64,000 nucleotides of DNA from contig OW028580.1 of assembly GCA_932294295.1 (NCBI GenBank), positions 38,613,836-38,677,835 on the forward strand, in the 5' to 3' direction. Origin of the DNA: Alitta virens. Lineage: Eukaryota; Annelida; Polychaeta; Phyllodocida; Nereididae. Below the pieces are notes generated by a model. The model worked only from the letters and a program-made list of their open reading frames with translations, ran no database searches and had not been told where the DNA came from. Below, one piece after another: positions 1-64,000 of the stretch (position 1 is the first letter of the stretch; each line of letters starts with the position of its first letter). The position numbers were made by a program, and so were the translations under genes.

Positions 1-536
1 ATGCATCTCACTAATATGAAGAAAAGAAAATGTACATCTAAGAAAATAATTAAATTTTGTTAGGATTTTGTGTTGCCATGGCAACTGATGTAAAGCCAGA
101 TCCAAATAACTTAGCCATCAAGACCTCCACCCTGAACGTTATCATACTGTATAGTTGAACTGGGCCTACAATTAGTCACAGTTATATAACAGTGCCAAGA
201 ACATTAAAAAATCAATTGTTATTTTTCATTTAATGGTTGCTATGGAAATAGCTGCTATTGGTTTCGCACCAAATTTTGGTAATTCTTATGGCCAGTTCTA
301 GACAGCTGACATTCTTGGGATCATTTTGCTGTAGGAGACTTGCTGTTCCACTGCCTGACGGGGTTAACTCTGAAAATGAGCCTCCTGCTCCTCCACTATG
401 AGATGTGTTGGGGTTATTGGATTATTTGAGCTGGCAAGTATCCTTTTGTGGCCACAGCCCACTGCTTGCTAAAGCATTATTAAGGAGTCAGAGGAATCTT
501 AAGACAATGTTATGTCCCTACTTTTCAATACCTACG
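1..536. other. Gene-free stretch at left edge
   Basis: I see no coding exon, RNA gene or clear repeat here. It lies downstream of the last visible exon of the minus-strand host gene, so it is probably intron of that gene. Confidence 0.4.
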
Positions 537-699
537 ATTATGCTCCACTTAGACTGTTTTCCTGTTGTTCTGAGCGGGCAATAACCAATAAAAATGTTAG
601 TTAACTCCCTCCTGAGTACAAACTGAACTTGTTTTGTGTAATAAAGGTATTAAAACAATCAAACAAATTAGTAAATAGGCCTAATGGAGTATAAGTTAG

Positions 700-743
<44 letters not shown>

Positions 744-803
744 GGCATCGGGATATAACCAACAAAAGTGTTAGTTAACTCCCTCCTATTCAGGATATAA
801 CTA
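537..803 (+). repeat. Dispersed repeat Z, copy 1
   Basis: The stretch starting ATTATGCTCCACTTAGACTG and carrying GAGCGGGCAATAACCAA and GTTAGTTAACTCCCTCC recurs at 9221-9512 with moderate divergence. A (TA)n microsatellite (about 701-737) interrupts this copy. It has no coding capacity and no recognised family; it behaves as an interspersed non-autonomous repeat with internal TTAGTTAAC/GTTGGTTA inverted motifs. Confidence 0.6.
701..737. repeat. (TA)n microsatellite
   Basis: An uninterrupted run of TA dinucleotides inside dispersed repeat Z. Confidence 0.95.
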
Positions 804-848
804 ATATTGTTTCATGGGTAAGTCAGTGACAAAGATGGTTGCACTTAC

Positions 849-3800
849 CGTCATGTCACACACAAAATCGTCATCGCAATTGAAGCAAGTTTTAGAGAAG
901 ACAAGTACTTTGCCAGTCTCCAGGTCACCGTATTCTTCACTTGAAAGGGTCACTTCAGCGGAGTGAGAATCTGCTGGAAGTTGGCAGTCCACTTGCTCGT
1001 TGCTGATGAAAGTTGCGGGTACTAATGCATTAGTTGTGGCAATGTAGTGGTTGCTAGTATCAGCAACAATTGTTCCAAACTGAGCATCACTGTTAAACTG
1101 AAAGAAAATATTGTGATTACCCATAAAACGCATGCTTTATGACCCTTGAACAGAGGTATTTTATAGTGATTCATTATTAAATGTAGGTACCTCATAGTTG
1201 ACAATTTTACAAGTGTATGTGTCACTTGAATCGAAGCCAGTTCCGTGAAAAGAAACTTTTCTGCAGTTTCTGGCATCAGAAATATCACAGTACATGGGCT
1301 TCACTGGATTAATGCTGGGTGAGTTGTCTTCGGCAGCAGGAACTGCCAAAAATAGGAAGAAGAAAGTCATACACTACATGGCCAATTGTGCCACGTGCGT
1401 TTTCCATGCGCTTTGATAAACGCATGGAAGAAGCATGGTTTTTGCCTCATTATAATTAGCTAAAAACCATGCATTTTCCATGCGTTTATCCTTCTCATGG
1501 AAAACCCATGTGGCACATTTGGCCATGTATGTATTTATTAAGTTTTACTAGAAGACCAAAAATGCATTTAAGTACAGCAACTTTAATGTTAATTGATTAA
1601 TTAAAGCAAGCCTCACCAAAGTTGACGCACTGTGTACCGTCGATGGCTAGGGGGGTGCTATCCCCTTGATCGTTGAGAGTGAGACAGGACAGAGCACCAT
1701 CAAAGTTAAACACCTGAAAATCTCCCATTGGATAAGGAGGGAAGTTGGCATTATTGCTAGCCATAATTGCTCCATTTAATGTTGCCACAAATATGCTATC
1801 GAAAACAATGAAATGATTGCCAGTGCTGACTTTAATTGCATTCCATGTATTCAGTGGTATGTTGCTAAATGTTATGTTAGAATTATCTGTAGGACTGTTT
1901 GATGTTGGTGAAAAGATTGAAAATACATGCAGATCTTGGCCATTTTGCTCAACCACCAGACCCATGCCTGTGCTGTCAACCATTTGAAGCAATGGCTTAT
2001 TCTGCCCATAGCTGTTCAGCTTAAGGTTGAAAGAAATTGCGTACAATTGACTCAAGCCAAACGCTGTTTGTGGGATGACCAAAGAACTTGATGGATTTGT
2101 GAAAGCACAGACTTCATAGCCATAGGGTCCTTGGGTAGATGTGAGGTCAGTGAACAGGGCATCAGAAACTTCTGTATGGTTCAAGTAGGATAGATGATAT
2201 GAGCTATCCAATGGAAAGCACGCTACAAAAAGAAAGTATTTAAAATGATTGACAAGAATATTGGATATAAAATACAAACATTAATAGACATTGTATATTG
2301 CTTCATTGGCAAACAACGAATGCTACAGCTGAAATTTATTATATAAATTACATTGAACCCTCCCATATAGAGGCTCTCTTTTACTGTTTACAAAAAAATC
2401 TAATTTTAAAAAGCTTTCTTCTGCTTTACCACCTAATCTGTGCCTTTCTCTTAAGAAACAGAAATTACATTTACTTAACTCAGTATTGACAAGCTTAGCC
2501 TGCAAAAGTTGGCCAGTTCATTGTTTATATCAATTTGTTGAAGTCGGTGACAAGGTTGAATAGCAAACTTATGCAATATTAGTTAATTTTCTCATTTGTT
2601 GATCAAAACAAAAACTGTACCTACTTGTACTAAGTTGGCAAAGGTTATCACCTCTTATAAACAGGGCAGTAAACTGGAACTATGAAACTACCAAACAGTT
2701 TGTATACTTACATCAATAGCAAAGATCTTGGAAAAAGTGGTATATGTACAAGTGGACTGTTTGGCAAATGGTGCACTTCAGGGTTTAGTAGAAACTATTC
2801 GACAGACACCTGCCTGATTCAGATTCATGACTTTATTAGATCAGAGATAGCCATAGAAAGTTTGTTGGGATGATGTTACTAGACGTACTAAAGGTATTTG
2901 ATAGTGTAGACCATCGTATGTCGTGTGAGAAAATCAGATTAGCAAGAATAGAAGAAACTAGGTTTAAATCCTACCTAGAAGGAAGGAAACAAATTGTAAA
3001 TGTGAACTACTGTATGTCAATCTAATAATATGTGGGTTCCCACAAGGGAGCCTCCTAGGTCCTAGGTCTTCTTATATAGCAATGACATTGCTTCTTCTGT
3101 GTCATGTAACTAAGTTCTTCATGCAGATGACACATTCCTGCTTGTAAGTCCTCAAAATGTTGACCTTGACGATTCAATCTTGTGTTCAACTAGGACCACA
3201 CTGGAATCAAGTCAGTTTCTGACTTTGTGTGCTATTCTAGGTCCCTTCATTTGTTGGTTACTTGTATTGTATTATTCTGTTTACGTATCTGTCACTTCCA
3301 AATGAACGATCGAGGATGGGGGCCTAGCTCAGTAGTAGCGCTCTGGACTTCCAACCACTGGGTCCCGGGTTCAATTCCCGGTCGAGCCTAAGTTGGATAG
3401 CTGTTTCATCTATTATCTCATTGCCATGGTCCCTGCCTGTCCTAATAAGCCCATCAGGTGCAGAAATACATGACGTAAATCAGTCAATATATTCATACTC
3501 ATTTTTGAGCAAATAATCATGTTGCATATCAGCGCATATTACCATAATATGGTAATATTATGAAATAGCAATGACATTGCTTCTTCATATTATGAAAATC
3601 ATTATTGAAATTGGGCATGATAAGGATGATAGCCAAAATATTCATATAAGTCAACCTTTCCGATATATTAAGGGAGGGGCGGATCTAGGATTTTTGAAAA
3701 GAGGGGGGGGGGTCAAGCATAGGATTTGTAGGAGCAGCGAAGGTGCGATGTCCTGCTAGGGGGACCCCCTTGACCCCCCTTTAAATCCGCCCATGTAAGT

Positions 3801-6800
3801 AGTGTCCAGTGCAGTGGGACATACAGGAACACCAGCATCAATATTTTAAAATTGTAATAAAAATAACATTTCTTTTTTTTACCCCCAGCAAAAACGCTTC
3901 GTTTCCAGAGCATAACTCCAACACTATTGTCTGTACATTGATGTAATTGTATTTTATTAGTCTTTTCTATCAGGATACCCGCACAAAATATTAAAATATG
4001 AAATGGCCTGACACCAAAATTGCAAACAGACATAAATCTGACTTCTGTGATATGTGTAACTTAGAACAAGCCCTGCAACATGCACCCTCTCCGTAATTCA
4101 GATACTGATATTGTCTGACATTATAAGATCAAAAATATCACCATGACCAATTGCTTATACCCCTGACTAAATGTGGCAAAACTTTAAAGATCTCATAATC
4201 ATTTGTAGTAACCTAGAGCTATCCCAAAAGAGGAGATGCCTGGTGCAAGTTTTTAGGCCGCACCCTGTACTCTACAAAATGTTGTTAGGGTAAGTATATT
4301 GGACATACACAGACATGAATTTGGTCCAAGTGTTAACAATTTTTTTTTTATTATTATTTTATTTCCACTGCGTTACATAATCTCCATGGAGTTTTTCATA
4401 TGGCCCAGTATAAAAACATGTAAAACAAGTAAAAAGAAAATGCACATTAAACATTGGCAGTGTTGGCCCTCGAGAAAGACCTAAGGTCAGACTTGAAACG
4501 TTCAGTGGTGGTGGCATTGTTAACCTCTTCATGTAAATTATTCCAGATTGTGTATCCTCTATAAATAAAAGACCTTTTAAAAAAATGTGTTCTACAAACC
4601 GGAACATCAACTTGCATAGTATCACAGCAAAGACGAAGGTCATTTTATCATGCATCATACAAGAGGGGGGTGATAATCATGAACTTCAGAATTTAAATGG
4701 GAAACTATCCTAACTTTGTTTAAGTTCAAAAACCCTTTCTAATGAGCCTCGTTGAAAATTTGGTCCTTTACAAAGAAATTTTGCGATTTCCGCAACTTTA
4801 AAGGTCAGCGAATTTGATGTTATCTCCTTATATCTCTTTGATAATGAGTAATTTGGTTCGCTCTGGTAAAGAGCTTTAAAATGAATACAAATTTAGGGGG
4901 TCTAAAATATTATGGAATAGTCCATCAGCAATTGAATCCATGGAGAATTGACACGTAAACCACTGTAGTTTCGGATGGTGCTGTGAATATTATTTTAAAT
5001 TGAATGAATTCAATTTTGTTTGTTGGGTAGCCTAGTGGAATTAGCCTGTTAGAACACTAACCAACTACTCTGAAGGTCCCAGGTTAGATCCCTGGCCCAG
5101 GCACTCTTCAAGAGCTTGATAGCTGGATGTCATGCAGTATCGCGAGACGTTAACTATTGTGGCTTATTTACTTTGAAGACCCATCCCTGAGGTGAATGTG
5201 TAATTTAATGGTATAGTCTCAAACCATATCATCCCATCATTACATCTGACTCTCATGTAAGCCGACTAAGCTTCTGACCAGTAGCACTGATGTAATACCT
5301 TTGTTTAGCAAGGATGTACAAAATCTGTTTTGGTTGTGAAGGAGTGTTAAACGGTTTTAACTTGCGCTTTTGTACAGTTTTGGGAGTACAGCTATAAAAG
5401 GCACACCATTATAAAAATGCGCAACTTACAAACCAAATTTGATGAAGATCCGACAGGTTGAAGCCGAGAAAAGTTTGGTTATATTATAAAATTCAAGCCT
5501 GTCAAAATCCGTGATTTTTTGACGTCGTAAAAATCGTCCACAAACAAACTTGACGGCTGTTTTTTTTTTAAGAAACGGACTTTGTTTTCATTTAGTTTGA
5601 TCTAGAATTGTTACAATAAAATAAATCCACTATATTAGTGCTACTTTAGACAGTAAAGAGCTAAAAAAAACGTATATTACAGGATATTTATTGTATGCGT
5701 GGTGGCGCACCTGTCAAGTCACTGCAGCGCCCTCTGTGAAGATATAATCTCTGACGATTTAGCAAAAATATATTATTTGCCATGCTTTATGACAAACATA
5801 ATTAAAGAGCAATAATAGGCCGCAGGAGCGGCCCCGTAGGGGCCGCCCGTAGGGCTTTTATGTTTAGAGATTGGCCAAAAACAAAATCTACTGTCATGCT
5901 ATTCTCAGATGACCGGACGAACTATGTTGTCCTAATTAATCTGCGCGGCCATGATGCGCAAAATCCTATAATGACCTACTTACGCAAAAATGATTCTTAA
6001 CTTAAGATAATACAGATCTACCCAACAAATTTGAAGAAACTCACGTTAGAACACTGTTAATCATCAGTTCTATGAGATTCAAGACAAGACAAGCAGTAGA
6101 ACTATGGTTTTGAATGTTCCATGGGAGCTACGTCCATTGCCGTGATTTTCCATAAAGCTAGCCAACTAAATGAACGTTCGACCAATCAGAGCAGAGCTTA
6201 TTTAATTACTAGGTCATTTGCTAGGCAACGAGCTCTAACAAACTCTGTGATTGGCCGTGGCGCTTAAGTTAGAAATCAATGCGCCGTCATGATCCGGGCT
6301 GACAAAAAATAAGCCAAAAGTTGGCAAAACTTTTATTGATGACGTCACAGAAAATGCCTTTGGCGGCGTAGCAAGGTAAACATGACTGTGTACGTACGAA
6401 AAACGATGTGTTTGCTCAACCGGAACGATCGCGATTTTGTTGTTGTTATTACCCACATGTATGAAAATATCAAACTTCAACAAAGTATCATTTTACTACA
6501 ACTCCTGCGGCCTCTCATGCACATTGCATAATCATATTAAGCATTTTAAAAACGTTTTTAAGCACAAAAATATTTTTCTTATGCATCTTCAATGATTTCT
6601 TACTTTTGTAATCTCTAATATCCACGCACGTGCCACCACGACGTTGCGTCATGAGCAAGTAAACAAGATCGAACACAGTCGATTCACATCTTTAAATGTA
6701 ATAACTGTGTCAAGGTATGTTAATATGTTTGAAAGTGTCATTTTATAAGAACACGTTAGGATATATTCGCAGTGGTTTTGTGATGCAAAATCTTGTCTTA

Positions 6801-8486
6801 TAATGAGTTATTGCCTCTGACGTCACTGGCGCCGACTTTTTTCCCCTTTGGCTTTGATATTTTTGAGGACGGCGTGACCAGCTCAACTTTTTTAGTGCGA
6901 TTTCGTCGCAAACATTGTCTTATTGGATTATCAAGACAGCTTTGTTGGTTATTATTACACACGGAGGCAGAGAAATACATTGCCTAAAACTTTGCCTGAA
7001 CAGATTTTGGTTGAAAATAGGGATTATTCTTAAAATCTTCAATGTAGACAAAAGTGATTTTTTGAAAATGCCGTATGGGCTGAAAAAACCTATGGTTTGG
7101 AATCAGTCCCTACATCTACATGTAGGGACTGATGGATCGGTCTATGCTACAACAGAACGAAATGGCCGTGCAAATTGCCGCATAACACGGCGAATTTTGC
7201 CGTTTTCACAGGGACTGGATACCGTATTTGTTCAGAAAGGTATTCTATGACTTTCTGGCTTTTATTTAATGTATCCTTTGAGAAATTTGATCAACTTTTC
7301 ATGAAGTTATAAGCTCCGGTCGTCGTGGTAAGCGAACGATTCTATGACGTTCTGCCTTTCATTTAATGCTATAAATTTGCTTTTAATGCATTGATATCAA
7401 ATATAATTATATATTTTATGTATATGCATTGCATTCAGCGACATAGTGGCCTTCGGCATCATGCTTTGGCATTAACATATTACAGCAATGTTGGTATTCA
7501 AAGTGAAGCTTATTTTTCACTGAATACAGTCAGGTGCATACCAACTTTCAAATTGACTTTACATTTAATCGGTCTTGGGAGGGGTAAAAAATAAAGATAC
7601 AGGCATGTGTTATTTCCCTTTTTGGAAATGGTATTTCAGCCTTAACAAAACCTGGGTGGTTTCCATTTGAAGTTCTGAAACTGTTTTTTTTTTCCTATGT
7701 ATTATCACCCCCCTCGAAATCATACACGTTTTACATGCAACCAATCTACAGGTAGCAGAATACAAGCAAGGTTATAACAATAACCCTCTTTGAACTTTGT
7801 TGCTGAGGGTTAAAAATGTAATGATTATTACTACTAATTAATATTCATTTAATTTCTCTATTAATGCAGCTTCTGCATATTTTATGTAATATCTTGCTTT
7901 CTCTTACTTCATGTTGTGTTTTATTTACTTTTTTTTTTTAAGTTAAATAATCATTTTAAATTCATTTTTATTTGTCTAATACTTTCATATATATATATTC
8001 TTTTAACTTTCTCTGTTTTTCAAGAGTCTACACCAATTGCCAAGCTTCTGTTTTTGGGTATAGACCCAAGGTAATGTCATAATATTTATTTGTAAATTGT
8101 TGTACATTAACTTTCCGATTGCTTATTATGAAATTTTGCTCGTATTCTTAAATTTGCTTGCAAAATATACTCATTCCAATTAGTTAAGCAGGGGGCCTAG
8201 CTCAGTGTTAGCGTGCTGGGCTTCCAACCACTGGGTCCCGGGTTCAATTCCCCGTTGAGCCTATGTTGGATGCTGTTTCATCCTTCGTCTCATTGCCATG
8301 GTCCCTACCTGTCCTACCTGCCCATCAGGTACAGAAATACAGGACGTAAAGCCCTAATCCACCACCACTACCACATTCCAATTAGTTAATTCATCCAAAA
8401 TGATTAGACCATAACCTACCTGTGTTACTTGCTACAGACTTGAACAGTAACAAAAGGCACAGCATCGTGACTTGTAGATGATCCAT
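849..8486 (-). CDS. Partial host gene for a secreted or cell-surface protein (4 exons seen)
   Basis: Four minus-strand exons join with matching phase: 8486-8420 (ATG at 8486, phase 1 donor CACAG|GTAGGT), 2222-1617 (phase 1 to 1), 1342-1191 (ends phase 0) and 1097-849 (donor GTAAGT). They give 358 codons and the gene runs off the left edge. Exon 1 encodes a signal peptide with the hydrophobic core MLCLLLLFKSVA. Exon 2 is a roughly 200-residue beta-rich module that looks like a laminin-G/ConA-type domain. Exons 3-4 form a cysteine-containing module with VSFHGTGF and YTCKI, resembling an Ig-like/IPT fold. These assignments rest on pattern only. Intron 1 (8419-2223) is full of transposon debris. 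A missed small exon inside it cannot be excluded, but phase is kept without one. Confidence 0.7.
1375..1529. repeat. Hairpin MITE-like foldback element
   Basis: Two arms of about 75 bases are near-perfect inverted copies. The left arm starts TACATGGCCAATTGTGCCAC and the right arm ends with the reverse complement, GTGGCACATTTGGCCATGTA. Almost no spacer lies between them. It sits wholly inside the intron between host exons 2 and 3, so transcripts should form a long hairpin there. No transposase family can be assigned. Confidence 0.8.
2682..3240 (+). pseudogene. Decayed non-LTR reverse transcriptase fragment
   Basis: Read across several frames, this stretch keeps the order of a CR1/L2/Jockey-type reverse transcriptase. 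A YSTDTCLIQIHDFIRSE segment precedes LLDVLKVFDSVDH (usual motif LDLSKAFDxVDH), then FKSYLEGRKQ, then FPQGSLLGP, then HADDTFLL, the catalytic ADD box. Frameshifts and stops lie between the blocks, so it cannot make protein. The fragment is 5' and 3' truncated and sits in the host intron. Confidence 0.7.
3317..3482 (+). repeat. tRNA-derived SINE, family 1, copy 1
   Basis: The 5' part is a tRNA-like head with an A box (TAGCTCAGTAG) and a B box (GGTTCAATTCC), ending in a GAGCC acceptor-like stretch. A non-tRNA body follows with TTGCCATGGTCCCTGCCTGT and CAGAAATACATGACGTAAA. Related copies lie at 8188-8373, 61927-62107 and (truncated) 9862-9970. The extra body and dispersed copies argue against a true tRNA gene. 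Confidence 0.85.
3674..3795 (+). repeat. GGGCGGAT-ended MITE-like repeat
   Basis: A roughly 120-base unit begins GGGGCGGATCTAGGATTTTT and ends AAATCCGCCCATG, so its ends carry the inverted motif GGGCGGAT/ATCCGCCC. The inside is G-rich then C-rich. Repeats with these ends are common in invertebrate genomes; I know of no coding function. Confidence 0.6.
4447..4662 (-). pseudogene. 3' end of a LINE ORF2 (C-terminal fragment)
   Basis: On the minus strand, two frames together read a block with VDVPVCRTHFFKRSF, then YRGYTIWNNLHEE, then TTTERFKSDLRSF and a stop at 4449-4447. This matches the C-terminus of Jockey/CR1-like ORF2 proteins, where an SFxYRGxxIWNxLP block is typical. A frameshift at a poly-T/A run breaks it. 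It is a dead fragment in the host intron, opposite in strand to the RT fragment at 2682-3240. Confidence 0.5.
5023..5230 (+). repeat. tRNA-derived SINE, family 2
   Basis: A tRNA-like head is visible: TAGCCTAGTGG fits the A-box consensus, and GGTTAGATCCC is a decayed B box followed by CTGGCCCAGGCA. The unrelated body contains GATAGCTGGATGTCATGCAG. The head differs from family 1, so this is a separate SINE lineage. The 3' boundary is approximate. Confidence 0.6.
5828..5846. repeat. GC-rich perfect hairpin
   Basis: GCGGCCCC, loop GTA, GGGGCCGC: an 8-bp all-GC stem in otherwise AT-rich DNA. The adjoining AGGCCGCAGGAG recurs inverted at about 6501-6513, so it may belong to a degraded inverted-repeat element. 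Confidence 0.6.
7102..7133. repeat. Perfect 14-bp stem, 4-base loop hairpin
   Basis: ATCAGTCCCTACAT is followed by loop CTAC and then its exact reverse complement. No U-rich tract follows and there is no flanking duplication. Function unknown. Confidence 0.7.
8172..8389 (+). repeat. tRNA-derived SINE, family 1, copy 2, with target-site duplication
   Basis: The SINE at 8188-8373 has the family-1 A box (TAGCTCAGTGTTAGC), B box (GGTTCAATTCC) and body. It is flanked by a perfect 16-base direct repeat, CATTCCAATTAGTTAA, at 8172-8187 and 8374-8389. That is the mark of LINE-driven insertion, and its perfection suggests a fairly recent event. It lies about 30 bases inside intron 1 from the donor site of host exon 1. 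Confidence 0.9.
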
Positions 8487-9131
8487 GGTGATGACGCCAG
8501 TTCCTCGGTAAACTGTGAAGTTTGGGCAAACTGTCCAGCTTCTGATATTTGTATTCCCCATACAAAACAAACAAGCCACGTTGGTACCTCATTACTCATT
8601 CTGTGTTTTAGCAAAAGTAGAATACAAAAGAAGTGTTTGTGTAACTAATATTATTCAGCATTGATTTTAATTTCATTGACAGAAGAACAACATATGTGTC
8701 TGTGGTTAACACCCATCAGCCCTATTTAACGGGCTATGTAGAGGCTGGATGGATTAAGGAAATTCAAACGTCATGATAAAAATATTATAATTTATAATAT
8801 ACAATTAGTTAAATTAAAAACGGCCTGTCAAATTGAACCTAGACAAGGCCGTCATAGCTGGCTACTCAAAACCAGATCTAATAGTACATATTTATGATAT
8901 ATTAGATTAATTTCTTACATTTACCAAGTTTTATATTTATCTGGTGATAGATGTAAGCCGCTTATTAGCTATAGAAGAGAACAGAAGCAGCTGGCTTTAG
9001 CATGTTTAGACCACAGCCAGGTACAGTTCGCTGCAGACAGCTAGAGTCGATCGTATTTTATTAAACTAACTGTAGATTGGTTTGGATGTAAAATTAAATC
9101 CCCATTTTTCAACTTGGACTAAGAAGAAATG
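8487..9131. other. Upstream flank of host exon 1
   Basis: The 5' flank and possible promoter or 5' UTR of the minus-strand host gene. I see no TATA box I would trust and no other gene. Confidence 0.4.
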
Positions 9132-9201
9132 AAAGGAATCTGAATCTAATCTGAATCTAATGAAGATGGGCTTATCAAGGGTCTTGAACATCTGAAAACA
9201 A
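9132..9201 (+). repeat. Dispersed repeat X, left copy
   Basis: Starts AAAGGAATCTGAATCTAATC and runs through GAAGATGGGCTTATCAAGGG to CATCTGAAAACAA. An inverted copy with a few differences lies at 60068-60138. It could be the 3' end of an unrecognised retroelement. Confidence 0.65.
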
Positions 9202-9220
9202 CAGCTTAATATAACTGACA

Positions 9221-9512
9221 ATTATACTCTACTTAGACTGTTTTCCTATTGTTCTGAGCGGGCAATAACCAACGAAAATGTTAGTTAACTCCCTCCTGAG
9301 TGCAAGTTTTGTAATAAAGGCATTTAAAACAAAACAAACAATCAAAAAAATTATTAAATATGCCTGATGGAGTATAAGTCATTTATATCCCTCATAGTTG
9401 GGAGTTAACCAACATTTTTGTTGGTTATATCAAGACACCTTTGGCATCCAGATATAACACCGAATGCGTATGGATATACCCAACATAAATGTTAGTTAAC
9501 TCCCCGATTATG
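9221..9512 (+). repeat. Dispersed repeat Z, copy 2
   Basis: Second copy of the repeat at 537-803, starting ATTATACTCTACTTAGACTG. It includes the hairpin motif TAACCAACA-TTTT-TGTTGGTTA (about 9408-9429), which copy 1 does not keep intact. Confidence 0.6.
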
Positions 9513-9861
9513 AGACTATTACATAACCGATGTTATTTACTCAACCATTTCAGATTACCTTACAAAGAAGTTAAAATGCTTGTAGTGAAACTCAAAGTAA
9601 TGTTATAAATAATATGTATCAAATTGCATCTGACTCACATCTATGGCATAATCATATATTGAAATTACATTAAAATGTATTATATTACCAATACACACAC
9701 AAAGAATAATTAACAATTTAAATATGCAAGCTGTTTCCATTCACTGGATAATGTAAACACGAGACTGTAAAGCTCAAAGGACAGCATGCATGAACCTGTT
9801 CTTCGCGTGGGTTGGTTTCCAAATTGTCAGCCTGTGCTTTCTTCTGACATTAAAGTCATTT
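9513..9861. other. Gene-free stretch
   Basis: AT-rich DNA with no ORF, repeat or RNA signal that I can support. Confidence 0.4.
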
Positions 9862-9970
9862 TAGGGCTTTACCTCCTGTATTTCTGCACCTTTTTGGCTA
9901 ATTAGGACAGGCAGGGTCCATGGCAATGAGGTGATTGATGAAACAGCCATCCATCTTAGGCTCGACCGGC
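9862..9970 (-). repeat. tRNA-derived SINE, family 1, truncated copy
   Basis: On the minus strand this matches the family-1 body (CAGAAATACAGGAGGTAAAGC, GCCATGGACCCTGCCTGT) up to the GAGCCTAAG junction. The tRNA-like head with A and B boxes is absent, so the copy is 5' truncated. Confidence 0.75.
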
Positions 9971-10498
9971 CCTTGAAGGATGTAGACAGACAGACAAATG
10001 ATTTTTATTTAAGCCAGTGGCATTTACAATTGGTATTAAAAAACATAACTATATATGAATGTTGGTGGCTAGGGAGACCCTCGCTAAGTCAGCTATCACC
10101 GACGCTATCGTGAGGCCCCCCCCCCCCCCTTTACAGATTTATATTGCATAATTTCTGGTTTACTTCAAGTTTATAAAATGAGAAGCTGTAGGTCGTAGTA
10201 GTTTTGATAATAATGATAATTTTGGAAAATAGCGTGAAAGGTAGAGAGATAGAGAGAGAAAAAAATATTTAAAAAAAAGAAGAAAAGGAAAAAGGAGAAG
10301 AAAGCATACAACAGGTGATATGAATTAGAAGTGATTAATGAGATGATCTGCCGCACACATAGCAACTGAATATTAACTGAATATGTAAGAAGTGGCCTAA
10401 CTGTTTAAGTCAACAACTATTGATTTTTCGTATGACAAGCATAATGATAAGGTTAGGGGTGCCAAGTGCCATGTGAAGCCAGAAAAGTTGTAAGAGCA
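9971..10498. other. Gene-free stretch with poly-C and purine tracts
   Basis: Holds a C-run (about 10117-10131) and a GA-rich tract (about 10240-10305). No gene seen. Confidence 0.4.
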
Positions 10499-10676
10499 AT
10501 TTCACTACGTAAGTACCAGAATAGCGCCAAAGGAATACCGGCGCCTCAGGCTATGAGATCAAAGGATCCCTGCAGGTGCCGCAGGCTACCAGCCTCTGAT
10601 CCTGCAGTGCCCTCCGGCTATAAGCGTTTATGTCCAAACGCTGACAGGTGTTAAGGCCCTCAGGCGTTAGTGGTTG
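10499..10676 (+). repeat. Dispersed repeat Y, left copy
   Basis: Shares CTACGTAAGTACCAGAATAG, GCTATGAGATCAAAGGA and CAGCCTCTGATC with the reverse complement of 59627-59812, at perhaps 75-80% identity by eye. It is markedly more GC-rich than its surroundings. It could be an interspersed repeat or, less likely, an old terminal repeat of the Polinton (see findings). Confidence 0.65.
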
Positions 10677-11001
10677 AGATGACGTTCAGTATACGTCCAG
10701 CATCTCCCAGAAAACCCCCAGGCCCAATGTAATGATGTACAAATATATATTTAAAGATGGGTTGTTAAGAGTGAATTGCTTTTTCATTCAATTCAATTCA
10801 ATTCAATTCAATTCAGTTCAATTCAATTATGATAACCAAATACTGTTATTAAACAATGACGACACGCTTGTGGCAGGGTATTTTTCATTGTTTAAATGGA
10901 AAAGTTGTCCAAAGCTCACTTGTAAGGTGCATTTGTTTTTTTTGTTTTTTTTCGACTTGTGTGTCTTTATAATTTCTTATTTATTTATTTATTTATTCTC
11001 A

Positions 11002-11046
<45 letters not shown>

Positions 11047-11604
11047 GTACAGGCTATATTAACCAGTAGTGCCGAGTTAGCAATGACATTCACTGCAAAG
11101 CTCAGAGGAATGGTATTAGTGTTTTGTAAGCATAATTCTTTGTGTGCTATATGGTCCAGTTTGTGTTGAGTCAGCAGCAGCCTTCATCAGAATGAATACT
11201 GGCTCCTGCCTGTCAAACACCTCAGGCACTCAGTGATGACCAGTTACCATTGGCTGACTTTTAGCGTATGCCTCAGAGCACTATACACTGCCAATTGTCC
11301 ACCTGGTGGTCAACAGCCTCATTGTTTTATTTTTTTCATTGTCTTAGTCCAGCACTGATATACTAAAAGCATATTTAATAAAGGCAATTAAGGGTAGTCA
11401 TGAAAACTTTTGGACACCTGGGTTTTTTTTTTTTTTTTTTTTTTGACAGCACCCTCATTGTCTGGTACTCATTGTCATAGTTTATCTAAGTATACTAAAA
11501 AAAAAATACAGAGCTACTCATTGTCTTAGTTTAATCAATGTCCCACTAAAATTAAAAAGTTTAATAAATACTCCAAAAAAGTCGCTTATGAAAGATTTAT
11601 TTCT
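10677..11604. other. Gene-free stretch with microsatellites
   Basis: Contains (ATTCA)n at about 10786-10830, TTTA repeats at about 10978-10996, (CA)n at 11004-11044 and a poly-T run at about 11424-11444. ORFs here are read out of these tracts and are not credible genes. Confidence 0.6.
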
Positions 11605-12020
11605 AATATCAGAACATGCACACTTTCAAGCAGTTAATACACAATAAATAAAAAACCAAAAAATAAACTATCATTTCATGCAGTTAATCAATAAAAATTA
11701 TTATGTAATAGTAAATTAAAAAAGCAATATTAGATAACATAGCGAAGCAACTAAGCATAAACTACTACACATGCAACTCATATTACCAAAAAAAAAAAAA
11801 AAAAGTTATCTTATATCAGAACATGCACACTTTCAAGCAGTTAATACACAATAAATAAAAAAAACCCAAAAACTATCATTTCATGCTGTTAATTGATAAA
11901 ATTATTGTTCAATAGTAAAATAAAAAAGCAATATTAGATAACATAGCAAAGCCATTAGCCATAAACTACTATACATGCAACTCAGATCATCTAAAAAACT
12001 TATCAATTATAATATGCTAC
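11605..12020 (+). repeat. 207-base direct tandem duplication
   Basis: The segment starting ATATCAGAACATGCACACTT at 11606 is repeated from 11813, with the same downstream order (GCAATATTAGATAACATAGC, ATAAACTACTA, CATGCAACTCA). The copies differ by a few substitutions and by A-run length. Non-coding. Confidence 0.8.
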
Positions 12021-12521
12021 ACATGTAGGTACATTCATTCTGTTTTAAAAACTTTCACACGGTTAATTTAATACAACATTCTACTCCATATGCTTTCCTA
12101 ACTTTAATTACTAAAATATTAAATAAAGACAATAAAAAAAAAAAAAAACACATAAAATAGCATGCACCAAATCAAAATAATTATATCTAAACAGCCATAA
12201 AGCAATAAAAAGAAACCGCAAATCAATTATTAAAAAAATACAGCCAATAAACCAATCACACAGCACCAATCACAGCCTCAGCAACACTCACATGTACTCA
12301 CACTTCCATGCAGATAAAAATAATGAAATAGTGAAATAATGAAATAAGCACGAAATCTCCAAATGGATAACTAAAAAACAAAAAAAAAAAAAACAAAAAA
12401 AAAAAAAAAAACACATAAATCATAAAATGCTTAAACAGCAATCCAAAAAAAAAAGCAAAAAAAAAAAATAAATAAAACCCCAGGAACATATGAACTAGCT
12501 GTAAATTAAAATAAAAGCAAA
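12021..12521. other. A-rich gene-free stretch
   Basis: Dense poly-A runs (for example 12375-12411 and 12447-12470) with no credible gene. The left end of the Polinton probably lies somewhere in or left of this stretch, but I see no boundary. Confidence 0.45.
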
Positions 12522-12962
12522 TCAATTAACATTATTACGGTTTCTTAACCTCTGGTTTAGTACATTGTTCAAGTCCAGACCCGCCATACCCCGAGGGCGG
12601 AGGGGGCGGAGGGGGCGGAGGGGGCGGACGCGTGCGCGATGGTCAGGTCTGGCTTGTTCAGCATCGGGCATACGTCGAGGTAGGGGTGCAGCCCCTGGCC
12701 TGTCATTGTTTATGACATTGTTGTTGTTGGCGTCACCGTCATTGTTGTTGTTGTTGGCGGGGTTGAAGCGGTTGTTGATGATGTCACGGTTACGTGCTTC
12801 AATCGAGTTAATCATCCAGCGGGCCATGCGGAGGAGCATAACCAAAAACAAATTGCGCTCATCGGCGTTTTCAAATGCCAGTACAAGGTCCACATTCCAG
12901 ATATAAATCAAAATAACCCGCGCAAGCACACGTAGCGCCAAGGTTATAATAAAATCTTTCGT
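12522..12962 (-). CDS. Probable 3' exon: hydrophobic, Asn- and Arg-rich protein
   Basis: The open frame has no convincing ATG, but it starts exactly after a strong acceptor (TTCTTTTCTCTTCAG|ACG), so it is best read as a terminal exon of 146 codons. It encodes a hydrophobic segment (FIITLALRVLARVILIYIW), a helical part (NADERNLFLVMLLRMARWM), Asn runs, and an LRP repeat produced by a 9-base GGGGGCGGA repeat. Phase 0 at its start would fit a donor at 13442|13441 (ACT|GTGAGA) inside the membrane-protein gene just upstream, giving that protein an alternative tail. I do not recognise the family. Location and strand place it in the Polinton's left part. Confidence 0.45.
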   Translation of the reverse strand, partial: TKDFIITLALRVLARVILIYIWNVDLVLAFENADERNLFLVMLLRMARWMINSIEARNRDIINNRFNPANNNNNDGDANNNNVINNDRPGAAPLPRRMPDAEQARPDHRARVRPLRPLRPLRPRGMAGLDLNNVLNQRLRNRNNVN

Positions 12963-13408
12963 CTGAAGAGAAAAGAACAATCAATCAGTCACTGAACATT
13001 ATTTAAAGTCATACAAAAGACAAAATTAAATAGCCACTGATGGGCTGGATGAATGTTTTTTTTTTTTTTTTTTTTGGTTTTGGTTTTTCAGGTACATTGA
13101 GTTACAGCACCAAGAAGTGACACATGAGTGAAACATTAAAGAAACTACCTGTCAGGCACAGCATAACATGGCATAACCAGAAAAAAAAAAAAAAAAAAAG
13201 GTGATTCATAGAGCATTTATAATCAAAATGACAGCCTTGAATCATGCAGGCCATTGAAGATATAAGAATGTGCAATACAGTAAAAGTACAAGTAGGCTAG
13301 TTTAACACCCAGCCATCATGTGGGTTATTGACAGCTAAATTATACTTTATACTGTTTTGGGGGTGTATAACTTGTCTATAGGTACAGAAATCAAGTGACT
13401 AACCTAGT
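12963..13408 (-). other. Spacer or intron between the two left Polinton coding blocks
   Basis: AT-rich, with poly-A/T runs and no ORF. It is bounded by a good acceptor at its low-coordinate end, consistent with an intron of about 480 bases if the GTGAGA donor at 13441-13436 is used. Confidence 0.45.
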
Positions 13409-14134
13409 TTAGGCTCTGAAAGATGGTGAAGTGCCTCTCACAGTCTGATCAAGTGTAAACAAGCAGCATGTAGTGCATTTGAAGCACCTCGCACACAGAT
13501 GGAGGGGGAATAGCAGTACTGCCAGGCACTTCAGACAGCAGCTCACTGCGAACATTGGCGGATCATTGCAGCGTGCATGAGTGTTAATGCGAGCATGAAG
13601 ATTAACAAGACTCACCAGAATGCACGCCGTCAATATCGCCCCGATGGCACCCGATATGGCCGTCCATATAATCACCGCGTCCAGCGCATCCAATGACCCA
13701 GCCGGCGACTGCTGCACCTGATCTGTGTTTCCTCCTTGAGGCTCCGCTGTAGTCGGCTCACTCGTCTGGAAACCGCGTCCAGCATTCATCACAGGATGAG
13801 CATATATTGTGGTCGTCGTAATGCACATGATCGAAGGGAAAGAAGCAGAGACACTTGAACATTGCTCACGGGAAAGTCCAATCACCATCACCCGGTCAAA
13901 CCCTATTGTGTCGCTAAGACTGGCAACTCTGAAGCCTGGATCCGTCTTGATTGTCAGCCTCTTTCCGCTTCTGTAGACATCAATGAAAAAGGGTGCAACT
14001 CCATCTGCAGTGCACATAACTTCCCCCGAAGATGTACACCTGCACTGGCCCTCGTTTCCACAAATCCATGCATCTGTTGAGCATATACTCAATCCAAAAA
14101 GCAGCAAGATCCAAATCATTTTGTTTTCACTCAT
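13409..14134 (-). CDS. Polinton type I membrane glycoprotein candidate
   Basis: A 241-residue protein starts at ATG 14134. It has a signal peptide (MIWILLLFGLSICSTDA), a cysteine-containing ectodomain with CGNEGQCRC and VMCTADGV, a Ser/Thr/Pro-rich linker, and one transmembrane helix near residues 150-176 (AVIIWTAISGAIGAILTACI). The tail contains two more Cys-rich hydrophobic patches. Polintons of other animals often carry a short secreted or membrane protein with this plan: a CxC start, a Thr-rich stalk and one helix. A surface or envelope-like role is inference only. A TATA-like TTATATAATGG lies about 110 bases upstream. Splicing from 13442 to 12962 could replace the last 10 residues. Confidence 0.7.
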   Translation of the reverse strand: MSENKMIWILLLFGLSICSTDAWICGNEGQCRCTSSGEVMCTADGVAPFFIDVYRSGKRLTIKTDPGFRVASLSDTIGFDRVMVIGLSREQCSSVSASFPSIMCITTTTIYAHPVMNAGRGFQTSEPTTAEPQGGNTDQVQQSPAGSLDALDAVIIWTAISGAIGAILTACILVSLVNLHARINTHARCNDPPMFAVSCCLKCLAVLLFPLHLCARCFKCTTCCLFTLDQTVRGTSPSFRA

Positions 14135-14241
14135 GTAGCTATCAATCCAAACGTCTTGTCTCTTCAGTATCTCAAGGAGCTATGGTCACATGCAGTGCCA
14201 AAACACCCCAAATCACAGAGGGGGGTGGGGGGTAAAACCTG

Positions 14242-14253
14242 CCATTATATAAC
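14242..14253 (-). promoter_or_regulatory. TATA-box candidate for the membrane-protein gene
   Basis: On the minus strand the site reads GTTATATAATGG, about 110 bases before the ATG at 14134. No initiator could be fixed. Confidence 0.4.
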
Positions 14254-15319
14254 ACAACAAAAGACCTGACCCTCATGCCCAGTCCCTAGACAATAGAGAG
14301 TGTATAATCTAATTGAAATGTAAGTTATATTCACATATATCACTGCTGTTGCTACTACTGCTGATGTATGTCAAACCAGAAAATATTACAAGTCCTATTA
14401 ATAATAGGTCTATTGCTTTATCTGTATATACTACAATAAATGCTATTTTCCTAGGTAAAAAGTGACTCAGGTTAATCTATACATATATATATATATATTA
14501 AATATGGAACATACTAAAAGTGACTTAGAAACAATGTGTACATATTGAATATAGAGTAGGTTAAATTATTTAATTACACTGTCAGTAATGCTTTATGTGC
14601 TGCTATTGAAATTCATTTTGATTTCACAAACACATCACTAGTACAATTCATTTTCGGCTTACATTTTTACAAATTCTGTATGCAAACCATATTTATATCA
14701 CTAATAGAAGCTATTGCACTTGAATCTGTTAATACAGATAGATTAAACCATGTGGAACATGTGTTAAACTCAAGTAAAAAGAGTCTAGTTAATTAAAGAT
14801 ACTCATGTGTAGCTAGATGAAGAGAAATTGATACATAACCTATGCACCAGCAAAATTTACACCTTTTGGTAAGTAAAACAGAAATTAACAATGACATTAA
14901 TATATATATATATATATATACCTATTAATTTTTATTTTTTTTTTTTATTTTGCTGTACTTTAAAGTTAAATTCTCTGAAAGTAGCTTAATTGAGTTGACA
15001 ATGGGTTCATTGTAGGTATGGTGGCCTGAGGCTCTCAGTTAAAATGCTGAGTTCAGCTCGCGAGCGAGTCATTTGACCCTCAATTATTGAAATTAAGCAC
15101 ATGCATTTACTGATGGCTGATAAGATCAGGCCAATGATTGTATTACTATGAGCCCCCCGCAGTCAATGTCAACAACTAGAACCCACAGACATGGATGATA
15201 CATTGACTGTGACCTTGTAGGTCAAGCATATGGGCAGGGCAGGTGACCATCTGAGCAAAAGTGGTCTTTTAAGACACCATGCAGACCCCCCCGGTGTTTG
15301 CCCCAGGGCAAAAATACCA
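14254..15319. other. Gene-free spacer within the Polinton
   Basis: AT-rich, with TA repeats at about 14485-14500 and 14900-14920. No ORF or RNA gene is supported. Confidence 0.5.
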
Positions 15320-15519
15320 TATAAAAAGCCTGCCCATCATGACAGCAGCATCACTTCCAGTTTTTTGTTCTTTGAAAGAAGAAAAAAACTCTGCACGTCA
15401 CATCTCCAGGAGCTCTTCTTAGGACTCTTCTCTATGCTGCAGCAACACCAGGAATTGTTTTGAACTCTAGACCTCTAATCGCTCACCGAAAGGTCTACAC
15501 TTTTTTAAAAAAAAAAGGT
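15320..15519 (+). promoter_or_regulatory. Plus-strand TATA box with possible non-coding leader exon
   Basis: TATAAAAAG at 15320-15328 is followed, about 190 bases on, by a full-consensus splice donor AAAAG|GTAAGTGAC (donor GT at 15518-15519). Only tiny ORFs lie between them, so this looks like a TATA promoter and a 5' untranslated exon ending at 15517. The next plus-strand coding regions are the spliced gene (acceptor 22994) and POLB (possible acceptor 25268). Both have acceptor sequences just before their ATGs. The link is an inference from signals only. Confidence 0.4.
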
Positions 15520-16222
15520 AAGTGACTTACACACACACACACAATGATAACTATAGGTAAATTCGCTTATTGTATTTATCGTTCATTACCATGTCATTAA
15601 GATGCCGGCACGCCGACACGCTGTCAGTGGGCTAAGAACTATTGTAATATTGCATACATGCTGTTGAGTATTGCGATTTTATCATAATCGCTTATGCTGA
15701 AGGCATGCGGAGAACTATTGTAATATTGCGTGTATGCAGTGGAGTATTGCGATTTTATCAATATCGCATTAATGACTCAGCACCAATCCAATTGAGATTA
15801 CTATGCAGTAGAAAGTCATATCTTAAATGCTAAATACCACTTGTCCAGTGGCAGAGAACTATACTAATTTAAGTAAATTGCAATTAGTGTGCATTACTAC
15901 GCAACCAATGTCATGCGAAATCAGCTTAGTTGAGAGTAATATTAATAATAACTGCAACAATAATATTAATATATATAATTTTATTACCATTGTATTATCT
16001 CAATCGTTACATTTTTTTTTTTTTTTTTTGACTAAAATTTACAAATAACATATAAGAATAAAATAATGATAATAATAACAATAATAATAATAATAATAAT
16101 AACATTAAAAGTATTAAGCTAGTCATATATCTATATGTCTATATGACTATATGTCTATATTTCTATATTTCTATATATCTATATATCTATTTACAGTAAA
16201 TAATAATAATAATACAAATGTA
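15520..16222. other. Spacer with a 75-base-period duplication and ATA/TCTATA repeats
   Basis: AGAACTATTGTAATATTGC with its following 37 bases occurs at about 15636 and again at about 15711. (ATA)n and CTATATxTCTATAT repeats fill 16050-16215. On the minus strand AATAAA at 15985-15980 lies about 240 bases after the protease stop and could end the structural transcript. Confidence 0.5.
15980..15985 (-). terminator. Candidate polyadenylation signal after the protease gene
   Basis: AATAAA on the minus strand, about 240 bases past the protease stop codon, which is the last gene of the train. The surroundings are AT-rich, so a chance match is possible. Confidence 0.3.
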
Positions 16223-16726
16223 TTATACTGTGTCTCTGTATAGAGCCAGACAGTGTTCTTTCACATCCCGTATGTCTTTAAGTATATTTATAACACATTC
16301 GGGCTTAAAATTCCTACACCTATAATACAAGTAAGCTAGAGTGTAAAAACCACAATTAGCATCGGAAATGTGTACTCTACTGGTTGAACATGACACGAAT
16401 TGTCTCATAAACATGTTGATTTCTTCATTATAGCACTTCGCGCCCTGAGCATCGAAAACTTCAAGTCTTTGTCTCACATCACTGACATCAACATCAACAG
16501 CATTAGCATCCTCATCACGTCTACCACAGCTATGAATCCTCAGGAAAATCCAATGCCCGATGTCTCCACGTAAGTACGAGTTTTCATTACAATTCACGAT
16601 GTAGCATCCTTTCGTGTGCCTATTGACTGAAATGTATTTCAGAGCATTGCACGGTATGACAGCCATCACGCGTGACGATACCGTGACGTCATTCCACAGT
16701 ATTTTATATATTTGATCAGTGTTCAT
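16223..16726 (-). CDS. PRO: Adenain-like cysteine protease (capsid maturation)
   Basis: The 167-residue product has the order of the C5/adenain catalytic residues. His58 lies in RGDIGHWIFLRI, the acidic residue Asp92 in LEVFDAQG, and the nucleophile Cys125 in SDANCGFYTLAYLYYR, inside the NCGxxxL block typical of Ulp1/adenain folds. Such proteases cleave capsid precursor proteins during maturation of adenoviruses and, by inference, of Polinton particles. The length is normal for Polinton proteases. Its ATG overlaps the MCP stop codon (ATGA), so it is likely translated from the same message. No break is visible. Confidence 0.9.
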   Translation of the reverse strand: MNTDQIYKILWNDVTVSSRVMAVIPCNALKYISVNRHTKGCYIVNCNENSYLRGDIGHWIFLRIHSCGRRDEDANAVDVDVSDVRQRLEVFDAQGAKCYNEEINMFMRQFVSCSTSRVHISDANCGFYTLAYLYYRCRNFKPECVINILKDIRDVKEHCLALYRDTV

Positions 16727-18117
16727 GTCAGGTAGATGTTGCGAGCGTAGTCAATCTGGAATAAGCCCGGGTATGTCACTTTTGTTATCATGACAGCTGA
16801 TTCTGGTAAGGGCGACTTAAATCTGAGTTCTATTCTCACACAGCCATCTCGTGTGACAGGGTAGAAGTCACGGTAGTTCTGAGGTGCCAAGTCTATGACA
16901 AACAGACTGTAGCCTCCTTTGTATTCCTCTCTGGTGATCCGGGCTTCGCCGCTGAAGTTGGCCTTCCCCCTGTAAAGTTCCGAATAGCAGTGTATGTACT
17001 TGCCTTCGTCGAAGTCTATACTTAGAGGACCCGATGGCGTTGGCATGCCCGACAGACTCACATTGACGTAAGTGACGTCATAGTGCCTGAAATTGTATGG
17101 ATTTTTCCCCAGGCTGCCACTCATAGATTCACCTGACACAAAGCCCATCACTATCTTGCTAGGTATTCGTCCATTGTACGCATCCTCGATGTAATATGAG
17201 GAGGTGTCCTTGGCCAAATTAAATTTCCTTAATTCTTCTCTGGTGTAGAAATATTTTGCCTGAGAGATCTCCTCTTCCATGACTTTTTGATGCCCCAGTA
17301 GTACTAGATTTGAAGGTGTAACATGCTTGAGAATAAGCGTAATGTCCTTAATCTCAAGCTTGTAGTCTCTCCTAACCAGGCTCGATGACAGCAGCCTGAA
17401 GCTGTTCGAAGTCGGTGTAAGAGTCATGTCCATGGCCACTCCATTTAAAAGCAACTTGTTGACTTTAAAGACATCGACGTCTACTTTGCACAATAGCTCC
17501 ACCGTTTTGCTGCCACTCATGAGAGCTGCCCTTTTTCGAAATCCCAGATTGCCGCCATACATCAGACTCACATCGTCCATACATCGTGCTGTGTCCTTCT
17601 CGAACAAGGAGCATTCTAGCTCGGAGTCATTGAGATCGCCCTCTCCCAGCAGTGTGTTTATTAATGCCTTGTAGCTGTAGCCAGTCTGTCCACCCGTGAC
17701 CACCCTGTCGTTAAGTCGCACCTCTACCTGGTCCCAGAGAGCGTGTGCCAGGTTATTGACCACACCCACACTCCAAGACCCTTCAGTCTCAGTCTCTGCT
17801 TCCTCGGCAGCTGCAGCTGCATCTACAGGTGTTGATGTTTTTTTCTTTTTGCTGGTCCTTTCGGGGAGGGGGGATCCATCTTCTGTGACTATTCTCACCC
17901 TTGTTTTTATGTAAACACTAGACAGGTCTATGTAGGCTGTTCCTGCACCGGGGACATGGAATTTCACATCGCCCTCGGACGAAAATTGATTGATGGGCTT
18001 ATGCGTTAAATATTTAATGTCCGTCACTCCTAGGTTGCTGAGAGGTAAACTGAACAGATTAAGAGTGTCATCGTATGCCAGGTCTATTGATTCCAGTACT
18101 TTTTCACCGGCCGCCAT
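16723..18117 (-). CDS. MCP: Major capsid protein, double jelly-roll
   Basis: I chose the ATG at 18117 (AACATGG, 464 residues). The in-frame extension upstream would run into the preceding gene, and this ATG follows that gene's stop after one base (TAA-C-ATG). Blocks typical of metazoan Polinton capsid proteins are present: VNNLAHALWDQVEVRLNDR, then YSYKALINTLL, then LFEKDTA, then LLLNGVAMDMTLTP, and a C-terminal LFVIDLAPQ/VTRDGCVRIELRF part. The double jelly-roll fold is known for this family and is not visible directly. A Lys/Ala/Glu-rich loop (around residues 87-112, SKKKKTSTPVDAAAAAEEAE) is an insertion of low complexity. The capsid would be built from trimers of this protein. Confidence 0.9.
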   Translation of the reverse strand: MAAGEKVLESIDLAYDDTLNLFSLPLSNLGVTDIKYLTHKPINQFSSEGDVKFHVPGAGTAYIDLSSVYIKTRVRIVTEDGSPLPERTSKKKKTSTPVDAAAAAEEAETETEGSWSVGVVNNLAHALWDQVEVRLNDRVVTGGQTGYSYKALINTLLGEGDLNDSELECSLFEKDTARCMDDVSLMYGGNLGFRKRAALMSGSKTVELLCKVDVDVFKVNKLLLNGVAMDMTLTPTSNSFRLLSSSLVRRDYKLEIKDITLILKHVTPSNLVLLGHQKVMEEEISQAKYFYTREELRKFNLAKDTSSYYIEDAYNGRIPSKIVMGFVSGESMSGSLGKNPYNFRHYDVTYVNVSLSGMPTPSGPLSIDFDEGKYIHCYSELYRGKANFSGEARITREEYKGGYSLFVIDLAPQNYRDFYPVTRDGCVRIELRFKSPLPESAVMITKVTYPGLFQIDYARNIYLT

Positions 18118-18118
18118 G

Positions 18119-18532
18119 TTAACCGAAAATGTCCTTGATCCTAGTGATTTTTGCCTTCTTATTCTTTGGAGCACCGCTAGTCACTCTGCTCTGAGGAGTG
18201 TGAGGAGGTTGCTTTCTCTTCCTGGATCGCTGTGTCCCTGACGTAGCTGAGCTGCCGACTGAGCCAGCTGAGCCAGCTCCTACCCTTTTATCGCTTTCCA
18301 TGCGTAAATCAGCCTCGGCCATTTCGTTAGACTGACCTACCGGAGACACAATGGTAAGGGGTAAACTGACATTGGCTTTCTCTCCATGGGCGTCGCTGCT
18401 GCTACGAGGCTTTTTGATCACTACAGGCCTCGGCTGCGACGACAGTATGCTCGTGTGGCCAGCAGTTTTTTTAAAATGCTCTATCCAGGGTGCTGCATCC
18501 ATTGCTGCTAGGGATTTGTATCTCGCCTCCAT
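18119..18532 (-). CDS. Small basic Polinton protein
   Basis: Translation from ATG 18532 gives 137 residues; a longer reading would need a GTG start. The N-terminus has an aromatic/basic block (APWIEHFKKTAG), the middle is Ser/Gly/Ala-rich and probably disordered, and the C-terminus is strongly basic (RSRKRKQPP, NKKAKITRIKDIFG). A short basic protein ending in DIFG is found beside the capsid genes of other Polintons. A core or DNA-associated role, like adenovirus minor core proteins, is inference. It overlaps the penton gene by 25 bases in another frame and ends one base before the MCP ATG. Confidence 0.75.
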   Translation of the reverse strand: MEARYKSLAAMDAAPWIEHFKKTAGHTSILSSQPRPVVIKKPRSSSDAHGEKANVSLPLTIVSPVGQSNEMAEADLRMESDKRVGAGSAGSVGSSATSGTQRSRKRKQPPHTPQSRVTSGAPKNKKAKITRIKDIFG

Positions 18533-18969
18533 ATTAGTTCCAGAGTGCACTTGGTGGAATGTTTAGTTTCTTCGGCGAGCTCTGGTAGCAGGTTCCAGCT
18601 CGAGTCTCTCAGTTCAATGGAAATATGTCTCATGTCCTTCACTCTCAGGGGCGTGTAGAGTACTGAAGTGAAACGTGTGTAGTTGTGCCGTCTTATTTCT
18701 CCCAGAGCTATGGACCTGAGCACCGGCCTGTATGTGACACCCATCGCAACTCCCTCTACATGAGGGCATGTTACATAGACGACATCCCATTTGTTGGCAC
18801 CTGCACCCACTGGCGGCATGGCTATCTCGATCAGCCCCATGTACCACCGCCCCCTCGGTTCAGCACTTGAGGGTCTCGTAAATGACTCTGGCAGCTGTAC
18901 AGTAAACTTCCCCGCTGTGTTACTAGGGTTTATTTCTGGTGTCAAGTCACTAGCCAGATAAATATACAT
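18508..18969 (-). CDS. mCP: Minor capsid (penton-like) protein, single jelly-roll
   Basis: A 153-residue protein from ATG 18969. It begins MYIYLASDLTPEINPSNTAG, followed by FTVQLPESF and WYMGLIEIAMPP, the N-terminal pattern of Polinton penton proteins (xTVQLPxxxxLxGxWxVGLxEI). It ends with a strand-rich part (RHISIELRDSSW, CTLELIWRR). The single jelly-roll fold is family knowledge. It is expected to form the capsid vertices with MCP. It lies 67 bases after INT and overlaps the next gene by 25 bases. Confidence 0.85.
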   Translation of the reverse strand: MYIYLASDLTPEINPSNTAGKFTVQLPESFTRPSSAEPRGRWYMGLIEIAMPPVGAGANKWDVVYVTCPHVEGVAMGVTYRPVLRSIALGEIRRHNYTRFTSVLYTPLRVKDMRHISIELRDSSWNLLPELAEETKHSTKCTLELIWRRDTNP

Positions 18970-19036
18970 TTTGGTTCCTTTCTAGTTAAGATCCCCCTCC
19001 AAAGGCCTTTGCTTTGTTTTCATTTATTTATTTATT

Positions 19037-19891
19037 TTATTTTTTATGTTTTCTCTGTCTCTTCGCCTTCAGTGTCTTGATGTTAGAGCTAAGTAGCCAC
19101 TGGTTATATTTACTAGGCCATGATTGGTATTTAACCAGGCTTTCTTCAGCACCGTCACTCCTCATGCGTTTCTTGATCACTTTTTCTATCTTAAAGAAAG
19201 CGTCAGGGTCAAATTTCACAGGTGTCAGCTCGTTTGCGTAAAAAGGGCCATCAACATCATCACCCTGGTAGTCTAGGAGGTAGTAAATGGCTACTCCGTC
19301 TGAGAATTTCCTAGCTCTGATGGTGAATACTTCGCCTGTAAACTGCTCGTCGTAGGAGCGAAAAAAATTCGCTTTGCGATGGTATGACGCTCTGACCCTC
19401 TGTCCTAGTGTGAATTTGTATGGATTTCTTCTCTTGTTCCTGGCTGTGGAAATGGCACTCTTGAAGGCACGAGCTAAGTCCTTCGTATTTTGCTGAGTGA
19501 TGTATTGGTAGTCCCAAATTCCCTGTTCATTTTCCTCATTGACACTGTCAGGACTCACTCCAATACTCGAATGAATAGTTCTGTTGTACGAGTCTACTAT
19601 ATCCTGGAGTTCATCCAGATAGCTGTAGCTGTTGGTGTATTGGAAGTACTGGAACAGTCTCTTTTTAAGTCCTTTAATCGCCGCTTCGGCGTAGTTCGCT
19701 TTGGTTTCTGTATTAGTGAAGATGTGACTCACTCCCCTTGCTTTAAGTAAATCGCCGACACGAGAGTTTGTGAATTCTGTCCCCCTATCAGTGCGTATGA
19801 ACTTTGGCATTCCTGTGGCTTCTGCGTCTGATGCAGGCACTGACACTGTGGCTGCACCTGTACCTGCAGCTGTAGTAGCAGTAGCAGCGGC

Positions 19892-19937
<46 letters not shown>

Positions 19938-20347
19938 TTAAATATTTCCTGGAAGGCTTGTTCCATGTGTTTGGCACTTTTGCTTTTGACCGCTCGGGCC
20001 CTGCAGTATCTGGAGAAGACATCTATAGTTACCATGATGTAAGCGAACCCTTCATTAGCTCTCTTGAACCTTTCACCTGTCAGCACAAGTAGATCGCAGT
20101 CCCACAAGTGGTTCATACCAGGGGCTATGACTCGTCTATACTTTCGAGGCTTTTCTCGAGCTGACTTGTGCAAAGTGACAATGTCCTGCGACTGAGCCCA
20201 GTCTTCAATTCTACTCAGACTTATGTCATAGCGTCCTTCGCTCTTTATGACAGAGTGCAACTTTGATGCACTGGTGAAGCTACCAGGGGTCCTGTGATTG
20301 TAAAATCTACGTGATAAATAGGCGTCTATATCTCGGGGGAGCCCCAT
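19037..20347 (-). CDS. INT: Retroviral-type integrase with C-terminal chromodomain
   Basis: The 436-residue protein has an N-terminal helical region, an rve (RNase H-like) catalytic core and a chromodomain. Catalytic acidic residues are Asp85 in LWDCDLLVL, Asp187 in IRTDRGTEFTN and Glu221 in ANYAEAAIKGLKKRLF. The last two are 33 residues apart, near the D,D-35-E spacing. The chromodomain lies around residues 383-425 (IEKVIKKR, SLVKYQSWPSKYNQWL). The enzyme is expected to insert the element into chromosomes. Between the first and second Asp there is an insertion of 15 Thr followed by Ala/Thr/Gly residues (138-180), made by an ACT microsatellite. It follows the previous gene's stop after two bases (TAA-GG-ATG). 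Confidence 0.92.
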
Positions 20348-20349
20348 CC

Positions 20350-21312
20350 TTATTTAGCGCTGACCTTGGTCCACGATTTCCTGCTCCTCTTATTCGTTCC
20401 CCTGGCCACTCTTTTCACTCCGGTGTCTCCACCAAGTGCAGTGCCAGTGGTAGTGGTAGTGGCAGTGGCAGCAGTAGGCTCAGCCTCCTCAGACTCCAGG
20501 CTTAACCTCTTCCTCTTCCCCCTCTTCCCTCTCTTCACCTCTATGTATTCTTCTTCTTGTTCTTCTTGTTCTTCTTCGTCTACTGGGTATTTGTTCTTCA
20601 TATAATGTAATATTCTACGTAATTTAACGTTTGAAATTAAATTCAGAGGCACACCGCGTCGCAACATGAGCCAGTACAGTTTGTGATGGCCAGCTGGTAC
20701 TGCGAAAGCACTCGACTGAGTGTGCAGAACCAGATCGACGTAATAGCTTTCTCTCTTTGGCTCTCTTTGCCTCTCTCGCTCCGTTGACAGTAGATGCAGT
20801 ACGCTCCTGGCCTTGTCACGCAGGGTTTCATTTCTCAACTGAGCGTCAATTTTGCGAGTAATGCTATCAGTAGCACTCGAACTCGCACTCTCAGTCACGG
20901 GGGCAGGACCAGTGACTGAAGGAGCCGAAGGAGCTGAGGGAGCTGAGGGAGCAGAGGGAGCCGAGGGAAGAGAGGATGCGGTCTCAGTGGCCATAGCCAT
21001 CGAAGCGGACTGACTCAGATCTCTAGCTCGATGTCGCTCTCTATCTTGTCGAGTGGGCCAGCCGCTGGTCATTGTATTTCCATGGCGAACCGGCGGCCCC
21101 CCTTCCTCGAGGTGGCCTCCTCCTGCACTAGAAGCCGGCACTGTCCGTACCTCCCCCGACATTCGAAAGGAGGGCGACTGGCCCGCACCGCTGCCCCTGG
21201 CAGCGGCTGCGGCCAGTCGCCCGGCGTCATCCTGAGGGATTTGTTTGTTACTCGCCATCATGATGTCGTATTTTTCCTGAGGAATCACGTAAACCTTCCT
21301 GTTAAATTTCAT
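20350..21312 (-). CDS. Polinton protein of unknown function, basic with disordered middle
   Basis: I start at ATG 21312 because of its context ACCATGA and the conserved-looking first residues MKFNRKVYVIPQEKYDIMM; in-frame ATGs at 21321, 21324 and 21336 are possible. The longer open frame upstream only reads a GA microsatellite. The 320-residue product has an N-terminal VYVIPxEKY motif, a Ser/Ala/Pro-rich middle with SAPSAPSAPSAPS, a helical block (IDAQLRNETLRDKARSVLHLL), and a block LYWLMLRRGVPLNLISN followed by a basic tail. This arrangement resembles a protein found beside capsid genes in other Polintons, but its role is not known to me. It overlaps the upstream gene by 11 bases. Confidence 0.7.
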   Translation of the reverse strand: MKFNRKVYVIPQEKYDIMMASNKQIPQDDAGRLAAAAARGSGAGQSPSFRMSGEVRTVPASSAGGGHLEEGGPPVRHGNTMTSGWPTRQDRERHRARDLSQSASMAMATETASSLPSAPSAPSAPSAPSAPSVTGPAPVTESASSSATDSITRKIDAQLRNETLRDKARSVLHLLSTERERQREPKRESYYVDLVLHTQSSAFAVPAGHHKLYWLMLRRGVPLNLISNVKLRRILHYMKNKYPVDEEEQEEQEEEYIEVKRGKRGKRKRLSLESEEAEPTAATATTTTTGTALGGDTGVKRVARGTNKRSRKSWTKVSAK

Positions 21313-21898
21313 GGTAGCCATCATTGTCGACGTCATGTTCCTCCTCCTCCTCCTCCTCCTCCTCCTCCTCCTCCTTCTCCTCCTCTTCTTCCTCTTCCTT
21401 CTCTTTCTTATCTTTCTTATCTTTCTTATCTTCCTCCACCTCTTTCTTGCCTTCTTCTTCTTCTTCTTCTTCTTCTTCTTCTTCTTCTTCTTCTTCTTCT
21501 TCCTCCTCCTCATCAAGCAGACTTTTCAGGTGAGGAATGCAGTGTTCCAGGAACTCAGCAAGAGGTCTGTAGTGTGCCACGTAGAGCTCTTTCAGTGCCT
21601 TTCTAGAAGCAACAGTTGTCTTAGAGTTGTATGACTTTCTTGTGCTAGCTGACAAAGTTGAACCCGAGACTATTTTAGCCACTTTCCTCAGCAGCCCCTT
21701 GAATCTCGCCAACTCTAGATGGGGAGTACTGGAGATGACCAGATTGCCCTCTAGTGTATTGATGATCACTTCTGTTATGCAGAGAAGTTGATCCCTGGAA
21801 GCCTCAGCCAGTAATGAACGAGTAGAACGAGGAGCTAGTTTGTATGCTCGCGTCAGAAGCTCCAGAAAACCCATGCATCCATTTACTCTACTCGACAT
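21302..21898 (-). CDS. Small helical Polinton protein with acidic C-terminal tail
   Basis: The 198-residue product starts at ATG 21898, whose A is the last base of the ATPase stop (TAATG). The first ~130 residues are helix-rich: FLELLTRAYKLAPRSTRSLL, QLLCITEVIINTLEGNL, ELARFKGLLRKVAKIVSG. This matches a small protein common in animal Polintons, in which LL..A and N.L.G blocks precede an L..F...LR..A block; the function is not known. The rest is a long Glu/Lys/Asp tract encoded by GAA/GAG microsatellites, longer than I would expect for the family. Confidence 0.7.
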   Translation of the reverse strand: MSSRVNGCMGFLELLTRAYKLAPRSTRSLLAEASRDQLLCITEVIINTLEGNLVISSTPHLELARFKGLLRKVAKIVSGSTLSASTRKSYNSKTTVASRKALKELYVAHYRPLAEFLEHCIPHLKSLLDEEEEEEEEEEEEEEEEEEEEGKKEVEEDKKDKKDKKEKEEEEEEEKEEEEEEEEEEEEHDVDNDGYHEI

Positions 21899-22734
21899 TA
21901 TTTCTTAGTGTACAGAACTAGGGTCTCCCCTGGCAGAATGGAAGTGCTAAGTCGCACGTCCTCGTCACCTGAACTAGTCAAGTTGTTCACAACTAGGTAG
22001 CCTCGAGGTAGACGAGTTGCGTCTTCGTGTGCTTCGACTAGTCGCTTGGGAGTGCCGGGGAACATCTGTCGTGAGAGGAAGTGTATCTGCTGTAAGTCTC
22101 TGCATGTCTTCATCAATATCAAGTAGCTCGTATTGAGACTAATTGTGCGAGAGTAGCGCGACTGGTGGTAGACATTCTGAGATATCATTATGACCGAGAT
22201 ACGGCCGTGATGAACTTCTCTCGTAAAAAGAGAGCACATTTCGCTAGATTTACATATCTCATCCATTAGATCGTCCAGAATCACTAGATTGTTGCCCTCA
22301 TCACTTTTCAACTCTTCTATCAGCTCCCTAGTGGGTAAGCCGTGATGAAGAGTAAGATTAGGTACTTGAGCTTCGAGATCATGGAACTTTTTCTGGTAAA
22401 CGCCGTAAGCGTACAGTATCTTCTCCGGTGGTATAGTGTACATCAGCTTCGAGTTCCTCACTATAGATAGGGCCAGAACCGTTTTTCCAACCATCGATGG
22501 ACCAACGATTACTGTGGAGGAGGGTGATTCAAATTTAAAAAGAGATTCTTCTTCATTTCCTTTTTCATTTTTTTCTCGTTCTTCTTCATGACAATTGATA
22601 CCTTCGTTGCCCTCGGTCTCAGCCTCAGCCTCAGCCTCAGCCTCAGCCTCAGCCTCAGCCTCTATCTCAGCCTCAAAGTCCTCTTCCTCCTTCTCCTCCT
22701 CCTCCTCCTCCTCCTCACAATAGTGCCCATACAT
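21898..22734 (-). CDS. ATP: Genome-packaging ATPase (HerA/FtsK superfamily)
   Basis: The 278-residue protein has Walker A GPSMVGKT (77-84), Walker B NLVILDDL (148-155) and the sensor-like SVIMISQN (179-186). This is the A32-like packaging ATPase of Polintons and related viruses, expected to pump the DNA into the capsid. The core is of ordinary length. The first ~66 residues are an added acidic region made of Glu runs and an EAEAEA repeat from a GAGGCT-type microsatellite. It is the first gene of the minus-strand train and shares a 260-base intergenic region with the plus-strand spliced gene. Confidence 0.92.
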   Translation of the reverse strand: MYGHYCEEEEEEEEKEEEDFEAEIEAEAEAEAEAEAEAETEGNEGINCHEEEREKNEKGNEEESLFKFESPSSTVIVGPSMVGKTVLALSIVRNSKLMYTIPPEKILYAYGVYQKKFHDLEAQVPNLTLHHGLPTRELIEELKSDEGNNLVILDDLMDEICKSSEMCSLFTREVHHGRISVIMISQNVYHQSRYSRTISLNTSYLILMKTCRDLQQIHFLSRQMFPGTPKRLVEAHEDATRLPRGYLVVNNLTSSGDEDVRLSTSILPGETLVLYTKK

Positions 22735-22994
22735 GTTTGTTTTTAATCCTTTTTTGATAATATATATTTTTTTTTTGATCTAAGAACACTTGCCTCCTGA
22801 GTGTGACAGTGCTAACAGTAGTAGTAGTAGTAGTACACAGGGTCTGGTGCTGGCCGAGTGCCAGAGCGACAGAGTGACAGTGCTGGTGTGTGCGTGCGTG
22901 TGTGTCCGTGTGTTTTACGATTGTAACAGCCGATATAACTCGTTCTTCTTTTATATATATATATATATATATATAATTTTTTTTTTCTTTACAG
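22735..22994. promoter_or_regulatory. Divergent intergenic region between ATP and the spliced gene
   Basis: Probably holds promoters for the minus-strand gene train and for the plus-strand gene. AATATATATTTT lies just upstream of the ATP start, and AGT repeats, GT repeats and a (TA)n run at about 22954-22975 precede a strong 3' splice acceptor (TTTTTTTCTTTACAG, ending at 22994). The acceptor implies a 5' untranslated exon further left. Confidence 0.5.
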
Positions 22995-23010
22995 CCTCGC
23001 TTTACAGACT

Positions 23011-23717
23011 ATGAGGGAACTACGCAAGCTCCAGCTACTGGCCAATGGTCAAGGAGGAGCTACCTCAGCTCAGAGTGATCGGCATGAGGAGTCTATGGAA
23101 GTTGAAGGACGTGCTGACTCAACCAATCAGCCACCTACATGTATGCCCGAGGCTAAGGTTAAGGTCAATGTCAATGCCGAGGCCAAGGACAGTGTGGGCG
23201 TCAAGGACATGGATAAGCAGCCTATGCGAGTCCCTGGTCCTGTGATGACTTCCACTCCTAAAAAGTCTGCCGCTGTAGAGGGGAGTGATGGAGGTGTTAT
23301 TGGTGGTTGTGGGGGAGTCTTTCACAACCTAAATGAATCTAATAAAACAACACCACCTCCAACTCCTCCTCCTCCTGCCCAGCCTCTGGCTATGTCACCT
23401 CTCTGGCTTCGTCCAATGCCACCATCACCCCCTCCTCCCCCACCACCGAGTCCTGCAACACCTCATACAACACCTCACCAGGCCACTCACACTACTCCTG
23501 TTACTCCTCCTCCTCCTCCTCCTACTCCTAAACAGCTCCAGGAAGAAGAGGAAGAAGAAGAAGAAGAGCGAGAAGAAATGGAGTGGAGAGACTCGGATGC
23601 TGCTATCCTTGCTGCGGAGGCATGTATGCTGAAGGTGTGTATATCTATCTATCTATCTATCTATCTATCTACCTATCTATCTATCTATCTATCTGTCTAG
23701 CTATCTGCCTAGCTATA

Positions 23718-23758
<41 letters not shown>

Positions 23759-23769
23759 AGTATTATTGC

Positions 23770-23806
<37 letters not shown>

Positions 23807-24023
23807 TCATTTTTTCAGAGATACAGCCAGCAGCTCACATACCATCGGAAACGCGTCATGAAGCTTGAAAGTTTCATGTCGTGTTTTGGTAAAACAAAAC
23901 CGAATGATGGAGAGCCACCAATCAAAAAAGCGAAATTCACCCTGGCATCGACTGACAAGAAGGAGGCAACTGCTGTACTGACAGGGTAGGCCTGATTATT
24001 TAGACTGTTTACACACGGCGTAT

Positions 24024-24079
<56 letters not shown>

Positions 24080-24900
24080 TGTGTGTGTGTGTGTGCTTTA
24101 TTATTTAAGTAATTTTTTATTTTTAAAATTTTTTTTATTTTGTTTCCTTAACAGAAATACATTGAAAGCTGTGCCTACACCACGAGTGTTTAGGCGATCC
24201 AGGAGGGCACTAAATTTCGACAACGTACCCACTGATAACCTCCCTCTGTCTCGAGGTTCCGGTGCTGGTGACAGTGCCAGTGACGGTGTTAGTGCCTGTG
24301 TGACAGCTCGGGTGTACCCAGTTGTGAACGGGTGAGTTAACATAATTACTACTGCTCTCCATCTTTGGCATGTTATTACCATTATTATTATTATTTTTTA
24401 TAATTTTTTAATATACTGCGCTCACTCTTAATTTAATTTAGTTTAATTTAATTTAACTCATTTGATTAATTTATAGAGTTGTTGAAGATGGTGAGGTGGC
24501 GGGACCATCAGGAGCCTCAGCAGGGCCAGCCCTACAGCCACCCTGTATGTCAGACTCCTATCGGTACAGGTAAGCACAGCAATTTAATCAAAATGGAGTC
24601 AAAATCAGCATGAAATTTGCTCTCAATAAATAGGTGGAAAAAAACTTTACATTTACTAATTAGTGTTTTGATTGTTATTCCAGTGACATCAGTGATGCAG
24701 ATGATACCAGTGGCCTGAGCTTAGTTGCAATAGCACCCACTGAGGCTGCTGCTGCAGAGGTTGAGCCTGTAGTTTTGACTTGGGGTGAAGCTGAGGGGCA
24801 GGAGGAGGAGGAGGATGATGATGAAGATGAGTGCTCATGCTGCTCGGACAACCTTTCATGGTTGAAGGACCTCACCCTCCATGATTGGTCTGGCGAATAG
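23011..24900 (+). CDS. Unrecognised five-exon Polinton gene, proline-rich and acidic
   Basis: Coding exons: 23011-23634, 23819-23985, 24155-24331, 24477-24569 and 24684-24900. All junctions are GT-AG and the frame holds across all four introns (first phase 0, the rest phase 2), giving 425 residues and a TAG stop. An acceptor at 22994 sits 16 bases before the ATG. The first exon is disordered and Pro-rich with a Glu run. Exon 2 starts with a basic helix-like stretch (RYSQQLTYHRKRVMKLESFM) and PIKKAKF, exon 3 has FRRSRRALNF, and exon 5 ends very acidic with a CSCC motif and WLKDLTLHDW. Basic nuclear-type signals plus an acidic tail would suit a regulator, but I do not recognise the family. It lies between ATP and POLB, same strand as POLB. 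AATAAA follows at 25008. Confidence 0.75.
23635..23818 (+). other. Intron 1 of the spliced gene with microsatellites
   Basis: Contains (TATC)n, (AT)n and (ATT)n tracts between donor GTGTGT and acceptor TTTTTTCAG. The open frame runs on into the TATC repeat, which would create a spurious Tyr/Leu/Ser tail if unspliced. Confidence 0.75.
23986..24154 (+). other. Intron 2 of the spliced gene with (GT)n tract
   Basis: Donor GTAGGC, a GT run of about 70 bases (24025-24095), acceptor TTTCCTTAACAG. Confidence 0.75.
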
Positions 24901-25007
24901 TCAGTATTTTTTTATTTTTATTTTTTTTTTATCTGTATATAATTTTTTAATATTTCTGTCTGTATGTGTGTGTGTGTGTGTGTGTGTGTGGCTGCTGAGC
25001 TTTTTTT

Positions 25008-25013
25008 AATAAA
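25008..25013 (+). terminator. Polyadenylation signal of the spliced gene
   Basis: AATAAA about 110 bases after the TAG stop at 24900, preceded by a GT repeat and a T run. Confidence 0.6.
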
Positions 25014-25287
25014 TGATATCAATATAAGCAATGACTTTAATTTCTGTATAAACATTTCGCAATACGGGCTACACGAGTATGAGCTAAACAAAAAGCATGA
25101 GTAAAAGAAAATAAATAAAGAAAAAAGGTGGGAGTTACACCTCTAGACAAACCAAAAAAAAAAAAGAAGAAGATGTATAACTCATGAAAAAAAAAAAAAC
25201 TTTTTCTGCCTCTCCATCTTTTATTATTTATTTATTTTATTTTGTATTTTATTTTTTATTTTTTATAGTTTAAATGAAATACCAGCC
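25014..25287 (+). promoter_or_regulatory. Region upstream of POLB with possible 3' splice acceptor
   Basis: No gene. AT-rich, ending in a long T-rich tract and ATAG (AG at 25267-25268), 19 bases before the POLB ATG. This could be an acceptor for a 5' leader exon, or only AT-rich promoter DNA. Confidence 0.4.
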
Positions 25288-28200
25288 ATGGAGCAGGGGC
25301 TTGAAGGTCTACCACTATATGAAAAGCAAGGAGAGATGCTATTTTTAGATATGCTCTATGAGCGGAATATTATTGGTGGAGGCGATATATCTATGGAGAT
25401 CAATGTTGAGCAGGGGGCTGTAGAGGGGGCTGAAGGACTGGTACTTGATGAAAAACAGAGAGAGATGCTATTTTTAGACATGCTCTATGAGCAGAATATT
25501 ATCGGCGAAGGTGATATATCCAGGGGTGTCAATGTTGAGCAGGAGGCTGAAGAGGGGGTTGAAGGTGACATAGAACCTCACATGATTTTTGATGGCCCCG
25601 ATTATGTGGTGAATTTCCACAGGCATATTGAAGTAAGGAATGTTAAAGACATAGAGTTTGATGGGGGCATTGCTCGTGAGACGGTGTACAGGATTCATTT
25701 TAATGTTAACTGGGCCGGTGTAAATCTTCGTGATATCATGGGTGGACTCGAGGAGGTGCTAGAAGCAATTATTGCAAGGCTCCATGAGAGCTATAGCAGT
25801 CATGACCTTGTCAGATTTTTCATACAGAATGAGGCATTTTATAGCCCCCACACCACAGGCTTAATACCCCTCCATCAGCTCACCATTTTCAAGATCATTG
25901 AGCTCATGGAAAGTCTACTGCAGTCAGATGAAGACCTGTATTTAGATGAACCACTGGAAATTCATGTAGGCATCATCAGAAACCCCCTGGCAGCCGGTGT
26001 GAGCACTGGCGTTAATTACATAGAAGACCTACGTAGGCTGAAAAGCATATGCGAAATAAAAAACAGGGACAACCTATGCTTAGCCAGGGCTATAGTTGTT
26101 GGAGTGGCAAAGGCCAATGTTGATGCAACCCCAAAGACTGACAAACAATTGTATGAGAGTGCCCTGAATGAGTACAAAAGGGTTCAGCATGGTCAGAAAA
26201 AAGCTCAAACCATTGAAGCTCAGAGGCTACACACTGCTGCAGGATTTGACCTGAAATATGTACCATCTTTTACAGACATACCATCTTTCGAGAGAGTGGC
26301 TAACACGTGTGTGGTAGTTTTTGGTCGTGGTTCAAGTGCTAGGCCTCTCTATGTTGGTGATGATCACAGACAGAGAACTGTTTATTTACTGTACGAATGT
26401 GAGCCTCTAGATAAGAAGGCAGTAGGCCACTTCCACACCATAACTAAGGTGAACTGTATCTTCGCCAAGTCTTCCTTTTGTGAGAAATGTCTGAAGGCCT
26501 ATGATGCGAGATATGGTCACACTGGTTGTGACCAGTGCCCCTCGTGTAAAGGCGAGTCATGTGTGGTAATCAGCGCAGAGAAGCACAGCTGTCCAACTTG
26601 CAATCGCTTTATGCGCTCTGACGCCTGCAGCAGGCGCCATCATGAAAATGGTACCTGCTCCAGCTCCCACAGATGCAGAGGTTGCGGTGTGTTCCACAAG
26701 TCCGGCGATGATCATAAATGCGGTACTCGTGAATGCAGCATTTGTAAAAAGCTGGTGACTGGAGTGCATTTCTGTTACATCAGACAACAAAAACCAAAGG
26801 CTGTGTCTTGTAAGTACATCTTCGCAGACTTCGAAGCTGACCCCACGGGAAAATTTCATTTACCCAACCTGCTTGTAGCACACTGGGAGTGCTCACACTG
26901 CATCGAGCTGAGTTACCGTGACAACCCTCGATGCTCGCACTGCGGCACTGCATGTTCCAAATGCTCACCCAGTGTATCTGGTAATACACCCAGAGGACAT
27001 GATGAGCGTGAGCTGTGCATGAAAGGGCGTGACTGTGGTAGGCGAGGGGTGTCCTTTTTTGGAGATGATGCAGCCACAGACTTCTGTCAGTTCCTGTTTA
27101 GACGCGAATTTGAGGGCTACACACTCATTTTCCACAATGGCCAGGCGTACGACGCCTACTTTATGGCGAAATACATATTCAGCACAATGAGGAAGCTGCC
27201 GAGAGTCATCTACAGAGGCAGTAAAATTGTAGCTATTGATGCAGGGAAATTCCGTGTTATTGACTCCTTAAACTTCTTGACATTTCCTCTTGCTCAGATG
27301 CCCAAAGTCTTTGGTCTGAAGGGTGTTAAAAAGGGGACATTTCCAGTCTTTTTCAACCAGAAGGAAATGTGGGACTTTGTGGGCCCCATACCTCACCCAT
27401 ACTGCTACAGAGTGAACAGAATGAAATCAAATGCAAGGGAAGAGTTCATGGCCTGGTATAAGCAGCAGAGGGGCAAGGTCTTTGATTTCAAGAAGGAAAT
27501 AATGGCTTATTGCGAAGATGATGTCAACATTCTGCAGGAGAGCTGCAATGCATTCAGAAGCTGGCTCATAAGCATAACATCTAGAGAGGAAGTGGTAGAT
27601 GTGGGTGAAGGAGGAGAGACATTGTCTCAGCTAGTTGGCATAGACCCCTTCCAGTATAACACGCTGGCCAGTGTATGCATGGCAACTTATCGCCACATGT
27701 TCCTGACTGAAAAGTACTCGATCACCCTGGAAGACGACACCAAGGTTGTAGGGCACTTGCAAAATGCCCAGCTGAGTCTTGTAGGGCAGGATGGAAGAGC
27801 GGTGAACCCGAGTACAGCAGAGATAAAGAGCATGGAATTTGTTTCAACTCCCTTCGCTAGAATGCCCTCTTGTGGCTTCGGTGGACTTGACGCTCACAGC
27901 CGTGTATCAATCATCTGGCTTGAGTATGAAGCACTGACACGTGACTTGACCATTCTCCATGCACGCAATGGCGGTGAGCATAAGGTTATAAATCAGACAC
28001 GTGATGGATGGTTGAAGCTTGATGGCTATCACGTTGATCAGGTGACAGGCAAAGAGACTGCCTGGGAATTTCACGGCTGCGTGTACCACGGGTGCAGGAG
28101 GTGTTTCGGTGGTCCAAACACACCTGCCAATGTCAGACACCCTCACACTGGTGAAAGCCTGAAATCACTCTATAGGAGAACTGAGGCCCGACTTGTGTAC

Positions 28201-29715
28201 CTGAGAAGTGAGCTGAACATAGAGGTCCACGTCATGTGGGAATGTGAATTTAAACAGCTACTAGAGACGAGTGAGGCACTGAGGGAGGTTGAGCAAAACT
28301 GTGAACTGCTACCGCGACTGGATCCGAGGGCAGCTTTTTACGGCGGCCGAGTGAATGCTGTGAAGCTCTACCACGAGGCTCAGGAAGGAAAGAGGATAGG
28401 TTATGTGGACATTTGCTCCTTATATCCCATGGTCTTGAAAAATGATGTTTTCCCTGTTGGTATTCCAGAGGTGATCATTGACCCCCCTCCTCAGGATATT
28501 GGCAAGTACTTTGGCATAGTACAGGCACGCGTAAGACCTCCTAGAGGCCTCTACCACCCCTGCTTGCCACTGCGTGTTGGTGGGAAGCTCCTGTTCCCTC
28601 TCTGTAGTAGGTGTGCACGTAACTCATCACAGGAGCCCTGCAGGTGTCCGGACACAGAGCGTGACCTGGTAGGCACTTGGACTTCCATTGATCTGCGTGA
28701 TGCCCTCAGCGTTGGTTACACTATTGTTAAAGTATTTGAGATATACCACTTTGAGGAAACAGCCAAATTCGACAAGACCCAGGCCACACCGGGTCTGTTT
28801 TCTGATTACGTGAACTTGTTCCTGAAAGGGAAGCAGGAAGCATCTGGGTGGCCTTCCGATGACATGACTGACGCCGAGAAAACAGAGTATATAGACCAGT
28901 ATGAGTCTGTTGAGGGCATTCGACTTGACACACAGAACATTTCTTACAACCCCGGGAAAAGGGCCACAAATAAGCTTCTCTTGAACAGCTTCTGGGGGAA
29001 ATTCGGGGAAAATAATAATCACAGAACACACAAACTAGCTGAGACTGGGGCTGACATTTTCAAACTACTGGTCAACCCGTCTATCTCTCTCAAGGGCATG
29101 CACGTGCTGGATAGCAATCGTTGTATGCTCGAGTATACGCACACTGAAGGCTTCCTCCCTGAAATGCCTCATGTGAATGTTTTTATAGCTGCTTTCACAA
29201 CGGCTAATGCAAGGAGTAGACTTTTCAATGTCCTGCATAACTTAGGTCGTAGGGTTCTCTATTTCGACACTGACAGTGTTGTGTATGAATACACTGAGGG
29301 AGATACCACCCAATATACACCAGACATGGGGGACCATTTGGGGCAGTGGACAAATGAATTGAAGGCCAATCAGTTCATCTCGCGCTTTGTCAGCAGTGGC
29401 CCCAAATCATATGCGTACTTGACTAATGACGACGACCGGACCACTAAGCTCAAAGGGTTCACCTTAAATCACGAAGTATGCAAACTTCTCAACTTCGACA
29501 GTATTTGCAGACTAGTGTTGTTTTGGGCTGATCCAGACAACAATTCACTACCTGACGAAGAACAGCCGCGTGTGGAGGTACCATACAGTAAAATACGTAG
29601 AGACAAGTATGCTTTCAAGCTTTTTAATAGAGATGAGATTAAGAAATTCAGAGTAACCTACTCGAAGAGATGTTTAGTGCTAGGTACATATGACACCCTG
29701 CCTTTTGGTTTTTAG
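25288..29715 (+). CDS. POLB: Family B DNA polymerase, protein-primed type
   Basis: A 1475-residue open frame from ATG 25288, longer than most Polinton polymerases because of its N-terminal extension. Order: a 43-residue tandem duplication (residues 6-48 and 49-91), a Cys/His-rich zinc-binding region (about 395-500), the 3'-5' exonuclease motifs FADFEADP (about 511), FHNGQAYDAYF (about 614) and YCEDDVN (about 740), and FHGCVYHGCRRCF (about 928), typical of Polinton enzymes. Then come polymerase motif A DICSLYP (about 1040), motif B KLLLNSFWGKFGE (about 1228) and motif C YFDTDS (about 1325). All catalytic Asp residues are present. It should copy the linear element from a protein primer, as in adenovirus. 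No break is seen. Confidence 0.95.
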   Translation: MEQGLEGLPLYEKQGEMLFLDMLYERNIIGGGDISMEINVEQGAVEGAEGLVLDEKQREMLFLDMLYEQNIIGEGDISRGVNVEQEAEEGVEGDIEPHMIFDGPDYVVNFHRHIEVRNVKDIEFDGGIARETVYRIHFNVNWAGVNLRDIMGGLEEVLEAIIARLHESYSSHDLVRFFIQNEAFYSPHTTGLIPLHQLTIFKIIELMESLLQSDEDLYLDEPLEIHVGIIRNPLAAGVSTGVNYIEDLRRLKSICEIKNRDNLCLARAIVVGVAKANVDATPKTDKQLYESALNEYKRVQHGQKKAQTIEAQRLHTAAGFDLKYVPSFTDIPSFERVANTCVVVFGRGSSARPLYVGDDHRQRTVYLLYECEPLDKKAVGHFHTITKVNCIFAKSSFCEKCLKAYDARYGHTGCDQCPSCKGESCVVISAEKHSCPTCNRFMRSDACSRRHHENGTCSSSHRCRGCGVFHKSGDDHKCGTRECSICKKLVTGVHFCYIRQQKPKAVSCKYIFADFEADPTGKFHLPNLLVAHWECSHCIELSYRDNPRCSHCGTACSKCSPSVSGNTPRGHDERELCMKGRDCGRRGVSFFGDDAATDFCQFLFRREFEGYTLIFHNGQAYDAYFMAKYIFSTMRKLPRVIYRGSKIVAIDAGKFRVIDSLNFLTFPLAQMPKVFGLKGVKKGTFPVFFNQKEMWDFVGPIPHPYCYRVNRMKSNAREEFMAWYKQQRGKVFDFKKEIMAYCEDDVNILQESCNAFRSWLISITSREEVVDVGEGGETLSQLVGIDPFQYNTLASVCMATYRHMFLTEKYSITLEDDTKVVGHLQNAQLSLVGQDGRAVNPSTAEIKSMEFVSTPFARMPSCGFGGLDAHSRVSIIWLEYEALTRDLTILHARNGGEHKVINQTRDGWLKLDGYHVDQVTGKETAWEFHGCVYHGCRRCFGGPNTPANVRHPHTGESLKSLYRRTEARLVYLRSELNIEVHVMWECEFKQLLETSEALREVEQNCELLPRLDPRAAFYGGRVNAVKLYHEAQEGKRIGYVDICSLYPMVLKNDVFPVGIPEVIIDPPPQDIGKYFGIVQARVRPPRGLYHPCLPLRVGGKLLFPLCSRCARNSSQEPCRCPDTERDLVGTWTSIDLRDALSVGYTIVKVFEIYHFEETAKFDKTQATPGLFSDYVNLFLKGKQEASGWPSDDMTDAEKTEYIDQYESVEGIRLDTQNISYNPGKRATNKLLLNSFWGKFGENNNHRTHKLAETGADIFKLLVNPSISLKGMHVLDSNRCMLEYTHTEGFLPEMPHVNVFIAAFTTANARSRLFNVLHNLGRRVLYFDTDSVVYEYTEGDTTQYTPDMGDHLGQWTNELKANQFISRFVSSGPKSYAYLTNDDDRTTKLKGFTLNHEVCKLLNFDSICRLVLFWADPDNNSLPDEEQPRVEVPYSKIRRDKYAFKLFNRDEIKKFRVTYSKRCLVLGTYDTLPFGF

Positions 29716-30017
29716 ATGAAATTAGCTCAATTATCCTTAGCTTTACTCCCTCAAATCATCATTTTTCAAGCTCATAGATATAGTCAACACTGTAATTGCA
29801 TGAATCCACAACTGCGTATTAGCAGCACACTCCTTGCTTGGGGGTGTATATTGGTGTATTTTTTTTTAGTATGCTCGTTTAATGTATTATTGATTGATTG
29901 AGTGATTGATTGATTGATTGATTGATTGACTGACTGACTGACTGATTGCGGCTCATTATGTAAAATAGCTCAGTCTGTGAGATACTTACAAGTAGACTAG
30001 AAATATTCTGGTGGAGT

Positions 30018-30051
<34 letters not shown>

Positions 30052-30441
30052 TAGCATGTGAAAATTAACTCGTATGCAGGTAGAACAAAATAGATTTCAT
30101 TGTATGTGTACATCTGAGAATGAATTATACAATTACGGTTATTATTATTATTATTATATATCATCGGTAATTGTTATTATTATTATTACTATTATAATGT
30201 CAATACTGCAGAAATATTACAATTGACTATCAGTACTCAAATGTACTGTCATTAACGTGCTTCGGGTTAATAAATTACTGATTTTAAACATATTCACTTG
30301 GTTGTATTGTGTTGATTGATTGTTTGATTCCCATTCACTCAGTAGGCGGAAATGCTCCTGACCTCTGAATTGTAACTAAGGGTAACATGCTTCAGGTTAA
30401 TAAATTACTTATTTTAAACATATTCACATAGTTGTATTGTG

Positions 30442-30479
<38 letters not shown>

Positions 30480-30745
30480 ACCAGTCACTCAGTAGCCGGA
30501 AATGCTCATGGCCTCTGCATTGTAGCTAAGAGTGTGGAAATGCTCATGTCCTCTACATTGTAACTAAGAGTGAAATCATGAGCTAATAATTACACTGCTG
30601 ATTGAGATGCAAGAGTGTCACGGTGAAGCACCACCACAACCGCTTTACATACGAATCACCTGAGTGTTCCTAGAGTTGACCACAGTGAATATGAGGTGAA
30701 AGTTAAGTGCCTCCTATGCTTTTGGACAGCAGAAAATATTCCATG

Positions 30746-30793
<48 letters not shown>

Positions 30794-31035
30794 GATAGTA
30801 CAAACATTTCTTTTCAAGAGTGAAATAAATCACATTTCCATAAAACCTAATGAGATGTGATAGCCTTTTCATAATGAAATTCACAGGCACCCTTCTATTT
30901 TCTCTAGTGTAAAAAAATGGCACAAGGAGATAGATTCAAAGTTCAAATTTTTATTTTATTTCGTAAAAAAAAAAAAAACACAGTGAAGACAAAATGATAC
31001 AGCGGTGTCTCAGTTGTACATTGACTAAATACATA
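29716..31035. other. Spacer between POLB and the PC4-like gene
   Basis: Non-coding. It holds (ATTG)n runs (29885-29945 and about 30443-30478), poly-T runs at 30020-30050 and 30746-30792, and a 130-base-period direct duplication. AATAAA at 30269-30274 may serve POLB. On the minus strand AATAAA-type motifs at about 30947-30960 may serve the next gene. The two genes converge here. Confidence 0.55.
30254..30575 (+). repeat. 130-base direct duplication with partial third copy
   Basis: TTCGGGTTAATAAATTACTG and what follows, up to GGAAATGCTCCTGACCTCTG, starts at about 30261 and again at about 30391. The end segment (GGAAATGCTCATG, CTCTxCATTGTAxCTAAGAGTG) recurs a third time near 30536. Confidence 0.7.
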
Positions 31036-32094
31036 CTAGCTCGACATAGGTTGAGGAGCACTATTGGTAATTTTTGACTTCTTTACAATCTTTTGGTAGC
31101 AAAAATCGAGCAACCGAAAGGTCAATTCAGTAGGTGGTGACACAGTACATTGAGCAAGAGTTTCCTTGGATCTCTCAATTCCACCGATATACACAAATAT
31201 GTCATATACGTCGCTCATAAAATACAGTCTTTTATGGTTCAGGGATACAGCGATTCGCTCAGCAATCCTCAAGATATCATTTTTGGTCACTTTCAGTAGA
31301 GCATCCTCGATCTCATCACGAGTAGGGCACTGAAGCATCAAGTCGGACCATGAATGACCGGTTTTATCTAACACCTGATTGCAGAATACGTGCTCCAGAA
31401 TTTCCATTTTACTCGCTCGATGTACGTCCAATTCGATTATGACGTATTCGTACTTCTGGCCATCAGTGGGGAGCCCGGCGAGGTAGCCCTTGACACTGTC
31501 GTCGCAATCTTTACGAGTGGGGAATAAAGTGTGTGACTTCATTCCACGCATTTCGACACTCCACTGGTATGCCTTGACTGTAACTGCCTCTTCTGGATTA
31601 GCTGCATCTCCCTTTCCATCCTTTGGTGGAGTAATGATAACTTGGTAAATATTGTCCATAGCTCCGTGGAATTTTTCGTATTCTTCTTTGCGGAGATTAA
31701 TAGTTTTGCTGTGGTGACATTCACGAACGTCTGTGAGTGTTTCCTGCTCAGTTTTTGGATGTAGAAAGGAGATATAGTGCACTGGTTCCTTGTCACTCCT
31801 CTCGAACTTAGTGATCATCACGAATTGTCTCTTGGTTAGACTCAGCTGCTTTGCTTCACCCTTAACCAGGGCATTTTGAAATTCAGTAGAGGCCTCCTTC
31901 AGTTTCTCAAAGGACTTCTTTGCGATGTGTACATTCCTCCATTTGGATGTGTCACAGCTGTAGCGCGACACAGTGACATAACCTGACTTGTATTGCTGAG
32001 CAGCATGAGCGATTACTCGAGTGTGTTCTGACAAACAGAGAGTAAGTCCATTGGATCCCTGAGGAGTTTGAGTGTTCAGTTGACTGGCTGCCAT
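31036..32094 (-). CDS. Polinton protein, possibly PC4-like ssDNA-binding
   Basis: I start at ATG 32094 (ATCATGG, 352 residues). The longer open frame would begin upstream of a TATA box (TATAAA, 32181-32176) and so is unlikely. The N-terminal half shows two stretches that may be repeats of a PC4/p15-like fold. One is GYVTVSRYSCDTSKWRNVHI followed by KSFEKLKEAS; the other is RQFVMITKFE, then YISFLHP, then INLRKEEYEKFHGAMDNI. Polintons and adintoviruses often carry PC4-like ssDNA-binding proteins, but the match here is weak and by eye. The C-terminal half is unrecognised. The gene is convergent with POLB and has its own promoter. Confidence 0.55.
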   Translation of the reverse strand: MAASQLNTQTPQGSNGLTLCLSEHTRVIAHAAQQYKSGYVTVSRYSCDTSKWRNVHIAKKSFEKLKEASTEFQNALVKGEAKQLSLTKRQFVMITKFERSDKEPVHYISFLHPKTEQETLTDVRECHHSKTINLRKEEYEKFHGAMDNIYQVIITPPKDGKGDAANPEEAVTVKAYQWSVEMRGMKSHTLFPTRKDCDDSVKGYLAGLPTDGQKYEYVIIELDVHRASKMEILEHVFCNQVLDKTGHSWSDLMLQCPTRDEIEDALLKVTKNDILRIAERIAVSLNHKRLYFMSDVYDIFVYIGGIERSKETLAQCTVSPPTELTFRLLDFCYQKIVKKSKITNSAPQPMSS

Positions 32095-32175
32095 GATGTA
32101 CTTGTGTGTGTGTGTGTGTGCGTGTATCTTTTCAAGTGCTGAAGTGAATGCTTGAAGGTTGCTAGAGCTGAGGCA

Positions 32176-32181
32176 TTTATA
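32176..32181 (-). promoter_or_regulatory. TATA box of the PC4-like gene
   Basis: TATAAA on the minus strand in the context GAGTATAAATGCC, 82 bases before the chosen ATG at 32094. Confidence 0.6.
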
Positions 32182-32313
32182 CTCACTGTAGAGCATTCGT
32201 CGGAAGGACGTCTATGCTGTAGGGTATGTCTCATTGATATATTCACGGCATCATGAGCTTTGACCAATCATAGTGCATGAATGAAAAAACAAATAGCCTC
32301 AAGGGTGCAGACA

Positions 32314-32649
32314 CTAGCGCCGCCTCTTGGACAGCGTCGGAGCCGGCAGCATTATTCCCATGGATGAGGACAAGAGAGCAGTCCACAAATTACTATCTCC
32401 ATTACCAAGAGACAGATTGACTATGCATGTAAGGATGACAATGTAGAGAATTACAACTTGACAAATAAAAATCACTTCATTTTTGGGTATGATGCGTCCG
32501 AATATCTCCCACTGACTATAGCTCCTGGTAGAGTTCATGTCCACATTGCTTGAAATTAGTGCGTCATGAAAATGTTCAGTATTTTCATGTTTAACCTCTG
32601 TAGGTACAGCAGCAGAGAGGTATTTTTCTGTTACGTCCTCACCCTCCAT
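32314..32649 (-). CDS. Short Polinton membrane protein
   Basis: A 111-residue protein from ATG 32649; an upstream extension would need a TTG start. The N-terminal half is hydrophilic. The C-terminal half has IFGRIIPKNEVIFICQV leading into a transmembrane helix (VVILYIVILTCIVNLSL), then LWTALLSSSMGIMLPAPTL and a basic end. This P-x-EIxFxxQ / IYIVI / LWTALLSS / LP-P pattern recurs in animal Polintons; the function is unknown and a virion or membrane role is inferred. The tandem array starts 73 bases upstream of the ATG, so its original promoter and the element's right end may have been displaced. Confidence 0.75.
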   Translation of the reverse strand: MEGEDVTEKYLSAAVPTEVKHENTEHFHDALISSNVDMNSTRSYSQWEIFGRIIPKNEVIFICQVVILYIVILTCIVNLSLGNGDSNLWTALLSSSMGIMLPAPTLSKRRR

Positions 32650-32721
32650 GGTTGTAAGATAAACTGAACAGCAATACTCACTACAACCATTCTTATTCAA
32701 GTTCTTATTATTTTCATTATT

Positions 32722-32768
32722 ATAAACTTTCCGAAGGAAAGTTTATCTTATTATTGTACGTCTTATTT

Positions 32769-32799
<31 letters not shown>

Positions 32800-35051
32800 T
32801 TATTCTTTATTATTTATTATTATTATTCTTCTGAAGAAGTAAAGGCTTATTACTCAGAAACTAATAAAGACAGGGCTTTGGCACTTCAAGAGTGCACAGA
32901 CAGCCAGAGCGCGCTTTGAACAGCACAAATTTCATGACCAAATTTCGTGACACTTCTGCGTAATTCACAAAAGAAAAAACAAATTTAAGAGCACGGTTTC
33001 AGGAAACTGGGCAGAGATAATTCCATGGGAATTTTTCTCAAGATACCTTAGACAAATACGCAGTGCAGAAAGGAGTTTGAGCCAAATTGTGAGCCTGCTG
33101 ACTGAACTATGAATTCTTTAAAAAAAGTAGTTCGAAATTTTCATGAAATTTTTTTTGAAAACCATAGAAGGAATAATGATATTGACTTGCAATTTCACAC
33201 TTTTATAGTCCTACCCTAGCACAACTTTCATGCAAAAAATGAGCTCATTTGGTAAAGTGGTCTAGGTGGTACAGGGGTCCAAAGTTGCATTTTTTGACTG
33301 CTTATATCTCGGCTCCAAATTGAGATACATGAATCTCAAAGACATATTTAGAATCCTTGAAATGTTCTCTTTTTAGGAATGTATAGTAATATGCTCTAGG
33401 TACTTCCGTTTGGAAAAGCGTCAGACATTGAAAATTTTTTGTCACTTTTTGATTTTCTCAAAATGAAAAAGTCTTAAAAACACTAGAAGAACTGCTTGGA
33501 TTCTCACCATTTTTTTTACAGATATGTCCTCTAAGGAGTACTATGTAAATGTCAAAGGGCAAGGGCTTTGCTTAAAAACCCTAGGCCCTGGAATTTTTTT
33601 CATTCCAAATTTCAATAATTTTTAACTCCATTTCTATTCAACCAAATTTCATGCAACTGGTGTCATTATGTAGAGAAAAATTAGGCCTTTACCTAGGATA
33701 AAATGTCTATTCACCAACCTTTACCAGTTTCGAACTTGGAGCCAAAATTCTCTTTCCCATATTATCCAATGGGAAGACCTACCAACCCTGAAGCGCTGAG
33801 TCAGCAATTTTTACAATGAATGTTAGGAAGTTTATGTGCATCACCCCAAAAAAGCAGGAAGAAAGTCTTCAATTTCATTTATATTTTGCACATATATGTA
33901 CTCTGTGTAGTACTACATTACTGTAAAAGGGCAATTACTTTCATCAAACAGCTTAGGTCCTAGAATTTTTTTATCACTGAATTGCTGACCTACCTACCTC
34001 CCAGAACCCTGGACCGCTGAGTCAGCAATTTTTACAATGAATGTTAGCAGGTTTACGTGTTTTGCCCCAAAAACAGTAGGAAAGACTTTTTCAATTTTCT
34101 TCATACTTTTCACACATATGTCCTCTAGGGAGTACTATGTAAATGTAGAAGGGCAAGGGCCTTGATTAAACACCTTAGGCCCTGGAATTTTTTTTCAGTC
34201 CAAATTTCAATAATTTTTAACTCCAGTTCTATTCAACCAAATTTCATCCAACTGGTGTCATTATGCAGAGAAAAATTAGGAGATTACATAGGACACCTTG
34301 TCTATTCACCAACCTTAATTAGTTTTGAAACTTGAGGCAAAATTCTCTTTCCCATGTTATCCAATGGGGAGACCTACCTACCTACCTCCCTGGACGGCTG
34401 AGTCAGCAATTTTTACAATGAATGTTAGTAAATTTATGTTTCTCGCCCCAAAAAAGCAGGAAGAAAGTCTTCAATTTCATTCATATTTTGCACATATATG
34501 TCCTCTGGGTAGTACTACATTACCGTAATAGGGCAATTACCTTCATCAAACAGCTTAGGTCCTAAAATTTTTTTATCACTCTTAAAGCCTGAATTGCTTA
34601 CTAAGACCAAAATGTTGTTGATAGATTGAACCAAAAAAATTCACAGGAGTGTATATACATGTGCTTTACAAATGTGAGTTATTTCAGAATTTTGGGTTAC
34701 AGGGTCAAGGTCACAGCGTGTCCTATATATGCAATTTTCAGGCGTTTTGAACCTGGGTCCTATGAAGAGTACAGCTTTCTGAAAAACATTTTTTGAAAGG
34801 TCATCACCATTACAGTTGTCTGTTCATTTATGAATAGTCTCAGAGGATAAGACAGTGATTTCTTAGGATTTAGTGCCTTAATAAATTGTTGTCATTGTGA
34901 AAAATCATAACGCTTCAGGAATGATCAGAGCACAAATACTACCGGCTTCTTTGTTAGGTTATTTGTAGTATTTATATGAGAAAGAAAAAGGTTATGAAAG
35001 TTAAAGGAAAGGAAAGTTTATCGTAATTGTCAGGGACAATTGCAAGTCTAG
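32722..35051 (+). repeat. Array unit 1 (long type, with 5' head)
   Basis: First unit, with an intact palindromic head (32722-32746) preceded by Polinton DNA. Long type of about 2.3 kb: three successive sub-repeats starting at GAGTCAGCAATTTTTACAAT (33797, 34019, 34400). It ends at CTAG 35048-35051. Confidence 0.8.
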
Positions 35052-37076
35052 TTATTATAAACTTTCCGAAGGAAAGTTTATCTTATTATTGTAAGTCTTA
35101 TTTTTCTTTTTTTTTTTTTTTCTTTTTTTTTTTATTATAAACTTTCCGAAGGAAAGTTTATCTTATTATTGTAAGTCTTATTTTTCTTTTTTTTTTTTTT
35201 TTTTATTATTCTTTATTATAAACTTTCCGAAGGAAAGTTTATCTTATTATTGTAAGTCTTATTTTTCTTTTTTTTTTTTTTTTTTATTATTCTTTATTAT
35301 TATTATTATTCTTCTGAAGAAGTAAAGGCTTATTACTCAGAAACTAATAAAGGCAGGGCTTTGGCACTTCAAGGTCACATAGACAGCCAGAGCGCGCTTT
35401 GAAAGGCATAAATTTCATGACCAAATTTCGTGACGCTTCTGCGTAATTCACAAAATAAAAAATAAATTTAAGGGCACGGTTTCAAGAAACTGGGCAGAGA
35501 TAATGGCATGAGATTTTTTTTCAAGATACCTTAGACAAATACGCAGTGCAGAAAGGAGTTTGAGCCAAATTGTGAGCCTGCTGACTGAGCCATGAATTTT
35601 TGAAAAAAAGTTATTCTAAATTTTCATGAAATTTTTTTTGAAAACCATAGAAGGAATAATGATATTGACTTGCAATTTCACACTTTTATAGTCCTACCCT
35701 AGCACAACTTTCATGCAAAAAATGAGCCCATTTGGTAAAGTGGTCTAGGTGGTACAGGGGTCCAAAGTTGCATTTTTTGACTGCTTATATCTCAGCTCCA
35801 AATTGAGATACAGGAATCTCAAAGACATATTTAGAATCCTTGAAATGTTCTCTTTTCAGGAATGTATAGTAATATGCTCTAGGTAGTTCCGTTTGGAAAA
35901 GCGTCAGACATTGAAAATTTTTTGTCACTTTTTGATTTTCTCAAAATGAAAAAGTCTAAAAAACAGTAGAAGAACTGCTTGGATTCTCACCATTTTTTTT
36001 ACAGATATGTCCTCTAAGGAGTACTATGTAAATTTTAAAGGGCAAGGGCTTTGCTTATAAAACCCTAGGCCCTGGAATTTTTTTCATTCCAAATTTCAAT
36101 AATTTTTAACTCCATTTCTATTCAACCAAATTTCATGCAACTGGTGTCATTATGTAGAGAAAAATCAGGACTTTACAAAGAATACCATGTCTATTCACCA
36201 ACCTTTACCAGTTTCGAACTTGGAGCCAAAATTCTCTTTCCCATGTTATCCAATGGGAAGACCTACCAACCCTGAACCGCTGAGTCAGCAATTTTTACAA
36301 TGAATGTTAGGAAGTTTACGTGCATCGCCCCAAAAAAGCAGGAAGAAAGTCTTCAATTGCATTCATATTTTGCACATATATGTACTCTGGGTAGTGCTAC
36401 ATTACTGTAAAAGGGCAATTACCTTCATCAAACAGCTTAGGTCCTAGAATTTTTTTATCACTCATAAAGCCTGAATTGCTGACCTACCTACCTCCCAGTA
36501 CCCTGGACCGCTGAGTCAGCAATTTTTACAATGAATGTTAGTAAATTTATGTTTCTCGCCCCAAAAAAGCAGGAAGAAAGTCTCCAATTTCATTCATATT
36601 TTGCACATATATGTCCTCTGGGTAGTACTTCATTACTGTAATAGGGCAATTACCTTCATCAAACAGCTTAGGTCCTAAATTTTTTTTATCACTCTTAAAG
36701 CCTGAATTGCTTACTCAGACCAAAATGTTGTTGATAGATTGAACCAAAAAAAATTCACAGGAGTGTATATACATGTGCTTCACAAATGTGAGTTATTTCA
36801 GAATTTTGGGTTACAGGGTCAAGGTCACAGAGTGTCCTATATATGCAATTTTCAGGCGTTTTGAACCTGGGTCCCATACAAGGTACAGCAACCAAAAAAA
36901 TATTTTCTTAAACCTTTTTTCATTATCTTTCTATTCCTGTATAGCTTAAGAGGTTAGGGCAACTATTTTCGAGGTTTTCAGGTACTTTATGAATTGCAGA
37001 AATTCATGGTACTGGACAAAAAAGATAAAAGGAAAGGAAAGTTTATCGTAATTGTCAGGGACAATTGCAAGTCTAG
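35052..37076 (+). repeat. Array unit 2 (short core, three nested heads)
   Basis: Three consecutive 5' heads (about 35057, 35139 and 35218) precede one core of about 1.78 kb. Each head lies in TTAT-rich DNA, as if heads had been re-inserted into or slipped within the previous head. CTAG at 37073-37076. Confidence 0.8.
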
Positions 37077-39184
37077 TTATTATTATTATTCTTCTGAAGA
37101 AGTAAAGGCTTATTACTCAGAAACTAATAAAGAGAGGGCTTTGGCACTTCAAGAGTGCACAGACAGCCAGAGCGCGCTTTGAACAGCACAAATTTCATGA
37201 CCAAATTTCATGACACTTCTGCGTAATTTACAAAAGAAAAAACAAATTTAAGAGCACGGTTTCAGGAAACTGGGCAGAGATAATTCCATGGGAATTTTTC
37301 TCAAGATACCTTAGACAAATACGTTAGATACCTTAGACAAATACGTTTATCTTATTATTGTAAGTCTTATTTTTCTTTTTTTTTTTTTTTTTTATTATTC
37401 TTTATTATTATTATTATTCTTCTGAAGAAGTAAAGGCTTATTACTCAGAAACTAATAAAGGCAGGGCTTTGGCACTTCAAGGTCACATAGACAGCCAGAG
37501 CGCGCTTTGAAAGGCATAAATTTCATGACCAAATTTCGTGACGCTTCTGCGTAATTCACAAAATAAAAAATAAATTTAAGGGCACGGTTTCAAGAAACTG
37601 GGCAGAGATAATGGCATGAGATTTTTTTTCAAGATACCTTAGACAAATACGCAGTGCAGAAAGGAGTTTGAGCCAAATTGTGAGCCTGCTGACTGAGCCA
37701 TGAATTTTTGAAAAAAAGTTATTCTAAATTTTCATGAAATTTTTTTTGAAAACCATAGAAGGAATAATGATATTGACTTGCAATTTCACACTTTTATAGT
37801 CCTACCCTAGCACAACTTTCATGCAAAAAATGAGCCCATTTGGTAAAGTGGTCTAGGTGGTACAGGGGTCCAAAGTTGCATTTTTTGACTGCTTATATCT
37901 CAGCTCCAAATTGAGATACAGGAATCTCAAAGACATATTTAGAATCCTTGAAATGTTCTCTTTTCAGGAATGTATAGTAATATGCTCTAGGTAGTTCCGT
38001 TTGGAAAAGCGTCAGACATTGAAAATTTTTTGTCACTTTTTGATTTTCTCAAAATGAAAAAGTCTAAAAAACAGTAGAAGAACTGCTTGGATTCTCACCA
38101 TTTTTTTTACAGATATGTCCTCTAAGGAGTACTATGTAAATTTTAAAGGGCAAGGGCTTTGCTTATAAAACCCTAGGCCCTGGAATTTTTTTCATTCCAA
38201 ATTTCAATAATTTTTAACTCCATTTCTATTCAACCAAATTTCATGCAACTGGTGTCATTATGTAGAGAAAAATCAGGACTTTACAAAGAATACCATGTCT
38301 ATTCACCAACCTTTACCAGTTTCGAACTTGGAGCCAAAATTCTCTTTCCCATGTTATCCAATGGGAAGACCTACCAACCCTGAACCGCTGAGTCAGCAAT
38401 TTTTACAATGAATGTTAGGAAGTTTACGTGCATCGCCCCAAAAAAGCAGGAAGAAAGTCTTCAATTGCATTCATATTTTGCACATATATGTACTCTGGGT
38501 AGTGCTACATTACTGTAAAAGGGCAATTACCTTCATCAAACAGCTTAGGTCCTAGAATTTTTTTATCACTCATAAAGCCTGAATTGCTGACCTACCTACC
38601 TCCCAGTACCCTGGACCGCTGAGTCAGCAATTTTTACAATGAATGTTAGTAAATTTATGTTTCTCGCCCCAAAAAAGCAGGAAGAAAGTCTCCAATTTCA
38701 TTCATATTTTGCACATATATGTCCTCTGGGTAGTACTTCATTACTGTAATAGGGCAATTACCTTCATCAAACAGCTTAGGTCCTAAATTTTTTTTATCAC
38801 TCTTAAAGCCTGAATTGCTTACTCAGACCAAAATGTTGTTGATAGATTGAACCAAAAAAAATTCACAGGAGTGTATATACATGTGCTTCACAAATGTGAG
38901 TTATTTCAGAATTTTGGGTTACAGGGTCAAGGTCACAGAGTGTCCTATATATGCAATTTTCAGGCGTTTTGAACCTGGGTCCCATACAAGGTACAGCAAC
39001 CAAAAAAATATTTTCTTAAACCTTTTTTCATTATCTTTCTATTCCTGTATAGCTTAAGAGGTTAGGGCAACTATTTTCGAGGTTTTCAGGTACTTTATGA
39101 ATTGCAGAAATTCATGGTACTGGACAAAAAAGATAAAAGGAAAGGAAAGTTTATCGTAATTGTCAGGGACAATTGCAAGTCTAG
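37077..39184 (+). repeat. Array unit 3, 2108-base higher-order repeat, copy 1
   Basis: Composite: a core truncated after about 240 bases, a duplicated junction (TTAGATACCTTAGACAAATACG twice, at about 37310-37350), a head lacking its palindrome, then a full 1.78 kb core like unit 2. CTAG at 39181-39184. Confidence 0.85.
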
Positions 39185-41292
39185 TTATTATTATTATTCT
39201 TCTGAAGAAGTAAAGGCTTATTACTCAGAAACTAATAAAGAGAGGGCTTTGGCACTTCAAGAGTGCACAGACAGCCAGAGCGCGCTTTGAACAGCACAAA
39301 TTTCATGACCAAATTTCATGACACTTCTGCGTAATTTACAAAAGAAAAAACAAATTTAAGAGCACGGTTTCAGGAAACTGGGCAGAGATAATTCCATGGG
39401 AATTTTTCTCAAGATACCTTAGACAAATACGTTAGATACCTTAGACAAATACGTTTATCTTATTATTGTAAGTCTTATTTTTCTTTTTTTTTTTTTTTTT
39501 TATTATTCTTTATTATTATTATTATTCTTCTGAAGAAGTAAAGGCTTATTACTCAGAAACTAATAAAGGCAGGGCTTTGGCACTTCAAGGTCACATAGAC
39601 AGCCAGAGCGCGCTTTGAAAGGCATAAATTTCATGACCAAATTTCGTGACGCTTCTGCGTAATTCACAAAATAAAAAATAAATTTAAGGGCACGGTTTCA
39701 AGAAACTGGGCAGAGATAATGGCATGAGATTTTTTTTCAAGATACCTTAGACAAATACGCAGTGCAGAAAGGAGTTTGAGCCAAATTGTGAGCCTGCTGA
39801 CTGAGCCATGAATTTTTGAAAAAAAGTTATTCTAAATTTTCATGAAATTTTTTTTGAAAACCATAGAAGGAATAATGATATTGACTTGCAATTTCACACT
39901 TTTATAGTCCTACCCTAGCACAACTTTCATGCAAAAAATGAGCCCATTTGGTAAAGTGGTCTAGGTGGTACAGGGGTCCAAAGTTGCATTTTTTGACTGC
40001 TTATATCTCAGCTCCAAATTGAGATACAGGAATCTCAAAGACATATTTAGAATCCTTGAAATGTTCTCTTTTCAGGAATGTATAGTAATATGCTCTAGGT
40101 AGTTCCGTTTGGAAAAGCGTCAGACATTGAAAATTTTTTGTCACTTTTTGATTTTCTCAAAATGAAAAAGTCTAAAAAACAGTAGAAGAACTGCTTGGAT
40201 TCTCACCATTTTTTTTACAGATATGTCCTCTAAGGAGTACTATGTAAATTTTAAAGGGCAAGGGCTTTGCTTATAAAACCCTAGGCCCTGGAATTTTTTT
40301 CATTCCAAATTTCAATAATTTTTAACTCCATTTCTATTCAACCAAATTTCATGCAACTGGTGTCATTATGTAGAGAAAAATCAGGACTTTACAAAGAATA
40401 CCATGTCTATTCACCAACCTTTACCAGTTTCGAACTTGGAGCCAAAATTCTCTTTCCCATGTTATCCAATGGGAAGACCTACCAACCCTGAACCGCTGAG
40501 TCAGCAATTTTTACAATGAATGTTAGGAAGTTTACGTGCATCGCCCCAAAAAAGCAGGAAGAAAGTCTTCAATTGCATTCATATTTTGCACATATATGTA
40601 CTCTGGGTAGTGCTACATTACTGTAAAAGGGCAATTACCTTCATCAAACAGCTTAGGTCCTAGAATTTTTTTATCACTCATAAAGCCTGAATTGCTGACC
40701 TACCTACCTCCCAGTACCCTGGACCGCTGAGTCAGCAATTTTTACAATGAATGTTAGTAAATTTATGTTTCTCGCCCCAAAAAAGCAGGAAGAAAGTCTC
40801 CAATTTCATTCATATTTTGCACATATATGTCCTCTGGGTAGTACTTCATTACTGTAATAGGGCAATTACCTTCATCAAACAGCTTAGGTCCTAAATTTTT
40901 TTTATCACTCTTAAAGCCTGAATTGCTTACTCAGACCAAAATGTTGTTGATAGATTGAACCAAAAAAAATTCACAGGAGTGTATATACATGTGCTTCACA
41001 AATGTGAGTTATTTCAGAATTTTGGGTTACAGGGTCAAGGTCACAGAGTGTCCTATATATGCAATTTTCAGGCGTTTTGAACCTGGGTCCCATACAAGGT
41101 ACAGCAACCAAAAAAATATTTTCTTAAACCTTTTTTCATTATCTTTCTATTCCTGTATAGCTTAAGAGGTTAGGGCAACTATTTTCGAGGTTTTCAGGTA
41201 CTTTATGAATTGCAGAAATTCATGGTACTGGACAAAAAAGATAAAAGGAAAGGAAAGTTTATCGTAATTGTCAGGGACAATTGCAAGTCTAG
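39185..41292 (+). repeat. Array unit 4, 2108-base higher-order repeat, copy 2
   Basis: Same composite structure as unit 3 at exactly 2108 bases offset; I saw no difference in the parts compared by eye. Confidence 0.85.
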
Positions 41293-43400
41293 TTATTATT
41301 ATTATTCTTCTGAAGAAGTAAAGGCTTATTACTCAGAAACTAATAAAGAGAGGGCTTTGGCACTTCAAGAGTGCACAGACAGCCAGAGCGCGCTTTGAAC
41401 AGCACAAATTTCATGACCAAATTTCATGACACTTCTGCGTAATTTACAAAAGAAAAAACAAATTTAAGAGCACGGTTTCAGGAAACTGGGCAGAGATAAT
41501 TCCATGGGAATTTTTCTCAAGATACCTTAGACAAATACGTTAGATACCTTAGACAAATACGTTTATCTTATTATTGTAAGTCTTATTTTTCTTTTTTTTT
41601 TTTTTTTTTATTATTCTTTATTATTATTATTATTCTTCTGAAGAAGTAAAGGCTTATTACTCAGAAACTAATAAAGGCAGGGCTTTGGCACTTCAAGGTC
41701 ACATAGACAGCCAGAGCGCGCTTTGAAAGGCATAAATTTCATGACCAAATTTCGTGACGCTTCTGCGTAATTCACAAAATAAAAAATAAATTTAAGGGCA
41801 CGGTTTCAAGAAACTGGGCAGAGATAATGGCATGAGATTTTTTTTCAAGATACCTTAGACAAATACGCAGTGCAGAAAGGAGTTTGAGCCAAATTGTGAG
41901 CCTGCTGACTGAGCCATGAATTTTTGAAAAAAAGTTATTCTAAATTTTCATGAAATTTTTTTTGAAAACCATAGAAGGAATAATGATATTGACTTGCAAT
42001 TTCACACTTTTATAGTCCTACCCTAGCACAACTTTCATGCAAAAAATGAGCCCATTTGGTAAAGTGGTCTAGGTGGTACAGGGGTCCAAAGTTGCATTTT
42101 TTGACTGCTTATATCTCAGCTCCAAATTGAGATACAGGAATCTCAAAGACATATTTAGAATCCTTGAAATGTTCTCTTTTCAGGAATGTATAGTAATATG
42201 CTCTAGGTAGTTCCGTTTGGAAAAGCGTCAGACATTGAAAATTTTTTGTCACTTTTTGATTTTCTCAAAATGAAAAAGTCTAAAAAACAGTAGAAGAACT
42301 GCTTGGATTCTCACCATTTTTTTTACAGATATGTCCTCTAAGGAGTACTATGTAAATTTTAAAGGGCAAGGGCTTTGCTTATAAAACCCTAGGCCCTGGA
42401 ATTTTTTTCATTCCAAATTTCAATAATTTTTAACTCCATTTCTATTCAACCAAATTTCATGCAACTGGTGTCATTATGTAGAGAAAAATCAGGACTTTAC
42501 AAAGAATACCATGTCTATTCACCAACCTTTACCAGTTTCGAACTTGGAGCCAAAATTCTCTTTCCCATGTTATCCAATGGGAAGACCTACCAACCCTGAA
42601 CCGCTGAGTCAGCAATTTTTACAATGAATGTTAGGAAGTTTACGTGCATCGCCCCAAAAAAGCAGGAAGAAAGTCTTCAATTGCATTCATATTTTGCACA
42701 TATATGTACTCTGGGTAGTGCTACATTACTGTAAAAGGGCAATTACCTTCATCAAACAGCTTAGGTCCTAGAATTTTTTTATCACTCATAAAGCCTGAAT
42801 TGCTGACCTACCTACCTCCCAGTACCCTGGACCGCTGAGTCAGCAATTTTTACAATGAATGTTAGTAAATTTATGTTTCTCGCCCCAAAAAAGCAGGAAG
42901 AAAGTCTCCAATTTCATTCATATTTTGCACATATATGTCCTCTGGGTAGTACTTCATTACTGTAATAGGGCAATTACCTTCATCAAACAGCTTAGGTCCT
43001 AAATTTTTTTTATCACTCTTAAAGCCTGAATTGCTTACTCAGACCAAAATGTTGTTGATAGATTGAACCAAAAAAAATTCACAGGAGTGTATATACATGT
43101 GCTTCACAAATGTGAGTTATTTCAGAATTTTGGGTTACAGGGTCAAGGTCACAGAGTGTCCTATATATGCAATTTTCAGGCGTTTTGAACCTGGGTCCCA
43201 TACAAGGTACAGCAACCAAAAAAATATTTTCTTAAACCTTTTTTCATTATCTTTCTATTCCTGTATAGCTTAAGAGGTTAGGGCAACTATTTTCGAGGTT
43301 TTCAGGTACTTTATGAATTGCAGAAATTCATGGTACTGGACAAAAAAGATAAAAGGAAAGGAAAGTTTATCGTAATTGTCAGGGACAATTGCAAGTCTAG
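41293..43400 (+). repeat. Array unit 5, 2108-base higher-order repeat, copy 3
   Basis: Third copy at 2108 bases offset, again without a difference noticed. A fourth begins at 43401 but continues as a long-type unit instead of truncating. Confidence 0.85.
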
Positions 43401-45638
43401 TTATTATTATTATTCTTCTGAAGAAGTAAAGGCTTATTACTCAGAAACTAATAAAGAGAGGGCTTTGGCACTTCAAGAGTGCACAGACAGCCAGAGCGCG
43501 CTTTGAACAGCACAAATTTCATGACCAAATTTCATGACACTTCTGCGTAATTTACAAAAGAAAAAACAAATTTAAGAGCACGGTTTCAGGAAACTGGGCA
43601 GAGATAATTCCATGGGAATTTTTCTCAAGATACCTTAGACAAATACGCAGTGCAGAAAGGAGTTTGAGCCAAATTGTGAGCCTGCTGACTGAACTATGAA
43701 TTCTTTAAAAAAAGTAGTTCGAAATTTTCATGAAATTTTTTTTGAAAACCATAGAAGGAATAATGATATTGACTTGCAATTTCACACTTGTATAGTCCTA
43801 TCCTAGGACAACTACCATGCAAAAAATGAGCCCATTTGGTAAAGTGGTCTAGGTGGTACAGGGGTCCAAAGTTGCATTTTTTGACTGCTTATATCTCGGC
43901 TCCAAATTGAGATACATGAATCTCAAAGACATATTTAGAATCCTTGAAATGTTCTCTTTTTAGGAATGTATAGTAATATGCTCTAGGTACTTCCGTTTGG
44001 AAAAGCGTCAGACATTGAAAATTTTTTGTCACTTTTTGATTTTCTCAAAATGAAAAAGTCTTAAAAACACTAGAAGAACTGCTTGGATTCTCACCATTTT
44101 TTTTACAGATATGTCCTCTAAGGAGTACTATGTAAATGTCAAAGGGCAAGGGCTTTGCTTAAAAACCCTAGGCCCTGGAATTTTTTTCATTCCAAATTTC
44201 AATAATTTTTAACTCCATTTCTATTCAACCAAATTTCATGCAACTGGTGTCATTATGTAGATAAAAATTAGGCCTTTACCTAGGATAAAATGTCTATTCA
44301 CCAACCTTTACCAGTTTCGAACTTGGAGCCAAAATTCTCTTTCCCATGTTATCCAATGGGAAGACCTACCAACCCTGAAGCGCTGAGTCAGCAATTTTTA
44401 CAATGAATGTTAGGAAGTTTATGTGCATCACCCCAAAAAAGCAGGAAGAAAGTCTTCAATTTCATTTATATTTTGCACATATATGTACTCTGTGTAGTAC
44501 TACATTACTGTAAAAGGGCAATTACTTTCATCAAACAGCTTAGGTCCTAGAATTTTTTTATCACTGAATTGCTGACCTACCTACCTCCCAGAACCCTGGA
44601 CCGCTGAGTCAGCAATTTTTACAATGAATGTTAGCAGGTTTACGTGTTTTGCCCCAAAAACAGTAGGAAAGACTTTTTCAATTTTCTTCATACTTTTCAC
44701 ACATATGTCCTCTAGGGAGTACTATGTAAATGTAGAAGGGCAAGGGCCTTGATTAAACACCTTAGGCCCTGGAATTTTTTTTCAGTCCAAATTTCAATAA
44801 TTTTTAACTCCAGTTCTATTCAACCAAATTTCATCCAACTGGTGTCATTATGCAGAGAAAAATTAGGAGATTACATAGGACACCTTGTCTATTCACCAAC
44901 CTTAATTAGTTTTGAAACTTGAGGCAAAATTCTCTTTCCCATGTTATCCAATGGGGAGACCTACCTACCTACCTCCCTGGACGGCTGAGTCAGCAATTTT
45001 TACAATGAATGTTAGTAAATTTATGTTTCTCGCCCCAAAAAAGCAGGAAGAAAGTCTTCAATTTCATTCATATTTTGCACATATATGTCCTCTGGGTAGT
45101 ACTACATTACCGTAATAGGGCAATTACCTTCATCAAACAGCTTAGGTCCTAAAATTTTTTTATCACTCTTAAAGCCTGAATTGCTTACTAAGACCAAAAT
45201 GTTGTTGATAGATTGAACCAAAAAAATTCACAGGAGTGTATATACATGTGCTTTACAAATGTGAGTTATTTCAGAATTTTGGGTTACAGGGTCAAGGTCA
45301 CAGCGTGTCCTATATATGCAGTTTTCAGGCGTTTTGAACCTGGGTCCTATGAAGAGTACAGCTTTCTGAAAAACATTTTTTGAAAGGTCATCACCATTAC
45401 AGTTGTCTGTTCATTTATGAATAGTCTCAGAGGATAAGACAGTGATTTCTTAGGATTTAGTGCCTTAATAAATTGTTGTCATTTTGAAAAATCATAACGC
45501 TTCAGGAATGATCAGAGCACAAATACTACCGGCTTCTTTGTTAGGTTATTTGTAGTATTTATATGAGAAAGAAAAAGGTTATGAAAGTTAAAGGAAAGGA
45601 AAGTTTATCGTAATTGTCAGGGACAATTGCAAGTCTAG
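43401..45638 (+). repeat. Array unit 6 (long type, no head)
   Basis: Joined directly to the preceding CTAG through TTATTATTATTATT. The interior is almost identical to unit 1, with a few substitutions (for example around 43790-43815). Confidence 0.8.
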
Positions 45639-47187
45639 TTATTATTATTATTCTTCTGAAGAAGTAAAGGCTTATTACTCAGAAACTAATAAAGACAGGG
45701 CTTTGGCACTTCAAGAGTGCACAGATAGCCAGAGCGCGCTTTGAACAGCACAAATTTCATGACCAAATTTCATGACACTTCTGCGTAATTCACAAAAGAA
45801 AAAACAAATTTAAGAGCACGGTTTCAGGAAACTGGGCAGAGATAATTCCATGGGAATTTTTCTCAAGATACCTTAGACAAATACGCAGTGCAGAAAGGAG
45901 TTTGAGCCAAATGCTGAGCCTGCTGACTGAACTATGAATTCTTTAAAAAAAGTAGTTCGAAATTTTCATGAAATTTTTTTTGAAAACCATAGAAGGAATA
46001 ATGATATTGACTTGCAATTTCACACTTTTATAGTCCTACCCTAGGACAACTACCATGCAAAAAATGAGCCCATTTGGTAAAGTGGTCTAGGTGGTACAGG
46101 GGTCCAAAGTTGCGTTTTTTGACTGCATATATCTCGGCTCCAAATTGAGATACAGGAATCTCAAAGACATATTTAGAATCCTTGAAATGTTCTCTTTCCA
46201 GATATGTATAGCAATATGTTCTAAGTCGTTCCGTTTGGAAAAGCGTCAGACATTGAACATTTTTTGTCATTTTTTGATTTTCTCAAAATGAAAAAGTCTA
46301 AAAAACAGTAGAAGAACTGCTTGGATTCTCACCATTTTTTTTACAGATATGTCCTCTAGGAAGTACTATGTAAATGTAAAAGGGCAAGGGCTTTGATCAA
46401 AAGGCTTAGGCCATAGAATTTTTTTTTGGTCTAAATTTCAATAATTTTTAACTCCAGTTCTATTCAATCAAATTTCATGCAACTGGCGTCATTATGTAGA
46501 GAAAAATTAGGCCTTAACATAGGATACAATGTCTATTCACCAACCTTAACCAGTTTTGAACCTGGAGCCAAAATTCTCTTTCCCATGTTATCCAATGGGG
46601 AGACCTACCAACCCTGAACCGCTGAGTCAGCAATTTTTACAATGAATGTTAGGAAGTTTACGTGCAGCGCCCCAAAAAAGCAGGAAGAAAGTCTTCAATT
46701 GCATTCATATTTTCCACATATATGTACTCTGGGTAGTGCTACATTACTGTAAAAGGGCAATTACCTTCATCAAACAGCTTAGGTCCTAAATTTTTTTTAT
46801 CACTCTTAAAGCCTGAATTACTTACTCAGACCAAAATGTTGTTGATAGATTGAACCAAAAAAAATTCACAGGAGTGTATATACATGTGCTTCACAAATGT
46901 GAGTTATTTCAGAATTTTGGGTTACAGGGTCAAGGTCACAGAGTGTCCTATATATGCAATTTTCAGGCGTTTTGAACCAGGGTCCTATGCAAGGTACAGC
47001 AACCAAAAAAATATTTTCTTAAACCTTTTTTCATTATCTTTCTATTCCTGTATAGCTTAAGAGGTTAGGGCAACTATTTTCGAGGTTTTCAGGTACTTTA
47101 TTAATTGCAGAAATTCATGGTACTGGACAAAAAAGATAAAAGGAAAGGAAAGTTTATCGTAATTGTCAGGGACAATTGCAAGTCTAG
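45639..47187 (+). repeat. Array unit 7 (shortest, about 1.55 kb)
   Basis: Lacks one internal sub-repeat compared with units 2-5 and is more diverged (for example TGCGTTTTTTGACTGCATAT at about 46111). CTAG 47184-47187. Confidence 0.75.
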
Positions 47188-49243
47188 TTATTATTATTCT
47201 TCTGAAGAAGTAAAGGCTTATTACTCAGAAACTAATAAAGAGAGGGCTTTGGCACTTCAAGAGTGCACAGACAGGCAGAGCGCGCTTTGAACAGCACAAA
47301 TTTCATGACCAAATTTCATGACACTTCTGCGTAATTCACAAAAGAAAAAACAAATTTAAGAGCACGGTTTCAGGAAACTGGGCAGAGATAATTCCATGGG
47401 AATTTTTCTCAAGATACCTTAGACAAATACGCAGTGCAGAAAGGAGTTTGAGCCAAATTGTGAGCCTGCTGACTGAACTATGAATTCTTTAAAAAAAGTA
47501 GTTCGAAATTTTCATGAAATTTTTTTTGAAAACCATAGAAGGAATAATGATATTGACTTGCAATTTCACACTTTAATAGTCCTACACTAGGACAACTACC
47601 ATGCAAAAAATGAGCCCATTTGGTAAAGTGGTCTAGGTGGTACAGGGGTCCAAAGTTGCATTTTTTGACTGCTTATATCTCGGCTCCAAATTGAGATACA
47701 GGAATCTCAAAGACATATTTAGAATCCTTGAAATGTTGTCTTTTCAGAAATGTATGGTAATATGCTCCAGGTAGTTCCGTTTGGAAAAGCGTCAGACATT
47801 GAAAATTTTTTGTCACTTTTTGATTTTCTCAAAATGAAAAAGTCTAAAAAACACTAGAAGAACTGCTTGGATTCTCACCATTTTTTTTACAGATATGTCC
47901 TCTAATGAGTACTATGTAAATGTGTAAGTGCAAGGGCTTTGCTTAAAAGGCTTAGGCTATAGAATTTTTTTTCAATCCAAATTTCAATAATTTTTAACTC
48001 CATTTCTATTCAACCAAATTTCATCCAACTGGTGTCATCATGCAGAGAAAAATCAGGACTTTACACAGGATACCTTGTTTATTCACCAACCTTAACCAGT
48101 TTTGAACCTTGAGGCAAAATTCTCTTTCCTATGTTATCCAATGGGGAGACCTACCTCCTACAACCCTGGACCGCTGAGTCAGCAATTTTTACAATGAATG
48201 TTAGGAAGTTTACGTGTTTTGCCCCAAAAATGTAGGAAAGACTTCTTCAATTTTCTTCATACTTTTCACATATATGTCCTGTTGGTAGTACTACCTGACT
48301 GTAAAAGGGCAATTCCCTTCATCAAACAGCTTAGGCCCTAGAATTTTTTATCACTCATAAAGCCTGAATCACTTACTCAGAACCAAAATTTTGTTGATAG
48401 ATTGAACAAAAACATTCACAGGAGTGCCTATACATGTGCTTCACAAATGTGAATTATTTCAGAATTCTAGGTCACAGAGTGTCCTATATATGCAATTTTC
48501 AGGCGTTTTGAACCTGGGTCCTATACAAGGTACAGTAACCAAAAAAAATATGTTCTTAAACCTTTTTTCATTATCTTTCTATACCTGTTTAGCTTGAGAG
48601 GTTAGGGCAATTATTTATGAGGTTTTCAGGTACTTTATTAATTGCTCTATTGGAAATTGAATAAAAAACCTTTAAAAAGCCAAAACCCAAATTTTTTCAT
48701 TGGATCAGTCCCAAAAAATTTATAAGTGTGTATATACATATAACTGAAAACAAAAACAAAAAATTTCAGAAATGTAGATCAAAGGGTCAAGGTTACAGTG
48801 TTTCCTACATATGTACTTTTCATGCATTTTGAACTCAGGCCCAATGCAGAGTACAGAAAAACCCAATAGATATTTTTGAAAGTCAGTGCTGGTGTGTGTT
48901 CATCTTATGAATAGTTTAAGACAATAAGGCAAAGATTTCTGAATTTATGAAAACAATTTGTAGTGAGGACACCTATTTCCCACCCCCATGATACTTAGGA
49001 AGTTGGCACCCCTAGTAAGGCCCAATCGCACTCTGAACGTTTCATGACACTTCTGCGCATTTCAGGGTATACAAAAAAAAATTTTTCATCACGGTTCCAA
49101 GAAACTGGCCAGAGATAATGGTATGAAATTTTTTTTCAACAGACCTTGGAGACTTTTCCAGTGCAGAAATTAATGGTACTAAACAAGAAAGATAAAAGGA
49201 AAGGAAAGTTTATCGTAATTGTCAGGGACAATTGCAAGTCTAG
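47188..49243 (+). repeat. Array unit 8 (diverged 3' part)
   Basis: After about 48650 it carries an extra, diverged copy of the GGTCAAGGTTACAG segment and a relic of a core start (CATGACACTTCTGCGCATTTC) before the usual 3' end. Confidence 0.75.
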
Positions 49244-49293
49244 TTATAAACTTTCCGAAGGAAAGTTTATCTTATTATTGTACGTCTTATTTT

Positions 49294-49337
<44 letters not shown>

Positions 49338-51388
49338 TATTATTATTATTATTCTTCTGAAGAAGTAAAGGCTTATTACTCAGAAACTAATAAAGACAGG
49401 GCTTTGGCACTTCAAGAGTGCACAGATAGCCAGAGCGCGCTTTGAACAGCACAAATTTCATGACCAAATTTCGTGAAACTTCTGCGTAATTTACAAAAGA
49501 AAAAACAAATTTAAGAGCACGGTTTTAGGAAACTGGGCAGAGATAATTCCATGGGAATTTTTCTCAAGATACCTTAGACAAATACGCAGTGCAGAAAGGA
49601 GTTTGAGCCAAATGGTGAGCCTGCTGACTGAACTATGAATTTTTGAAAAAAAGTATTTCGAAATTTTCATGAAATTTTTTTTGAAAACCATAGAAGGAAT
49701 AATGATATTGACTTGCAATTTCACACTTTTATAGTCCTACCCTAGCACAACTTTCATGCAAAAAATGAGCCCATTTGGTAAAGTGGTCTAGGTGGTACAG
49801 GGGTCCAAAGTTGCATTTTTTGACTGCTTATATCTCGGCTCCAAATTGAGATACAGGAATCTCAAAGACATATTTAGAATCCTTGAAATGTTCTCTTTTC
49901 AGGAATGTATAGTAATATGCTCCAGGTAGTTCCGTTTGGAAAAGCGTCAGACATTGAAAATTTTTTGTCACTTTTTGATTTTCTCAAAATGAAAAAGTCT
50001 AAAAAACAGTAGAAGAACTGCTTGGATTCTCACCATTTTTTTTACAGATATGTCCTCTAAGGAGTACTATGTAAATTTTAAAGGGCAAGGGCTTTGCTTA
50101 AAAACCCTTGGCCCTGGAAATTTTTTCATTCCAAATTTCAATAATTTTTAACTCCATTTCTATTCAACCAAATTTCATGCAACTGGTGTCATTATGTAGA
50201 GAAAAATTAGGCCTTCACATAGGATACAATGTCTCTTCACCAACCTTTACCAGTTTCGAACTTGGAGCCAAAATTCTCTTTCCCATGTTATCCAATGGGG
50301 AGACCTACCAACCCTGAAGCGCTGAGTCAGCAATTTTTACAATGAATGTTAGGAAGTTTATGTGCATCGCCCCAAAAAAGCAGGAAGAAAGTCTTCAATT
50401 TCATTTATATTTTGCACATATATGTCCTCTGGGTAGTACTACATTACTGTAAAAGGGCAATTAGTTTCATCAAACAGCTTAGGTCCTAGAATTTTTTTAT
50501 CACTGAATTGCTGACCTACCTACCTCCCAGAACCCTGGACCGCTGAGTCAGCAATTTTTACAATGAATGTAAGCAGGTTTACGTGTTTTGCCCCAAAAAC
50601 AATAGGAAAGACTTTTTCAATTTTCTTCATACTTTTCACGCATATGTCCTCTAGGGAGTACTATGTAAATGTAGAAGGGCAAGGGCCTTGATTAAACACC
50701 TTAGGCCCTGGAATTTTTTTTCAGTCCAAATTTCAATAATTTTTTACTCCAGTTCTATTCAACCAAATTTCATCCAACTGGTGTCATTATGCAGAGAAAA
50801 ATTAGGAGATTACATTGGATACCTTGTCTATTCACCAACCTTAATTAGTTTTGAACCTTGAGGCAAAATTCTCTTTCCCATGTTATCCAATGGGGAGACC
50901 TACCTACCTACCTCCCTGGACGGCTGAGTCAGCAATTTTTACAATGAATGTTAGTAAATTTATGTTTCTCGCCCCAAAAAAGCAGGAAGAAAGTCTTCAA
51001 TTTCATTCATATTTTGCACATATATGTCTTCTGGGTAGTACTACATTACTGTGAATTTATGAGAACAATTTGGAGTGAGGACACCCTATTTCGCACCCCC
51101 ATGATATTGAACAAGTGAGGACACCTAGTGGGCACCCCATGGTATGGCCCAATCGCACTCTGAACGGCACAAATTTCATGACCTTATTTCATGACACCTC
51201 TGCGCATTTCAGGGAATAAAAAAAAGCTTTTCTTCACAGTTCCAGGAAACTGGCCAGAGACAATGGCATAAAATTTTTTTTCAAGAGACCTTGGAGACTT
51301 CTCCAGTGCAGAAATTAATGGTACTGGACAAGAAAGATAAAAGGAAAGGAAAGTTTATCGTAATTGTCAGGGACAATTGCAAGTCTAG
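49244..51388 (+). repeat. Array unit 9 (head fused directly to previous CTAG)
   Basis: CTAG is followed at once by TTATAAACTTTCC, so tail and head abut exactly. The poly-T tract in the head is unusually long (about 49297-49335). The 3' part again contains an old core-start relic (51055-51310). Confidence 0.8.
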
Positions 51389-53620
51389 TTATTATTATTC
51401 TTCTGAAGAAGTAAAGGCTTATTACTCAGAAACTAATAAAGGCAGGGCTTTGGCACTTCAAGGTCACATAGACAGCCAGAGCGCGCTTTGAAATGCATAA
51501 ATTTCATGACCAAATTTTGTGACGCTTCTGCGTAATTCACAAAATAAAAAATAAATTTAAGGGCACGGTTTCAAGAAACTGGGCAGAGATAATGGCATGA
51601 GATTTTTTTTCAAGATACCTTAGACAAATACGCAGTGCAGAAAGGAGTTTGAGCCAAATTGTGAGCCTGCTGACTGAGCCATGAATTTTTGAAAAAAAGT
51701 TATTCGAAATTTTCATGAAATTTTTTTTGAAAACCATAGAAGGAATAATGATATTGACTTGCAATTTCACACTTTTATAGTCCTACCCTAGCACAACTTT
51801 CATGCAAAAAATGAGCCCATTTGGTAAAGTGGTCTAGGTGGTACAGGGGTCCAAAGTTGCATTTTTTGACTGCTTATATCTCGGCTCCAAATTGAGATAG
51901 AGGAATCTCAAAGACATATTTAGAATCCTTGAAATGTTCTCTTTTCAGGAATGTATAGTAATATGCTCCAGGTAGTTCCGTTTGGAAAAGCGTCAGACAT
52001 TGAAAATTTTTTGTCACTTTTTGATTTTCTCAAAATGAAAAAGTCTAAAAAACAGTAGAAGAACTGCTTGGATTCTCACCATTTTTTTTACAGATATTTC
52101 CTCTAAGGAGTACTATGTAAATTTCAAAGGGCAAGGGCTTTGCTTAAAAACCCTAGGCCCTGGAATTTTTTTCATTCCAAATTTCAATAATTTTTAACTC
52201 CATTTCTATTCAACCAAATTTCATGCAACTGGTGTCATTATGTAGAGAAAAATTAGGCCTTTACATAGGATAAAATGTCTATTCACCAACCTTTACCAGT
52301 TTCGAACTTGGAGCCAAAATTCTCTTTCCCATGTTATCCAATGGGAAGACCTACCAACCCTGAAGCGCTGAGTCAGCAATTTTTACAATGAATGTTAGGA
52401 AGTTTATGTGCATCGCCCCAAAAAAGCAGGAAGAAAGTCTTCAATTTCATTTATATTTTGCACATATATGTACTGTGTGTAGTACTACATTACTGTAAAA
52501 GGGCAATTACTTTCATCAAACAGCTTAGGTCCTAGAATTTTTTTATCACTGAATTGCTGACCTACCTACCTCCCAGAACCCTGGACCGCTGAGTCAGCAA
52601 TTTTTACAATGAATGTTAGCAGGTTTACGTGTTTTGCCCCAAAAACAGTAGGAAAGACTTTTTCAATTTTCTTCATACTTTTCACACATATGTCCTCTAG
52701 GGAGTACTATATAAATGTAGAAGGGCAAGGGCCTTGATTAAACACCTTAGGCCCTGGAATTTTTTTTCAGTCCAAATTTCAATAATTTTTAACTCCAGTT
52801 CTATTCAACCAAATTTCATCCAACTGGTGTCATTATGCAGAGAACAATTAGGAGATTACATAGGACACCTTGTCTATTCACCAACCTTAATTAGTTTTGA
52901 AACTTGAGGCAAAATTCTCTTTCCCATGTTATCCAATGGGGAGACCTACCTACCTACCTCCCTGGACGGCTGAGTCAGCAATTTTTACAATGAATGTTAG
53001 TAAATTTATGTTTCTCGCCCCAAAAAAGCAGGAAGAAAGTCTTCAATTTCATTCATATTTTGCACATATATGTCCTCTGGGTAGTACTACATTACCGTAA
53101 TAGGGCAATTACCTTCATCAAACAGCTTAGGTCCTAAAATTTTTTTATCACTCTTAAAGCCTGAATTGCTTACTAAGACCAAAACTGTTGTTGATAGATT
53201 GAACCAAAAAAATTCACAGGAGTGTATATACATGTGCTTTACAAATGTGAGTTATTTCAGAATTTTGGGTTACAGGGTCAAGGTCACAGCGTGTCCTATA
53301 TATGCAATTTTCAGGCGTTTTGAACCTGGGTCCTATGAAGAGTACAGCTTTCTGAAAAACATTTTTTGAAAAGTCATCACCATTACAGTTGTCTGTTCAT
53401 TTATAAATAGTCTCAGAGGATAAGACAGTGATTTCTTAGGATTTAGTGCCTTAATAAATTGTTGTCATTGTGAAAAATCATAACGCTTCAGGAATGATCA
53501 GAGCACAAATACTACCGGCTTTTTTGTTAGGTTATTTGTAGTATTTATATGAGAAAGAGGTTATGAAAGTTAAAGGAAAGGAAAGTTTATCGTAATTGTC
53601 AGGGACAATTGCAAGTCTAG
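51389..53620 (+). repeat. Array unit 10 (long type, no head)
   Basis: The interior follows the unit 1/6 type. CTAG at 53617-53620. Confidence 0.8.
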
Positions 53621-56020
53621 TTATAAACTTTCCGAAGGAAAGTTTATCTTATTATTGTAAGTCTTATTTTTCTTTTTTTTTTTTTTTTTTATTATTCTTT
53701 ATTATAAACTTTCCGAAGGAAAGTTTATCTTATTATTGTAAGTCTTATTTTTCTTTTTTTTTTTTTTTTTTATTATTCTTTATTATTATTATTATTCTTC
53801 TGAAGAAGTAAAGGCTTATTACTCAGAAACTAATAAAGAGAGGGCTTTGGCACTTCAAGAGTGCACAGACAGCCAGAGCGCGCTTTGAACAGCACAAATT
53901 TCATGACCAAATTTCGTGACACTTCTGCGTAATTCACAAAAGAAAAAACAAATTTAAGAGCACGGTTTCAGGAAACTGGGCAGAGATAATTCCATGGGAA
54001 TTTTTCTCAAGATACCTTAGACAAATACGCAGTGCAGAAAGGAGTTTGAGCCAAATTGTGAGCCTGCTGACTGAACTATGAATTCTTTAAAAAAAGTAGT
54101 TCGAAATTTTCATGAAATTTTTTTTGAAAACCATAGAAGGAATAATGATATTGACTTGCAATTTCACACTTTTATAGTCCTACCCTAGCACAACTTTCAT
54201 GCAAAAAATGAGCTCATTTGGTAAAGTGGTCTAGGTGGTACAGGGGTCCAAAGTTGCATTTTTTGACTGCTTATATCTCGGCTCCAAATTGAGATACATG
54301 AATCTCAAAGACATATTTAGAATCCTTGAAATGTTCTCTTTTTAGGAATGTATAGTAATATGCTCTAGGTACTTCCGTTTGGAAAAGCGTCAGACATTGA
54401 AAATTTTTTGTCACTTTTTGATTTTCTCAAAATGAAAAAGTCTTAAAAACACTAGAAGAACTGCTTGGATTCTCACCATTTTTTTTACAGATATGTCCTC
54501 TAAGGAGTACTATGTAAATGTCAAAGGGCAAGGGCTTTGCTTAAAAACCCTAGGCCCTGGAATTTTTTTCATTCCAAATTTCAATAATTTTTAACTCCAT
54601 TTCTATTCAACCAAATTTCATGCAACTGGTGTCATTATGTAGAGAAAAATTAGGCCTTTACCTAGGATAAAATGTCTATTCACCAACCTTTACCAGTTTC
54701 GAACTTGGAGCCAAAATTCTCTTTACCATGTTATCCAATGGGAAGACCTACCAACCCTGAAGCGCTGAGTCAGCAATTTTTACAATGAATGTTAGGAAGT
54801 TTATGTGCATCACCCCAAAAAAGCAGGAAGAAAGTCTTCAATTTCATTTATATTTTGCACATATATGTACTCTGTGTAGTACTACATTACTGTAAAAGGG
54901 CAATTACTTTCATCAAACAGCTTAGGTCCTAGAATTTTTTTATCACTGAATTGCTGACCTACCTACCTCCCAGAACCCTGGACCGCTGAGTCAGCAATTT
55001 TTACAATGAATGTTAGCAGGTTTACGTGTTTTGCCCCAAAAACAGTAGGAAAGACTTTTTCAATTTTCTTCATACTTTTCACACATATGTCCTCTAGGGA
55101 GTACTATGTAAATGTAGAAGGGCAAGGGCCTTGATTAAACACCTTAGGCCCTGGAATTTTTTTTCAGTCCAAATTTCAATAATTTTTAACTCCAGTTCTA
55201 TTCAACCAAATTTCATCCAACTGGTGTCATTATGCAGAGAAAAATTAGGAGATTACATAGGACACCTTGTCTATTCACCAACCTTAATTAGTTTTGAAAC
55301 TTGAGGCAAAATTCTCTTTCCCATGTTATCCAATGGGGAGACCTACCTACCTACCTCCCTGGACGGCTGAGTCAGCAATTTTTACAATGAATGTTAGTAA
55401 ATTTATGTTTCTCGCCCCAAAAAAGCAGGAAGAAAGTCTTCAATTTCATTCATATTTTGCACATATATGTCCTCTGGGTAGTACTACATTACCGTAATAG
55501 GGCAATTACCTTCATCAAACAGCTTAGGTCCTAAAATTTTTTTATCACTCTTAAAGCCTGAATTGCTTACTAAGACCAAAATGTTGTTGATAGATTGAAC
55601 CAAAAAAATTCACAGGAGTGTTTATACATGTGCTTTAAAAAAGTGAGTTATTTCAGAATTTTGGGTTACAGGGTCAAGGTCACAGCGTGTCCTATATATG
55701 CAATTTTCAGGCGTTTTGAACCTGGGTCCTATGAAGAGTACAGCTTTCTGAAAAACATTTTTTGAAAGGTCATCACCATTACAGTTGTCTGTTCATTTAT
55801 GAATAGTCTCAGAGGATAAGACAGTGATTTCTTAGGATTTAGTGCCTTAATAAATTGTTGTCATTGTGAAAAATCATAACGCTTCAGGAATGATCAGAGC
55901 ACAAATACTACCGGCTTCTTTGTTAGGTTATTTGTAGTATTTATATGAGAAAGAAAAAGGTTATGAAAGTTAAAGGAAAGGAAAGTTTATCGTAATTGTC
56001 AGGGACAATTGCAAGTCTAG
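53621..56020 (+). repeat. Array unit 11 (long type, two heads)
   Basis: Two heads (about 53622 and 53703) follow the previous CTAG directly, then a long-type core nearly identical to unit 1. CTAG 56017-56020. Confidence 0.8.
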
Positions 56021-57790
56021 TTATTATTATTATTCTTCTGAAGAAGTAAAGGCTTATTACTCAGAAACTAATAAAGAGAGGGCTTTGGCACTTCAAGAGT
56101 GCACAGACAGCCAGAGCGCGCTTTGAACAGCACAAATTTCATGACCAAATTTCATGACACTTCTGCGTAATTCACAAAAGAAAAAACAAATTTAAGAGCA
56201 CGGTTTCAGGAAACTGGGCAGAGATAATTCCATGGGAATTTTTCTCAAGATACCTTAGACAAATACGCAGTGCAGAAAGGAGTTTGAGCCAAATTGTGAG
56301 CCTGCTGACTGAACTATGAATTCTTTAAAAAAAGTAGTTCGAAATTTTCATGAAATTTTTTTTAAAAACCATAGAAGGAATAATGATATTGACTTGCAAT
56401 TTCACACTTTTATAGTCCTACCCTAGGACAATTACCATGCAAAAAATGAGCCCATTTGGTAAAGTGGTCTAGGTGGTACAGGGGTCCAAAGTTGCATTTT
56501 TTGACTGCTTATATCTCGGCTCCAAATTGAGATACAGGAATCTCAAAGACATATTTAGAATCCTTGAAATGTTCTCTTTTCAGGAATGTATAGTAATATG
56601 CTCTAGGTAGTTCCGTTTGGAAAAGCGTCAGACATTGAAAATATTTTATCACTTTTTGATTTTCTCATAATGAAAAAGTCTAAAACACACTAGAAGAACT
56701 GCTTGGATTCTCACCATTTTTTTCACAGATATGTCCTCTAAGGAGTACTATGTAAATGTAAAAGGGCAAGGGCTTTGATCAAAAGGCTTAGGCCCTAGAA
56801 TTTTTTTTCAGTACAAATTTCAATAATTTTTAACTTGAGTTCTTTTCAACCAAATTTCATGCAACTGGTGTCATTATGTAGAGAAAAATCAGGACTTTAC
56901 AAAGAATACCATGTCTAATCACCAACCTTTACCAGTTTCGAACTTGGAGCCAAAATTCTCTTTCCCATGTTATCCAATGGGGAGACCTACCAACCCTGAA
57001 CTGCTGAGTCAGCAATTTTTACAATGAATGTTAGGAAGTTAACGTGCATCGCCCCAAAAAAGCAGGAAGAAAGTCTTCAATTTCATTCATATTTTGCACA
57101 TATATGTACTCTGTGTAGTACTACATTACTGTAAAAGGGCAATTACTTTCATCAAACAGCTTAGGTCCTAGAATTTTTTTATCACTGAATTCCTGACCTA
57201 CCTACCTCCCAGAACCCTGGACCGCTGAGTCAGCAATTTTTACAATGAATGTTTGCAGGTTTACGTGTTTTGCCCCAAAAAAGTAGGAAAGACTTTTTCA
57301 ATTTTCTTCATACTTTTCAAACATATGTCTTCTGGGTAGTACTACATGACTGAAAAAGGTTAATTACCTTCATCGAACAGCTTAGGCCCTAGAGTTTTTT
57401 TATCACTCATAAAGCCTGAATTGCTTACTCAGAACCAAAATGTTGTTGATAGATTGAACAAAAAAAATTCACAGGAGTGTATATACATGTGCTTCACAAA
57501 TGTGAATTATTTCAGAATTCGATGTCACAGGGTCAAGGTCACAGAGTGTCCTATATATGCAATTTTCAGGCGTTTTGAACCTGGGTCCTATACAAGGTAC
57601 AGCAACCAAAAAAATATTTTCTTAAACCTTTTTTCATTATCTTTCTATTCATGTATAGCTTGAGAGGTTTGGGCAAGTATTTTTGAGGTTTTCAGGTACT
57701 TTATTAATTGCAGAAATTCATGGTACTGGACAAAAAAGATAAAAGGAAAGGAAAGTTTATCGTAATTGTCAGGGACAATTGCAAGTCTAG
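56021..57790 (+). repeat. Array unit 12 (about 1.77 kb)
   Basis: Short-core type with more substitutions than units 2-5, no head. CTAG 57787-57790. Confidence 0.8.
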
Positions 57791-59571
57791 TTATTATTAT
57801 TATTCTTCTGAAGAAGTAAAGGCTTATTACTCAGAAACTAATAAAGGCAGGACTTTAACCCTTCAAAGTCACATAGACGGCTAGAGCGCACTTTGAACAG
57901 CACAAATTTCATGACCAAATTTCGTGAAACTTCTGCGTAATTTACAAAAGAAAAAACAAATTTAAGAGCACGGTTTTAGGAAACTGGGCAGAGATAATTC
58001 CATGGGAATTTTTTTCAAGATACCTTAGACAAATACGCAGTGCAGAAAGGAGTTTGAGCCAAATGGTGAGCCTGCTGACTGAACTATGAATTCTTGAAAA
58101 AAAGTATTTCGAAATTTTCATGAAATTTTTTTTGAAAACCATAGAAGGAATAATGATATTGACTTGCAATTTCACACTTTTATAGTCCTACCCTAGGACA
58201 ACTACCATGCCAAAAATGAGCCCATTTGGTAAAGTGGTCTAGGTGGTACAGGGGTCCAAAGTTGCATTTTTTGACTGCTTATATCTCGGCTCCAAAGTGA
58301 GATACAGGAATCTCAAAAACATATTTAGAATCCTTGAAATGTTCTCTTTTTAGATATGTCTAGCAATATGTTCTAGGTCTTTCCGTTTGGAAAAGCGTCA
58401 GACATTGAAAATTTTTTGTCACTTTTTGAAATTCAAAAAATGAAAAAATACCAAAAACACTAGAAGAACTGCTTGGATTCTCACCATTTTTTTTACAGAT
58501 ATGTCCTCTAAGGAGTACTATGTAAATGTAAAAGGGCAAGGGCTTTGATCAAAAGGCTTAGGCCCTAGAATTTTTTTTCAGTACAAATTTCAATAATTTT
58601 TAACTTGAGTTCTTTTCAACCAAATTTCATGCAACTGGTGTCATTATGTAGAGAAAAATCAGGACTTTACAAAGAATACCATGTCTATTCACCAACCTTT
58701 ACCAGTTTCGAACTTGGAGCCAAAATTCTCTTTCCCATGTTATCCAATGGGAAGACCTACCAACCCTGAACCGCTGAGTCAGCAATTTTTACAATGAATG
58801 TTAGGAAGTTTACGTGCATCACCCCAAAAAAGCAGGAAGAAAGTCTTCAATTGCATTCATATTTTGCACATATATGTACTCTGGGTAGTGCTACATTACT
58901 GTAAAAGGACAATTACCTTCATCAAACAGCTTAGGTCCTAGAATTTTTTTTATCACTCATAAAGCCTGAATTGCTGACCTACCTACCTCCCAGTACCCTG
59001 GACCGCTGAGTCAGCAATTTTTACAATGAATGTTAGTAAATTTATGTTTCTCGCCCCAAAAAAGCAGGAAGAAAGTCTTCAATTTCTTTCATATTTTGCA
59101 CATATATGTCCTCTGGGTAGTACTACATTACTGTAATAGGGCAATTACCTTCATCAAACAGCTTAGGTCCTAAATTTTTTTTATCACTCTTAAAGCCTGA
59201 ATTGCTTACTCAGACCAAATTGTTGTTAATAGATTGAACCAAAAAAAATTCACAGGAGTGTATATACATGTGCTTCACAAATGTGAGTTATTTCAGAATT
59301 TTGGGTTACAGGGTCAAGGTCACAGAGTGTCCTATATATGCAATTTTCAGGCGTTTTGAACCTGGGTCCTATACAAGGTACAGCAACCAAAAAAATATTT
59401 TCTTAAACCTTTTTTCATTATCTTTCTATTCCTGCATAGCTTAAGAGGTTAGGGCAACTATTTTCGAGGTTTTCAGGTACTTTATTAATTGCAGAAATTC
59501 ATGGTACTGGACAAAAAAGATAAAAAGAAAGGAAAGTTTATCGTAATTGTCAGGGACAATTGCAAGTCTAG
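57791..59571 (+). repeat. Array unit 13 (last, about 1.78 kb)
   Basis: Short-core type without head. Its CTAG (59568-59571) is followed by TTATTATTATTATTACTGAT, after which unrelated flank begins. Confidence 0.8.
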
Positions 59572-59626
59572 TTATTATTATTATTACTGATAATTTTCTG
59601 TAAAGGTTAACTAAATGTAACCACCT
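59572..59626. other. Flank next to the array's right end
   Basis: Starts with the ATT-rich stretch that would be the target-type sequence of the last unit. No gene. Confidence 0.4.
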
Positions 59627-59812
59627 CAGGGCGTCAACACACCTGTGCTTAACAGCCTACGGCTGCAGTGAGACCTGCTCGTATAGCTCCAGGGCACCCG
59701 CATGATCAGAGGCTGATGCCCCAGGCCCTAGCAGGAGTCCTTTGATCTCATAGCCTACGGCGCCGGCATTCCTTTGGCGCTATTCTGGTACTTACGTAGT
59801 AGTAATTTCATT
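59627..59812 (-). repeat. Dispersed repeat Y, right inverted copy
   Basis: The reverse complement matches 10499-10676 across CTACGTAAGTACCAGAATAG, GCTATGAGATCAAAGGA and CAGCCTCTGATC, with many substitutions. It lies only 55 bases from the array end. Confidence 0.65.
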
Positions 59813-60067
59813 TCATATGTTGACAGATAGATAAATGTGTAATTGATATGATGCAAAAGATGACATCACAGAGTTTCATTTATACTCCGTGCAGTAATAC
59901 AGTAGCGAAGTATATTGATTCATAAACAAATCATTGTAATGCAAAGTTGACAGTAAATATTGGGCACAAACTACCAAAAACCAGTAAATAATAAAAAGAA
60001 GACAAATTCATAGACAAATCGGTCTCTTATTGAAGTTTGCTGTTCTTCTTAGTCTACGCTATCCAAA

Positions 60068-60138
60068 TTGTTTTCAGATGTTCCAGGACCCTTGATAAGC
60101 CCATCTTCATCAGATTCAGATTAGATTCAGGTTCCTTT
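60068..60138 (-). repeat. Dispersed repeat X, right inverted copy
   Basis: The reverse complement reads CTGAATCTAATCTGAATCTG, then GAAGATGGGCTTATCAAGGG and CATCTGAAAACAA, as at 9132-9201. Confidence 0.65.
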
Positions 60139-60253
60139 TATTTTGCTCACTATTATTAGAAAGCATGGTACGAATACAGTGATTTTTATTCAACAAAACA
60201 GTGAGCCGAGTGACCCCTCTAAGATGATCATGTCATCGCTGTCGAGGGGCCAC

Positions 60254-60745
60254 CTACAAACCCACACTAACTGGATAAAATTGCAACAATACAAGCGCCT
60301 GGAGTCCATGTTCATGACAGATTATTTGAAGGTCTTCATATTCAGTCAGCAAAGAAGCAGTTGTTTCACTGATATGCACTCTCATAGCAACCCAGACGAC
60401 TCCATTTTGATGCTTTGTCCATGGTGTCTCTACCGTGTCTCCAAAGAGAAGATAGCGAGGTGTCTTCATGCCTAAAACCCCAGGCACACAAGGACCAGTG
60501 TGGATTCCAATTATCAGTTTCAATGTCTCTGATTTCAGATGTGGGATAGGAAAGAGCTCATTCTTTTTCAGAAGAGCCAGTGCCATGATATCGTCAGGAA
60601 GAAAATGTGAGATTCCAAATGCAGAAGGTTCATCTTGTATAGTGACTTCTTGCAAGATGACACCAAATGAATGGACATCGCCAGCTTGGGTCGGGTGATT
60701 GTAGCAACTCAGGATCTGTCCACAGAAGTGTGTTGGCAGGAACAT
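60254..60745 (-). pseudogene. Receptor-type guanylate cyclase pseudogene
   Basis: On the minus strand, QAGDVHSFGVILQEV is the kinase-homology-domain motif GDVYSFGxILxE. After about 50 residues it passes straight into IIGIHTGPCVPGVLG, then PRYLLFGDTVET, then HISETTASLL, which are cyclase-domain motifs. The end of the kinase-homology domain, the dimerisation helix and the front of the cyclase domain with its metal-binding Asp are missing. NTAS after GDTV is replaced, and a frameshift lies just upstream (ACACTTCTGTGGAC). So it cannot be an active cyclase. Lack of introns across what should be several exons suggests a retrocopy or a deletion-fused fragment. Confidence 0.8.
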
Positions 60746-61910
60746 GTCCTTCTTTTGCTAATTGTTACAGATCTACAAAGGGCATAGTCTGTCACTTTAC
60801 AGATCCAACGAAAATCCAACATAAAATTACAGCTTGACAGACAGTCCATTAGATTCTGAAACGAATGAACTGTTTTCAAAGAGAATTGTCCATCTAAACT
60901 GTTCCTCTTTCATTTTCATGTATATCGGCAAACGATCATATATCTACTATTGCATTTGGCAGTGAAAAAACAAAATGAGAATCGTGATTAGTTTCCGAGA
61001 AATTACTATCATTGCAATAATTACATAGAATCGCTCTTTGATTTTCAAGTGATTCTGAGAACATGACATCACAGTTGTATTTGCATGAATGTCATGCTTC
61101 ATTTCCTAAAGAAACATAACAATACTCAAGCCAAAGAATATAGCATTATAAATGCCTATCTGACATAATGAAGCTTAAAACGTTTAGCAGTTAACAGTTT
61201 GTTTGAATAAATCCAGCATAAAGTTTGCTGTTTCTTATCTGCAAGAGTGTTGCGAATTACAGAATAGACCCATCAGTGGCTGTAAAACCCTCATTATGTT
61301 AAAGATGAAGAAGAAAAGTCTAAAAGATTATTATTATTGCAATGACAATTAGTGATTTAATTTTCATTATTTTTGATGTGATTTATTATACATGTTTCTG
61401 ATGTGATTAGAATTGTGGTTAACATTTAGGAATAATAAAACCCTCTATTGAATCATATCTATAGGAAATTGTGCTGAGGAAGGGATATATTCCCTTAATT
61501 TTAACCACTGTACGACACTTCAATTAATCTTTAACACAATAAGAATAAATAAGCTTAAATTGTCAAATTTAAAAAATTCGACAATCTCCATATTTCCAAT
61601 TAAATAATAGAAATAAGTGTAGCCAGTTAAGATTCCACTTCGCTACGAATCTTGAAGTTGGGAGAGGAAAATTGTTTACCTAAATCAGAGAACCGCCAAA
61701 TCCAGCTGGAAGATTCTCTTTTCAGATGTAGTCAAGAAATGAAAGCATGTGTAAATTAATCCTTACTTACCAATGCTATTGCTGTGCAGTGTGAGGGACT
61801 GTTTGATATCGATTGACAATTGTGTGGTCTCTGAATGTAAAACATCATAAAGACTTCCATGATCATTATCATCTAACGCCTCAGGGTGGGCTGCTTATCC
61901 AGATAGCATA
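60746..61910. other. Gene-free stretch
   Basis: AT-rich DNA in which I see no ORF, RNA gene or clear repeat. Confidence 0.45.
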
Positions 61911-62123
61911 CCATATCGGCTTGATGGTAGGGTTGTGGGTGGATTAGGGCTTTACGTCCTGTATTTCTGCACCTGATGGGTTAATTAGCACAGGAAGGGA
62001 CCATAACAATGAGATGACGGATGAAACAGCATCCAACGTAGGCTCAACACGGAACCCGTGACCAAGTGGTTGGAAGTCCAGGGCGCTGCCATGGAGCTAG
62101 GCCCCCTCCATATTGGCTTGATG
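61911..62123 (-). repeat. tRNA-derived SINE, family 1, with target-site duplication
   Basis: Minus-strand family-1 SINE with a full but mutated tRNA-like head; the body ends at the GTAAAGCCCTAATCC segment near 61941. Flanking repeats CCATATCGGCTTGATG (61911-61926) and CCATATTGGCTTGATG (62108-62123) differ by one base, a typical target-site duplication. Confidence 0.85.
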
Positions 62124-62499
62124 TCAGAAAATTATTGTCCAACATCAAATCAACATGGCAAGCTATCTGGGATTAAATTTGCCTCTTGCAGGAAGCATCA
62201 TGGACTACCTACATTTTGAATTTATTTACTTTACATTAAATTTTGTCACCTTCAATTTTCTTATTGGCAAATAAAGCATCAGTATCTATTCTAAGTTACT
62301 TTTCAGAAAATCTTGCTCAAGTCCAGACGTTGATAAGATGGTATTAATTTCATAACACACAAAGCTTTCCATTGCCAAATATTATATCGAAATCTTTATA
62401 TCTTTATTTCATACACATGAGATTCATATCATTCATGGTATACAAATTTTCATTATACAATTAACAGAAATAAATTGAAAGGCAAAATGGCATAGATAT
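62124..62499. other. Probable LINE 3' untranslated region and flank
   Basis: No ORF. On the minus strand it follows the RT stop codon and contains GAAATAAAGATATAAAG near 62400, which may be the LINE's polyadenylation area. Confidence 0.4.
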
Positions 62500-63653
62500 T
62501 TAAGTGGTCAAGAGGTAATTACAAAATTCTGTCTTTTGTGGCTCACCAATAATATTATTAGAGTCCATGAGCTCTTTAATTGCAATAAGTGCGCATTGAT
62601 CTTCATCACTGAGGTGAGTGAATAAAAGCCTTCTTCTACCTGTCAGCAAGTCCATGGACCCAACGTTGTTCAGCTTCGATTTAATGTAGGAGATGTTCTC
62701 ACCAATCAACGTACAAGAGAGTGTAACACCTCGATTGGCTATGAATTTTACCTTACTATTTGAGTTGTTACACATGGTCCTCAGCATGGATAAAAATCTT
62801 GTACATATTTGTTCATCCGAATTATTCACTCCATTAGTGAAGGCAGGAATCTACAATGTGCCCTCCATGGTAATCGCAACAAGCGTCTCACACATCTGTT
62901 CCACATTTTGTGGAAACTGTTGACAGCCTTGTCATCGAAACACCATGCTTGTGCCCCGTAAAAGTGGCAACAGTCTGACTGAAACACTTTTTTCATAACA
63001 TCACGTGGCGCACTTCCCATGTTTCCGAGAAGGCAGTTCACACGGCCGACTAAATCGCCTTTCTTGCGTTGTATTTCCGTTTCTTCATTTAAATTATAAC
63101 TAAGATAATTCCCAAGGTGCTTTATTTCTGTAACCCAGGTCATTTTTCTACCATTTAATGATAGATCTGGAACAGACTGTTGCTGCTGTCTAGAAAACAG
63201 CATACACAACGATTCGGTGGGATTATACTTGACCCCATATTCCTCAGCATAATGTTCACATGTTAAAAGCATTTTTTGCAGCCCTGTAAAGGTTGGGCAA
63301 AGAATCATAAGGTCGTCGGCATATCCAAATGCCCCGAAATAATATTGACCTATCCAACATCCGATCCCCGAACTTTCTAATCGATTTATCAGTTCATCAA
63401 TGTATAAGCAATACAAGACAGGAGAGGCAATGCCCCCTTGACGAATCCCATTGGTGGATATAAAAGCTGGAGAATAACGTCCCATCCATTCAGTTCTAGT
63501 TTCTAAGTTTGAGTATGAATCCATCATTGCTCTAATGTCTATTGCATTAACTTTACGTTTGATCATCAACTCAAAAAGTTTGTCATGTTTTGCCAAATCA
63601 AACGCCTTGCTAGAGTCAATAAAGCATGAGGCAATTTGTGAACCATTTTGCAT
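62500..63653 (-). pseudogene. 5'-truncated, frameshifted non-LTR retrotransposon reverse transcriptase
   Basis: The upstream part (63653-62826) carries RT blocks in order: CFIDSSKAFDLAKHDKLF, then NGIRQGGIASPVLYCLYIDE, then FGAFGYADDLMIL with the catalytic YADD, then KHLGNYLSYNL, and the C-terminal RLLRLPWRAHCRFLPS. It stops at 62826. The next frame picks up at once (62829-62500) with the rest of the C-terminus, so a single-base shift breaks the protein. Endonuclease and the first RT motifs are missing. The affinity is to the Jockey/CR1/L2-like clades; the exact clade cannot be settled by eye. The 5' end joins an inverted copy of its own sequence. Confidence 0.85.
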
Positions 63654-63660
63654 TTAACGT

Positions 63661-63695
63661 GTGAACATTATGCTGAGGAATATGGGGTCAAGTAT
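63661..63695 (+). repeat. Inverted piece of the same LINE (5' inversion)
   Basis: Starting GTGAACATTATGCTGAGGAA, these 35 bases are the reverse complement of the RT region at about 63225-63259. They directly follow the 5' truncation point, as expected from twin priming during insertion. Confidence 0.75.
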
Positions 63696-64000
63696 CATAA
63701 GTTAATAATTGGTGGAGAAAGTAGGGTATCTCATTAAGAAATCATCAGTGCAAGATAACTGCATATTTTATCATTACATTTGCTATGTCAGCCTGTTCCA
63801 CCTATTTAAATAAGACATTGTGACACACCCAGATCATGTGATTAGCTCATGAATATTAATCATCTGAAATTTTCATGGGTGAGCCATTGTTAGAATAAGT
63901 ATGTCTGAATTATCAACACTACCGAAAAAAATTCGTTCTCAGACAATGACCTGGTTATACAATGAAGTTTTCTCTTAAAATTCAAAATTTGGTCACCACA
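63696..64000. other. Right-edge flank
   Basis: Nothing recognised; it may include more of the inverted LINE 5' end. Confidence 0.35.

Follow-up and report, generated by a model that had tools for sequence, protein, structure and literature searches.

A five-exon gene conserved beside PolB in Polintons of Alitta virens and its possible place in a spliced transcription unit

Introduction

Among the described systems closest to the locus reported here, the pTP and polymerase of human adenovirus have a common leader or start exon, and the LXCXE pRb-binding motif is typical of oncoids. In the excerpts of PMC7851563 and PMC9962806 considered here, the adenovirus pTP and polymerase transcripts are described as rare, and the shared start exon does not appear. 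The tern atadenovirus report annotates for pTP a first exon of 15 nt, 2.7 kb from the main exon, which is the authors' prediction and needs confirmation from mRNA; its table gives pTP as the split gene and lists the polymerase as one piece. Papillomavirus E1, which is tied to DNA replication, possesses a nuclear localization signal (NLS), a CRM1 export signal, CDK sites and an RXL motif (PMC5398564). The adintoviruses are defined in PMC11071296, which presents the oncoids of Buck and colleagues as a class whose sole defining feature is their short linear motifs of interest.

Intact vertebrate Mavericks are reported to contain eight intronless ORFs, or seven in Xenopus tropicalis, and the terminal-protein domain of polintons has been reported inside PolB (PMC11071308). 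Titles and abstracts on spliced or accessory Polinton genes, a comparison to which the founding adintovirus paper did not belong, included none describing the gene reported below; a prior description may exist elsewhere.

The window, i.e., the whole stretch of 64,000 nucleotides analyzed here, lies on contig OW028580.1 of the Alitta virens assembly GCA_932294295.1 (forward strand, positions 38,613,836 to 38,677,835). A first-pass annotation made from the sequence alone had proposed an unrecognized multi-exon gene inside a Polinton in this window, and the present analysis evaluates the gene, its relatives in the same genome and its relation to the neighboring PolB.

Results

The gene is located within a Polinton copy bounded by terminal inverted repeats and a target duplication:

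10504..59803, no strand assigned, Polinton copy holding the gene, including a satellite array

The inverted repeats (10498-10622 and 59682-59807), with ends ACTACGTAAG... at 10504 and ~59800, show 84% identity in the window, and the 6-bp target duplication is AATTTC, provided that the right end has one extra AGT. A sister copy on C5 has inverted repeats of 85% identity over 120 columns and the target duplication GAGGGA. The right end of the window's copy contains ~26.8 kb of satellite-like tandem repeats (~32724-59571), in which some units 2,108 bases apart are 100% identical; the C5 sister copy is without this array, which is therefore not part of every copy. Pfam analysis identified an integrase with a chromodomain (rve PF00665, 2.7e-11; PF00385, 1.7e-06), a candidate packaging ATPase (Pox_A32, 21 bits, under the cut-off of 22.8) and a candidate capsid protein (PF21738, 16.2 bits, E 0.0062, under the cut-off of 27). 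The 175-aa ORF at 16226-16750 had no Pfam match, and no match to an adenovirus-type cysteine protease was found among the ten ORFs given to Pfam. The 391-aa ORF at 31036-32211 on the minus strand also had no Pfam match; a DNA segment spanning the greater part of it is conserved at ~75% at loci of another Polinton family, and it is probably a further uncharacterized gene of the element, as judged from this conservation. The presence of PolB, an integrase, a putative capsid protein, a putative ATPase, inverted repeats and a 6-bp duplication is shared with the vertebrate Maverick/Polinton elements, which differ from the present element in that the latter has four introns conserved in five families and a PolB with a 5′ splice acceptor.

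Rebuilding of the gene from the sequence reproduced to the base the structure first proposed, with ATG 23011, four GT-AG introns of 184, 169, 145, and 114 nt whose phases (0,2,2,2) agree, and a frame of 425 residues ending in TAG (24898-24900). The AATAAA noted about 110 bases further on was located 108 nt past the stop. The features are as follows:

23011..23634, plus strand, exon 1; proline-rich, with the start of a conserved helix-like block
23635..23818, plus strand, intron 1, phase 0
23819..23985, plus strand, exon 2; RYSxQLxYHRKxVxKLESFM and a KKAK-type NLS-like motif
23986..24154, plus strand, intron 2, phase 2
24155..24331, plus strand, exon 3; RRxLxF, cyclin-docking-like
24332..24476, plus strand, intron 3, phase 2
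24477..24569, plus strand, exon 4; VEDGEVAGPSG block
24570..24683, plus strand, intron 4, phase 2
24684..24900, plus strand, exon 5; acidic, with the C-terminal end (F/L)SW(L/M)xDLxLxD and the stop TAG
24898..24909, plus strand, TAGTCAGTATTT, the stop and the 9 nt that follow; 45 of the 49 fetched loci
25008..25013, plus strand, AATAAA, probable poly(A) signal of the five-exon gene

With a generic donor matrix, donors 1, 3, and 4 were among the highest-scoring 1% of the 3,427 GT sites in the window, and donor 2 (score 6.17) fell between the 2% and 5% cut-offs. The TAGTCAGTATTT stretch, although nine of its bases are noncoding, was found across all five families described below, and was missing only in L017, L037, L043, and L044.

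Searches of the worm's own genome covered 671 Mb in 23 contigs. Exon 1 was present in 17 further copies at 91-100% identity, in one degraded copy (L026, which was excluded from the splice-site and frame counts) and in a diverged group. All five exons were found in order in the 17 near copies, and the eight intron dinucleotides were all intact in 16 of them, the exception being L025, in which most of exon 2 is deleted together with acceptor 1. The frame was fully open in 13 of the 17, being broken by a frameshift in L021 and by internal stops in L022, L024, and L025. Of 37 exon indels relative to the window, 36 had a length divisible by three, as against 18 of 75 intron indels (17 near copies; Fisher p 1.6e-14), a probability that serves as a guide only because the copies are related, indels are shared and the cases are not independent.

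To place the gene among further Polintons, PolB was searched in the same genome, which gave 86 scored matches among 1,377 candidates, falling into groups of about 97-100, 83-85, 82-83, and 79-80% identity; many of these scored candidates have long open frames and near-identical copies. Judging from these sequences, Polintons look numerous and recently active in the genome. From 49 fetched loci, four further groups were represented by one gene model each (L034, L056, L041, and L047), and each model showed the same five exons 5′ of PolB with phases 0,2,2,2, encoding products of 363, 402, 412, and 349 residues, respectively. The eight dinucleotides were complete in 27 of 31 loci of these four families (misses: L037, L038, L043, and L044), and 24 of 31 had an uninterrupted reading frame closed by one stop at its end (additional misses: L027, L036, and L040); both counts include the four reference models as built. 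Near-identity is common among the F2 and F4 copies, which are therefore not independent counts. Three of the eight F3 loci are without the 5′ part of the gene, with similarity to L041 starting at exon 5 (L038) or before exon 4 (L043 and L044), and some PolB copies therefore persist without the 5′ exons. No intronless (processed) copy was seen among 143 own-genome matches (99 of 1,519 candidates scored). These matches stay within one exon, give or take about ten residues, except for C6:11542803, which runs ~20 residues beyond exon 2 and has a stop inside; the fetched copies among them adjoin PolB.

Comparison of the window with L034 over 328 codons gave a dN/dS of 0.30 (dS 1.43). On the evidence of these alignments, purifying selection has maintained exons 1-5 as one coding frame across the five Polinton families. 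The gene is thus not missing from closely related copies, an outcome that the first-pass annotation had set against itself, but is present in 17 near copies and four other families, and the five-exon gene is almost certainly real. The proposal of an unrecognized multi-exon gene in a Polinton is supported, as the element is flanked by inverted repeats and a 6-bp target duplication and the gene is retained in five families.

The coding signal extends 5′ of the ATG:

22995..23010, plus strand, 16 nt before the ATG, in frame (x)LALQT, with an acceptor AG at 22993-22994

Across one sequence from each of the five families (ten pairs, the acceptor AG being counted in the split codon), this stretch gave pS 0.62 and pN 0.17 in frame, as against 0.34/0.28 and 0.24/0.31 in the other frames; the test is short and based on five related sequences. 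Of 50 sequences, the window among them, 45 matched a pattern fixing its length and six bases, the residues before Met being LALQT, LASRA, or LASQA; L024, L027, L038, L043, and L044 did not match. As the 16 nt vary like codons and are preceded by an acceptor, an in-frame exon upstream of ATG 23011, joined in phase 2, probably exists, and on the same sequence evidence it is likely that the five-exon gene belongs to a larger spliced unit. All five exons originally proposed are conserved, but their count is probably too low, since the coding signal reaches the upstream acceptor. A search for this exon 0 in the 700 nt 5′ of the acceptor showed no ATG-donor pair shared by the five families compared, and the candidate upstream donors across the window's element were unconvincing. 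A stretch of ~42 bases at 22781-22822 looks identical by eye in the degraded copy L026, the surroundings being only ~76% identical between the two; it is possibly a promoter element, to go by this identity.

The adjacent PolB belongs to the viral/organellar-type family-B polymerases (DNA_pol_B_2, PF03175, 5.7e-38), and its coding region begins with a splice acceptor:

25267..29715, plus strand, PolB acceptor AG (25267-25268) and coding exon, in frame from 25270, phase 2

PolB, which had been taken as intronless, thus has an acceptor at its 5′ end. Its first ATG in the window (25288-25290) is absent in 25 of 47 sequences, L019, L021, and L037 having given no match and standing outside the 47. 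The 26 codons after the acceptor showed pS 0.54 and pN 0.20 in frame, as against 0.38/0.28 and 0.27/0.29 in the other frames, in a comparison of F1-F4 and L026 from which F2b was omitted for its different length. The distance from the stop of the five-exon gene to the PolB acceptor is 133 nt in F3 and 273-368 nt in the other four families, and the F3 distance leaves little space for PolB to have a promoter and start exon of its own. The phase-2 acceptors of both genes, together with the absence of the PolB ATG from many sequences, suggest that the two probably form one alternatively spliced unit; that the putative unit includes PolB is considered fairly likely. The N-terminal coding part of PolB is also duplicated in the window, as a 141-bp direct repeat of 83% identity (25296-25565).

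Alignment of the five family products showed 69 of the 425 positions to be invariant. Conservation is highest in exon 2, where 20 of 56 residues are invariant, and the most conserved blocks are HRKxVxKLES, the Pro-run, VEDGEVAGPS, RYSxQLxYHR, SWLxDLxL, and EPPxKKAK. The VEDGEVAGPS and KLES blocks, RRxLxF and the hydrophobic C-terminal spacing are at aligned positions in all five products, and RRxLxF supplies four of the six invariant residues of exon 3. By sequence match, RRxLxF is a candidate cyclin-docking motif, and the C-terminus, within an acidic stretch, fits the spacing of a leucine-rich export signal. Arg-X-Leu is given as a cyclin-binding motif in the literature. An RxL match occurs in 17-33% of shuffled proteins and export-like spacing in 25-49%, so that the weight of these motifs comes only from their conservation at aligned positions. 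The CDK-like motif [ST]Px[KR] is found in four of the five families, as expected by chance, and LXCXE in one (two matches in L056). The C-terminus is acidic and rich in leucine. The CSCC reported at first in the acidic end is confined, among the five families, to that of the window, and a metal site at CSCC is accordingly rejected. The composition suggests that the product is probably mainly disordered.

Homology searches returned no relatives. A single-protein search with residues 205-425 (3,080 word-sharing candidates) and a five-family profile search (7,994), both against 5.8 billion proteins, gave none at E<=1; candidates had to share five-residue words and have similar length, and relatives predicted as intronless would be missed. 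The profile search of the spliced product that had been advised was carried out, and found no relatives among the scored candidates. PDB sequences gave nothing better than E 0.086. The window's product had no Pfam match at E<=1; the matches of other family members (New_glue in two, best E 0.0058; Ribosomal_60s in one, 0.019; others worse) are weak and look like composition. Viral contig scans showed no relatives of PolB or of the product of the five-exon gene, and one scan of genome contigs no relatives of PolB; such scans carry little information. A terminal protein, suggested by the place beside PolB, was considered but set aside, as that domain is reported inside PolB and the match to PF02459 Adeno_terminal (E 0.49 in one of five members) is likely due to chance.

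Discussion

With moderate confidence, the gene may be regarded as the regulatory arm of a spliced rightward Polinton transcription unit. In such a unit, exon 0 would lie upstream and supply the start codon. Joined to exon 1, it would give the regulator protein, with its own poly(A) site; joined to the PolB exon, directly or via exons ending in phase 2, it would give the polymerase, and one unit would yield either product by alternative splicing. That the product regulates the element is plausible from its conserved motifs, and the favored view of its nature, a nuclear regulator linked to cyclin, is a tentative one drawn from these motifs. The regulator would bind cyclin via RRxLxF, its TP sites would be phosphorylated, the KKAK signal would bring it into the nucleus, and the acidic C-terminus would act as an export signal or activation domain; it would thereby couple expression or replication of the element to S phase.

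The alternative that fares best, though it is considered unlikely, is a separate five-exon gene with its own promoter just 5′ of ATG 23011 and an unrelated 5′ exon for PolB; the protein would be the same, with no splicing link. Each of the five families retains ATG 23011, preceded by a purine at -3, and this codon may therefore be the true start; TATA-like repeats are present 5′ of exon 1, and AATAAA stands between the two genes. However, a promoter at that place does not agree with the codon-like, acceptor-bounded variation of the 16 nt before the ATG, and the 133 nt in F3 also speak against independence of the two genes.

A Rev-/E4-like RNA export factor, whose basic region would bind element RNA and whose C-terminal leucines would recruit CRM1, is rather doubtful, and is compatible with the spliced-unit reading. 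The spacing of LSWLKDLTL or FSWLNDLNL in all five families, which resembles the Rev signal, and the basic stretches are consistent with such a factor, but Pfam gave no RNA-binding domain match and the spacing is as common in shuffled proteins as stated above. It is improbable that exons 1-4 serve mainly as 5′ exons of a long PolB isoform and encode its N-terminus, with exon 5 as an alternative ending. Phase 2 is common to donors 2-4 and the PolB acceptor, which keeps every such joint in frame, but a phase match has a one-third chance. Moreover, the five families all conserve exon 5 in frame together with its stop, and in the window AATAAA comes after it, so that the short form should exist. 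Capture of a host gene by the Polinton, raised at first and in keeping with spliceosomal introns being usual in host genes and reportedly not observed in intact vertebrate Mavericks, is very improbable and is dismissed as unsupported: the candidates scored out of 5.8 billion proteins included no homologue, the window's product has no Pfam domain, and the gene keeps its position relative to PolB in all five divergent families.

The spliced-unit reading can be compared with the known systems. The adenovirus E2B region is similar in that a replication gene of a PolB virus, namely the tern atadenovirus pTP as predicted in that report, has its start on a short distant exon; it differs in that the Polinton neighbor gene is no known terminal protein, and no sequence likeness was found. 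The Polinton product has, as predicted motifs, the same set as papillomavirus E1, but it shows no match to a helicase domain and no homology was found. Unlike oncoids, four of the five families of the product are without LXCXE. A broader proposal, held more tentatively still, is that the animal Polintons of this clade might possess an ancient switch in which one promoter and start exon lead to either a cyclin-docking regulator or a protein-priming polymerase.

If the gene and its splicing are as described, Polintons and adintoviruses annotated from ORFs may have genes overlooked and the start of PolB misplaced, and nuclear, splicing-dependent expression resembling that of adenoviruses would be indicated. 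If the switch is true, it would be a counterpart of adenovirus E2B, and annotation that assumes no introns would have overlooked where PolB truly starts as well as an entire family of genes. With the conserved motifs, it becomes possible to test directly whether an endogenous virus is under cell-cycle control.
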